Part shown: positions 1 to 64,000 of the stretch, piece after piece
How the letters are laid out: the number at the start of each line of letters is the position of its first letter
Numbering within the stretch: position 1 is the stretch's first letter
Source of the DNA: Dermanyssus gallinae
Taxonomy: Eukaryota; Arthropoda; Arachnida; Mesostigmata; Dermanyssidae
Direction: 5' to 3'
DNA length: 64,000 nt
Assembly: GCA_003439945.1 (NCBI GenBank)
Contig: QVRM01005375.1
Span: 1-64,000, forward strand
The notes under the pieces: model-generated
Databases searched by the model: none
Told to the model about the DNA's origin: nothing
Seen by the model: the letters and a program-made list of their open reading frames with translations, nothing else
Position numbers and translations under genes: made by a program

Positions 1-810
1 GCCAGATTCGGTGAAGAGGGAGGTGGCAGAAATATACAAATCGAAACTCATTAAGTAATCCGAAATACGTACCGATGTGCCCGCCGGCATTGTACTCCAT
101 CACTCCATACTGCCATGATGGAGTATCCCTCGTCTCGATTTCCTAACCACATACTTGACCTTGTCTCCTGTAATCACTCTCTGAAAAACCCAGGGTGGTC
201 TGCTACAGCATGAGGTTCAATTCAGGATTTTTTTACGGGCGTTTATTTTCTGGAAATGCATTATTGTTAGAACGAATTTTGCCAATTGCTTAGCTTTCAA
301 CCTCCCTGATGGTGATTCCATTACTGAGTTCGATACCACGAACTTTTCAACGTTTTCTTCTGTGACTGAAGTCGAAGGTCTTTCTTTGGTCTCTTATACC
401 CAATAAGAATACAGAAAAAGACACGAATCGAAATTACAAAGCAGAGGCTATCCTGATAGAAGGTGCTCTACATATAAAAAACGGCGGGGGGGGGGGGCGT
501 AAAATATAAGTAATTAATAGCTGCACGTTATGCGCCGCTGGTATAAAAGGGTGATGTGTGTACGCACACTTATCAAGCGAGTAAAATCAATCAATCAGTC
601 ATTAAAACACCATGCTTCGAAACGCTGCTGGATAACCATAAGAGGTTCGTAACATTTTGACCACTTTACAACATATAATTTGTGTTCAACACACAACTTA
701 ATGCAGATTCGTTGGTCCCCCATTTCTATCGGCTCCTTAAAAATCGCCGAACCTCGTTTTCTTCACTTTTTTGAACCACACTCAAACAATAAACTACGCA
801 ACTGATTGGC
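1..810 (-). pseudogene. mariner-like transposase relic A (cut by window edge)
   Basis: Minus-strand remnant of a Tc1/mariner DD34D transposase. Reading leftwards from about position 190, the frame gives FQRVITGD, the block around the first catalytic Asp. The plus-strand words tgtaatcactctct, gcgtttatt and gaacctcgtt followed by actcaaacaataaac recur in the same order in the second mariner relic at 36.9-37.9 kb, which shows homology along most of this stretch. The C-terminal third would lie left of position 1. Frameshifts and stops are frequent, so it is non-coding. A G12 run at 486-497 lies inside it. No right-hand terminal inverted repeat was found, so the right boundary is approximate. Confidence 0.6.
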
Positions 811-2545
811 GAAATTTGGCCTGTGGGTGGCTGATGAAGGTGCTTCTAAGAAATACCAACCTGACGACCTTGGTTATCCCTTTTTCCAATTTTTTAAATT
901 CAAGGTACTAGAACTTGCCGATCTGCCGTCGTATATACATCGACAGGCTGGTGGTGAGTCCAAAATCCTCGCTTTTTACTCGGTTTGACCTTATTGGAGG
1001 CATAGCCGGTGGATTAGGAAACGATTCTAACAACATTGTCAATTAGCCAAGTCTGCATCATAAGAGTGTAACCTTTTCATGGCCTTTGTTTTTAACGAAT
1101 ATAGAAGTATATTCAAAGTTCAACAACACTTGGTGTACTCTGCAATTTATTACTCATGGTGTTGTACGTCCACTTCACTTATTGTTCTATTCTATTCTTA
1201 ATGACTGCATAGGTGGAAACACATATATAGAATAGACACACATTTCTATAGCGATTCCTTCCAGGAATTGTGTATTTGAGTTAATGCTAGTAGAAATTAA
1301 TATAAGTCCGTTCGTAAAAAGGTCTTTACTAGAATTATAGGATTAAAAGTGATCGTTATGACGTTTCGTATTATGATTTTCGTTTTTTGTTTATACTGAG
1401 CACAGAACTACTGCCCTCTTTTGTGTTACTGCGTGCTTCTTTCGTTCCTTTATTCCACAAGCGTCAACTCATTGGCTTCCCACTGCTCGCATTTTCTTCC
1501 GGTAAGTAGATTTTACAGAGAGCGTTTACAGACACAATAACGTCAAAGTACCTAATTTCAGCTGGCAATTGAAAGACCTTGGTAAAAAAAACATTGTTGA
1601 ACCCTAACGTTATTTGTTTTAATTATTCTGATCTCCCAGCGGTTATGGCAAGCTAATCGGGTGACAGTTGCGGCTTGCGTCAATCCCAGGACCATTCGCC
1701 AGCATCGCCATCATCATCATCACAATTAACAGCAAATATAGCCATAAACTGCACTGCTGAACACCTTGCGTTGCTCGCGCTTCTTACGGATTTCAACGAG
1801 CCTCCACTCTTAATATGTGGCTTAAAAATTATGGATATTTATCTACCTAAAACATTTATGGAGCTGGAATAAAGCGTTGTCGTATCCCCTCTTTAGCTGT
1901 GGTGCACTTTGTGGTTTGGAATGTGACTATCCTGGCTACCACAATCTAAAGAGGGGTCGCGATACTGTTCACGCGATGGGTCTCGAATGTTTACCGTATT
2001 GGTAAACCGTAGTCTACACATAAATGCGTGCTTTCAGACATTTATGATTTAATAGTGCGTTCTTACAGATAATATAAGCGCATTTTTGTTACGAAGATCT
2101 GGCCTTACGATACGATCTGTTGGCCGAATGTCTATAGGTATCTGCCATCTTAGCGCTAACAACTTTGGTTACATTTGACTTATACTAGGTACTTGAGGTG
2201 GAACAATTACCGGTTGTTTAAGGAGTCAGTCTAAATTGAGTTTAACAGCTATTCGTAAAAGTTCTAGCTTCCCACACTCGCTGCAATATTACGTAAGAGC
2301 ACTTAACCCTCTTTCACAAAAAGCATTGCTATTTTATTTACTGATGCTTGCAAAATACGCACATTAGCTTCTCTTCATTTACACACGGAGATCTAAGACA
2401 TATTTTAAATGCGTACAGTTACTTTGTTAAATTTTCAATGATAATTCAACTGTTTGTTTATTGACATTTCTTGTCGATAATTGCACACATTAATTTCAAG
2501 CTCCATTAAGCACATAGCTTGTTCAGAGCCTCTTTTATTAATAAT
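811..2545. other. unassigned AT-rich intergenic sequence
   Basis: No convincing coding signal. The small open frames at 806-988 and 1675-1872 have no recognisable motif. The only structure I see is an inverted repeat at 1886-1956. Confidence 0.5.
1886..1956. repeat. imperfect inverted repeat (hairpin)
   Basis: The left arm 1886-1903 (CCCCTCTTTAGCTGTGGT) pairs with the right arm 1938-1956 (ACCACAATCTAAAGAGGGG) at nearly all positions, around a loop of about 34 bases. It could be the end of a small fold-back element or chance. No target duplication is obvious. Confidence 0.45.
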
Positions 2546-2635
2546 AATGTATTTTTAATAACAATATATAATTAATATATGTCATTTTCACCTATTTACA
2601 ATATATTGCAACATGGTTGTATTTTTATATCACTT

Positions 2636-4375
2636 TTAACCAGATACCAAAGTTTCAAGATAATGCTCTTTGAGATCGCATTTGAATTTGAGCAGGGACT
2701 TTGTCTGCCTAACGGAGGCCAGAACTTTGTTCCAGTAGGAGGCCCCAATGTTTCTGATTGATAGCCTTGACTGGTTGGAGTTGGCGTGTGACAGAGTAAG
2801 CAGGTTTGATGCGTTACCCCTTGTAGATATGAGTGTTGTTGATGTTGCCAGACCATATAAGTTTGGATGCACTCCAATGAGTATACGCTTAATTTTAACT
2901 ACGAGACAGTATTCTATAAGTTTTGGGAACGGCAAAATGCTAATATTTTTGTATTGCGGTTGCACTGAATCTCGCATCCAGAGGTCCAGGGTTGTTCTCA
3001 GAGCTCGTTTTTGGAGTCGGTGAAGCGACCTGATAAGACGCATCTGTGTTAAGCCATAAACTTCCACAGCGTAAGTCAGTACTATGGACGTAGGCAAAAT
3101 ACATCGCCATCAGGCAGTTTTGGGGAAGAATTCGTCGAGCTCTGTATAGAGCTGCATTGCTGCCAGATATTTTCTTACGTATATGTGTGACATGCGCTTC
3201 AAAAGTCAGCTTCTCGTCCAACGTAACGCCTAGAAACTTCGTTTCCTTTAGAAGCGAAAGGGCTATGCCGTTGCACTGGAATCGGAGGGGATTGATCGTA
3301 ACGGACCCCGCGGGGAAAGGAATTGCATTACACCTGTTTTCCTCCAATTAATATAGAGACCGTTACTCCTGAACCATGATGATAACCTCTGAAGGTCCTC
3401 GCGGACCATAGCCTCTACCTCAGTTGGGGATTTCCCGACGAATAGGGCGGTGGTATCGTTCGCAACAAGGTCAACTTTGCACGTTTTGTTACGCTAAATA
3501 TGTCGTTAATACAGACGTTAAAGAGAAGTGGACCACCTATACTTCCCTGAGCCACTCCAACAGATATGTTTCTTACATCCGAGATCGCATTACCCACCTG
3601 AACAACTTGCCTCCTATTCGACATAAACGACCGCAGCCAAGACAAAAAAATATCATCCACTCCATGTCGAGTTAACTTTTTAATCAGAATATTTACATCA
3701 ACTGTATCAAATGCTTTTCTAAGATTTATAAATACGCCGGCGACTGTCTTTTTTAACATTAAGTTTCTGCGAACCTCCAACAAAATCCATGATGGGTACA
3801 GTCATCGACATTTTGGATCGAAAACCGAACTGACGCTGATTTAGGCCATTAAACATCTCAAAGTGTTCGTTCAACTGTTTATATATAGCTTTTTCAAAAA
3901 TCTTGGACATTGGAGGGAGGATATTGACCGGCCTGTAATTTTCCTTGCTTAGGTTGTCACCGCCTTTAAACAGTGGTACAACGCGATACAATGTGAGGGC
4001 CGTAGGGTAGATCCCCTGGTGTGTCGACAGATTAACTATGAATGCCACTGCGTCAGCAATAACGTCAGCAAAGTGTCTCAAGACTTGAGAGGGTATGTGA
4101 CCTTCTCCCACCGAGCAAATTTTGACCCTTTTCAGCAGGTAATGCACTCGATACACAGGGACCGGCCTAGGCGAAAATGGCTCGTGCAGTTCAGGTATCG
4201 ACATCGGTACCTCGTAAGCGGCCGAGCATTCGGCGTCAGCCGTTACGCAAGTTGAATAATAGTCATTAAGGATGTTAGAAAGTCGTACACAGTCTGTGAC
4301 TATCTCATCATCAATCTTCAGTTTGACACACTTTTTTCCTGGGCACCTCCCATAACTGGCTGGATGGCTTCCCAT
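2636..4375 (-). pseudogene. LINE copy 1: reverse transcriptase, catalytic box altered
   Basis: The RT palm and fingers are recognisable: ENYRPVNILPPMSKIFEKAI near 3900, FINLRKAFDTVDVNIL (box A) near 3700, VAQGSIGGPLLF (box B) near 3540. Box C lies in a different frame near 3465, where translation gives VANDTTALFVG. The expected ADD is therefore AND, so the first catalytic Asp of the pair is Asn. A frameshift also precedes it. Further down, INWRKT and FLGVTLDEKLTF (thumb) and a Jockey-type C-terminus follow. The enzyme cannot be functional. Confidence 0.8.
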
Positions 4376-4995
4376 GGGCTCCGCCGCTCCTGTATTCTAT
4401 CGCAAACAATCTTCCCATTAGCCTCCAGCCTGCAATTTCTTGAAAACGAGACAACTTTGTTTCTCAGTTTAACATACGCTTGACGCCTGCAGGCGTTAGG
4501 GTCACTGCGATACGCCGTATAGGCTGCCTCCTTCTCCTTTATCATTTCAAGCAGCTCGGCAGTGACCCATGGCTTACGTGACCGACCTTTGTTTAACTTT
4601 CGCCTAATTTCTCTTTTGCCCCTAGTCACTGCCGCCATCACTCTCTCGTTAAAGCAAACGCATGCAAACGCCTCGTCTACATCCGAGATATCGTATAAGT
4701 CGTTCCAGTTAGTTATTGTAAGTTCTGCCAATATTTGGTCGTATTTGTATTTATAGGTCATAAAGGCAAGTCGGCCTATTCTCTTAGAGACTACAGAAAT
4801 AAATGTTGCGTGGTGGTCCGAGAAGGTAGTTGTGAGAGCTCCAGATGCGAGTAACGACAACGTCTGCACGTTAGTATAGATGTGATCGATGGAAGTATTA
4901 TATGCGGTTTTTCTACGTATTGTGGTTGCCACCCTGGTTGACACATTAACAACTTCTTTATAGCAGAACTGTTCTAAAGTTTCAATTAAGTGCAT
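4318..4995 (-). pseudogene. LINE copy 1: endonuclease C-terminus and linker
   Basis: 225 residues open. Residues about 35-65 read SIDHIYTN then FSDHHATF, the terminal motifs of an APE-like endonuclease, whose normal role is nicking target DNA for target-primed reverse transcription. A basic linker follows (RKLNKGRSRKPWVTAEL), a stretch typical of the segment between EN and RT in Jockey/CR1 elements. The N-terminal catalytic part of the endonuclease is not in this frame and would lie above 5000. The frame overlaps the RT frame at 4318-4375 in another phase, showing a frameshift at the junction. Confidence 0.75.
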
Positions 4996-5000
4996 TAGAG

Positions 5001-5510
5001 TGTTTCGAAGAGCTCCGATCGACCATTTGGAATGAAGTCCTGAGGAGTGTACATAGATGGTACAACAACGCGATGTGTACCTGTGCCAAAGAACGACGTC
5101 ATCTTGCTCTTCTAAGTCCCAAAGGACGCATGCATTCGTAGCGACCTTTATCTCGGGGATGAGGGAAGATGTCCGCTGGCCATGTGGTGCTCGCGATTTT
5201 TCTTGTTAGGATGTCGGGATGGTCGCCCTTCGTGCCAAACGATTACCCCTGTCATCCAGAAGCCTCTGGCCTCGTTCTCCAGCCAACAGGTCCAGAATGT
5301 GTCCGGGACAGTACAAGTAGCTCCTCTGTCGAGGTAGATGCGTATAGAGCCGTGGATCCAGCTACCGGCGCCAGGAGCTTTTGCTTTGCCTTGGGCACCC
5401 CCGGATCAGAGGTTCCGGATTCTAGCGAAATATCTAAGGAGAGTTGCTTCTGAGAGATCGGTGTCCTGGACTTCAGCCGACCGAAGGCCTTTAGATTAGC
5501 CTGCGTCAAG
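5001..5510 (-). pseudogene. possible N-terminal endonuclease remnant of LINE copy 1
   Basis: Broken minus-strand frames contain RGQRLLD, ATIPTS and VATNACVLWDLEEQDDVV in the order expected between the core and end of an APE-type endonuclease, just upstream of the well-supported copy 1 fragment. A short stretch (a DLLAGER-like peptide near 5270) also resembles the gypsy gag relic near 18.9 kb, so assignment to the LINE is uncertain. The open frame at 5252-5509 on this strand has no recognisable motif itself. Confidence 0.3.
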
Positions 5511-6140
5511 TTGAGCCAGATTACATTTCTTGGTTCCGTATTATATCATCGGCACCAAATATTTGAAAAGACTAACCGCAAATAATTAGAGCATTTTGGG
5601 CTGCGGTATACTATTGAACGATTTAAGTTTCCATTGAATCGTCTGCATATGCCTGGTAAAACTTGTTGCTTGTGCGGAAAATATGATATCTGCATCAGAA
5701 AGGTGATCAATAAAATCAAATGTCATCGAATCTATATGTGTTTTTCGTCAAGCCTTTCCGGCAATCCTCCTCGTCGAAACATCATAGTTTTTGTCTTTGT
5801 CAGGTTATCTTGGGTAATTATAGTCTACATAAGGCTGTACAATTTTTAGAGAATTGTGTAGAAAAAATCTGCTGCTAGATCGTTAATTTACATTAAAGGT
5901 TCTACTGACTAATACCGCTCATGGATGGGAGAGCACTTATAATAAAAAGGGCTTAGTCCCTCTGAGCGACAGCAAGGAACGTAAGATAGAGAGGGTCGTT
6001 CGACTTGAGTAACCAGCTGAACGCTCTGCCGTCAGCGAATGCGTTGAAATTGTGGTCGTCGAAGTACACATGGAACTTCTACCTATAGCACTACCTATAG
6101 CATAGATGGCATTTTGAAGTATTTGCGCATGCAATTCCTG
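5511..6140. other. unassigned intergenic sequence
   Basis: No motif-bearing frame on either strand. The short frames at 5634-5849 and 5937-6134 look random. Confidence 0.45.
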
Positions 6141-6149
6141 GTTGGTTGA

Positions 6150-6300
6150 GAGGATGGGGAGACGACTGGACTTTAGTGAGTTGGAGTCTCACACTACCGG
6201 CCCACACTTAGAGACGAGTTTCCTGCAGTGGTATTCGTGTGTACAAACCGCATTTTCCAGTTCCTCTTCTACATATAAAGGAAACATTGTGTGTTTCCAT
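6150..6300 (+). repeat. orphan R1-type LINE 3' tail
   Basis: The stretch from 6160 reads gacgactggactttagtg, then a 5-bp hairpin (GTGAG, 7-base loop, CTCAC), then acactaccgg, and later cattttccagttcctc. The same order is seen at 21.71-21.80 kb in the 3' UTR of the R1-like insertion. No pol-coding sequence was recognised upstream, so it is a 5'-truncated copy or a SINE sharing the tail. Confidence 0.65.
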
Positions 6301-6999
6301 ATAGCAACTTTTTTCTGCTGGCGAGAGATGACGGCTCTCGGCAGCTGCCATGACCACCTCTATTAGCTATACCTCGCAAAAGTAAAATGCATGACAAATC
6401 CGATACAGATGGGGCAGCAGGAATCTGTTTATAGAGTACAAAGCCTGAAAAATTGTACGTAATAGAAGTTTTCTGTTAAGCGTTCTAAAGAGTGTCAAAT
6501 AGGCGCCAGTCTAGATGAATTCTACTAAACTTCTTTTTAAATCGAACATGGAAATTTGGATACATCCTGGACTGAACTCGTCAAATAAGTCTTAGTCTCC
6601 AAACAAAACCGCTTTCGTTTTGTCTGCTGCTACGCATCTTCTTTGGAAAAAGTCATCAGAGGTTAAACGCATAGATAATATGTGTACCATTAGTTAATAG
6701 ACCCTTTATTTTACAGTACAAGAGTTACCAGTACGACTTTTCTTGCCGTCGTTGTTAACAAACAGAGTATATTCTGCGTAAAAACAAGAAATAAACTTAA
6801 ACATAAAATTTATTTATTTCACATAAAAGAGCGTGTGGTACAATTATCATGGTCATATATGTATGGTTTTAAATATACGTACTTCTGAAAGAAAAAACTT
6901 AGCTAATCGCTAGGCGAGTGCTATTTGAAGGTGCATGCGCTCATTTGGCCATCCGCTAAGCAAACAGTCCGGTTACGGACTCACCGCGGGCCGCGGCTT
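6301..6999. other. unassigned AT-rich sequence
   Basis: No open frame above 60 codons and no recognisable repeat family. Confidence 0.45.
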
Positions 7000-8400
7000 T
7001 TGGAGTGATTGATCGCTGACTCTTTAGGTTATTGGAGCAAACATAAAAATATAAACATCTGTTGTCGAATAAACTGTCTCGTTATATTGGTCGGTGACTT
7101 CAATTTTCTGAATATTGGTCGGCAATCTCAAACTAGACTCAACGATTCAATGGAATCCAAATTTAGAAGAGCCTGCTATTTGGGAAATGGATTTCTAGCT
7201 AATTCACTCGTCTACTCATGTATCTGGGCCAATTCTTGATCTCCTTCTCACCACTGACGTGGATAAAGTGTGGCTATGATCCCCTCTCCCATAAAATGCG
7301 CTTATCGCGCCACATTGTTTAATGTTGTACTTGCTTTTAGTGACATAGTGCCGTCGAATACACAAAAGAATGAATGTTGCTCTCATGGCGAGTCATCTTT
7401 ATGGTCTTAAATGGGCTAGCTTTTTCATGGACTGGCCGAATGTGAATGTCATGTACACAAATTTTGTTGACTATGTTTATTGTTATTGAACTCGTTTATT
7501 GCGCTGGTTGACCAGTGTGAGTGCATTAAGGACATAATAGCTTAAAACATGAACTGAACTTTCGTGACTTTCGCTCGTTTTTACGGTAGGTCGATGAACG
7601 ACGAAAGGGAACTGAATCTCACTTTCCTATCAATTTAGGTCCTACAGTGGCTGTTACTGACTCAGAAAAAAACTGCGATTTACGTTGAACACTTTTCTAC
7701 TATTTTCTGTGCGCCTGGTCCAGACATTTCAGTCGCAAATAACCCACGCAACATTTCTTATCACGACGACTTGGTTACCCTCTCTGAGTTTGCAATATAT
7801 TAACTTCTTTCACAGCTTTACACCTGAAAACATTACTCCAATTAACACGTACAAAAATGTTTCCTTCGTGTTTGAAAGGGTTTAGAACGACGCCCTGTGT
7901 CGGACCTTTTAAGACCCATGTTATCACGCGTGTTTACAAGAAAAAGTTGAAACGCTGAATGTTGAGAACTACCGGCCAGTTTCGATGCAATGCTCGATAC
8001 TATGCTGCATTTTAAAAGAAAAAATTTGTTCATCTTTTAAATAAAGTCTTAACCGCTTGCTTGACCCTGCCCAACATAGTTTTACCATCAATCGGTCTAC
8101 ACGTGCACAGCTTTTGAAGATGACACAGGACTAGGATTTGTTTAGAAATGCTCGAAGAACGTTTCACTGCTCTATTTTGACCTAAAGAGCGCATTTGACA
8201 GAGTAGATCACTCTTATGCTCCACCAGTTGGAACATCTAGGTGACATATGCACAGTGCCATGGGTAAGGGCATTTTTGAGCAATTGTCAGGTTCAAGTAA
8301 AGGTTGGTGACAAACTTAGTCTTCCATACTCTTCATTATCTGGTGTGCCTCAAAGGGGATGTTTATCCCTTTTCTATGCAATTTTATTTAGGATATAAAT
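7000..8400 (+). mobile_element. LINE relic, family Y (EN and RT, plus strand)
   Basis: An APE-type endonuclease fragment at about 7070-7290 reads VILVGDFNF and, after a frameshift, ILDLLLTTDVDKV. RT follows in broken frames: NVENYRPVSMQCS near 7960, then YFDLKSAFDRVDHSLML (box A) near 8180, VRAFLSNCQVQV and LSGVPQRG (box B) near 8345. Homology ends near 8400 before box C. Two other loci belong to the same family: 13.5-13.96 kb and 61.69-62.74 kb share DNA words around the RT and the downstream ttcttgttcttcc segment. The many stops make it a fossil. Confidence 0.75.
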
Positions 8401-8455
8401 AACTCAAGTCAAAAGCACCTTTATTCAGGGATCATATATGTTAGATAGATAGATA

Positions 8456-9230
8456 GGTTTTATTATTCTTATGACGTCTTTCTATATGCACGCGATCTGT
8501 CAGTGACGACGGCTGATCACCCGGAGTTGTATATACAGAGGAAAACAGTTTGGAGAATGCCGCCGCTTTACTTCGGTTATTGTCAATGAGAACATTATGT
8601 ACTTTTAGTAAAGGGAGTTCCTTACGACCTTGGGGTTGCTTACTGGCGTAGCGTACTTCTCAACCGTGTCGAGGCCTTCCTAAGCTTCACTGAGATGCTT
8701 TCAGTCGCATCCTCATTCATGAGCTCCTCTAACCGTCGAACTTCGTTTCGATGACTTGTCGTGTTGGGATTGGTATTACTGTTTCTCTGGGGTGTAAATA
8801 CCTCGATAAGAAAGTGTGTATAATCGATAAATGTATTATACATCTGCTCAATGTCAACGCATCTTGCAAAGAACGTCATCCAGTTTACGCTCGCAAGATT
8901 TCTCTTGGCTGGTAGCATCACTTAAGTGCAGATTTGACCAGTCAGTGTCGGGCGTGTTAAAATCGCCAACCACGCAAGTAGGGTAATCGACATCAAGGCA
9001 GAATTCTAGAATATCTATTACATTTTCGATACGGGCCTTTCTTTGGACACCGGAGCCCGCATTGGTGACATAACAGCATATGATTCGAATGACAATGTGT
9101 TTATAGTGCAAGTCTACCGGTACGGTTTCCGAACCTGTGGGTATCTCAATTCGGCGGCAGTTTCGTCCTTTGAGCGTTAAACTCACGCTCCACTTTTAGT
9201 GCTCCGTTGTATCATGTACTTGGCCACCTT
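8456..9230 (-). mobile_element. LINE relic, family X (endonuclease and linker, minus strand)
   Basis: The minus-strand frame 8854-9186 contains YPTCVVGDFNTPDTDWSN, the GDFN block of APE-type endonucleases. The overlapping frame 8640-8921 continues with the EN tail and a charged linker. The part at 8465-8640 is homologous at the DNA level to 13.29-13.50 kb, for example the shared words ttatgacgtctttc and gtatatacagagga. The element is read towards lower coordinates and stops at a (TAGA)n-like motif near 8443, immediately against the oppositely oriented family Y relic. Confidence 0.7.
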
Positions 9231-10095
9231 TGCACGCAGAACCGCAAATGCACAACTGGTGGTTCTCGTGAAAAGCATGTTCAAATATACCGGGAGGTGA
9301 TAACCCCGCTCGAAGAGTTTCTCTCCTCTTTTTTTTTTATCTTGAGTCAAACTGCCGTACTAATTCCTGGGTGATATTTTACGTGACCGTTATCAAAGGC
9401 GAACAATTGCCGTACGCGAACTTATTTTGGCACGAAATTCCAGAAATTACAAAGATCGCAATCACACAGCAAATGATGAGCCAGTTGCAAAAGAGGCCGT
9501 ACTTATCCGATTCCCATGGAATGATGCACGTGGCGACTGTCTCATGGACGACTAGAGCATTGAATACGCCCAACTCCCCGACGCCCCGTCTGGCCTATTC
9601 TACTTCTGGCGTTCTACTCCGAAATGAAACATTCGAAGGGTATGCCGACATGTTCAGTTACAGTCGGATTTCTCTAAATGCTGGTGGATATGAGGCGTAC
9701 AAACCGACTCCTCGCTTTGCTTCAACAAGCTAAGCAGTCGTTTCGAGCACAACGGAAAATATCTCTCAAGCTCAAGGTTGATGATATACATTTGAAAGTG
9801 TTACTAATCATTTTAGTTGTAGTTGTACATAATCAGTATCGCAGCAAGTCAATCGGTACATTTAAGTCAGTACTTGCAATAATAATAATAATTTGGGTTA
9901 CGACCCACGTCCATGGATGAGCATAATCTCCATCCTGTCTGTTTCCACTAAATTTTCTTTTTTTTTACAGTAGCGGTACACGTGGCAGAATGTTGCGGAG
10001 AGATAGATGACTGTAGCGTTGTAGTCTACGGGTCCACACTTACTGCTGACGAAACTTGCGTGAATGTACCCTATATATCAGAGAAATTAAGTAGA
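9231..10095. other. unassigned sequence
   Basis: A 120-codon frame at 9371-9733 on the plus strand has no motif I recognise and no splice context that supports it. A T10 run lies near 9332 and a short (AAT)n tract near 9880. Confidence 0.4.
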
Positions 10096-10099
10096 AAAA

Positions 10100-10930
10100 G
10101 ACGTGTTAGTTAGTGGTCGTGGCGGTTGTAGTCGTGCACACGACGATCACTGTAGCAACCTTAAACAGCGCGGCAGCAGCGGAAACCTGAGGAGGATCGA
10201 CAAAACGCGTCTTCACCGTCTGTTGCCCCATCCCGCTCGTGTGTCCGATTTTCTGTCTGTCTGTTGGTCTTCGAACATCTCATCTCTGTTTATTGATTAC
10301 AGTTTCGTTGGAGTGGCTGTAACGCCGCGTGCAGCAAAATCATCGATGATCATGACGACGACGGCGGCGATGATGATGACGATGGTGATCGAGCGCTGTT
10401 TTAACAACGAAAATCTAGCGCGGTCGTCACCGCAAACGAAAGGAGGGGGGAGCAGGGGTGGTGGGTGGACGACTGCCGACTACAGCGTCTGCTTGCGGTT
10501 TGTCCTCTCAAGGAGGACATGCTTGTTCTTGTCCGACTCGCTATCCGTGCTTGTGCGTGAACCTGTTTCCATCGGTCACGTAGTTCGCGATGTGGAGGAA
10601 ATTGTTGTTGTTGTTGTTGTTGTTGTTGTATCTCGTTGACTTGCTCTGCACGTAATCGGCGACGTCGTTGTCGTCGTCGTCTTGTTGGTCGATTAGAGTT
10701 TGTCGGAGATTGTGACGAGCACGTGCAAGTACACTTGCTCTTGTCTCTCTCAAGACTGCCCGAGGCTGCCTCGCGGCCGAGATTCGCTACATGGCGGTGG
10801 CGATGGTGGCGGCGGCGGCAGCGGCGGTGGTGGTGAGCGCCGTCATGATCTGCGTCGACCAGTGGACCCATGGCCGCCTCAACACAGCTCGTGTCTAGTT
10901 TTGTTTACGTTATGCGTCGCACAATGTTTA
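10100..10930. other. GC-rich triplet-repeat island 1
   Basis: CpG-rich low-complexity DNA with a (TTG)9 run at 10602-10629 and further GGC/GGT runs near 10800-10835. Overlapping open frames appear on both strands (up to 178 codons) with biased, repetitive residues, which is what such DNA gives without being coding. It resembles islands at 23.8-25.3 and 44.2-45.7 kb and could be a promoter or a 5' UTR exon of a long-intron gene; this is inference only. Confidence 0.45.
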
Positions 10931-11243
10931 GGTTAGAAAGCGCAGTTCCAAGCCAAACGAACTGTTTGGTATCAGGGCCTAACGACGCAGTTGGCTCCAA
11001 TAACCCGCGTGACCACAAGACACGCGCGAAGAAGAGCGAGTGAATGGGTGGAGAGACGAAGCTGTTACGTGTTAGTTAGAAGGCTGTAACCCCTGATTTA
11101 TCAAGATCATCATGCGTTACTTATCATTGTGTCGAGTTCGCACAAACGGCTTAGCAAAGGAAAGCGTGATGGAATTCAACTTCACGTTTTGTACCGCACA
11201 AATGACCAGCTGACATCGCCACAATGACAGCGGCGACATCGTC
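10931..11243. other. unassigned flank of LTR element
   Basis: No coding or repeat signal recognised between GC-rich island 1 and the LTR that begins at 11244. Confidence 0.4.
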
Positions 11244-11553
11244 TGTAGTGTCCACCATCCCCATGACCGGGCGGCGACCGTTACGAGTTCGCCATTCTCT
11301 CGCTCAAACAACACACGTTGCCTGGCTCGCACCAACGACTACTGACTCATTTATTCTCATGCCTCCTTATATACTCACAGATTGCCCGCGCATTTAGTGA
11401 CTTCCCGCGTCTTCGCTAGTAGAGTGGCGGCATCTTCTATTTGGCGCTATATATTGAGCTTGTTTCGGCATTGCCGCCAATATCCAGCGGCCAATATCGC
11501 GGGCATAGACGCCATCTGTGCCCGCGCTGCTTAACGGACACTGCTATCCTACA
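11244..11553 (-). repeat. 3' LTR of the non-autonomous element
   Basis: On the minus strand it starts TGTAG at 11553 and ends CTACA at 11244, a perfect 5-bp terminal inverted pair as expected of an LTR. Length 310 bp. The junction with outside sequence at 11244 coincides exactly with where the two repeat copies stop matching. Confidence 0.7.
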
Positions 11554-11565
11554 TCCCCCCCCCCC
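11554..11565 (-). other. polypurine tract
   Basis: On the minus strand an uninterrupted G11 run followed by A sits directly against the TG start of the 3' LTR, the position where plus-strand DNA synthesis is primed in LTR retroelements. Confidence 0.6.
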
Positions 11566-11979
11566 AGGCCTGTTTTAAATTCTACCCCGTCTTTACTCAC
11601 GAACTCCCGTAAATGGCTTGGTGCGCGTCTAACGGGCCGTGGACGTCCTTCAGAGCGGTGCGTTGTCGTCTTCATGTTCATCATGTGGCGCACCCGGCGG
11701 CGGCTGGCCTCCGTATACTGACCCAGTCGTCGGGCACGACCGCACGAACCTGGTTCCGACTGCCGTTCTTCTCATGTCTGCGTGCTCCTTCGGTTCGTCC
11801 ACTCGCGCTCGCTCATCCTCATGTGCATCCTCCGCCGCCTCCAGGCATTCGCCGTTGGCCCAACGATCCCAGCGTGGCCGCTTCTCCACGCCGATCGCCT
11901 GCACATTCTGCCGCGTTCGTACGCTTCCGGCCGAAATGGCCACACTTTCGGCTCCTCATTTATTTTGCCGGGCACATTT

Positions 11980-12360
11980 CGGCCCCGTACTCGTGCCTCG
12001 TCCATCCGCACGCCCGGCATCCATCCGTTCCGTGTACTCGCCCTGCCGCCAGCCTCGGTCCGCTTTGTTCCGCCGGCCCTCGCTCACCAACTCGTGTCGT
12101 GCTGCAACCCATACTGGCCTTCGCGACGCATCTCTCCACGTGTAACGCGGCCGTTAGGGCCTGTTCGACTGTCCCGTACTCGTGGCGTTTCCATCCGCGC
12201 ACGATCCACCCGCTCCGCGTTCTCGCCCTGCCGACAGCCTTGGCCCGCTTCTTTCCGGCGGCCCTTCGCTTCCCGAACCTCGTTCACCTACTCGTTTCCT
12301 TCTGCGATCCGTCTGGCATCCGTGACGCATCTCTTCTTGTGTAGCGCGGCTGTCCAGTTC
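11980..12360. repeat. degenerate tandem repeat, about 188-bp period
   Basis: Two copies start at about 11986 and 12174 with ccgtactcgtg, then ccatccgc, ctcgccctgccg, agcct and gacgcatctct in the same order. The period is about 188 bp. Length-preserving divergence keeps several frames open on both strands, which explains the long proline/arginine-rich frames here. Confidence 0.6.
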
Positions 12361-12747
12361 GACCCGCAAGGCCTCTTCTAGGAGAAGCTTTTCTCTCTCC
12401 TGTGGCCTTGTCGCCCCAGAATGAGGTGGCTCCTCAACACCAGAGTTCGAACGTCGAGCTTGCACCTCACCACCAGTCACCGCAGTGCCGCTAAGTACTC
12501 ACCGTTGTCTTCACCGGCAACGGCTGCCGAATTCGTCGTCGGCAACGGCTGTTCCCTTGTGTTCCTTGAAAATCTCCGTTGAACAGCTTCGTCACCATCC
12601 TGACGTAGTCACCTCGCCGTCTTCCTCCGGCCCCGTGCCTGGTGCCATTTCCTCGACGGTGTTGTTGGCCGATCCATGGATCGCAGAACCGGAGGTGGGG
12701 GTGGCAGACCTGTGTGCATTGTTGCACTGCCTTTCTTTCTTTCGGCT

Positions 12748-12765
12748 CCTGTCGATTGCGCCAGT
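12748..12765 (-). other. putative tRNA primer-binding site
   Basis: On the minus strand the 5' LTR ends CTACA and after two bases the sequence TGGCGCAATCGACAGG begins. TGG is the usual start of a site complementary to a tRNA 3' CCA end. The specific tRNA was not identified. Confidence 0.5.
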
Positions 12766-12989
12766 TGTAGTGTCCACCACCCCCATGACCGGGCGGCGAC
12801 CGTTACGAGTTCGCCATTCTTTCGCTCAAACAGCACACGTCCTCTGCCTGGCTCGCACCAACGACTACCGACTCATTTATTCTCATGCCTCCTTATATAC
12901 TCACAGATTGCCCGTGCATTTAGTGACTTCCCGCGTCTTCGCTACTAGAGTGGCGGCATCTTCTATTTGGCGCTATGTGTTGAGCTTGT
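12766..12989 (-). repeat. 5' LTR, truncated at its outer end
   Basis: About 96 per cent identical to the matching part of the left LTR by eye. Homology stops at 12989, so roughly 90 bp of the outer LTR present in the left copy are missing or replaced. No target-site duplication can therefore be read. Confidence 0.65.
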
Positions 12990-13072
12990 CGTCGAACATC
13001 GAGATATCAGTTTCACGAGTTAGTTAGTTAGATAGAGAGGAAGGGCGAAAGAAATCGAGATAACGCAAACGC

Positions 13073-13500
13073 CTATTTAAGCCGCACGAAAACAAGTGGC
13101 AGTCTAGTAGCTAATCCGACAGCACCCTCAGCGGTTGAAGCTCTGTTAAACAAGTGCTCCGTACTGACCGTGGCGACGACACCGAAGGCCCTGAAAAATG
13201 ATAGTATACCATCTAGTGTAAAACTGCACTTGTTCTTGAGTGTTTTGATCTTTTTAATTATGTCCTCGATTGCAATTGAAAACTGCCTATGAAATGTTTG
13301 GTTATGACGTCTTTCAATACGTACACGATTTGTGTGTCGTGACGGCGCCTGATCATCCAGAGGTGTATATACAGAGGAGAACAGTTTAGAGAATGCCGCC
13401 GTTTTTCTTTGGCTCTTATCGTCAAGAAGCACATTATCGACTTTTAGTAGAGGGATTTGCTCACGACCTCGCAGTAGTTTACTCGCGTGGCGATAAAATT
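13073..13500 (-). mobile_element. LINE relic, family X (EN-RT linker)
   Basis: The minus-strand frame 13073-13432 reads LFSSVYTP, then IEDIIKKIKTLKNKCSFTLDGI, the lysine-rich linker and KSPGPDGI-like block before RT in Jockey-type elements. DNA homology to 8.47-8.64 kb is clear over about 200 bp. It is cut at 13073, near the LTR element, before any RT core. Confidence 0.65.
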
Positions 13501-13960
13501 ATTTAAAACGTACCTGCCACCTAATGTCAAATATCCTGAATATGCAGATGACTCAGACGCAGTGACCCTCATGTTGTTCTGTAGTTAGTTCTTTTCTCAG
13601 CCTCCAAATGCGTAGTACTGAAACATGGTGCACTTGGCTTTGGCTATAAAATAACGACTGTATTTTACCGGCTTTCTTTTATACACGGGACCTAGACATA
13701 TATATTGCGTCTTATCTTAATTTTAGCATTCACATTACCACGGCCATGGTGGTACCATTGCGCGTTAAAAATACAATAGTTTGCTGTTTAATTTTAATGA
13801 CTGTTCATGTGTACATTCACTTGTTTAAATTTCTTGTTCTTCCCAAACTTACATATTGCTCTCCTGTCTTGGAACCCTAGTATGTAGTTGTACTTAGACG
13901 TACATGCGTACTAGTTACGATCATCCCGTCTTCGTCGCCACTATTATGTACTTGAACTGT
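13500..13960 (+). mobile_element. LINE relic, family Y (RT box C and tail)
   Basis: Plus-strand sequence near 13533 translates as EYADDSDAVTL, an intact YADD. Near 13840 it reads FLVLPKLTYCSPV, matching the family Y copy near 62340 (FLVLPKPTYCSSAWEP). It is directly joined to the inverted family X linker at about 13500. Confidence 0.65.
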
Positions 13961-13964
13961 ACAC

Positions 13965-14196
13965 ACTGACTTAATGACTTAGTTAGGTAATAATGACTTC
14001 AATAAATTCTATTGAAGTTAGACTAGCCGAGTTGTTGTCGAATGCAGTAGATTCGTCTCGGTTCAAGTAGACGTCCCTGTTGAATCTTCTGGACGTTTCT
14101 CGTACCTACTCGTATCTGCCCTCTCTACTGCACGTTCGCCAACACGTGGCGCCTAGCCCCGACAGTCGTGTGTCTACCTGAACTTGGCCAGACACA
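13965..14196 (-). repeat. 3' LTR of Ty3/gypsy relic (probable)
   Basis: Lies just beyond the integrase stop and a polypurine stretch, and begins TGTGTCTGG on the minus strand. It contains ggcgccacgtgttggcg. A 9-bp inverted repeat (ACTTCAATA with TATTGAAGT) sits at about 13990-14015. No 5' LTR partner was found to the right of the gag relic, so the outer boundary near 13965 is only estimated. Confidence 0.45.
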
Positions 14197-14200
14197 AGAG

Positions 14201-14210
14201 TCCCCCTCGC
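14201..14210 (-). other. polypurine tract of gypsy relic
   Basis: GCGAGGGGGA on the minus strand between the integrase stop codon and the putative 3' LTR. Confidence 0.45.
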
Positions 14211-14256
14211 AAACTATGAAATATGTAATAATGTATGTATTTAGTAATGCTTAGAG

Positions 14257-14889
14257 CTACGTACGACGGCGGCTTTGTCCGGCCATCTCTCGGTAACCTA
14301 TCTTTGTTCTTGGTCGCAGAACTCTAGGCTCTTGTAGGGGCGTGGACGTAATCGGATCCGCTGATGTAGCTGGCTCGGTAGAGAATTCCGCCTCCACTTT
14401 TATAGGCGATGTCGGCGCCAGAGAAGACTTTGGCGTAGCTGTAGAAGATGGTCTCGTTACGGCAACTTCTGAATGTTTTGGCTGTTCGTCGCCACGGTGG
14501 ACCGTGCCACCCAAATGCTTGTGTCCTGTATAACCTGCTTTCTTTTTCACGTCCGTCTTTCGGACTTGATCGAAATATCTCTTCACTGTGCCGAGCTCGG
14601 GTGACGGCACTAGCATGTGCCTTCTTCCGAGTATCTTTATGACACAAGATACACACCGCTTGTCGTTTTTTTCGGTGATGCCGAACTGCCACAGACTCCC
14701 CACGCTAAATCTGGAAACCATCTCTGCCGGCCTGCAGCTGATATGTGCGAATCTGTTGGCCGAGGCATGTGGATGAGGGTGTATCCCCGGTAGCTTCCAA
14801 AGGCTGATTCCCAAGACGTTGAAGAAACACATTAAACTACGGGTGTTTACTTCGTGACAATCGAACTTTGTAAGGCCTTTCTTCTCCAT
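14257..14889 (-). pseudogene. Ty3/gypsy integrase C-terminal region
   Basis: A 210-residue frame with a stop at 14257. Residues about 90-115 read GRRHMLVPSPELGTVKRYFDQVR, resembling the C-terminal chromatin-binding end of gypsy integrases, where a short beta-rich block ends in a conserved DQ/DH-hydrophobic-R motif. The rest is proline-, serine- and threonine-rich with a basic C-terminus. No zinc-binding HHCC or DDE core is present here; those domains are replaced by inserted LINE sequence on the right. Assignment rests on this motif plus the polypurine tract and the gag/protease relic on the same strand at 18-19 kb. Confidence 0.5.
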
Positions 14890-14989
14890 TGCCTTGTAAC
14901 TCCTTCTTACCGTTCTTTCCTTCCTAGTTCGTTTTTCTTTCCATTATACCTTCCATCCATCGGATTCCCTGCTCCCATTTTAATTCATC

Positions 14990-16310
14990 CTCAAGCATAG
15001 CGGTGACTTAGTCTGTCACCGTCTTGCCTGGAGATGCCATTACCGGTGAGTTCTGTCCTATGTCTTCGAATACTGGGCACCAGAGAAAGGAAGAGTCACG
15101 TCATCATCCTCGCTTGTGTTGCACATGATGCATTTGTCGTCCGGGGCCTTGCTTATCCTATGCAGGTCTTTTTGAAAGCATCCGTGGCCCGTCAATACCT
15201 GCGTCAGATAATAGGTGACCTCTTCGTGCTCTTTGTTGAACCATTTTTAGAGGTCGGGAATGACCTGACGTGTTCAGGCTCCTGGCATGTGTGCTGGCTC
15301 ATTCCTCGTTCGATTCCCTTATTGTCTGTCTCCGGGCCTCGGTTTTTCGTAGAGATCTGTTTGTCTTCCCCCGTGTTCGTTCTTTGGTTAAGCTAGACCA
15401 TGGTATCAACCTTGTTATCGCGAGGATGGCCGTCGTTTCATCTGTTCTATATGTATGTCAACTCGTATTGCCAGTTTACGTTCCGCTTTCAGGAGCTTTT
15501 TATTGTTCCTCTTCAGTTTTATGGCGTTCCATCCCCACGTTGATGCGGCGCACAGCACGGATAGGACTCTTGCCACTGACGCAAGAAGTCTTCTTTGCCC
15601 TCAGTAGCGCCGCGTGTCTTCGGCAGAATCTTGGCTAGGCTACTTGCCAGCTTGTTTGCATTCGCGGTTACCCTTGCCGATGTGCACGTTGCCAGAGAGA
15701 GAGCCGTGGCGATCATCACACCCAGATATCGGGCCGCTTGTTGATCTTTATGCTCACGCCGTTCAGAGCTAAGCGGATGTTTCTGTGTCTTTTGAGGCCG
15801 TGAGAAGTACGGCCTCGTTTTTTTCGGGCGCTAACTCGAGGCCGTATTCCTACGATCCAGCTGTTCACAATCTTACTGGCCGCTTGTGCTCTTGCTTGCA
15901 GCTTCTCTGCCTCCCGCGCTGTGACAAGGATGGCGAGGTTGCCCGCGTAAGCTATTGAATGTACTCCTTCCAGTCCACAGAGTCTCAGTACCTTGCCATA
16001 AGCCATCGCAGTGGCCCCAGTATGGATCCCTGCGGGACGCCGGCACTCATGGAGATTCTGTGTTCCCGTGTATGACCGACTTATTGCTGAGGTAGGGTGT
16101 TATGAGCTTTGAAAAATACTGAAAGATCTTCCTTTGAGCGATTACGTCTATAATGACCTGTCAACTTAGCAAGTTGAGGGCGTTTTGAACACCCATGAGA
16201 ACGACCGCGCAGAGCTCCCTGGACCATTGGTTCTTTGTTTTTCCGCCTCCTGTAGAGCAAGGTCCGATAGCAATTTCCGTCGATAGCCTTTTGCACATTA
16301 TTTATTGTCA
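14990..16310 (-). mobile_element. R1-like LINE relic with dead RT
   Basis: Minus-strand frames give LMGVQNALNLLS (box A) near 16190, SAGVPQGSILGPL (box B) near 16030, YAGNLAILVTA (box C) near 15945, ILPKTRGA near 15620 and LTGHGCFQKDLHRI then CIMCNTSEDDD near 15190. The order and the last two blocks match the R1-like insertion at 20.68-21.64 kb. Box A has Gly where Asp is expected, and box C reads YAGN for YADD, so all catalytic aspartates are lost. Multiple stops. It interrupts the gypsy relic. Confidence 0.75.
15002..15020 (-). other. 6-bp hairpin near R1 relic 3' end
   Basis: GGTGAC, 7-base loop, GTCACC. Stem and loop sizes are similar to the conserved R1 tail hairpin elsewhere in this window, but flanking bases are not shared, so homology is doubtful. 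Confidence 0.3.
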
Positions 16311-16369
16311 CACCACATTGGGTAAAATAAACAATAATATGATCAATATCACCACAGCTTCGTAATGAT

Positions 16370-17950
16370 ATTACAATTTAAAAGTCGCTTCGTGCCAGCC
16401 TTGTTAGCGAGTAGACTGCATTGCACTCACTGCCATGATATCTTACACATAAATCATAACTATGTTTACAAACACATGTGTCACAGGATTCATGGCAAGC
16501 GTCTTTCTAGTGTAGGAAGTGCTGAAAACCGTGCACGACAAAACGGGCGGCTATTAGCCTGTTTGTTCCTGTCCGTTCTTTTGCATTCTGACCTAATTAT
16601 TGCATCTGTCATATAAAAATGTAGGTCAATCTCTGCTATCTTCTCTTCATATCGCCGTATGAACTCGCTATATGTGAGGGTGTCTGACAGTGGGAGCGCA
16701 AACTGTTTTTTTATCTGCTCCACGAGTAGTGGAGCATCGCACAGCAAATACGCGAGGCGGTTGTATGCTGACGTATGTACCCGTTTCAAAAAAGCTAGTT
16801 TCATCCGATCAAGTGCACCAAGTTGAGCCGTGCTTAGCCTATGCTCACAGAAGCAGAATCACGTATGATGCAATTGGCGCTTTTTCATATCGAATAGAGC
16901 CTTAATCGAGAGCATCTGGGGGCTGTCGTCGCGATCAAGGCTTTTCGAGACCTCTCCTCTATGTGTGCAGTGAAGGGCTTCGCTGAGGGGGTCACTGTGA
17001 TACCGATATATGTAAATTTATTTACATAGTTCAGGTTATTCTAATTTAACCTAAGTGTATCGGTCACGGCCATCCTGCTTGCGTGCCTGAAGTTCATAGC
17101 TTCTATCTTCTGCATATTTATTTCAAGTCCTATTACGTTCACATACGCTGACAAAGTAGCCAGAGTCTAATCTGCTGCTACTGAAGAGCAATAGATCGTC
17201 GGCGTACATATTTATTTTGACAGCTGGGTGTCGGGTCTGTATGCGTTCGTCTCTGCAAAGGGCTGAGACTATCATCCTGGGCAAAGCCTGTCGTTAGTTC
17301 TATGCTTAGGTGCTCCGCTATACCGTCGTCCAAGATGATGTGATTGGACTGTACCACGTCCTTCATCAATGTCAACATTCCCATTTGAACCCCGATTTTA
17401 GTGCCGCTAAGCAGGACTTAAGTTCTTGAGCCTGAACCAAACGCGGCTCGGAAATCCACAAATACGCTGTATAAATACTCTCCCTTTCGTGCCAGGGTTT
17501 ACTCGATATCTGTAAGGGGAATTGCACATGCACTTTGCGCACGAAAGCCATGCTGTTCGTCTGGTTCCATGGCGATGCCCTGCCAAGAAGACGGCTCGGT
17601 CCGCGGTCCCTTGCCTTTTGGAAGAAATGTGTGTGTGGTCAGTGTGGCTCCCTGCTGCAATGGTGCTTTGTTTCTCGGGAGTTGACGCAGTGCCTCCGCC
17701 ACTTCTTAGACGGAGAAGTATTCGTCCAGTTGGGTTCTCTATTGACGATATTTTTCTGACCAGACAGACATGAGGGTAGGCACTGTCTCTTGGACTGTGT
17801 CATATGAGCGGAAGATCGATCGAAAGTGGCTATAGAGTAGATCACTTTCAATTAGACATGCAGATCTTTCCTGCGAAGTGATACGGAGCCACAAATATGG
17901 ATTTCGTTCAGTCTTCTGGGGCATTGAGGTCTCGAGTTGGTGCTCGTGTT
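16370..17950 (-). mobile_element. second non-LTR RT relic inside the gypsy remnant
   Basis: In minus-strand order: THTFLPKGKGPRTEPSSWQGIAM near 17630, QHGFRAQSACAIPLTDIE near 17520, VFVDFRAAF (box A) near 17460, TTGFAQDDSLSPL (box B) near 17280, KINMYADDLLLFSSS (box C, YADD intact) near 17205, then KFTYIGITVTPS and, in the frame 16490-16804, LAYLLCDAPLLVEQI and EKIAEIDLHFY. These are the RT and C-terminal region of a LINE different from the R1 and Jockey-like families here. Clade not assigned. Frequent stops. Confidence 0.65.
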
Positions 17951-18029
17951 GCCTCTTAGAATTTCGCAGTTCGTCGGTAAATGGATCTCGTCGCTGCGAA
18001 GAGAAGCCTCATTTTCGGCCTTATGCGTT

Positions 18030-19110
18030 CTAGCACCTTTGCTTGGTAGTGAATTGCCTTCGCTTGGCTACATTCCGGGCTCCACCATCTTCTTTCTCCT
18101 CTCTGGATAGCCTTTTGCGAAAGCGAATTGTCTGTCTGAGAGATCTTCTTTTATAGCGGCAGCTTTTTTCTCTTGAGTGATAAGGGGTATGTCTTCCTGC
18201 TCCGTGTCTATTTCTAGGCGGGTGTGCGTTGACTAGGTATAGCCGCAATAACTTTGCATTACTGCGGTACTTTACGTACACTTCCACGAATCTGTGTGGT
18301 TTCACCTCGTTGCCATTCGCCTTTTTTAACGTAATGTCTGGCCCATAGTGTACGAATTTTGGCAAAACACCGCTGAGAAAAGAGAGAGTGGCATTACAGT
18401 GGCTCCACAGCCGCTGTCCACTTCCATTGTAGCATCAGCACTGTCGATCTCGACCGTCACGAGCAACGGGTCGACGTCGGGTCTCACTGTTCGGATTGTA
18501 TGTACTGACTTTGCAAATTTTATACCCGACGTCTCCTTTAATGCTAATTGATTTTGTACGGCAAACGCTCCGTTCTTCTTACTTGTTGAACTGTTAGTTG
18601 GGCTACCACTGGGTAGTCTTTGCTGACAGACGACCTTTAGATGTCCGGTCTTCCCGCATGAATTGCATGACGTCGACTTAATATGGGGACACTTGTCAGC
18701 TTTGTGGTAATCTTTGCTTACCTTCCTCTTGTTCTAAAGGTTGGCACTCAACTCTTTTTGATCCACTTTAGTGTACCTCTGGTGTAGATAAAGTCCAGTG
18801 CAGCCGGAGTTGTTCGTACGTCTTCCTTGATGGCTCATCTAGAAATTTCTGATCCCGCAGCTTATGGCTCCGACAAGGTCCAGATGTTTCCTCCGGAAAC
18901 ATCTTGCTTCGTTCTCCAGCCAGTAGGTCCCATGGCAGCATCTTAGCCAGGACCAAGAGGGCCTCCGTGGAGACCGCCCGGTTCGCCCGGCTAATCCTAA
19001 TTGGTAGTGTTCGTTGGGCCGACTCTCGTGCTCTTCTATTTTTCGCCGTTCATAGTGCCAAGTCCGCCCAGACGTCCGCCGCGTAGAGAGCCGATGCTTT
19101 GGCAACCGAA
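18030..19110 (-). pseudogene. Ty3/gypsy gag zinc knuckle and aspartic protease relic
   Basis: On the minus strand, near 18670, CNSCGKTGHLKVVC is a perfect CX2CX4HX4C nucleocapsid knuckle, preceded by CPHIKSTS. Near 18440, PLLVTVEIDSADATMEVDSG then CGATVM has the shape of a retroviral-type protease active site, with DSG for the usual DTG/DSG. Near 18310 the frame continues EVKPHRFVEVYVKY, the next part of a gypsy protease. The gag-like frame above (18768-18956) is rich in charged residues. The RT, RNase H and integrase core that should follow are absent, replaced by the LINE relics at 15.0-17.95 kb. Confidence 0.6.
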
Positions 19111-19920
19111 GCTTGCCATAATCCGTGCCAATTTTAAGGCGGTCCGCTGGGCTTTTGCCGCGACATGTTCTTTGTGCAAATGTTTGCGTTTTTTTGCAAA
19201 TATGCGCCTAAAAAGTTATATGGACTCTAATGCACACCGAAAGAATACATAGTAGGATTAGAAAAAGGCAGAACTGTTTAGAATTTCTTCTCAGTATAAA
19301 CAGCACAGGCCGCAGCGAGCTAGGTGTGCTATATGCTGACAATGCTGACCCTGCTCGAGCATTTAAGGCTAACGTTTGATTCTAAAAAAGAACTCGAGTA
19401 TTGTCATGCGAGGGCCCAAATTCTAGGTAGAATTCCTTTTTCTTCCATGATTGTTAAAATTGCAGAAAACCAAGTCTGCAAGTGTGGGTTGTTAGTGTGA
19501 GGCTCAAAATGGTAAAGACGAAATGATGGCATAAAGTAGTCTCCTACTAGCCAACACTGAATCTAACATTAGCTGCTAAAGGCAACGTGTAAAACTTACG
19601 AACTTACCTCTCTAGGCCTTTGTAACCCAGAAGTGCACGGAATACTTAGTCTGGTAATTGCTTTGGTGCATACAAATAGTCCGTTTGTTTCATCAGTTGT
19701 CGGGTCACACCTCCACGAAATATTACACTTCTAGAATAGTAAGCTGTTCTTGCACGCGTTCGTCGGGTGCGTCTAGCACTCTTCTTCTCTCATCAGCTTT
19801 CTAGCTATTCTTGTCTCATGACCTGTCGGTGAACTGGTTCACCTGCAGCCCATTGTTCTCGGTTGCTCGCTGGGGCGCATGTTACTTGACTTAAGTTTTG
19901 GGTAGCCAGTGAGGCCTTCT
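19111..19920. other. unassigned sequence
   Basis: No clear gypsy 5' LTR is visible here. A plus-strand stretch near 19290-19440 translates without stops for about 30 codons (ELGVLYADNADPARAF) and vaguely recalls an RT box C, but the surroundings give no support. Confidence 0.35.
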
Positions 19921-20191
19921 GACAGACTGGCTTTGCACCAGCAATTTACTTTGATTTTCTTGAAGAGGCTTGCAGACACCTAATGTTAAAAACACACAGT
20001 CGCCAGCGCGTATATAGAAATTAGAAAAAGATTTAATACAGCTGATATAAATATTCTAATTCAGATGTTAGTTCGATATGAAACGGATGATATTTTTGTC
20101 ATGGCTGCTGCCGTCTATGTCGAATAAACGCAAGTCGTTCAGGTGGGCAATGCACTCTCTGATGCAAGGAATAGATCAGTTGGAGTATCTC

Positions 20192-20205
20192 AGAACAGCA
20201 TAGGT
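20192..20205 (+). repeat. target-site duplication 1, left
   Basis: AGAACAGCATAGGT, repeated exactly at 20511-20524. Confidence 0.85.
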
Positions 20206-20510
20206 GCAACAGCAAACGCAAGGACCACCTGGAGCGGGCAAGGATCGCCCTGCTGGCCGCCACGGCGGCCCAGCAAACCTGAGGACTAACCGCGGGATAA
20301 GACAAGGTTGGCGATAAGCGCCGACTGCTGGTCCCTGCAAGGGTGCTATTCGAAGTAATATTCAACTTTAGTACGGAATGGCATCCCCAAGATACTTACC
20401 GGTTGGGGATTTAGTCAGTAAGAATCTGACACTACCGCGGCGAATACCCAACGTATCGCCCGGTGTCTTATGCAAGATTTACCTTCAACCTCAGGTTATA
20501 AAAAAAAAAA
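20206..20510 (+). mobile_element. 305-bp 5'-truncated LINE or SINE insertion with poly(A)
   Basis: Sits between two identical 14-bp copies of AGAACAGCATAGGT and ends in an A-run at about 20499-20510, the hallmarks of target-primed reverse transcription. Its 3' half carries GATTTAGT, a GTCAG/CTGAC hairpin and ACACTACCG, then GCCCGGTGT, the same tail as the R1-like element at 21.7 kb. The 5' half (ARIALLAATAAQQT in one frame) may be the last codons of a pol ORF. Removing it restores the RT reading from QNSIG into TPLLFSV in the host LINE. Confidence 0.85.
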
Positions 20511-20524
20511 AGAACAGCATAGGT
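20511..20524 (+). repeat. target-site duplication 1, right
   Basis: Second copy of AGAACAGCATAGGT, directly after the poly(A) run. Confidence 0.85.
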
Positions 20525-20659
20525 ACACCACTCCTCTTCAGCGTCTTGATCAACGACATATGAAGCGTAACAAAACATGCAAAGTGGAAAATTTTCGTGG
20601 ACTATACGTCCGCCCTATTTGTTGCGAATTTCCTAACTGAGCTAGAGTCTATGGTAGGC

Positions 20660-20674
20660 AAGTACTTTGAAAGG
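20660..20674 (+). repeat. target-site duplication 2, left
   Basis: AAGTACTTTGAAAGG, repeated at 21837-21851. The first base of the right copy is ambiguous because it abuts poly(A). Confidence 0.85.
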
Positions 20675-21638
20675 CCTCGAACTGGCTTCACAAAAAACGG
20701 AAGCAATCCTTCTAAACGGACTGAAGCGTCCTCCACGCAACCTAAATTTACACCTGGAAGGCCATCCAATAACACCCACGCCCGTGGTCAAGTACCTGGG
20801 CGTGATCCTGGATAGAGCTCTCACAGGAACACCTCATGTGCGCTATGCAGCTAAAAAAGCAGCCAAAGCCTCAGCAGAGTTACGGAAAATCCTCCCACGT
20901 ACCAGAGGGGCAAGCGACTCTCGGCGCCGACTCTTAGCATCAGTAATAGACAGCATCATGCTATACGCCGCACCATTATGGAAGCGCACTACTACAAGAG
21001 CTACAACACGTCGCCTCCTCAACAAGACCCAAAGACCTATGGCGCTTAACCTAACACGAGCAAGTCGCACGGCCTCTACAGCAGCCGTACAGGTACTCTC
21101 CAGACAAATTCCCTGGGACTTGAGAGTAAAAGAATTGGCATCAAGAAGCCCTGTAACCAACGTTCTGACGGAGGGCACACTAGTCAGCAGAACCGACACA
21201 CTAAGCGAATGGAGCCAGCAATGGGAAGCAATCCAACCGGGCCATCCTGGATATTGGACAAGATCAATACTTCCTGATCTTAAAAAATGGTACAGCCTCA
21301 AACACGGCTCGCTTACCTACCCACTCGCGCAACTGTTAACAGGCCATGGTGCCTGTTTTCAGCAGTACCTACACCGCATCGGTAAAACTGACTCCCCTGT
21401 ATGCCGCATGTGCAACTCGGGGGAGCCGGATGATGTTAGGCACTGCTATGAGCGGTGCTCCTTCTTCGACACTGAGCGAGAGCTATTGTCCCGGAACCTA
21501 GGACTGCAGAACCCCCTGACATGCCAGGCCCTTGTAGAGGCGCTCCTCAAAGATCACAAATCCTGGATTCTAGTAAGAAGATTCGCACAAGGTATCTCTG
21601 AGGCGAAAATAACCGTCGCACAAAGCCGAGCAGCCTAA
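20675..21638 (+). pseudogene. R1-like pol C-terminal fragment, open
   Basis: About 320 codons open (the open frame begins at 20667 in flanking host-LINE sequence, so no real start codon exists). KTEAILL and VKYLGVILDRAL mark the RT thumb. The middle (RKILPRTRGA, SVIDSIMLYAAPLW) is typical of R1-clade pol proteins. CRMCNSGEPDDVRHCYERC near residue 246 is a CX2CX9HX4C zinc motif as found at the R1 C-terminus. The catalytic RT boxes A-C are missing by 5' truncation. No stops or frameshifts. Confidence 0.85.
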
Positions 21639-21728
21639 ATGGCAAGAAGAGTGGCCAGGCGAAGTAATCTCGAGAAGACAGTACTGCGGCCACCCCCCGT
21701 CAAGGGGCAAAGAGGACGACTGGATTTT

Positions 21729-21747
21729 AGTGGGTGCGAGTCCCACA
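21729..21747 (+). ncRNA. conserved 3' tail hairpin of the R1-like family
   Basis: GTGGG, loop TGCGAGT, CCCAC, bracketed by TTTTA and ACACTACC. Equivalent hairpins lie at about 6177-6193 (GTGAG/CTCAC), 20414-20430 (GTCAG/CTGAC) and 52763-52781 (GTGGG/CTCAC with one wobble). The stem bases change in pairs while the flanks stay fixed. It is a structural element of the LINE RNA, probably for recognition by its RT, not an independent gene. Confidence 0.65.
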
Positions 21748-21804
21748 CTACCGAGGCTTTAACAACGTCGCCCGGTGTGCATAACGCATTTTACCAGTTA
21801 CCTC

Positions 21805-21836
<32 letters not shown>

Positions 21837-21841
<5 letters not shown>

Positions 21842-21851
21842 CTTTGAAAGG
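21837..21851 (+). repeat. target-site duplication 2, right
   Basis: AAGTACTTTGAAAGG after the poly(A) tail; LINE copy 2 resumes at 21852 with ttatcctcatggttcaag. Confidence 0.85.
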
Positions 21852-22190
21852 TTATCCTCATGGTTCAAGAGAAAATGTTTCTATATGAATTGGAGCAAAA
21901 CATGCAGTAATGCAGTTCTATGCAAAGCTCGACAAGTTCTTCCTCACAACGGTCTTACCGAGTGCCAAAACGAGCACTGAGAACAACTTTGGACCTCTGG
22001 ATGTAAAACAAAATGTAATCACACTTCAAAAATGGAAGTATTCTGCGGTTTTCAAAACTCATGGAATACTCCCACATAGTTGAAATATAGTCCTTGAACT
22101 GCATCCCAACCTACCGGGTTAATGATGCTAGGAATTAACAAGTGTAATTATCTTATGAGTATACATAAATGTCAATAAAAAAATTAATTC

Positions 22191-23800
22191 ACTTGATGCT
22201 CATCGTGAAGTTCCTTTACGCGTTACTCAGTTTACCGAAATCGGTAACAATTGTTTTCTTTTGAAGCTTTTGAGCATGGTGAGAAGCATATGAATCTGTT
22301 CGCTATCTAGTTCATCTCCCTAGTTAGTATCATTTGTATTTTTTTCTGATCTTTCCTATTCGTTACTTAAGTGGTGGTGAATTAATGTAAATAAATGTGC
22401 GCAGATGCACAGTGCAATTGACGCCGGTTGTGGTGATTTCTCGGGTAGTGAATGGTAGTCAAATCTTCTGGATATCTGCCTTGCAAATTAGATACATTTC
22501 TTGATAAACGCTAGCTGTTGCCGCCTTGTTTCTGTCGAGAAGGTCTATTCCGATAAATAGGTCTAGCCTTTCGATTACCGGATCGTCATTTACGACCCTA
22601 GGTTTGTTTGCGTTAAATTTGCGTTGCTTCTGGAACTTGAGTTGCTTATTGGTACTTGTATGGCGCGAGTGGTAGAACTCATCTGTTAACTTAAGCCTTG
22701 TTGATTAAGTTCTTGGTGCAGCGTGCATATTTATCACGAGTACTTATTATTTAAGACCGAGTAAGATTTCGTTATTGACATCATCCACGTTTGTGACATC
22801 CAAATTTAAGTACGTGGTGTGTCGATTTGAGACGCGTCTGCTTCATCGAGCAGTTACATATACGTCTTGGCAACCACAGTTTTGTAATGAGCAAAATTAG
22901 AGTTCTCATGGACATCCAACCCAACGTAATCTTGACCGATGCAACAAATCGATCTGGACCTGCAGGTGTATTACAGGACAACCCACATTTGATTACCTGT
23001 TTAAATACATTTGCAAGATTGGACATTTACTGTTCCACGCGTTCATGAACTGAGCACCTTCATATGGTGACACGTAGACGAAAGAAGATAAAAAGAATAT
23101 ATTTTTACACACAGCACTACTACACGTACTGATACAGATCCTGACTCGGCAGCGATTTAGACGTCTTTCAATTGGAATTTAATTTGCGAACTAAGTAACT
23201 TGTCGCTTCTTCAATTTCTTCTTTCATCATTTTGTCAGGTATATTTTAACCTACGGCTCGACAACTGGCATGTCAAAACAGAAGTTCTCAAATAAATCGT
23301 CAAGATGAAATACTTAGTAATCGTAAGATGGCATATCTTACACGGCAGGTGAGTCTAGCTTTTTGTTGCTGCTATAGCACACGTCTGCAGACGTGTTGCA
23401 GTAATACAATACGACGTAAAAACGTATGGCAGACGGTCCATCTGGAAAGTAGAGCACGACGAATAAAGAAAAAGAAACGCAAAATTAAGATAATTGCTGT
23501 GGTATTCACTTATCATTCATCCGATTTTATCTACTCGAATTTATTTGCTATTTCTATACATAGATAGGAGGGAAAAGTAAAAGCGTTTGGCTGCTTGTCA
23601 TTACTGACTGGCGTGCTGCGCTTTACTCGTACGCGTGACGCGTGAAAAAGTCAGAAATACCCTCGCATTTGTGTATGCGGATCACGTCGTAGTACTCGTG
23701 ACCTCGTGACCTCTGTCGTTTGCAACGTTACGGAGGGCTTCACTCTAAAAAGCTTCACTCTACATTCAGCTGAATTCTGAATATCAAAGCAACAATTGTC
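22191..23800. other. unassigned AT-rich sequence
   Basis: No recognisable domain or repeat. Short frames on both strands at 22781-23048 overlap each other and look random. Confidence 0.4.
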
Positions 23801-25380
23801 ACCGTGTTGTCATTTACTACGAATGACAGGTGAGGTGAGGTGCCCCACAGAAGTTGGACACTGAGCCTCGCTCATCGTCACCGTTGTGCTCGCAGGGCTG
23901 CGTTGAGGAGCAGGCAACAAGCTGCCTCGTGGCAGCCGCGACAGCGTCGAAATGTTCTGTATTCTCTCTGTATCGGTGGAACGGTCGCTTGAGCGAACTG
24001 GAGCATGCTATCGCTTCAGATACTAGCACTGACAAGTATGCTGACCTTGGCTACTCCACCACGTATGACCAAAACGTATGAATTAATTTGCCCGGACGAG
24101 TTCACCTGGCAGTGAGTGTGGGATTCATCACCACTGGTGTTCACTGCGTTTGTCTTCTCTGCCTAACGGATATACGGCCAGCAGAGAGATGTGTACGAAC
24201 TGACGGTTGAGGCGACGGACAGAAAAATCGTCGGTAACATGACGGCAGGACAGCCAAAATCACGACGCGAACCTCCTCCCGTCGTCCTGTCCCGCCTTCG
24301 ATTGACGGCGCCGCGCTATGGCCGCCGGTGGTGGTGGTGGTGGTGGTGATGGCGTCGGCGGTAGCAGCGATGGTGGTGGCGGTCATTGAACCGTAGGCAA
24401 AGTTCGAACTTCGTCGCCAGCCAATGGTCAGTGAGCGTCAACATCGCCGCCACAGCCTGACGCTGACTGCAGTTAAGTTTTGTCTTCGCCGTTCTTTGCT
24501 CCGGTTACTACTTCCTCAGCTGCATTTCCTGCACTATGGCATCATCACGCTTGGGGCGTATGTAGCTGACTACACGTTCTACAGTGCTCTGAGCATAGAA
24601 GTATGGTGCAGCAGTGGTGGTGGTGGTGGTGGTGGTGACAGTGGACATAGAGACATAGATACGTCGGCCAGCTGGGGCAGCGAAACGAAGCCGCGCGCCG
24701 ACGAATGACTGGATCTGCAGTCACAGGCGGACTGGAAGAATGGGGTGGTGGGGGTTGGGCCGAACGGAAAGAAAAACGTAAGAGATGCGTGCTCGAACCG
24801 TAGGAGCAGTGCGCGTCTTTCCTTGAGTCTTCTTCTTCCCCCTCCCCGCACCCCCCCCTTCCCTCAGACCTATGATTTTCTTGTTCTTCTCGTCGTTTCG
24901 CTTGCTTCGATGTTTCCGTTGACTGACTGGCTGACTGACTGAGTTCTGAATTGAGCCGACTGGCCCGAACTGAACGCGCGACGGTTGCTCAACGCCAACG
25001 GCTCACCAACGTCCAACGTCAACGCACCGGCGACGCGTCAAGGTGTGGCCGCCGCCGCCAACCGCCGCTTGGCTGTGCCGCACAGCTCGCATCGCCGACT
25101 GCGGCGGCGGCGGCGGTGGCGACCGCGACGGCAGCGCCGCCGCCGAAGCAGCAGCAGCAGCGGCAGCAGAGGCGACTCAGCAGAAGCGGCAACGAGTCTT
25201 TGGCGCTCGGCACGAAATGCTTAACGGAAAAACGGACGCAGAACAGAAATTGTTGACGACAACAACGGTGAAGCTCTGTCATGGCTTGTCTTGGGTAAGT
25301 AAGTTCGACGTCTTATCGAGTTTACCACCTATCGAGCGGACTCACCGATCGACCCATAAGGGTGCGTGTGTGTAACGCCT
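23801..25380. other. GC-rich triplet-repeat island 2, possible first exon
   Basis: CpG-rich DNA with (GGT)n runs near 24328-24350 and 24615-24640 and GCC/GCA runs near 25040-25190. Frames up to 110 codons exist on several strands with poly-Ala, poly-Gly and poly-Arg tracts. At 25295 a strong donor-like sequence (TTGG then gtaagtaag) follows an in-frame ATG at 25280, so a plus-strand 5' exon ending at 25294 is possible. No acceptor partner is assigned. Confidence 0.4.
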
Positions 25381-27236
25381 GTGTAATGTGTAGTGAGTAC
25401 CAGTGCCAGTAGTGATTTGCCCAGCTCAATGGCGTGAAATGACAGTGCTACTCGACGCAATCGACGCGTAGTGCGCGAACTTGACAAGTTCAAGCGGATA
25501 TTGCCACACGGATATTTGTTTCATTTTATGCGCCAATAGGTGTCGTAAGCCCACGATCGATGTATGTGTGTCAAATACCCAGCCTCAGGTCATGTTCTTG
25601 CATCTCATCTCAACGACATTTCATACCGGCATTCACATTGAACCATGTTTACCTTTCAAATTTAATTCAGAACACTCTGGTAATCTCATTTTTATGAGGC
25701 ACCGCATAGCGTTCGCATGATACAACGATTCACGAGAACATGCCTTTCCCACACCAAATGAAAAGTGTTTCCCGCCGTACCACGACGGGATCAATCAGGG
25801 GCGTTCAAGGGGGGCAATCCGTGCAGAAAGTTCACGGAAACGTTTTTAGTTTTAGGGCATTGCCGGTAATATATATTCATGACTCTGTCCCGTCGAATTT
25901 TATAACCCATTCAAAATGACCAGCAATTTCGTCAGCAGCACAGTATCCTGGAATAAGCTTAGGCTGGTGGTGTCACGACTTAGTCCCGAGTCGTGGTAAT
26001 ATACAGGATCAGCAAGCGAGCAATGACTTCTCGTCCACGCGTTCTGTCAGATTGGTATCAAACTCTGTGTAGAAACAATGTTTTACAAAGCTAAACAATT
26101 CCACAGATTGTCGTTTAGGGAACCCTTTCGTCTTTAGTGCGTCTATTAAACACGCTTACATGAAAGTCAAGACCTGTGTTGCATGCAAATTGCCTAAAAT
26201 TTGTTAGAGAGAAATACATTCAGTTATTTTGCACCTTAATTCAATTAGACAAATACTGATTTTTGCGAAACTAAATAGTACTCATCTTAGCGCTATGTAA
26301 TTGTAAACGCAGATTGTAAAGCGACAATTTTTTTTTATTAAACTGCCTCGTTCTGTACGAGTTAATATGCATGTTATTTGAATGTATAGAATTTGAACGT
26401 ATACTTAATGATTCATAAGTCTTTAAGAGAAAAAAAACCTCTATTGCATATAGAACATGATTTTCTTCTTTAGCTATATGAGATTCCCACTCGCTGTGTG
26501 TTTAGTGGCGATAAAAAGAAGCTCTCATTAATATTAAGCGCATATATGGTGTACTGGAGTCGAACCTATTTGAGAGGTATTTGCGGAAACGGGAGGCAAA
26601 AGTAAGGAAAAGAAACGAAAAAATCAAGTTGCACGTAAAGAGCACCTTTATCTGAATATGTTCCGACTCACGGAAATAGTACCCCATGTACGTTAGAGAC
26701 TGACTGAATGCTATTTTCATAAGGCTTTATCTTTAATTGGCTATGTGTGCTCCTGCGTGTTATTAAGGCCACATGTGTTATTAAGTTCCTGCTCTATAAT
26801 GTTGGTATGAACTACAGCATAATATGTCTACAAAAGAGAACTGAACACCCCAGGCAAAGTTCGGCGCAAAATAAAAAAATAAACATTGGACGCCTCTCAT
26901 GTACAGGAAACCAATCTAGGCGAAACGTTTAACCTGCCTCTATGAGAGTGCGCGTGATTATTAGAAAGTTCCTTGTTTTCAAATATTCTATAAATACTTG
27001 TCGGCGCTTACTGCTTCAGCAAATCTAATAATTATAGCTGTCCCGCAAATGAAGGAGAGGTAACCTGTTTAGCAGGCGCTCCAGTTCTTCTTACAATGGG
27101 CAAGGTTAATGGTGTCAGACACGTCTTGCTGACTTAAACACATTTGTTTTTTTTACTATATCGTATTATATTCTATTGTAAAGCTCTATGGGGCCAATTG
27201 CCAATAACTTCCCTGAAGAGCTACAGTGTAGCTTGA
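25381..27236. other. unassigned sequence
   Basis: AT-rich, no open frame with motifs, no identified repeat family. Confidence 0.4.
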
Positions 27237-28490
<1,254 letters not shown>

Positions 28491-29160
28491 TGAGAGCATA
28501 AATTATAAACAAAAACTAAGTACAATTAATATACAAGCTCAGTATGCGTGTCACATAACATAATTTGCATTCTACAGATTTGTAGTCCTACTGCAATTTG
28601 TAACTGGTTGTACACATCTGACACATTAAATTCGTCGTCTACCCTCGTAGTGTTCTGGTGAAAGCGCATGCGGGTAAGATAAGACATAATCTATCCCTTA
28701 AACGGCATCTACAGACCCTGCATGTGCGCTAGTCATCCCAAAGGCTTAAGCAAAGATGTGTATATATAGATATATATAAAGTTTTTCATTTAATTATATA
28801 CAGCTTTATAATTTGAAATCTGGCAATTTTATTCGATAAAACTGTCGTTCTTAGCAGATATACATATCCATTCATCCGGCATAAATTCTGTTTTTCACAA
28901 TTATCACCCTGGTGCTTAAAAATTTAGAAACGGCACCTTTTACATGTTTTTTTTTTGTTTATGATAAAACTGTCTGTTAAGGTGTTCAGAAAATTTAGAA
29001 TAAGAATCGGTTCGCGGTTTGTGCGGCGGCAGGATGGTGCTGTGGGTGCACCAAAGCATCGCTACTATAGTCGTGTTATGGTTCCACCCTTGCTATGTGC
29101 GGGGTAGGGTTGTCATGTTGAAAGTTATTTCCATAATGCCTCTTTGCTTAGTTACGGAAG

Positions 29161-29350
29161 CATCGCTGAAAACTAGGTTTGACAGATGTCATTAGAAGAG
29201 ATTGGTCAATCTAAGCTGCTTATTTGTGCATGTCCTCGGTGCAAGCCGAGATCCGCAAGATTGCTAATACGCGTAAATTGTGTTTGAGACATAGTTGACG
29301 GTGAAGGCCATCTTAAAGTGCAAATGTAATTCTAAAAATGCTTTCAGCTG
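29161..29350. repeat. internal 190-bp direct repeat, first member
   Basis: Starts gctgaaaactaggtttgac and ends cagctgccaaaaatag. A second member, about 95 per cent identical, lies at 30784-30975. In the second tandem copy the pair recurs at about 33042-33231 and 34665-34857. It may be a pair of short LTRs or a simple local duplication; ends do not read TG...CA. Confidence 0.7.
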
Positions 29351-29670
29351 CCAAAAATAGCATCTTTGTGTTGCCCCTGCTGTAAGCCCGCCTCTGACTG
29401 CATACACTGTGTGCGGCTAGAAGCAGCTGCTTTGTAGGCTTGAACCGCACAGTGGTAAAAGTCGAGCACGTGCGCGTTGAGTGCGCGCAGAAGGTGGTCG
29501 CGTCTCACGCTGTTAAAGCGTTTTCGGAAATCGAGCTCGAGCATGGCGATGTCTTCGCTGCAGACTGCACCAACGCCCGGGCCGTAGGAACCGCCACCTC
29601 GGTACCGCCTCGGCACGGCGAATTTCAGTTGGCGGTTACCTTGTAACTTCCTGTCGGGTTGCTTTAACAA
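29344..29670 (-). pseudogene. RLE-type LINE RT fragment (copy 1)
   Basis: A 108-residue frame with MLELDFRKRFNSVRRDHLL near residue 43, RT box A with its Asp, then HVLDFYHCAVQAYKAA and SEAGLQQGQ, the start of box B where QQGD is expected. It resembles the box A/B region missing from the RLE LINE at 41.6-43.4 kb (SASGIQQGDPLGPALF there). It ends before box C. Only a fragment, so inactive. Confidence 0.65.
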
Positions 29671-30783
29671 TCCACCTTACGCTTAATTAGCCGTGAGGTT
29701 CAACCAACAGGCAATAGGGTGAATGGATCCGCCTATTTTTTTAAAACAGCGAACTTTGTGCCAACATTGACGGGCACAAGTTTCGCGGGTATTTCACGAA
29801 GCGATATGTGCTTCAGCGACAGTGCCTGCATTATTAGCTCTCTTCCATGGGTACGATAATTAACATCGTTCACCGAGAGTTTCGTCAAAGAAAGATGAAC
29901 TAGACACTCTCAATGCTCGTGTATCGTGAGCGTATACTTTTCGAATCACAGTTTTGACACAAATAGTGCATTGGCTCCTTCTTCGCGTGACTCCGCTGTA
30001 ATTCTTGACTTTAGTTTATCTCCTGCTTTCGCCATTCATAGTGAGTGTGTGTGTGTAAAAGATTATGTAATACAAATCGTAAACTTTGCACGAAGCTGCT
30101 TAGTTACGTGGCTGTTTCGAATGCCGTAGCATATATAATAATGGCACTTTCAACTGTGTGTGTATATATATATAAATTATGGGATAGGGCAGAGATAATA
30201 CATATATCTGGGAGATGGGATTCGAAGTTACATATCGAACAGCTAGATGAGAAGACAGAGCAAACGTCATCAGGAGGCTGATTCAACTAATCGAACCGCG
30301 TAGAATGGAGGTAGACATACACACAGAGGGATAGAAAGTCATGCGTAGAGAGTGTACTGATGAAGGGTAAAATAGATAACTGGGTGAAGAAAATCAGGGT
30401 ACATGAAGAGAAAACTTACAATGTCCGTGTGGCTTTTGAGGAAGCGGGGGAGTTATGGCTTCTGGCTGCAGAGAAGTGTCCATAGTTTTTACTAGCAACA
30501 TAACAAAGTTTTAGAGATCCATCCCCGTTGGAACTTCTGATGTAAGACTTAACAGGGGCGATATACTCCAATAAGAGTCCGAAAAAATGGACTACATGGC
30601 GAACCTTTTATTAGAAACATTCGATGGCTAATAAACATACTTCAGTACTCTCATATGTAATACGATTACTAACATGGACTAGTGGCGTATAATAAAGCTA
30701 GCAAGGAGATCGTTAACGATATGCCAAGAATTACGATTTAGAGTAAGTGTGTAGAATGGAATGCCTGTTAATGAAGCAAGCAT

Positions 30784-30975
30784 GGCTGAAAATTAGGTTT
30801 GACAGATGTCATTAGAGATTGGTCAATCTAAGCTGCTTATTTGTGCATGTCCTTGGTGCAAGCCGAAATCCGCAAGATTGCTAATACGCGTAAATTGTGT
30901 TTGAGACATAGTTGACGGTGAAGACCAACTTAAAGTGCAAGTGTAATTCTAAAAATGCTTTCAGCTGCCAAAAAT
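30784..30975. repeat. internal 190-bp direct repeat, second member
   Basis: Lacks three bases (gaa in attagaagagatt) relative to the first member and has scattered substitutions. The segment between the two members is 1.43 kb and includes the 29.34-29.67 kb RT fragment. Confidence 0.7.
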
Positions 30976-31823
30976 AGTATGTTGCCGCGCACAACAAATT
31001 TAATAACGAATTGCTATTTGCTATATCCTACACATGCGCTCAGTGCTGGACTGTACACTTCCGCATGGTTTCTGCACTGAGGATCCGTGACACGTGACAC
31101 ATATACACCAAAGATGTGCAGTTGTTCGGTAAAAGTGGCTTCATTCTTTTGGCTCCCAATATACAATTAGTATTAAAGGTTTGTTATTTCTTTGGCATCT
31201 TCTCTACTGTTTAAGTTTTTCAGTTGTCATCGAGCAATGCCTTGGGCAACTTGATTGCGGTTATTGTTATTCCTGCTCTTGTAGAGCACGACTACATTGA
31301 AGGGTTAAGTGACTTATAAGGCTACGGAGTGATGAGGCGATCCGCTTTTTGTACGTGTAACTTACACATTGGACAGCCGCACTAAACGCAATTGCCAACG
31401 TTATTTTTATGTTCATATTTTACTAAAAGAATGTGATATATCTGAATGTATCGTCTGTCATATTGTTATTGACATCGAAGTTTGGATAATTGACTATCGA
31501 GAAATAACCTGGATATTGTCCAAACAGTTAGTTGTCTTGTGCAGTTTCAGTTTTAGAACAGATATTTAGACAGACTTAACTTCTACATTCGCATGTTTAT
31601 GCTCTCATAGTTTCTTGTTGTTAATTTTTATTAAGGCCTTATGGCTGTATGTTTTAATGATATTTTCATATGAGGCACCTTTCGTGTTCCAGTGTTGACT
31701 TGAGATCAATGAGTGGTTTAGTAGCGAACCTTACAGTTCTCAGATTGTGCTTGGTATACGAGAATCTTTCCGACAAGGTCGGTTTTGTTTATTTGTAGTT
31801 CATATATTTATCCATACATTTGT

Positions 31824-32249
31824 CTATGTCCCGTTTTTCATCATTATATCACTTTTATTAAAAAGAGGTATTACAATAGAAGCAAAGTCGTTCCCAGTCT
31901 GTGAACGACGTGCAATCCTCCAGGCAAATGAGTTGTTCACAACGTCCACACGAGGAACCTCGTGAGGGTGAATGTTGACGCCGCTCCGGAGATTATTTGG
32001 TCTTAGAACAAAATACCTTGTAACAAGATTCTGACGCGTTAGCTGTTTAAATATGCGGTAATCGGCGTGGGATTGGTATTCGCTAACACTAGGCAATATG
32101 ATACGCTCGCGTGGTAGACAATACCGACGAGCAACTCGTATCACAAACTTATCCTGCACGCTCTGCAAAAGGTCCACATATCTTTTATAGAATGGCACCC
32201 ATACGTGAGAGTAATAGGTCCACTTTGGTACTACTAAAGTTTGATACAA
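31824..32249 (-). pseudogene. Jockey/CR1-type RT C-terminus (copy 1)
   Basis: A 141-residue frame beginning YQTLVVPKWTYYSHVWVPFY then DLLQSVQDKFVIRVARR. This is the post-thumb region of Jockey/CR1 RTs, in which a PxLxYxxxVWxP block is followed by an xxSVQxxF block. The remainder reads SYWNKV-like C-terminal sequence weakly. No RT core adjoins it, so it is a 3' fragment of a family different from LINE copy 1. Confidence 0.65.
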
Positions 32250-33224
32250 CTTTAAGTGCGCATTATGATCCTATATAATGACAGCTCTGAACGTGACAGT
32301 GATCTCACGGAGGGATCAGCCGAACGCGTTCTTACTGTTTACCAATGGGCCTAAACACTTGAGGTCCACTTTGAGAGCATAAATTATAAACAAAAACTAA
32401 GTACAATTAATATACAAGCTCAGTATGCGTGTCACATAACATAATTTGCATTCTACAGATTTGTAGTCCTACTGCAATTTGTAACTGGTTGTACACATCT
32501 GACACATTAAATTCGTCGTCTACCCTCGTAGTGTTCTGGTGAAAGCGCATGCGGGTAAGATAAGACATAATCTATCCCTTAAACGGCATCTACAGACCCT
32601 GCATGTGCGCTAGTCATCCCAAAGGCTTAAGCAAAGATGTGTATATATAGATATATATAAAGTTTTTTCATTTAATTATATACAGCTTTATAATTTGAAA
32701 TCTGGCAATTTTATTCGATAAAACTGTCGTTCTTAGCAGATATACATATCCATTCATCCGGCATAAATTCTGTTTTTCACAATTATCACCCTGGTGCTTA
32801 AAAATTTAGAAACGGCACCTTTTACATGTTTTTTTTTGTTTATGATAAAACTGTCTGTTAAGGTGTTCAGAAAATTTAGAATAAGAATCGGTTCGCGGTT
32901 TGTGCGGCGGCAGGATGGTGCTGTGGGTGCACCAAAGCATCGCTACTATAGTCGTGTTATGGTTCCACCCTTGCTATGTGCGGGGTAGGGTTGTCATGTT
33001 GAAAGTTATTTCCATAATGCCTCTTTGCTTAGTTACGGAAGCATCGCTGAAAACTAGGTTTGACAGATGTCATTAGAAGAGATTGGTCAATCTAAGCTGC
33101 TTATTTGTGCATGTCCTCGGTGCAAGCCGAGATCCGCAAGATTGCTAATACGCGTAAATTGTGTTTGAGACATAGTTGACGGTGAAGGCCATCTTAAAGT
33201 GCAAATGTAATTCTAAAAATGCTT

Positions 33225-33551
33225 TCAGCTGCCAAAAATAGCATCTTTGTGTTGCCCCTGCTGTAAGCCCGCCTCTGACTGCATACACTGTGTGCGGCTA
33301 GAAGCAGCTGCTTTGTAGGCTTGAACCGCACAGTGGTAAAAGTCGAGCACGTGCGCGTTGAGTGCGCGCAGAAGGTGGTCGCGTCTCACGCTGTTAAAGC
33401 GTTTTCGGAAATCGAGCTCGAGCATGGCGATGTCTTCGCTGCAGACTGCACCAACGCCCGGGCCGTAGGAACCGCCACCTCGGTACCGCCTCGGCACGGC
33501 GAATTTCAGTTGGCGGTTACCTTGTAACTTCCTGTCGGGTTGCTTTAACAA
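33225..33551 (-). pseudogene. RLE-type LINE RT fragment (copy 2)
   Basis: Identical protein to the 29344-29670 fragment, carried in the second tandem unit. Confidence 0.65.
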
Positions 33552-35705
33552 TCCACCTTACGCTTAATTAGCCGTGAGGTTCAACCAACAGGCAATAGGG
33601 TGAATGGATCCGCCTATTTTTTTAAAACAGCGAACTTTGTGCCAACATTGACGGGCACAAGTTTCGCGGGTATTTCACGAAGCGATATGTGCTTCAGCGA
33701 CAGTGCCTGCATTATTAGCTCTCTTCCATGGGTACGATAATTAACATCGTTCACCGAGAGTTTCGTCAAAGAAAGATGAACTAGACACTCTCAATGCTCG
33801 TGTATCGTGAGCGTATACTTTTCGAATCACAGTTTTGACACAAATAGTGCATTGGCTCCTTCTTCGCGTGACTCCGCTGTAATTCTTGACTTTAGTTTAT
33901 CTCCTGCTTTCGCCATTCATAGTGAGTGTGTGTGTGTAAAAGATTATGTAATACAAATCGTAAACTTTGCACGAAGCTGCTTAGTTACGTGGCTGTTTCG
34001 AATGCCGTAGCATATATAATAATGGCACTTTCAACTGTGTGTGTATATATATATAAATTATGGGATAGGGCAGAGATAATACATATATCTGGGAGATGGG
34101 ATTCGAAGTTACATATCGAACAGCTAGATGAGAAGACAGAGCAAACGTCATCAGGAGGCTGATTCAACTAATCGAACCGCGTAGAATGGAGGTAGACATA
34201 CACACAGAGGGATAGAAAGTCATGCGTAGAGAGTGTACTGATGAAGGGTAAAATAGATAACTGGGTGAAGAAAATCAGGGTACATGAAGAGAAAACTTAC
34301 AATGTCCGTGTGGCTTTTGAGGAAGCGGGGGAGTTATGGCTTCTGGCTGCAGAGAAGTGTCCATAGTTTTTACTAGCAACATAACAAAGTTTTAGAGATC
34401 CATCCCCGTTGGAACTTCTGATGTAAGACTTAACAGGGGCGATATACTCCAATAAGAGTCCGAAAAAATGGACTACATGGCGAACCTTTTATTAGAAACA
34501 TTCGATGGCTAATAAACATACTTCAGTACTCTCATATGTAATACGATTACTAACATGGACTAGTGGCGTATAATAAAGCTAGCAAGGAGATCGTTAACGA
34601 TATGCCAAGAATTACGATTTAGAGTAAGTGTGTAGAATGGAATGCCTGTTAATGAAGCAAGCATGGCTGAAAATTAGGTTTGACAGATGTCATTAGAGAT
34701 TGGTCAATCTAAGCTGCTTATTTGTGCATGTCCTTGGTGCAAGCCGAAATCCGCAAGATTGCTAATACGCGTAAATTGTGTTTGAGACATAGTTGACGGT
34801 GAAGACCAACTTAAAGTGCAAGTGTAATTCTAAAAATGCTTTCAGCTGCCAAAAATAGTATGTTGCCGCGCACAACAAATTTAATAACGAATTGCTATTT
34901 GCTATATCCTACACATGCGCTCAGTGCTGGACTGTACACTTCCGCATGGTTTCTGCACTGAGGATCCGTGACACGTGACACATATACACCAAAGATGTGC
35001 AGTTGTTCGGTAAAAGTGGCTTCATTCTTTTGGCTCCCAATATACAATTAGTATTAAAGGTTTGTTATTTCTTTGGCATCTTCTCTACTGTTTAAGTTTT
35101 TTCAGTTGTCATCGAGCAATGCCTTGGGCAACTTGATTGCGGTTATTGTTATTCCTGCTCTTGTAGAGCACGACTACATTGAAGGGTTAAGTGACTTATA
35201 AGGCTACGGAGTGATGAGGCGATCCGCTTTTTGTACGTGTAACTTACACATTGGACAGCCGCACTAAACGCAATTGCCAACGTTATTTTTATGTTCATAT
35301 TTTACTAAAAGAATGTGATATATCTGAATGTATCGTCTGTCATATTGTTATTGACATCGAAGTTTGGATAATTGACTATCGAGAAATAACCTGGATATTG
35401 TCCAAACAGTTAGTTGTCTTGTGCAGTTTCAGTTTTAGAACAGATATTTAGACAGACTTAACTTCTACATTCGCATGTTTATGCTCTCATAGTTTCTTGT
35501 TGTTAATTTTTATTAAGGCCTTATGGCTGTATGTTTTAATGATATTTTCATATGAGGCACCTTTCGTGTTCCAGTGTTGACTTGAGATCAATGAGTGGTT
35601 TAGTAGCGAACCTTACAGTTCTCAGATTGTGCTTGGTATACGAGAATCTTTCCGACAAGGTCGGTTTTGTTTATTTGTAGTTCATATATTTATCCATACA
35701 TTTGT

Positions 35706-36131
35706 CTATGTCCCGTTTTTCATCATTATATCACTTTTATTAAAAAGAGGTATTACAATAGAAGCAAAGTCGTTCCCAGTCTGTGAACGACGTGCAATCC
35801 TCCAGGCAAATGAGTTGTTCACAACGTCCACACGAGGAACCTCGTGAGGGTGAATGTTGACGCCGCTCCGGAGATTATTTGGTCTTAGAACAAAATACCT
35901 TGTAACAAGATTCTGACGCGTTAGCTGTTTAAATATGCGGTAATCGGCGTGGGATTGGTATTCGCTAACACTAGGCAATATGATACGCTCGCGTGGTAGA
36001 CAATACCGACGAGCAACTCGTATCACAAACTTATCCTGCACGCTCTGCAAAAGGTCCACATATCTTTTATAGAATGGCACCCATACGTGAGAGTAATAGG
36101 TCCACTTTGGTACTACTAAAGTTTGATACAA
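35706..36131 (-). pseudogene. Jockey/CR1-type RT C-terminus (copy 2)
   Basis: Same 141-residue frame in the second tandem unit, offset 3882 because of one extra T upstream. Confidence 0.65.
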
Positions 36132-36253
36132 CTTTAAGTGCGCATTATGATCCTATATAATGACAGCTCTGAACGTGACAGTGATCTCACGGAGGGATCA
36201 GCCGAACGCGTTCTTACTGTTTACCAATGGGCCTAAACACTTGAGGTCCACTT

Positions 36254-36911
36254 TGCACAAAAAGTAGTTTAATACTGTTTGTATAAACAGTTTGGCGTTG
36301 TCTCTGTCGTCTCCGTAGTTGGCTCTGTTGTACTGATTTCTTGTGTGGCTGTTGCGAATGACAAGTGATGGCCGGAGCGGTGGCCATGACCGACCAAACA
36401 AAGAATCCGATTGTTCCGACGTTTTTCCGGCTAAATGAGCGACTGCCTAACTTACCCGACCCTTGCTGTGGTCATCAATAATCACAGTCTCTAATATTTG
36501 CTATAGAAAATGCGGACGACATCAATAGATGCCCTGGGAAGAGAGGCGGTGTACGAGGCGGTCGCACCTCAACTTAACCGACCACCGCCAGAAAGAAGGC
36601 TTTTCGAAACTCATAACGCTTTCGGTGATTCACTTGTCCTTGGCGAAAGGCTCAAATGTATATCTACGATTCTGGAATGGATTCGTTCGCTTTTTATCCT
36701 GATTAATCTCGCACTTAGCAATGCGAACAGTCAACGAGGAGTAAAAGGCAGTTGGACAGCAGCTAAAGCCCATGTGCTAAGCTCACAATAACGATTTGAT
36801 CCTCCTTTGATCATCTCGGTTGTTGCTGTCACCATTTCTCCACTACTAATGTCCTTTTCAACGCTTTTTGCACAGTTCTCGAACACTCACTTTATCTAGG
36901 CCTTATATTGT
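36254..36911. other. unassigned sequence
   Basis: A plus-strand 93-codon frame at 36510-36791 has no recognisable motif. Confidence 0.4.
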
Positions 36912-37860
36912 ATATACGAGGGCGGATTGAAACATTCTGACACACAATAATCATTAAAACTTGTATATTTATTTAATCTTTCAATGTTTTTTTTGCTCCC
37001 TTCAAAATAACTCCCACCCGCTGCAATGCACTTGTGTCACCTTCTTTCTCATTTTTCAAAACATGTTTTAAATGAGTCTTTCGAAATCGAGTTGAGTTTC
37101 TCCTGCGAATTTCTCTTTTATCTCCTCTATAGCCTCGAAGCGTTGTCACTTCATTTTTTTTTATCTGTGGGAGCAGGAGAAAGTCGTATGGAGCCAGTTC
37201 CGGCAAATAGGGAGATTGCGGAAATATAGAAATCGAATTTCTCACGCAATCTTCTTAAAAATTGTGGTAATATTCCTTTTTGGTCATATAACCAGGTGGC
37301 AAACATTCGTGGAAGTCGATGCCTTTGCAGTCGAAAAAAACAGTAAAAATAACCTTGGTGTTGGATTTGCTCCGTCTAAATTACTTCAATTGACGTTCTC
37401 TTTGTAAGCGCTGCTGGTAGGTTTGGGCTTTGATCTCGATGTTGTAACATATACTCACGAATGGACACCTGTAATCACTCTCTAAAGTGCTGCTACAGGC
37501 GTTTATTTGTTGAAAATTTAATCTTTTAAAACGAACTGCGCTGACAGTCCTCTGACCCATAAAGTAACGTTTAATTCTTTCTTCTTATTGACGTTGAGGC
37601 CTTTCCAAACAGGGGTTATCTTCGGCCTATTCACGTCCGTCGCAAAATCGACGGTACAAAGCATAAAACAAGAAATCGGGTTTTTAACACAGAATTGCGG
37701 TTTTTCGAAACAAATACGGTTTTGAGGGAGATTCGTTGCACCTCCGTTATTAGCTCCTAAAATAGACCGAACCTCGTTTCTTTGAACCAAACTCAAACAA
37801 TAAACGCCTCCATCGATTGGCATGCAATTTATGTAATGAATGGCTCTTCTAAACAAAACA
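36912..37860 (-). pseudogene. mariner-like transposase relic B
   Basis: The minus-strand frame 36973-37245 reads FPQSPYLPELAPYDFLLLPQIK, the mariner block around the third catalytic Asp (usually SPDLAPxDFxLFP), then TTLRGYRG and later GDTSALQRVGVILKGA, the usual C-terminus. Near 37470 the RVITGD block reads RVITGV, so the first Asp is lost. A terminal-repeat-like start (cgagggcggattgaaac) lies at 36916. The right terminal repeat was not found. Order and DNA words match relic A at 1-810. Confidence 0.75.
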
Positions 37861-37894
37861 AACAAGAAGATATTGCCGATTCGCCTCGTGTATA

Positions 37895-38641
37895 TACAGG
37901 GTGGTCCAGGACTATTTCGAGAGCAATATGAGAAGAGCTCGTTAGAGCAAATATTTTTTCCGTTGAAACATGGGATCTGAGAATTCTTGTTTTGGAGTGT
38001 TAGTGAAATTACTACAATTTGTGACACTGGTGTCTTTGCCCGACATAGAAGCACAAAATGTGCAATTGCAAGACAATCTACTACCGCCGACGTGTCGAGC
38101 GACAGTACAACGTCGCCACACAGCCATTTATGCACGCACTTAATCTTGACGGCCCGCCGAAAAACCTTAAATACTCCGCAACCACATTACCATAAGTTTG
38201 GTGCCCAAATAATCGTTATGAAATGTGCGTTTGCCTGAAGATGTGAGCTTTGAGCGCTGTGAGTTGTCGTAAGGTAATCATTTTGAGGTATTTGATGTAA
38301 AAGCTAATAAAAAAAACTTCATTTTTGCGAATTCTGTTCTAAACGACCATATCGCATCGTCTGGTCGGCGTTGTATATTCTTCAGAAGAAGCAAAATTTT
38401 GTCACGAACACAACGGTGTGCTTAGTTGTTGGTTGTCTTTGTGGTTGACAATTGTGGTTGTCTCGCAATTGCACATTTTGTTCTCCTATGTCGGGCAAAC
38501 GCCAGTCAAAATTGGTAGTAATTTCACTCTCACTCCGAAACAAGACTTCTCAGGAACCATGTTCTATCTGAAAAAGATTGTTTTATTAAGCTTTGCAATT
38601 CCTTACTTCGCTCTCAAAATAGTCCTGGACTACCCTGCGTA
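37895..38641. mobile_element. fold-back DNA element with 182-bp terminal inverted repeats
   Basis: The left arm 37897-38078 starts CAGGGTGGTCCAGGACTATT. The right arm 38456-38637 is its imperfect inverse complement, ending AATAGTCCTGGACTACCCTG. TA dinucleotides flank both ends (37895-37896 and 38640-38641), as for Tc1/mariner-type insertion. Shared inner words, such as cccgacata and acaaaatgtgcaattgc, continue to the inner edge of each arm. The 377-bp centre encodes no transposase, so it is a non-autonomous element. It abuts mariner relic B but its ends are not those of relic B. Confidence 0.8.
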
Positions 38642-38747
38642 TAAGTGTTTAGACTTTGCGCAAATTACGAAGCGCGTTAAACTGTTGCACAAACGTAATG
38701 TGGAACCGGTAAAACATGCGCACATTTACCGTCCCTCACTTTGTTTT

Positions 38748-38773
38748 TATATATATATATATATATATGTACA

Positions 38774-38804
<31 letters not shown>
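38748..38804. repeat. (TA)n microsatellite
   Basis: Interrupted alternating TA with two tgtaca/tgta breaks. Confidence 0.9.
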
Positions 38805-39292
38805 GAGCAAATCGAACTGTCTAATATGTGTTTAAAACTTTAGCTGCGTTATGCGGAATACTTATCGCTTGACGCCACACTATTCACCGTAAGCTAAGAG
38901 GTTGGCGATGCAGATATCTCGATCACATGAAATACCGGCTGTTGTTCAACGTTCATGTTGTTGGAAGTCCGTCTGGCCTCGGATGATAGAGGTAATATAA
39001 TCCTCAAGACAGATGCGGTCAAAATATGGTCGATATTGATATCAGTTGATTCTGCTTACATCTGACAAGATGTTTGCCCAGGAGGATTTCACTATTCTAG
39101 GTAGTAATAACAATGTATTCGCTTTATACATTCCTTAAACGCATATGCCTTATAGGGTATTCCGTGGGTTGAAAGGAGCCTTGATGCACAGGCTCACACA
39201 TGGCGATGATAATAACATATATATGCTGCGAACATAATTGTGATCTATCTTATATTATTTAGCCGATCATTCCCAAGTGCGCTCTTGGGCAA

Positions 39293-39375
39293 CGTCTGGT
39301 ATCGAGTTCAACCGTCAGGCAATGCTTGGTATCCAGTGTTCAACAGTCAGGCAATGCTTAGTATCCAGTGTTCAA
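39293..39375. repeat. short tandem repeat, about 32-bp period
   Basis: About two and a half copies of a unit containing caggcaatgcttggtatcca and gtgttcaa. Confidence 0.7.
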
Positions 39376-40112
39376 TATATTTAATTCACACTTAAATTGG
39401 TGATCGTGATTTGCGATTTAGCTAAAGTGTATGCCAATGTTCACAATAATCGAGGCCTGTGTGTTGGCCCGGATCCCTTAACATATTTGGTTGAGTCTAG
39501 AGTAATGTGACAGCAAATGCGTTATATTTGCAGCTCTCTCTTTTCCTTCATCTCCGCTCCTTCGGAATCCTTCCGGGCCTCCACCAATACATGTTTACCG
39601 CAACGACCTGCAGTAATCGCTCATCATAGCTCAATTGCGCCACTTTGCGTCTCTGACCGGCCGCCATTGGAGCGTGCATTTATAGTGAGCGTAAAGGGAA
39701 CGAATGCGTTACAGCTGGCAGCGACGAATCGTCTTCAGAGAACACGTTACCACCCTCAATGAGCAGAATTCAATTAATGGTCGGTGGCGTACCCGTGCTT
39801 TTCAGAGTGTGCAGCACAGCTGGACAGTGTCTATAATCTCTACATGAGAGAGAGAACACGAGTTCTCAATTGGTGTTAAACACAAATAGCATTTCGAACA
39901 GAAAAAGCCAGGTGGATGACAAGTTATCGACTTAGCGTCGAGCGAATCATCAAAGTGTGCAGTGGCGCCTTGTCCCCTATCGGGCTCACATTGCAAAGTT
40001 ATATTCCAAACGAACAAAGCATATAAATCATAACAATATTAATTATTGTTTCCAAACAAAAATTAACAGTTTCAAAAACATGACCGACACATGTAAACGG
40101 CTGCGGTAAGAA

Positions 40113-40116
<4 letters not shown>

Positions 40117-40152
<36 letters not shown>
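40117..40152. repeat. (TA)n microsatellite
   Basis: 36 bases of alternating AT. Confidence 0.9.
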
Positions 40153-40154
<2 letters not shown>

Positions 40155-41400
40155 TCAAGGAGAGAGCGAGAAAATAATTTGGAAAATACAAGTGCTTTGC
40201 CCAGATAAACATTGAATCTAAACGTGATCTGAAGAAAGTAACGGAACATGATATAAACAGTTCCTGGTAACGCGTCTAAGACATAACGTGATGGCCAAAG
40301 TCAAGGTTAGGTAAACGTGACTCCTAGATTGTGGCTGTGAGTAAGAGTCGGTAGTCTATTATCATTATGGTTTAGTTAAAGTCAGATGCACTGTGTTTTA
40401 GCACACTGCATTTTGTTCAATAAGATGAGCATGCCATTTGCAGAACATAAGCAGGCGACACCGTCGACTGCTGGTTGTAGCACAGAGGGAATCGTCAGAG
40501 AATACAGTAAAGCAAAGTTTTAGATCATCTGCATATTCGAACCACCTGACACTGACAGGCTCCTTTAATTATTAGAATATTGACTCGGATTAAATGTTCA
40601 CGTCAGCTTGCCTTTCTCCATTCTAATATACGGTTATCTTAGCCAAGGCTTTTACATACAACATGTCACGGCCGTTGAAAAAGGTAGCCCAGCCCAGTTG
40701 TATTGTTTCTGCTGCTGTACGTAATGCTGGGTACAAGTCGAACGATGAGCTGAAGCCATGGTGTACAGGGTGGATCTGTTATTCGCTTGACATGCATACC
40801 TAGTACAAATGTCACCCTTTTATAGCAAGGGCGCTTAGAGCGGCAGCATAAGCGGATATGTTGAGATATTTATAGTTTCCCCAGCTGTGCCTGTGGAAGC
40901 AGAATGGCCGCTGACTCTTAGCGGCATGATTTATCATGTATTCTCAATGAGCAACCAGCGACACGCGTGACTCATAGATAACAACCATGTCTTTGGCCTG
41001 CGTCTGAAGAAATCAGTTTGCTTCGCACATAATTGTGCAAGATTGGACCTACCGGTGTCTTCTACGGATGAGCATGCTCTCGCTTGCAAGAGGAGCGCCG
41101 GTAGGTTGTCAAGGCAGCGTTGAGCGACGTAATACACAGAGCAATGCAGTCAGCCCACATACCGGCAGCCAAAGAGCCGGTCGGTCTGTCAGCCAACTGC
41201 ATGCGGACGGCTTGACTCTAGTTCCATGGAGTGAAGGTCGCTGCCTTGTGTACAATGTCAGTGTGTCTTGCACGTTGGCCGTTTTTTATGCTCGCCATAC
41301 CAGCCGGGAGACCGGAGCAGCCGCTCGTCTTGCTAAAGAGCGCAAGTTGGCAAAATGTTGGGAACTGGAACAAAACTGTATTGTTCAACCAATTTTTTTT

Positions 41401-41402
<2 letters not shown>

Positions 41403-41436
<34 letters not shown>

Positions 41437-41449
41437 AAATGTTATATAA

Positions 41450-41506
<57 letters not shown>

Positions 41507-41560
41507 AAATGTTATATAATTATATGTATATATATATATATTTTTTTTTATTTTTATTTA
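41403..41560. repeat. compound AT microsatellite with duplicated core
   Basis: Three TA tracts separated by two copies of ataagaaatgttatataatt, about 70 bases apart, then T9. It lies at the 3' side of the RLE-type LINE, whose minus-strand tail reads AATAAATAAAAATAAAAAAAAA, so the array probably grew from the LINE poly(A)/AT tail. Confidence 0.85.
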
Positions 41561-41589
41561 TTATAATCTAGAAGAATATATATAATGCT

Positions 41590-43392
41590 TCACGGCGTTG
41601 CTGCTCGTCGACCTAGTTGCTCCTTCTGCGCGCCGTAGCCGCTCTGTCGCTCATGCCCGTGAGGAAGTCCTGCCCGCCCCCTGGCGCGAAGGTCCGGGTC
41701 CATCCAGTCTCTCATAGTTCCGAGCACTGAGGTCGCGTTACCTCTTTGGATCTCCAGGGACAGTCGCTCGGAGAAGAAGGCGTGCGCCCTCTTGTCTATC
41801 GTCGCCTGCCGTAACGCGTCGCCAACCCGAGAGATCAATGTTACCGTGAGGGGCCCAGGGCCTCCCATCGTCTCGAACGCGAATGGCGAAAAGTGGTGCG
41901 CCCGACTTAGGTCCGCATACTTTCTTATCTTTGAGGTCTCCGCTCGCGAAACGGCAGTCCCCGGGCGGGACGCGCCGGGACCGACAAGGGAAGGGGTCAG
42001 AGAGTCGGTCACCGTCGCATCCCACATCAGGAAACGACCCTTATAGAAGGGTATCAAAGTCATACCGTCGGGGCGCTTACCGTCGTCTCTTGAAAGCCCA
42101 GGTGGTTCCAGGACGCAGGGAATTCCCGCCCTCCGCAGCGATCTTGCAAGCATTTCATTGAGGGCAGTGTGTCTTGGGCGCCGGCCCGCTGCGTGAGCGC
42201 AAGACAGGCCGTGTCTGGCGAGTCGCCCGACGGGCTCGCCACAAGAGCATCTGTGTGGCTCAACCAAATCAGCCCCCAATCTCAGGCCAACGCATATCCG
42301 GGTGGATTGGTCATCAAGGCGGGTACCCAGTGAGTCAGCGGGTACTGCGTGCAACCAGTCGCTTGCTCCTGGGCGAGCGACAGCTAGAAGGCGTGCCTCG
42401 TCCTGGTCATCCCCGCATTCTTCAAGCAGCGAACTAAGCAAAGCTTCGTGGGCCTTCTCGGCCCAGGCCCTCTGGCAGGCTAGCCTATCGGTACCAGGCG
42501 ATGAAGCTTGAAGTCCAGTCGCTATATCGTCACGAGCCGCCTCGAACATTGCCTGGGCCGCCGGCGGGAGCAGGCGCTGGACATTTTCCGACGTAGCATG
42601 CATCGAGGCAGCCACGGCCGGGCCCGCCAAGGATCGAGCCGAGGGGAGACCAAGGCCGCCCATGGACGTGGGAAGGGCCGCCTGGCGCACCTCTCGTGGT
42701 CGTAAGTTTAGACTCAGCACCGTCTGTAGGGCCTCCATCACCTAGTCGTCGAATGGTTGGAGAAGATGGTTCAAATCGCCTGAGCAGTCTATGGACCGTA
42801 AAATATGTACGATACGGCACGCGGAGAACGACGAGCGAAGCAGGTAGAGTCCCTGGTGGGCTCCAATAAGCGGAAGACGTTCCTGCATCGCCCACAATCT
42901 GTCTATCAAGGGGTCGAGTTGTCCCGGTAACGCAGAGGGCAGAACCGGTGCGCCAAGGAGGTTTATTTCGTGGTCAGCCACGACTCTACACCCCGGTAGC
43001 AGCTCGAGCAAGGCCCTCAATGAGAAGTCGTCTGGGTCTGTCCCCGGAGCGAACACCTCGCATTTGGCCGTGTTCAGCACCAGATAACTGACTGCCTCGA
43101 AAGCAAGGACTCTGCGCACCTCATCGAGCAAGTCCACCATCGGTCCACCAAGTGTGCCATCGTCTAGGTACCAAGCGTTGAATGGCACTTGAACGGAGTT
43201 AACCAGCTTACGAATCCCCAGGCTGAATAGGGCCGGTCCCAAGGGGTCCCCCTGCTGTATGCCCGATGCCGAAAATAACGTCTCGGCGCCAAACAACAGG
43301 ACGGATGGCTCTTTGTACGCGTGTTCTACTAAGGTGAAGAGTTCCGGGACTGTATCCCGAACCGCACGAAGGAGGTGGCAGTAGAAGGGCAT
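41590..43392 (-). mobile_element. RLE-type LINE (R2/R4/Hero group), 5'-truncated, one stop
   Basis: A single frame of about 600 codons broken only by one TAG at 42742-42744. The first part (43392-42745) has GIQQGDPLGPALFSLGI (RT box B) and NAWYLDDGTLGG (box C, catalytic LDD intact). After the stop, residues about 165-181 form a zinc knuckle-like motif (CSCGEPVGRLARHGLSC), then KRPDGMTLIPFYKGRFLMWD, which fits a PD-(D/E)XK restriction-like endonuclease. Box A and the N-terminal DNA-binding fingers are missing by 5' truncation. The near-intact frame implies a young copy. The exact clade is uncertain. Confidence 0.8.
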
Positions 43393-43599
43393 GGCAGCTT
43401 TTGCTTCAAAAAATATCAGTTAAAATTCAACGCGCAAACGCCGCGTCGATAATGGGATCATTGCCCACGGGCAAGGGACTTCCATTTCCGCCGTAGCCAA
43501 ATCAAGCCGGCGCCAAAAATAATATGTGCAGTTAAAAAACCCAAATAAATATATATGCTATTTAAAAAAAACATGTCACTAGCCTCCTGGACCGTGCTG

Positions 43600-43700
43600 C
43601 CACGATGAAGCATTGTGAAACCGGCCGATAGTTGTCTGTATTGCATTTTGGGCCTGTATTCTGCACAGGAGTGGTTGTAATTACTTTGAGGAAGTTCTCA
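43600..43700 (-). pseudogene. possible short RT fragment
   Basis: The minus-strand frame reads TDNYRPVSQCF, similar to the NYRPVS block of LINE RTs, with nothing convincing on either side. Possibly a small relic of a family Y-like element. Confidence 0.25.
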
Positions 43701-44225
43701 CTTTATACGATATTTCAAAGTCTAGGCAAGAAAAGCATTTCAATATTGCCCCGCAATAACTATAAAGTCACCGCTACGCTTATTACCAGAAATCTACGAA
43801 CATGTAGCACACGAATTTATATAGCGTACACAGACAGCGAAGATCACTGTCGTAGCTATTTTGGAATACATGTAATCGCCTGGATTACTGGAGCCGAGCC
43901 AACGTGAATTTAATAAAGAATAATCCTGTTGGAAGCGACATTCGATCCATTGCCTGTATTTTGACCTACTGTGCATATTCGATCGAGTAAATCCCAAGCT
44001 GCTGATTACCAAAATATAATCACCCTTGGCATCGGTCCGTCATTACGAAATAGCAACAACAACAACGACATCTTATGAAGAGGAAATTAGTAACTAAACT
44101 TACATAAATAAGCCGTGCCCTTTATTGTTCGCCACCGACGTATACGACATTCCTTCATAGCGCTGTGAACTATGATGTGAGGAAGGTACGTTTAAATGGG
44201 ATCCAATGAAAAGGGCAAAAGGAAA
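43701..44225. other. unassigned sequence
   Basis: No motif recognised; frames on the two strands overlap and are short. Confidence 0.4.
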
Positions 44226-44788
44226 ATTATTGGTTGGTTGGTTGGTTGGTTTGGTTTGATGAGCGGATGAGTCAAGCTCAAACAGGCAGAAAGGTCTGGT
44301 CTAGATCCATTTCGAGGGCGGCAAGCGATCGTTTAGTAGTGGGTGGCGGCGGCCGCCACCCATTGCGGCGGCAGCGGTGGCGCAGGCGGCATTGACGCCA
44401 TTCTTGCTCTGTTTGGTAAGAGCTGCTCATCGCTGCTGCTGCTGCTGCTAGCTGTCTGGTCTCTCTCTGTCTCTCTCGCTCTCGCTCTCGAGTGGTAAGA
44501 CAGACAAACCTCTCATACTTTCGGTCAACCTCGCCACTTCCCGACAAGACGATGTAACGACAACGAGTTGCCGAAACGGCCGACGAACAACGCTCGCCCT
44601 CTACCGTCCGACAACCTGCATGCCGCAGTCAGTACAGATGAGACTGAGAGCGGCGACAACAACAGCGACAGCAGCTGCACTCCTTGAACGAAGCGCGCTT
44701 CCTCCACACCGCAGGCAAACCACCGCGATCATCACACAACAGGCGGGCAATACATGGCAACCAACCAACCAGCCGCCCCGACTGTACT

Positions 44789-44819
<31 letters not shown>

Positions 44820-45700
44820 GAACAATGGTCAGTTAGTCAGTCACCCACTCACTCACTCACTCAACAGGCCGACGGACCGATTGACCAACTCTTCTTACTC
44901 ACTCACTCACTCACTCAGTGAGTGACCGACTACCGAATGAATGAATGAATGAATTAATGGTCGCAACAACCGGGCGTCTTCTTGGCGGGTCGTCGTCTCT
45001 ACACCATTTCCTCTTCGCCGTCGGTCTCTCTGAGTGCTGGTTGGCTGGTTGACCGACTGACAAATTTACTCACTGACTGACTGACCGGTGAGTCTTCTTC
45101 CAGACAATTCGCAACCAGCAGCCGTCGTAACCGTCACCGCCGCTGCGGACGACGGTGCAAGAGCGACGCAACGTTTCGAAAGAAAGTGCCAGTACCAGCT
45201 ATCTGGTGCGCACTGAGAGGTGCTTGTCTTGATCGCTGTTTGTGTTAGGGCTGGTGCTGTTGTTGTTGTTGTTAGTGTTGTTGTTGTTGTTGTTGTTGTT
45301 GCTGTTAGTGTTGTTGTTGTTGTTGTTGTTGTTGCTGTTAGTGTTGTTGTTGTTGTTGTTGTAAGTGTTGTTGGTGTTGTGGTTGTGGTCGTGTTGAGCG
45401 CCACTGGCCATTGGCGGCACGCTCCGAGCGTCCCAGTTGTGAGTATTGTTCAACGACACAGACGCTGAGAGTTGTCCACGCTAGAACTTGCTGAGCGAGT
45501 TTCCTCAGAGAAACCGCTGGTAGACTTCACCTCACACATGAAGCCGTCTAGCCGCGTCAACAATGAGCATCGACCAAACGTTTTAACGTGTGTTTAGGCG
45601 TTTGTTCAGTAGTGGACGCTGCTTATGTCGTAGTCTTGTGCACAGCAGCAGCAGCAGCAACCACAGCAACAGAGGAAGTAGAACTAGAAAATAGGACAGA
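44226..45700. other. GC-rich low-complexity island 3
   Basis: A mosaic of simple repeats: (GGTT)n near 44232-44253, (GA)n at 44792-44819, (CACT)n near 44845-44920, (AATG)n near 44937-44955, (TTG)n interrupted by gctgttag at 45253-45378 and (CAG)n near 45645-45660. Two donor-like sites are present (accg/gtgagtctt near 45088 and agtt/gtgagtatt near 45440). It is the nearest CpG-rich region upstream of the host gene at 56.1 kb, 10-12 kb away, and could hold its promoter or first exon; this is inference. Confidence 0.45.
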
Positions 45701-47814
45701 TTACTGTCATCGGCGACGCCTATGGTGATGCTCAGCTCGAAATCGCCTCTCTCGATGTTTCGCTAGCTGTATGTTAGCCAATGTACCGCTCACATAACTA
45801 GCCAAAACGCCTCAGTTGCGGTTTGCACTCATCGCATGGCTAGCCACAAGCAGCTCAACTGCAACTCGGCCGTTTGCACGATCTTTTTGCAGAGCTGACC
45901 ACATAACCATTCTAGCTACAGCTGGCTTGACTAGAGAGCACTCACCATCATAGCTGTAAATAAGCTACTTAACTGTAATTGGCGTGGCCGTCTGGTTATA
46001 CCCCTAAGATCGTATTCGTACGTGCCGTTTGTCCCGGCGTATGCAATTTCTTTGCTCGAAGAAGAAAAAATACGACTGACCAGCTGTATACGATTTGGCT
46101 TCTACGGCAGGAAAACCCAACTACCTTTTTAAAGCGTCGTACACATCGTGCCTTCGACGTAACGATCCAGCAGCCGGCAAGCTCTTGGCGCGTAATTATC
46201 ACGGTAAGTCCGGGAACCAAAACAACGACCAACAGAAAAACAAACTTGCGTGTGTTAATTCATTAACTGCTGCGGCGCATTTCTGTTTCGAAAGTGGATA
46301 TAGCGAAAGTGTTCTGCAATCCATTGTGCTAGGTGTATTCACAATATTAGTTATGAGCTCAGCAACAGCGGTGCTCGCAATGTCTATTTTTTCTAATAAT
46401 TTGCTCATGCCGATTGTTACCCACTCTTTGCTTTTCACCTTGTCCCCTAGACCCTAGACAGTGAGGCATAAAAACAGACAGTTAAACAGTGGCCGATCCT
46501 GGATTTGAACCTACATTTTATGGAAGGTATTTTATTTCCATCCTTCGTCCCTAAGGGCTTGAAATCGCCATGAGGCATATCTTCAATTTGATTTGAGCCC
46601 ACGACCTCTTAAGTGCAAGATAAAGTTCGCGCAGCCGTCATGTTATTTTTGAGACTGTCTGGAGCTTCTGTTTGTGCATTGCTTACGTGAGAACCCATGG
46701 TGGCGTACATCGTGCATCCGACTTTTACAGCAACAGGTCCCCGCACCAAGCCGCCCCTGCTGTTTCATCAGACATCGCATTATATGAGACTCCTCTACTC
46801 CGTGTACCGGACCGCATCTTCTAACGCGGTACACCTAACACTCCAAAGAAAACGACCATCTTTGCCCTATCGCAGTTCTAGGCTGTTGTACAAGGTGATG
46901 GTTAGTCATTCTGGAGAATTTGGTTGACAGACCACAAACTGACTATTCACTTGTGTGTGTAGGTGTATGTCTTAAATGCTATAATAGCTCTGTCAAGAAC
47001 AATACACACGAGCTGGCACAAAAAGATTAAGAAAGCGGATGTCGCACGTTCGCAGTGATGTATTGCTCCTACATCCCAAAGTAGCTCAACAAGTGTAAAC
47101 TTTTAAAATATATGTCGTCTCTCGAAATGTTTGGCATCGGCCATGAGAGCTCGCAGACCGGAACGTTCTTCTTGTGAGCAATCAGGTATACAGAAATAGT
47201 AGGGATCCAACACGGTCGAACCGAGGTGACGATCCATGATGATGGTTGCATTTATATATTACTTGCATTTAACAATTTACAACGTGTTGTCATAATGACG
47301 GTGATGGTGGTTGTGTGTTAAACGTGTTCCGCTGTAATATCACTTAGATGTATGTAAATTAGTAGTTGTTGAGTAAATTAACGAGCAGACGATGGAGCGA
47401 TTCTGCGTAGTGTCTGACTGCTACAACACCTGTTGCACTATTGGCGCGTTTGATTCGTTGTGAAGAGGTGCTGTAAGCAATGCTCAATAATTTCTGGGTT
47501 GATAGCTATCTTCTACGAGATAATGTGTAGCTGCAGGGAGCCATGAAGGGACTCGTGAGTTTTGATTCACGTTATATGTCTCATTTGTGAACCGAGGCAC
47601 TTATTAGATGAACGAGGTTCTGAAGTTTGACGACCTACAACTTTGGTCGAAATGATTATCGTAATTAGGTATTCAACTTAAACCATTTATAGGGTACTGA
47701 CATTGGGGTTTCAAACGACGTACATTAAGTAATCTTACCGGGCAACGTGGTTCAGTGGCAAACACGGAGAACACAGATGTTTCTATAAAGTGTTGGTGCA
47801 TTATTGTATCTCAC
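45701..47814. other. unassigned sequence
   Basis: Plus-strand frames at 45979-46266 and 46095-46457 overlap in different phases without motifs. A tRNA box-A-like word (gtggttcagtggc) occurs at 47749 without a matching box B. Confidence 0.4.

Positions 47815-47860
<46 letters not shown>
47815..47860. repeat. (TAA)n microsatellite
   Basis: About 15 perfect repeats, followed by a short inverted TTA stretch. Confidence 0.95.
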
Positions 47861-49278
47861 TATTATTATAAACTGTGTTCCTTTAATTTCACAGCTTTAC
47901 AGTTAGCCCCTGGCAGTCGAGTTTCTTGTGCACCTTCAGGTCTCTGGACACGGCAGGGAGCACGGTTTTACTTGGATCCAACGTTTCACTCGACATCTTA
48001 AACTATCTCTACTACTTAGATTAATTAACTTTTAGAATTAGTTTTATTTTCTTCAAAACGAGCTTACTTGTTTGTTAGCTCATTTTGACAAGTGAACAAG
48101 ACGTGACAACCATATGCTGCAAATGGGTCCGACAGATGAGATCTGTCCTAGGAGATTTATCGAGGTAGCAAGGTACAGATCGATATTTTCATCGCTTGTC
48201 GGTGGTAGAAAATTACTGACTATAGCTGGGTCGTTTAGGAAAACTTGAGCTTCAGTTGTATATGAGACGCTCATTTTTTTGGGGAATTGCGTTACTGTCG
48301 CAAGGTAAGTGTGTCAAAATAAGCTAGCTGTATATCGAAACACATACAAATGTGTATCTACATATATATTTAATTTTTAGATGGGTTCCTGTTAGACATT
48401 TTAAATACTGAATCTACGTTTAGAAGACTGAAGAATACCATTGTTTAGACAAACGTAGTAGTGGTCTCACAGTATTTAAATTATCTGTACAGTATTCATA
48501 ATCGCAAACTTGCTTACGTATTCTAAAAGACATCAAGCCCTCTTAGTCAAGTATTCCGTTGTGCCAAATATTTTGTTTTTAATTAAGTGCATTGGGAATT
48601 GTGTGTATGCATATAATCATGGAAAATTTATTACAAAACAAGTTTACATATTCGTTCGTTCAATGAATACACCTTGGGCGGGTTATCCGGCTCCTTTGAA
48701 GCTTCTTAGGTTTATAATATAATAGTAACACCTTTAAAGCATACTTAATGTTTACCACGTAGATTTGCTTACCACTGGGTGCACGGTTTTGTTTTTTCAC
48801 TAATCGTAATTCCCCCGAGAGCACTTTCACAAAGAGTATGGAAGGGAAACCTTTTAAACAATTGGTTGTTAACTTACGTTGAAAAATTGGTTGTTAACTT
48901 ACGTTGACACACGAAAAATTCTGTCGATTTCTGTTTTCCTTGCAACCTGGTAACATCAAGTGGGAACGCAATATAAAATTTGCAAACGCTTATTATAAGT
49001 GTGCAATTTATGCGATTGGTATCCATTACTGACTTAAGGTAAGCCCCCGTTTACGCACCCACGAGTATTTTGTGGACTATGCTTGCGAGCGAGTTCGCGA
49101 ACTGTACCAGCAAGTGTTTGAAAATAAAACGCACTTCCATCGACAGAGGGATCAAAGGTCAAGAGGATGGCTTAGCAACCTTAATGCCGGGACGGCACCG
49201 CCTCGATCGAGGGATTTGTGGGACCGAAGTCTCCCAACTTGTAGAATCTACAAACATTTAGCTATATACATATAATTC

Positions 49279-49302
49279 TATATGCCGTCCGGACGGCATA
49301 TA
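49279..49302. repeat. perfect 24-bp palindrome
   Basis: Centre tgccgtcc/ggacggca, extended by tata on each side. Confidence 0.85.
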
Positions 49303-49721
49303 TATATGCCACGTGGCTGCATTGAGTCGTAGCGCGGCTTTGCCGCTTTTGCACACATTTCGCATACACATATTGCTATTTTAGTAGTTATTTTTTTGCA
49401 AATGATTTGCATTTACAAGATGGTTAAGGCTTTTACAAGTATATATATATATATATATATAATAAAGAACTCTTTTTTCTGGAGTCTCCTTGGCTAGGCG
49501 GAGAATGCAAAATCAAGCGGATGCGTCTAGTAGTTCTTAGCGTTGTCTCCCACCTGGCGAAATCCGCGCGTGGAACATACAGGGCGATCAAGGCCATTTT
49601 TGAGAGGTCTTAAGATAGCGAATTATGACCTTAGGTTATGGCAACTTGCTAGATGGCGTTTGATCTCACGAGGCTAACTCAAGGTCATCTGTTGGCGTTC
49701 GACGTTCGATTTAGAATCTGC

Positions 49722-49722
<1 letters not shown>

Positions 49723-49771
<49 letters not shown>
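49723..49771. repeat. (TA)n microsatellite
   Basis: 49 bases of TA; a second tract of 34 bases follows at 49823-49856. Confidence 0.9.
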
Positions 49772-49773
<2 letters not shown>

Positions 49774-49819
49774 ATTACAACTATGTTGGGAAAAAGGGCT
49801 TTTATAAATGTATTCCTCA

Positions 49820-49860
<41 letters not shown>

Positions 49861-50869
49861 CATATAATGCGGTGGATAATGGAGGAGAATTAATTTTAAA
49901 ATTATCCGACTATCTATATACATGTATAGTATGCATATAGATAGTCGGGTGATTTTCTTTATAAACTCCAAATAGGTCAGTAGTTCTGTTTCTTCTATCA
50001 TACAGTAATTATTGCACTAGTGCTAGAAATAAGGCGTATATATTGTACTCAATTCTGATTGTTTTACTGAAGTTGAGTGCAATATGCACTTTGTTTATAA
50101 GATTGCCTTTGTATGCGTTTTATCTACCTTTACCTTTTCAAACGAGAATAGTAGAGCTATGATTGGTGTGGTCCAGTGCCGCGCATTTCACCCCATGGTG
50201 CTTTGCTCACCTCTACAGGCAGAATTGATAGGTGCACAACTCGCACTCTTCGCTAAAAACGGTGTCCGAGCATACCAAGTAGTGATAACCATGCGCTATG
50301 TATCTGATATTATTTGTTAATGCAGTAGCAGACAGAATGGTTAACGTAAATGGATACGTTTAAATCTTCAACTTATCTAGCCTGTTTGTCTAGCCTATTG
50401 ATCTAGCCTGTTTGAGTTCCGCTTCCCAGTCCTAAGTAAAATATTCGTAGACTACTGTACGCGGCATCTTCAGCCTTAGTTTGCGAGTGAACCTCAAGTG
50501 GGAGCTCAAGCGATATGGGAGCCAGCTTAGGCTAATAGTTTTACAAAGTAAAACTATTTGCCTAAGCTTCATCCCCTGGAAACCAGGAACGCTTTTATCA
50601 TAGAAGTGGTGCGTTTGATGGCACCTAGGTAAGATAAGCGCCCACGATGTTGTCTGCATACATCGCCAACACGGCCATTTGGTATTTCTGGTCGGGCGTA
50701 GCCAACAACGTCAATTTTAAAAAGATTATTTTTTACCGCTAAAAACTAAATATTAGACGCCCGTAATGGACTAAGTCGCATGTGGCACGATATCGTCTAA
50801 ATCTATCGTCATTGCGTTCTCGTTGCTGGATTAATATAGGCTTTCTCCAGCAGAGATATTTAGCACAAG

Positions 50870-50985
50870 GCCAATGACAACCAGCAAGGCCGGGGCTCGA
50901 ACTTGCGATTGCGTTGCTAATCATGGCTGCCATGGCAACGCCCCGTTTCCAACGGTGCATTAGCCGTGCATAAGCCACCGCCGCT
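50870..50985 (-). repeat. possible tRNA-derived SINE head
   Basis: The minus strand has a box-A-like TGGCTTATGCACGG near 50970 and a box-B-like AGTTCGAGCCC near 50900, about 70 bases apart, longer than in a normal tRNA. No cloverleaf was found, so it is not a tRNA gene. Single locus, so repeat status is unproven. Confidence 0.25.
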
Positions 50986-52720
50986 AAAATTTATTATATA
51001 ATCAAGTGCTCAAGACATTCCATTTATTTGATTATCTAGTCACTGGTGAAACTAAAACCCTAAAACAGTAATCAAGGCTTCAACTCAGAGTTGCGTTAAA
51101 CCAGCTGTTTAATTTTAGAAATTACAGTTATGGAAACTATGCTTGGATTTTACCTTTCGAGCCAATTTATAACGAAAAACGCTAGAAAAAAACGCTTGTA
51201 TGTACATGCATCTAATATATATTTAGAGATCCTACTATGACTAGACTGTACTGCTAAGGACGCAAGCAAGGCATTTCGATCAACCGATGCTCACATTTCG
51301 TATTGTGACCAACGCCAGATTTAAAATGGGGATTCACGTCGTTAGTGTCATAATATTAAACGTATTTATTGATATATTGTTTATCTAGTTTAAATATATT
51401 TCTCATTGTCGCTATATTTTATAGTATCAACACGAATAGCCATTTAATAGTAAGCAATTTACTATTATTAAGGTTGGCTGCTCTGATCATATATAGATTG
51501 AGTATAATAATGTATACGTTTAATGTGAAAGCCAAAATGTTTTCTTTCTTCAAGGATTAGCAAATGCGTAAAAACATGTATCATAGTTAATTATAACCTC
51601 ATCACGTCTTTCAACATGTATTCCTTTCATCGATTTTACCCATTTGTACTTACGCTTTCGTTTCACCAGAACACAGAGAGTATACGATATGTGACAGGTA
51701 ACGGGAATCGTAGTAACTACAAGAACAATTGGCACAAAGATATCGATGATAATTTGCAATAACTGAGGTTTTACTGTACAAGTTGGTTTAGCGGCACATT
51801 ACATTGCAACAACCACACAGATTTGTAATTAGAGACGAATCGGACCGATAAAGCGGTTATGTTGGTCTGATAATATTGACAGATAATTATTATTTTAGTA
51901 TAAGCAACTGATTTGTATTGACATAGTTTGTAGTGGCTGCGGCGATTCTTACTATAGACATTTAGACATCGGCAGCAATAATGGGCACAATGAGGGGCTG
52001 CCTCGAGGATAAGCTCGACTGGTAGCGCTCCCCACAAGCCCTAGTGTTGATAGTTAATTACATCTCGCTGTAACACTTAAATGAAATTTTAATAAATATA
52101 GACATTTAGAGTGCGCTCAAAGCATCCAAAGAAGTCAAACATTCGATACTATATATTTACAGCGCTTGGCACAGGAACCAATTTCCCTGGTCGCACTCAG
52201 TAGATCTCAAGCCACACCGGGTTTGCAAACATCGGTCACGTGTCAGTATATGCCCCTACGGGATACTATATATCACAACTATTTTGAAGGTGTCTTACTT
52301 GTTACAAATTAAACGATTGATTTGCCTAATCATCCTGTAATCGGTGCCATAGATTATACATCAAATCAATTTTTTTTCTTTGTCGGTTATTGGTAGTCAT
52401 CATATAGTATGTACAATATGTGTTAGGCTGAGCCAAATAATTAACGCGCATGGGTTATAAAGTCTTTATAAAAAACAACAATGTCCGGAATGAGTCGGGG
52501 GGACAATGATGTACGGACATGAACTCGCCGCTTGTAGAGGAAGCGGCAAAAGCTCATCATACTAGACACGGCAAACACAGGCATATAAACAGAGGCACGC
52601 GAGATTCGAACAAGGGGCGACTTAAAGCGCGAAGTCACTGCGAATGACTTTTACTGGCGACAATTCGTATCGGACAGCATCAAAAGGGCCTTCGAAGTAA
52701 TGCCAAAGTAATACCGAGCC
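50986..52720. other. unassigned AT-rich sequence
   Basis: No coding or repeat family signal. Confidence 0.4.
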
Positions 52721-52726
52721 TGGGGC

Positions 52727-52800
52727 GGGGGGGGGGGGGGGATGGGGAGGAATCCGGGTTTAGTGGGTTTGCGAGCCTCACACTAGTCACGCAGGCTGCT
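52727..52800 (+). repeat. orphan R1-type 3' tail after a poly(G) run
   Basis: After a G run ending near 52740 the sequence reads ccgggtttagtgggtttgcg, then agcctcacactag, matching the R1 tail with a GTGGG/CTCAC stem (one G-T wobble). No poly(A) or pol sequence is attached. Confidence 0.5.
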
Positions 52801-53519
52801 AGTGGCGCATGTGCATCATGCATTCCCGAAACCTTCCAGAACAAAGAAACAACATCATAAGCGCACAGCCTGTTGTTGTGCTTGTTGTTGCTGCTGTTGT
52901 TCGGCCAGTTCTGCGATAATAGCTGTCATGACCTTGACCGTCCGTGTTACTTGTGCTGGGAGTGCTTGGGGTAGTGAAGGCGCTGGAGGTAGTGTACGTG
53001 CTGGAGGAGCTTGTAGCAGCGGCAAGAGGAGAAGTAAAATGAGTCGGTGTACTTCAGTGTGAGTACTGGGAGCAGTAGGCGATGTTGATGACGACGAAGA
53101 TGTTGATGCTGGTAGCAGTAACAGCAGAAAAGCGTCTAGAGTGCGGTCCACCTCTATCAGTCCTCAGGTGCAGTAGTGGTTGGCTTGGCTCCGTAAAACT
53201 TTGTCGAAGGGTGCAGGAACGTGAGGCCTGTCACAGGCTGACCAACGACATTAACGGTAGGAAGCCTAACATGATCAGTGAACACTGCAAAAGTACTGTT
53301 AAACTCGATTTAAGAAAAAGAAGTCCCGAAACGCAAAAGTTTGAATAGTGTTCGAATGTCAGAAGTCGCCTATTCACCAGTGGTTCTAGACGATCAGTAC
53401 TTTAGCTTGACTTGGCTTTCTGTATATGTCTAAAATCCATTGTGTATATATATATATAGAACTACCACGACCAGTGGCAGAACGACTTTTGAAATGCATA
53501 GGAAGAGGGTAGCAGGCTG
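52801..53519. other. triplet-rich sequence
   Basis: TGT/TGC-rich DNA near 52870-52915 encodes Cys runs on the plus strand and Gln runs on the minus strand (98-residue frame 52855-53151). Low complexity on both strands, no domain. A (TA)n tract of 14 bases lies near 53446. Confidence 0.4.
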
Positions 53520-53699
53520 GTAGCTCTCCCAACCAGAGTAGCGATGTAAGCAAAACAGGTTCGAGTTCGATTTAAAGGAAAAGGATATCAAACGCCTTCT
53601 CTCTCCAGAATGGCTAAAATCTGTCTGAAGGTGTTTTACCTTGGGGCCCGTAAGGAATTTTGAAAAAGAGCCCTCTTCGGAGGGAAGACGATTCCAGAC

Positions 53700-54720
53700 A
53701 GAGGATGACGGCGCCCGAGCTCCCTAAAGATGCAACGTCTCTTCAAGACAAGGACCTCCTGGGCTAGGCACTGCTAAATGCCAAGGTCCTTTTGAGCTCA
53801 AGGGTGGTGTACCGTGTCAAGGAGACCAATGCACTGCCACATGACAGAACATTTTGTCATGTGGTTGCTTCCTGTCGATTCCTCCAAACAGAGAAAAGTC
53901 GGCAAACACCGCGACCCGGGCGGGGGCAGAAAATGGCAAGAAGAGCGTTCCCAGCACGACAGCAACCTTCGTTCTAAAGAAGAAAGAACGCGAGACCTAC
54001 ACAGACTTTATTAGGGAGCTGGGTTTCAGGATGGACCCCAACTCCCATAGCGTCATTGCACATTCCGTCCAGTAACTGTCCAGCGATAACGTGTGGCTCA
54101 TAGTGGCAAAGGCGGCAGAGGGAAAGGCAGCGTCTTTCTCGAGACCCTGAAATCCGCCAGGGTCGGACGCCGTCGTGACGGACGCTAACGTGAACCTTTC
54201 ATCCCTAAGGCGGCTTCTCATCAGCGACGTCATGAAGGGCACCACCTAACATGAAATCAAGGAGGCCTTCAGCAGGGCGTTGCCTCTCGAAGGACCACTG
54301 GCAGTTGTTCCCCACAAAGGGAAGCGAAGCGGCCAGTGGACGTCCCTGGCCCGAGCGCTCGAGTGGGGCACTCTGCACTCTCGGCAGTTAGAGTCAAGCG
54401 CTGCTATAGGTGTGGGGCACTGGGGCACATCTCCAGGAAATGCATGGCGACCGTAGTCAGCTTCAACTGCGGCGACAAAGGGCACGCAGCCAACGTCGCC
54501 GCCTGTCCGAGGTACAGAGAGCAACCCGAAGAGCTCCGTAGCACCCGCGCCACCCCCCACGGGGCCAGCCCCAAACCCTGCCCCCGTGCCAGCCGTTTCC
54601 GAGGGCCATCCCAGTAACGCTGCGGGCGCCGAGGGCTTTCCCCCTTAAAGAAGCCGCAAGAAAGTACGAGCATCACCCCCTATGGACCCCCGGGCTTCAA
54701 AGGCATCTAACACGCAATTA
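53700..54720 (+). pseudogene. R1-like LINE ORF1 (gag) relic with zinc knuckle
   Basis: Plus-strand frames give KSVPSTTATFVLKKKERETY near 53940, AKAAEGKAASF near 54105, and KRCYRCGALGHISRKC near 54390 (CX2CX4HX4C). A second knuckle follows as SFNCGDKGHAANVAAC, whose first Cys is replaced by Ser. Two adjacent knuckles near the C-terminus are usual for ORF1 of R1/Jockey LINEs. Frame changes near 54075 and 54250 break it. No RT follows, so it is a 5' fragment. A link to the R1 tail at 52.73 kb is unlikely because the tail lies upstream. Confidence 0.65.
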
Positions 54721-56118
54721 ACTCCCAACGCCACGTATGACGCCAGTTTCTGATGTATTCCAGCTGATGTGCAACCGCAGCAAAGACCCATAAAAACAGA
54801 TGCTAGGCCTCGCTAGGCCGTAGCACACATCCGGGATGCAGCGGCGCGCCAATTTACTGGCGGCTCGAGCCACCAAGACAGAAGTGTCTACGAGCGCGGC
54901 GATATATCACCCGTGCCACATCTGATGTGTTCAAAGCCATACTACAAGAGAAAAAGAGGGTTAATCCCCTAAAGCTTTCCGGTGGCTCCCGGGGAACACA
55001 GCCGCCAGGAACAGTAGACCCTCCACCAGAACAAAACAAATATACGTTGCAAACTTGGTTATGTATGACCATATTACAACAGTTAGCTATTAAGGCCCGC
55101 AAGCGCTATCTGCCAACGACCTTACGTATTTTACCGACGAGTCGTCCCCTGAAGGTTGACGGCAACTATGCGCAAAGTTATTACAAGTGTCTCTGCGCTG
55201 TTTCTTAAGCCACCACATATTCAAATGGATATGTGTCCGTAGCAACGAGACGTAATATTGTGTCGTCCGTATTTTGCACGCCGTATTTTGCTTACATGTA
55301 AAGCATTTTTGAATTGCATCTAATGACGTAAATTTAGTGTATACAATTTTAACACGCACTTATATTATGTTTATATGTATACATCCCTATGGCGTCAAGG
55401 CTGACAAACTCTGTGCGTTTATAATTTGTTTGCAGTGATAATCTGTTTGCTGTTTCAAAATACATCGGGGAATTAGGGAAATATTTACGATGCGGTGTTG
55501 CGAGCCGCGTGCTATTATACATTTTGAAGAGCCTCCGTCATACCACCTGTTTCCAAATATTCCACAAACAAAGACAAGACTTAATAAAAATCTTCTTCAA
55601 CAGCAGCGGACGTCATCGCTATAGATACTGGTATATTTGGCAGTTTGTAGCAAATAGCGTTACGAGATAGCTATAGGTGCGTACCTTTATTTTAAACGCT
55701 CATCTTAGGGCTGGAGCAAGTAGTGCAAAGAGTGCCGAACCCTGAAGTTAGCAAAGTGACGAACAAAATAAAAACAGTTGTGTCGAACGTAGGATTTAAC
55801 CACGCTTTGTACAGCACTGAGAATTGAAACTAGAAAGCGTACCGTTACAGATGTAGTTGTTGCAGGCTATCTTTACACGATTGTTCTTACATTCGTATGA
55901 TTGTTATGGCTTTTTCATCGTTGCTGTTGTTTTCCTGTATTATTTCTACTGTTGCTTTCTTCTAGGCATTGCTAGGCCACTGTTGAAATTGTTGCTTACG
56001 AATAAGCTTTCAAGAATGCCGTGTTTTTTAAGGTAAATATTTTACAGTCTACGACTTAGGCTAATATTACCTCTGTACTCGTGTTTTCTCTTACAAACAT
56101 CTTTTTTTTTGACTACAG
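54721..56118. other. unassigned sequence upstream of the host gene
   Basis: The first part (to about 55030) is GC-richer and may be more of the gag relic. From 55200 the DNA is AT-rich with no motif. It ends in a pyrimidine-rich acceptor (cttttttttttgactacag) at 56118. Confidence 0.4.
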
Positions 56119-56276
56119 GGAATACAGTCCAATAGAGGCGATGGAGCTTCGCGTCGATAATCAAACGAAAGACTCGGGTGGGACTGTGACGGTGGCCACC
56201 AACGGATCGGCACCGGCTGCCTCACTGCTTGGGGCCGCCTGTCAGGAGTTCAAGGTTCCCATGGATCCTCGACTTG
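56119..56276 (+). CDS. exon 1: 5' UTR end and first half of ubiquitin-like domain
   Basis: Acceptor tttttttttgactacag at 56118; donor CTTG/gtacg at 56277. The frame stays open 5' of ATG 56141 (EYSPIEA), so an upstream coding exon cannot be excluded, but MELRV at 56141 fits the first beta-strand of a ubiquitin fold. Residues 1-45: strand MELRV, turn, strand GTVTVATNG, helix SAPAASLLGAACQEFKV, then PMDPRL, which mirrors the ubiquitin order IPPDQQRL. Ends in phase 1. Confidence 0.7.
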
Positions 56277-57436
56277 GTACGACCCTTTTTTAACACACAC
56301 ACACACACATACATATCTTTTATACCGGTCACTAGGAACGCATCCAGCAATCCTACGCGCCTATACGTATATATATATATATATATACGTACATTTAGTG
56401 TGGCAACACTTTAAGGTTTTGTGTGATTAACTATTCATAATCTTGAGCTAACTCTCTAGGCTGTCCCTCATTATGCCTATTATTGCTGCCCTGCCTAATT
56501 ACCGCGCTCACCGGCCAGTCATTGCCGCTGAAGTAGATAATCAAAAGCTCTTACCTCCTCTCTCGCCAGTTCGATTCGTTTGCCAATCTTCTGCAGAAGC
56601 GACCATCACAGCGAGAGTTGAGGGCATTTGGCTATTCGTTCTGTGTGTGGCTTCGTGGTGTGTGGCTTCGTGTCTGTGTAACGCACCTATATATCTATAT
56701 TTTAATAGTATATCTACTAAGATCTACTCAAACTCAATCCACTACAAACTACTCAAATCTACTCAAACTCAATCCACTACAAACTACTCAAATCTACTCA
56801 AACTCAGTATGCTTAAACCACCGCTCACTATATTGGCCAATAAAATGCTAGCACAGTGGTGGTATGCTTGGGTAACACAAGAAAAACTAGCAAATTCTAT
56901 AAGTTACTGGTATTTTAGTATGTACAAGTGATGACACAGTGAGTAAAATATATTTTACCTTGCATGGAGTTCTAAAGACCTAAAATTATTTTTGGCGAAT
57001 AATGGCAAATTCCAGTGCTTCCTTTTAAGCTAGGCTTTGTTTCGCTGGTTTTAATACGGCGGTTTCTAAAAACGTTATTAAAGGTCGGTCCAGTTAAAAT
57101 AGTTCTCGTATTGACTTTGTCAAAATAGACGGAAGTCGGCCCATATAATCAGATACGAATAGTTGAATCACTACAACGGTAGGTATGCAAGTACTATCTA
57201 AAGATTTTCAAAGGCCGTTTGATTACTGTACGATCCTTGGCAGCATGCACATTGTAGGAAAATGATGTATTTGTTTTATAGGGCTCTACACAAAAAACAA
57301 CGTTATGCTCTCAGATCGCAAGACGATTACGGACTACGGCCTGAACAACGGGGACACCGTCTACCTCAGACCGAAAAGTAAGCATATCTGAGTTTCCACT
57401 CTGCGTCAACTTAATGTACGTTATCTCTCTATCTCC

Positions 57437-57522
<86 letters not shown>

Positions 57523-60069
57523 TTTTAATATAAACTAATTGGTATCTAAAACGTTTAATGGCAATATTCCAACATAATAATATTTTCCCCCATTTCATAG
57601 CAACCAGAATCAAAATAATTATATTTTGGAGTAATCTCTGGCAAACGTGTGATCGCATGTTGTCTAACCTGGATTTGGTCTGATTCAATAATGCCTCATA
57701 ACCGATGCTGCTTTTGTACGAGTGTATCAAGTGACAGCCTCTGGCGTTAAAACGCTAGTGATCTCGAACCTCTGGCGGAAAGATTAAGTCTTTTGCTTAC
57801 GCGCTGAATTACAAAAATTAACTTATGTGTAAAAACGCCGGGGTCTCCCATCACTGTCTCTAAACGGACAGACAAAACTCGTGTGTATAGGTATTTATTG
57901 AGTATTTCCTGCACTTGTTTGCGCTTGATAGTCTGGGAACGTGACCTGCATGGTTGGCATTTACCCCCGACCATCGAATACTCTGATGAATCGGTTGCAG
58001 TTGCATCCCAAGAGGTGTGCGGTCACGCTCAAGAGGGCTTTAAGTAAGACCCTTAGGTCCTATCTTATCGTCTCTGGGGATCTTCGGGTTGCAGTATGCA
58101 TGAAGCCTTTAGATGATTGTATGAGAGTAACGCGAATGACGTTAAAGTGGCGCAATATAGTGGTGTGTTGGATGGTAACCATTATTTGCTTCTTTCTCCG
58201 TTGTATTGATTGTTTCCACTTCAGGGGAAGGTGACGACCTTCTTTTCCTGTTGAACTGGCGCGTTTTAGCCATTGTACTATTACTGATCTCGATTGTCGG
58301 CCTCATCGTACTGATCAGCATATACGCAGCGACTGCTGGCCGGGCCCCTTTCATTGTAAGTCTGCACCACACCTGATTATACCACACATTTTCGGGCAAT
58401 ATGACGGGGGTACCCATACGATACGTTGCTTCAACTTATCTCGACTCTCGTAAAGTATAACTTAAATAACCTAAACGCACGCATTTCCAACGCAACCTGC
58501 TCACTGAAACCTTCAAGTGAGCTTATTTTTTCAAGTTTGATTAACAATTGGTCTAGTTAGTTGAGGCTATTATACGCGTATAGCCGTCGCTCGCAGACGC
58601 AACTCGTTCTGCAAAAAAACAAGAACATCGAAACATTCCGTCTGAACAAAATATTCAACCACACTATTGAAACGGGTTTGTCTTTGTTTATATAAAAAAT
58701 AGTATTGTATTAGAAGTGTAAATACTGCTTATTTTTTGGTATTTGCACAAAAGGATCAACATCTATATTCAACCAAAGTGTCAACACTAAGCAAGCCGAC
58801 CGCCATGTTATGATTTTTATATCTCTCCGCCTAGTCCGTGTGTTTTACTAGCTTTGCATGATATTATTATATAATAGTCTTTATAATATACACTATACGG
58901 AGCGTTGCATCCCTAACTTTTCACTTAGATTATAAAGCGCTTTATTTGCCCTTTGCCTACGACCAGCAATAAATGTTGGCACAGCTATGTTCCCAACTTG
59001 CGGGACTCGTTGACTTAATTGCCTTAAGAAACGCGCTGTACATCCGCTACTTGGTTCGAATGTTTGTTTCTAGCGGCAGTCGAGCGACGTAGCGGAGATA
59101 CAGCGCGCCTAAAGGACAAATGTGTCGTGTAATATCATGTGAATACAAGGTAGTCATTTTCAGTATTTTGCCATATTTTCGGTGTTAGTTTGTTTATCTA
59201 CTCAGCCATTTTTAATTGCACTTCAACGAACGTGAAGAGCGACGTAGATTGCGCAGAGCAAGCGCATGCATATATGCCTATTACAATCTACAGCGGAAGT
59301 TCACTGCTGGTTCTGGCTTGATCATCAATGCTGCCCATTAGACACGGGACGAGACAAATTGTTCCGGACACCCATGCCAACAATGTGATTAGTGAAATTA
59401 AACTAAAAGCAAGGGTCGTACTGGGTGATAACAAATCTATTTGACGGCCGAACTTCGTATAATAACAGCCGAATTCTATGCTGAGATTAGTTTCCTTTTA
59501 GAGCGGCAGGTCGAGATCGTGCGGATAGGATGGCGCTTCCCAAGAAGCGGAAGTCAGAATAGCTTCTTCTATGGCCGTACATATCATGTAGTATGCACAA
59601 TTTACTAACAGCGACCAATTGTCTGCGGCAAAGTTTTGTTGAAATAGAGCTCTAAATAGAAATGGAAAGGCGATTTTTTTTAATTTTATTCTGCTCTGAC
59701 TGGCCCAAAAGGCTATGCTGCAAACGTTGATTTAGCTGCATAGGTATGCAGCAGTCCGTCAACAGATTATCAAGACTACAGAGACATGCAAACGAATATT
59801 TCAACCGTCAGTCGACCGCTCTCCTTACCAGCAAACTGGCAAGGAGCGAATGGCTTTACCAGCAGTATGGCGGGAAGGTCCTCCGTTTCGTAACTACAAT
59901 AGCATGTTTGTGTGCCAGCGGTTAAACACGAAGTCTATGTCGATACGCAGACAAGAAAACGATTTGACGTGCCGTCAACAAGCGTACTAGTCAAGCAGAC
60001 TAAAGAAGCCGCATGCGGCGCCATTCAAGGTCACGATATCGCTCTAGTCAGCACCATACACAAGCAATT

Positions 60070-60114
<45 letters not shown>

Positions 60115-60313
60115 GGATACATGTCAACATGTTCTGATGTACATATGATTGTACGTGTACGTATGGTCATTACTATATATGTACATACATATATAGCTCC
60201 AGCTATAATATATATGTATATACATATATAGTACGCAGCATTATTATTTCTTAATATTTATACGTATGCGAGTATAAAACATAATTATGCACGTGGACAC
60301 ATAGCCGTAGCTG

Positions 60314-60402
<89 letters not shown>

Positions 60403-63400
60403 AGACAATGTTTGTACCGCATAGCCGTCATAAACGCGTAGCCATGGCCGTTGGCAAATAACTAGGATCGTTTGCGGAGCGAAATTGCGGTTTTCTGCAA
60501 GTTTACATTGTAATAGCATTTGTGGCGCTTGCGGGGCACTGTGAGCTTTAAGTATGCACTAACTTTAAGATATCATGCGATATACTTCTTGGAAGCCCCT
60601 GGAAGAACGGCTAGCCCTATTGAGCAATTTCATTTGTTGAACCGATTCACACGTTGAAGCATTCGTCAAAAGGGATTAGACGTCCATTTGGCGTAGTGTG
60701 TAATACGCTTTGTTTAACGGCAAACTCACACATCATATAAATAATCAATATTAAATTACCATTGCGTAAATTGCAATGATGAAATGATTTTTCTATAGGC
60801 AGTGACGTCCCTAGTTGTCATCTTGATTCTATATACATTTGCACAGAAAATATTCTCGATTATCTCTCTTTCCCGCTTCCCCCTTCCCTTTCTCTCTCTC
60901 TCTGTGTCAATATATTCGCGCCTGTATGTGTGCGTGAAGAGTATAGCTGTTGTTCTGTACGAAAAGCAACTATACTCTTATGGTCGGCGTGAGTGTAAGC
61001 AGCAATTATTAGCAGCGTTAATAAGATAAGTGGCCTGTGTACGTATTCGTTGTGTGTTACCGACGAGCGCTGAAGTTGGTTGATCGCATTGAGCGCATCG
61101 CAGCTCATTGCCGCTTCCGGAATCTGCTGTCTGCGGGCGAACGCCCTTTCTGCCTCCATTTCTGATTCATACATACACATAGTGTTTATTTGCTGGCGGA
61201 AGTATACGACGCGGCATGCATGCGTTTATCCGTCCACGGCTGCCGTCATCAAATAATTGCCGGCACTGTCCCACGTCAATGACTAAGTGCTACATACGTA
61301 GCATAGCATATATCGACTTATCCACCCAACTGCAGGCGTCTAGAAGATCTTGAATGTAGCTCCATGTAAGACAGGCAGTGCAATCACGCAATCACACGTA
61401 CATCGTACGTTCGACAGTCGTCAACGAGTTTGATCGGCTGCCGTTAATGGTTGTGCGGTCACCTGTATGTGTCCTCGTATGTGCACGAATGCATTTTGAT
61501 CCCCGGGCACGTTTCATATATATGTATATATATATATATATTTAGGCGAGCACTGCCGAGTGTGCAAACGTATTGTAAATGATTAATAAATCATCACAAT
61601 ATTTTCTATATATATATATATATATTTACTCACTTTGCACTTTATCATTTAAAACTGTTTGTTTTACCCTTCCCAACACGCCTAAATCTCCCATAGATCT
61701 ACATGTACACAGCTTTAAGAGATGACTGGGCTCTGTTCATACATTCTCAAGGAATGTCTTGCTGCGTTTAGTTTGACCAAAAGAGCACATGCGGCAGAGT
61801 AGATTACTCTCTTCTGCTCCCCAAACTGTAACACCTAGGTATCCACATCCGTACAGTGCAAAGGGTGAGGGCATTTTTAATCGACCGTCACTTTCAAATA
61901 AAGATTGTTGGTAAACCTAGCCGGCCATATCCTGCTCTATTCCTCCCTCTGTACACAATTTTTGCTTTGGATATAAATGAGTAACTGCCATTAACTTCAA
62001 ATGTTTCGAGTATGCAGATGACTTTGAACTTCATTATCCTGTTTCTCAACTGACTCTCATGATGTTCTGCAGGTGGCTGTCGACGGCATTGTTCGATGAT
62101 GCTCTGAAAATAATCTGATTCCCTCACTCTCCAAATCATGGAGTACTGAATTTCGACTCTAAAATTAGTAAATGCATGTTTATCAACGTTTTTCTCATAC
62201 ACGTGCCGAGCCATACGTATTACGGCTGGTCTTTATTTCAGCCTTCACAATACCAAGGTTGTGGAGGCACCACAACGACTTGTTAATAGCATCCTCCACT
62301 GCTCCATTCTAACGACTCCTCATGTGTATATTCGCCTTTATACATTTCTTGTTCTTCCAAAACCTACATATTGCTCCTCTGCCTGGGAGCCTTATTTGAT
62401 CATACAACAGAAAGTTAGGGGAAGGCGTTCAAGACACGTCAAGTGCCTGGCGTTCAGGGTAAAGAGTGTTAACTGATGCTGTTCCTGCTATATATTCACT
62501 TTTCGCTTAAGTCAACATACCTGCTCTACGTCAATTAACCAAATGTGAATTGCTCGGACATGTTTTGATGTACGCTTCAAGAACCCAAGGAGCCCTCCGA
62601 TCAATCGCTTCAAAATCTGTGGCCCGTTTTAAGTTTGTAATTGGATTGTCTGCCTGGCGAATGGCCAAGCGGGCGTATGCAAACTTAGATAGTAGTCAAC
62701 AATAAGTTACGATAAGTTACGTTCTTCTCTCAGAAGTACGCATACTGGAAACAACATTGATATGACCATGATAAAATGTATTACACACCCCGTTTTGTGA
62801 TAACAAAGGTGATTTTATGTTTATATAATAAAATCTATTTTATGCATTAAGGTCGTTATGCCCCCGATGCCACTGGCAAATCCTTTAAGAACTTTTTAGG
62901 CATATTAAAACAACTAACATGGGAAGAGCGTTATTACTGGCTAAAGGAGATAGATGTTATTGATGTAAGATCGTTTCTAATTGCACCATTCTCTGTGACA
63001 AAGTACGGTGTTGTGATCGATGCTGGCTCGTCACACTCCGAGGCGACGCTCTACTATTGGCATGGTAGCAAATACTACGGCACAGGGAAGGCTGAACAGG
63101 TACGTTTTCAGACGTCTATTTTGTAAAAATCAGATATCATCATACATTTACTTTAATTGTTAGTTAAAATTAGCTTGACTTTAGCCTTAGCTTTTGGATA
63201 TCATATCCGTCTGCTTGATGTAGATATAACTAGCCTCGCATGACCTGCTTTTAGTAAGTTGTTTTTATGACGCTATAACCCACAAATAACGTGGCGTGGG
63301 TTTTTACACAAACCTCGAATTCTGCTAGCCTATCACCATACCAATCAAATATTTGGTTACTTTCGTAAATATAATAGATTATTGTGTTATAAGAGCGAGC

Positions 63401-63654
63401 CTGCTGTAGATAGTATATCAAACTCTGTATCAATCGCAATTTTTATCTAGATTAAATATTGCCTACCTGTGTAGGCTCTACACTGCGCTAAACATACGCC
63501 ATATGCCTACCCCAAATTACTGTTATTATCGAGTTTAGTAAGGTGATCGTCCTTAATCAATAAATTCACTCCGAATAGCTAATATTCTATACAGTTAGTG
63601 ATAATTCTCAGTGGCCCGCATTGAAATCCTAAATATAAAGACCTACACTTGTAT

Positions 63655-63735
<81 letters not shown>

Positions 63736-64000
63736 TATTCTAGGAACAATTAAGGGCATAATTTTTCGCTCATGCATTTGTAGGTACGTATTTATACAAA
63801 TATAAAAAATCTATTTCTATACAATTTGACGAAACACGTGTTAAGCTCATCTCTTCATTATTTATACTTCCGCTCGCTTGGTTATTATTGTGCACGTTTT
63901 GGGTCCGCTTTTTCTGTTCTCTATCATCAAACAGGTTGCTCATGCCGAAACTGACGCAGCAGGCATTTCGGAGATGCGGCCGCGTGAGGTACAGCGCTCC
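56119..64000 (+). CDS. ubiquitin-like domain/TM/NTPDase (CD39 family) gene, 3' end outside window
   Basis: Five supported exon pieces: 56119-56276 (ATG at 56141), 57282-57377, 58225-58355, about 62852-63099, and 63935 to the window edge. Phases between exons 1-2 (1), 2-3 (1) and 4-5 (0) fit. Predicted order: ubiquitin-like fold 1-77, short acidic linker, TM helix about 91-112, variable stalk, then apyrase conserved region 1 (GVVIDAGSSHSE). CD39/GDA1 enzymes hydrolyse NTP and NDP to NMP outside cells or in the secretory lumen. The exon 3 to 4 join does not keep phase at the best acceptor (62852) and needs another acceptor or a small extra exon. Two adjacent genes remain an alternative. Four more ACRs would lie beyond 64000. 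Confidence 0.6.
56277..57281 (+). other. intron 1
   Basis: Contains (CA)n near 56295, (TA)n at 56368-56387 and a 35-bp tandem repeat at about 56700-56806. No recognised coding sequence. Confidence 0.6.
56700..56806. repeat. 35-bp tandem repeat in intron 1
   Basis: About three copies of a unit built from aaactactcaaatctactc and aaactcaatccactac. Confidence 0.85.
57282..57377 (+). CDS. exon 2: second half of ubiquitin-like domain
   Basis: Acceptor ttgttttatag, donor AAAA/gtaagc, phase 1 to phase 1. Residues 46-77 read GLYTKNNVMLSDRKTITDYG then LNNGDTVYLRPK. The closing pattern (short loop, Leu-rich turn, xxTITDYGLxxGDTVYL) corresponds to ubiquitin [20 protein letters not shown]. There is no C-terminal Gly-Gly; the chain continues into a membrane helix, so this is a built-in fold, not a processed modifier. 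Confidence 0.7.
57378..58224 (+). other. intron 2
   Basis: Includes a (TA)n tract at 57440-57517; nothing else recognised. Confidence 0.6.
57440..57517. repeat. (TA)n microsatellite
   Basis: 78 bases of alternating AT. Confidence 0.95.
58225..58355 (+). CDS. exon 3: linker and transmembrane helix
   Basis: Acceptor tgtttccacttcag, donor ATT/gtaagt, phase 1 to 0. The split codon gives Arg78, then EGDDLLFLLNWR and a strongly hydrophobic stretch VLAIVLLLISIVGLIVLISI (about 91-110), then YAATAGRAPFI. Arg90 on the N side and no charge until Arg117 fit a signal-anchor with cytosolic N-terminus, as in NTPDase N-terminal anchors. Confidence 0.75.
60074..60111. repeat. (TA)n microsatellite
   Basis: 38 bases of alternating TA. 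Confidence 0.9.
60313..60399. repeat. (TA)n microsatellite
   Basis: About 87 bases with one ca interruption near 60324. Confidence 0.95.
60799..60988 (+). CDS. speculative extra exon
   Basis: The stretch from acceptor gatttttctatag to donor CGGC/gtgagt is open in phase 0 and ends in phase 1, exactly the phases needed to join exon 3 to the 62852 acceptor. It would start AVTSLVVILILYTFAQ, a second hydrophobic segment. However, half of it is a C/T-rich tract typical of introns, and a second membrane span would put the catalytic domain in the cytosol. I regard it as unlikely but phase-consistent. Confidence 0.15.
61690..62740 (+). mobile_element. LINE relic, family Y, in intron 3
   Basis: Homologous to 8.06-8.40 kb, where both read acatgtacacagc-like sequence, then tttgaccaaaagagc and the RT box A region, and to 13.80-13.88 kb. 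Near 62005 the frame gives EYADDFELHYP, an intact box C. Near 62345 it reads FLVLPKPTYCSSAWEP, the post-thumb block. It ends with a short C-terminal region near 62680. Stops throughout. Same sense as the host gene. Confidence 0.65.
62852..63099 (+). CDS. exon 4: stalk and apyrase conserved region 1
   Basis: Donor ACAG/gtacgt is strong. The start is uncertain: acceptor ttttatgcattaag at 62851 needs an incoming phase 1, whereas acceptors at 62889 (tcctttaag/AAC) and 62899 offer phase 0 and phase 1 starts. The frame reads RYAPDATGKSFKNFLGILKQ, a stalk WEERYYWLKEIDVIDV, then TKYGVVIDAGSSHSEATLYY. DAGSS is the ACR1 phosphate-binding loop shared by all GDA1/CD39 NTPDases. Ends in phase 0. Confidence 0.85.
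63100..63934 (+). other. intron 4
   Basis: Contains a (TA)n tract at 63659-63733; no other feature recognised. Confidence 0.6.
63659..63733. repeat. (TA)n microsatellite
   Basis: 75 bases of alternating TA. Confidence 0.95.
63935..64000 (+). CDS. exon 5 (partial, runs off window)
   Basis: Acceptor ctatcatcaaacag, phase 0. Encodes VAHAETDAAGISEMRPREVQ and continues. In vertebrate CD39 the equivalent place has a short acidic/Cys stretch followed by a GIS motif; the AGIS here fits. Remaining apyrase conserved regions are beyond 64000. Confidence 0.8.

Follow-up and report, generated by a model that had tools for sequence, protein, structure and literature searches.

A CD39-type NTPDase gene of the mite Dermanyssus gallinae with a predicted N-terminal ubiquitin-fold domain, and its relatives in chelicerates and bivalves

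The window, by which we mean the whole 64,000-base stretch of Dermanyssus gallinae DNA analysed here, comprises bases 1-64000 of contig C5368 (1,476,289 bases). It contains the first four exons, and the beginning of the fifth, of a gene whose product, judged from sequence and from the modelled structure of a homologue, is almost certainly a ubiquitin-like (UBL) domain, a transmembrane (TM) helix and a CD39-type NTPDase in a single chain (Table 1). With the contig DNA beyond the window, the full model has nine exons with GT-AG borders and a single open frame of 591 amino acids. The initial annotation had joined the first three exons in phase; their borders (exon 1 taken from its ATG) are of the GT-AG type and the join gives a 121-residue product, as proposed. 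The exon start at 63935 is likewise upheld in the nine-exon model, and ACR1 of the CD39/GDA1 family was correctly recognised downstream on the same strand, where we find VVIDAGSSH. The proposed fourth exon (62852-63099), however, had to be shortened: the frame from 62852 needs one preceding base whereas exon 3 ends in phase 0, and that start is ruled out by a stop 15 codons after the join. We took 63004 as the start of exon 4 because two paralogous loci, C1958 and C4940, begin this exon at a Tyr-Gly pair before ACR1 in phase 0. The window has an acceptor there (aag/TAC GGT), and the Varroa destructor protein P0004 runs unbroken across the junction (APFI-YGVVIDAGSSH). Once the paralogues had put the acceptor at 63004, an additional bridging exon in the 4.5 kb gap became needless; a 51-codon open stretch immediately 5' of this position (GRYAPDATG...) has no counterpart in the paralogues or Varroa and was read as intron.

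Table 1. Positions of the exons of the UBL-NTPDase gene (on C5368) and of its two paralogues.
Feature	Position	Strand	Content or remark
Exon 1, coding part from ATG	56141..56276	+	First half of UBL domain, MELRVDNQ...DPRL; homologous exon in P0001-P0003 and Varroa P0004
Exon 2	57282..57377	+	Second half of UBL domain, GLYTKNNVML...VYLRPK; paralogous exons at C1958 and C4940
Exon 3	58225..58355	+	Juxtamembrane segment and first TM helix; phase-0 end; paralogous exons at C1958, C3441 and C4940
Intron 3, ~4.6 kb	58356..63003	+	Separates TM exon from ACR1 exon; borders fixed by the paralogues' phase-0 junction
Exon 4, start corrected	63004..63099	+	Opens YGVVIDAGSSH (ACR1); 32 codons; phase 0 at both ends
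Exon 5	63935..64101	+	ACR2; first 66 bases (63935..64000) in the window, remainder on C5368 beyond it
Exons 6-9, past the window end on C5368	64331-64499, 64603-64809, 65177-65314, 65634-66269	+	ACR3, ACR4, ACR5, second TM helix, stop
Paralogue C4940, exons 1-5	~395619, 395320, 394560, 392356, 391560	-	Same exon order
Paralogue C4940, exons 6-9	390026, 387443, 385648; exon 9 split in two, from 384974 and from 381678	-	Same exon order
Paralogue C1958, exons 1-7	21306 to 42601	+	Same exon order

The initial claim, that the gene encodes a CD39-type NTPDase preceded by a UBL, is borne out by this open frame together with a one-chain protein in Varroa and paralogues of the same order. P0004, named 'ectonucleoside triphosphate diphosphohydrolase 2-like isoform X3', is 66% identical to the mite protein over 100% of the query and extends from the UBL through ACR5. 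A search with region 1-121 in the full-length frame returned one protein, that of Varroa, and the short UBL-TM part alone returned three exon-1 pieces only. In other species, uninterrupted UBL-TM-NTPDase frames lie on contigs of ~1.8 to 3.6 kb which, given their short size, are probably spliced transcripts. Within the mite genome, the exon 2/3 and 3/4 borders have the same phases (1 and 0, respectively) in the window gene, C1958 and C4940, and the exon 1/2 border is phase 1 in the window gene and phase 0 in both paralogues. Exons 8-9 of C1958 were not found in the stretch examined, to 45000. A further copy, C3441, comprises exons 1-3 only, near a contig end; where the two were compared it is ~94-96% identical to C1958, of which it is probably the other haplotype. 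C1958 itself has degenerate motifs (EVGASY for DAGSSH in ACR1, ATEGMG for ATAGMR in ACR2 and SLALSGASA for AMDCGGAST in ACR4) and, unless the assembly is at fault, is likely to be a pseudoenzyme that has retained its UBL. The homologues make it very unlikely, to the point of dismissal, that the locus holds two adjacent genes, namely a UBL-TM protein from exons 1-3 with read-through to a stop at 58374 and an NTPDase that starts from a separate first exon somewhere in 58.4-63.0 kb: exon 3 does stay open for six further codons into a long intron, and exon 4 as first proposed was out of frame with it, but the corrected exon 4 is in frame, both parts share one chain in Varroa and in 24 other homologues among the matches listed, two paralogous loci keep the order and the phase-0 exon 3/4 junction, and an NTPDase without exon 3 would miss its first TM helix.

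The enzyme part of the nine-exon protein matches the Pfam family GDA1_CD39 (PF01150) over residues 122-533 with an E-value of 1.7e-63 and 215.2 bits, well above the gathering cut-off of 24.9, as expected from the initial annotation. All five motifs (ACR1 at 124-134, ACR2 at 198-208, ACR3 at 237-250, ACR4 at 272-286 and ACR5 at 515-526) align without gaps with the vertebrate enzymes. A hydrophobic segment precedes ACR1 and another follows ACR5; they give hydropathy windows above 1.6 at residues 80-119 and 537-569, and a peak at 92-110 agrees with the single TM helix originally placed after the UBL. The 590-aa Varroa homologue, modelled with AlphaFold2 from 23 aligned sequences (mean pLDDT 86.7), has TM helices at 89-114 and 541-586, and the model's best Foldseek match is rat NTPDase2 (4cd1, E 4.6e-34). 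Cysteines occur in the mite ectodomain at 277 (inside ACR4), 316, 346, 364, 393, 406, 414, 458 and 483, eight of them outside ACR4. Vertebrate E-NTPDases 1, 2, 3 and 8 have ten conserved ectodomain cysteines; the mite protein lacks this pattern, the first pair being missing, and we treat the count as a subgroup trait and not as one that defines the family. The mite ectodomain is predicted to be catalytically active and to hydrolyse extracellular NTPs and NDPs.

Profile searches, and the structure modelled for the Varroa homologue, identify the first ~77 residues as a domain of ubiquitin fold, in keeping with the ubiquitin-shaped domain initially described. In that model the UBL has a beta-beta-alpha-beta-beta topology superposable on ubiquitin, and its top structural matches are ubiquitin, SUMO, NEDD8 and ISG15; structure prediction, run on Varroa, thus gave the ubiquitin-like fold that had been anticipated. 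Every single-sequence Pfam match of the UBLs fell under its cut-off: the ubiquitin family PF00240 scored 15.0 bits with the UBL-TM part and 13.2 bits with the full-length protein (gathering cut-off 25.4) and appeared at E up to 1 in 6 of 22 UBL members (best 0.0075), while the best matches were UN_NPL4 for the window UBL (E 0.0058; 17.5 bits, below the cut-off of 21.9) and TUG-UBL1 for that of C1958 (E 0.0053; 17.3 bits, below 23.3). The commonest sub-threshold match across the 22 UBLs was YukD (13, against 4 for UN_NPL4 and 3 for TUG-UBL1), and the family therefore leans to no single class. The family profile matches the single-domain chain 5zew (E 3.5e-6). We rely on such single-domain chains and on the fold because the large hmmsearch scores of poly-ubiquitin chains (E to 3.2e-20) add up many repeats, each of which reaches ~8 bits by itself. 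Talin F1 domains match the profile too (E 0.0007), so by itself the sequence profile indicates a ubiquitin fold and not a relative of ubiquitin. There is no di-glycine C-terminal tail in the window protein, and the linker contains GG in 2 of 22 rows (P0005 and P0090), never as a free end; the UBL is therefore a fixed domain rather than a modifier. In the Varroa model it ends ~12 residues before the TM helix, and among homologues this linker varies in sequence and length.

The initial annotation knew of no described example of such a protein. Among the literature titles listed (most subscription papers were outside the scope) none describes an NTPDase, CD39 or apyrase architecture with a UBL, and a conserved cytosolic UBL on an NTPDase in chelicerates and bivalves appears, as far as these titles go, to be previously undescribed; a term search of the main text of a mite life-cycle transcriptome study (PMC8028124) found no apyrase, NTPDase, ectonucleoside or CD39. 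The mite protein is nevertheless not a lone oddity. Out of 7998 scored candidates 169 matched, and of the 120 listed and surveyed, 25 have a UBL that the profile detects at E 1e-3 or better. Among these positives the weakest E-value is 8.9e-22, while the other 95 rows reach 0.51 at best, a gap that partly reflects the seed, as the profile contains most of these families. Named carriers are chelicerates (Varroa, Rhipicephalus, Dermacentor, Tachypleus, Tropilaelaps, Centruroides, Galendromus and Parasteatoda) and bivalves (Ylistrum, Mizuhopecten and Solemya); the other 14 carriers were assigned by their position in the tree described below. The relatives in ticks, a spider, a scorpion, a horseshoe crab and scallops go under ordinary enzyme names, and PF01150 is the only precomputed Pfam entry of all 25. 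Vertebrate, schistosome, rotifer, fungal and choanoflagellate rows had no UBL among the matches listed, several of the vertebrate rows being partial at the N-terminus. The homologue rows favour sequences sharing words with the mite protein, and absence from insects, crustaceans and annelids cannot be read from them.

Built only on the 16 chelicerate-type rows, a profile still picks up Solemya (1e-9), Ylistrum (2.2e-9), Mizuhopecten (2.3e-8) and P0090 (1.4e-6), as well as P0031 (2.8e-12) and P0027 (3.1e-11). The reverse profile, from four bivalve-type rows, reaches some chelicerates (Tachypleus P0014, 2.3e-9; P0005, 9.9e-6) but scores many mite and tick rows no better than 0.03 (P0004, 0.042). 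Our ectodomain tree comprised 51 rows: 19 of the 25 UBL homologues, 30 labelled as without UBL, the window protein and C4940. P0026, in which ACR1 was not found by motif search, and P0007, P0008, P0009, P0012 and P0018 (near-copies or a fragment) were left out. UBL rows fall into two groups, one of chelicerates and one of bivalves, and the UBL label changes five times, a number as low in 0 of 500 shuffles; since five changes are needed, the UBL rows are not one clade. Three rows labelled 'without' (P0019, P0024 and P0092) are placed within UBL clades; they look like alternative isoforms or sequences truncated at the N-terminus. The scallop isoform P0092 begins after the UBL, and a UBL-less enzyme may also be made. 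The chiton P0086, without UBL, stands beside the bivalves; the branch separating chelicerates from the rest is weakly supported (80/61) and the root was placed by midpoint. The profile match between the chelicerate and bivalve groups tentatively favours a single origin of the UBL followed by losses over two origins. Between Varroa and the mite the UBL is more similar than the ectodomain (60/78 identical residues, 76.9%, against 274/412, 66.5%), whereas between scallop and mite it is less so (15/78, 19.2%, against 130/404, 32.2%). It is ahead in two and behind in seven of nine comparisons with the mite protein, and ahead in two and behind in two of four other pairs. The UBL is thus not always the better conserved part, and one universal partner is not implied.

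The best explanation of the whole, which we hold with even confidence, is a two-pass E-NTPDase whose cytosolic UBL acts as a docking module that sets the level of enzyme at the cell surface. The ectodomain, between its two TM helices, would hydrolyse extracellular nucleoside tri- and diphosphates and, with the enzyme part facing outside, residues 1-78 would lie in the cytosol. There the UBL would be a fixed protein-docking module, recognised by cytosolic ubiquitin/UBL-binding or scaffold proteins, and these partners would control the amount of enzyme that is delivered to the surface and retained there, by way of sorting, endocytosis and turnover. We infer the membrane topology, the cytosolic docking and its purpose; docking for trafficking in particular is proposed with a little under even confidence. 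Integral ubiquitin-fold domains of this type usually bind proteins. We prefer control of surface residence or turnover by such partners to a direct tuning of activity or to p97-mediated degradation, although several points weigh against it: the C-terminal tail could hold the sorting signals instead, the UBL lags behind the ectodomain in most comparisons with the mite protein (7/9), the reverse bivalve profile reaches only some chelicerates, a scallop isoform starts after the UBL, and the ectodomain has eight cysteines outside ACR4 compared with ten in the vertebrate enzymes.

Of the other possible roles, a quality control or degradation module, in which recruitment of p97/VCP or the proteasome by the UBL would make the enzyme short-lived, is rather unlikely but survives best. 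Cytosolic UBLs act in this way in membrane UBL proteins such as HERPUD1. The ubiquitin fold itself speaks for it. The top matches of the window and C1958 UBLs, both sub-cut-off, are moreover to families that we take to be p97-cofactor UBLs, but the commonest such match is to YukD (13/22) and not to UN_NPL4 or TUG-UBL1, and vertebrate relatives manage without a UBL. Control of activity across the membrane is unlikely: here the UBL, alone, paired or scaffold-bound, would restrain the first TM helix and tune the catalytic rate. The short distance between UBL and helix is in line with this, as is the statement in PMC6788384 that CD39 depends for its full activity on the membrane anchors and on palmitoylation at the N-terminus, and that RanBPM is a binding partner; the variable sequence and length of the linker argue against it. 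An inert UBL retained by drift, serving as a spacer or an aid to folding, would fit the low long-range identity (15/78 with scallop) and the UBL-less scallop record P0092, but this reading is improbable given that fold, position and reading frame persist from mites to bivalves, that three loci of one genome carry the UBL, one of them catalytically degenerate, and that in several close pairs its identity is at least as high as the ectodomain's.

A wider and more doubtful picture can tentatively be drawn. The UBL-NTPDase would be an old protostome form of CD39 that predates the arthropod/mollusc split and was never, or is no longer, present in vertebrates. Its UBL would tie extracellular purine clearance to ubiquitin recognition, so that ATP signalling would be controlled from inside the cell to outside; the choice of first exon could give an enzyme with or without the UBL, and the degenerate paralogue may keep the docking function only. 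E-NTPDases set the extracellular levels of ATP and ADP and thereby purinergic signalling, and their cytosolic side has been regarded, on the basis of the vertebrate enzymes, as a short tail. A folded and conserved UBL in chelicerates and bivalves would represent an unlabelled route for control of the enzyme from the cytosol, one that is directly testable in arthropod cells, and its presence or absence provides a natural comparison for the role of the CD39 N-terminal tail.

Among known systems, the mite protein resembles E-NTPDases 1, 2, 3 and 8 (the CD39 group, PF01150) in its two TM helices, ACR1-5 and ectodomain fold, and differs from them in having eight ectodomain cysteines outside ACR4 and, compared with the vertebrate rows, a ubiquitin-fold domain in place of the short cytosolic N-terminal tail. 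Ubiquitin, SUMO, NEDD8 and ISG15 show ~15-20% identity in the structural matches; unlike them, the mite UBL is continuous with a TM helix and has no free C-terminus. UN_NPL4 and TUG-UBL1 are the best Pfam resemblances of the window and C1958 UBLs at sub-gathering scores, and to our knowledge these families have neither a membrane anchor nor a nucleotidase domain. TMUB1, TMUB2 and HERPUD1 are ER-linked integral membrane proteins with a cytosolic UBL on a membrane anchor and no enzyme ectodomain; going by this general description, the mite protein is like them in joining a cytosolic UBL to a membrane anchor, and unlike them in carrying an enzyme ectodomain.

The paralogue of the UBL-NTPDase gene on contig C1958 retains the exons encoding the ubiquitin-like domain (UBL) and the first transmembrane helix (TM) despite degenerate apyrase conserved regions ACR1, ACR2 and ACR4. 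Judging from its sequence, it is likely to be a pseudoenzyme in which the UBL and TM exons have been kept. The partial locus on C3441, with exons 1-3, shares ~94-96% identity with C1958 over the part compared, and its exon 1 differs in length from the C1958 type by one base. A search for a UBL around the two GDA1_CD39 matches on C6360 (stretch 50001-90000) gave no match; the ACR1 of the first is of the ENTPD5/6 type.

Features in the window and on other contigs of the D. gallinae assembly (G000)
Feature	Location	Strand	Details
UBL-NTPDase paralogue	C1958:21306-42601		
C1958-type exons 1-3, no further exons	C3441:3498-5014	minus	close to contig end
GDA1_CD39 match	C6360:59325-62152		ACR1 FDAGSTGSR
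GDA1_CD39 match	C6360:80329-85368		
Reverse-transcriptase-like open frame	window 3719-4396	minus	RVT_1 E 4.6e-4
Reverse-transcriptase-like open frame	window 42742-43419	minus	RVT_1 E 1.4e-5
Open frame with CCHC zinc knuckle	window 54255-54617		Pfam E 6.3e-7

Within the window, the retroelement-like CCHC frame lies ~1.5 kb upstream of the UBL-NTPDase gene. The two minus-strand frames, with RVT_1 scores under the Pfam cut-off, are by their sequence retroelement remains. A unit of ~3.88 kb is present twice in direct orientation, in adjoining copies (28491-32373 and 32372-36255) that are 99.9% identical over 3885 compared columns. Either the unit was duplicated in tandem very recently or the second copy is an artefact of the assembly.

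Compared with P0070, the scallop protein P0092 (Pecten isoform X2) is without the UBL and begins immediately ahead of the TM helix, a hint that the choice between alternative first exons may determine whether the UBL is included.
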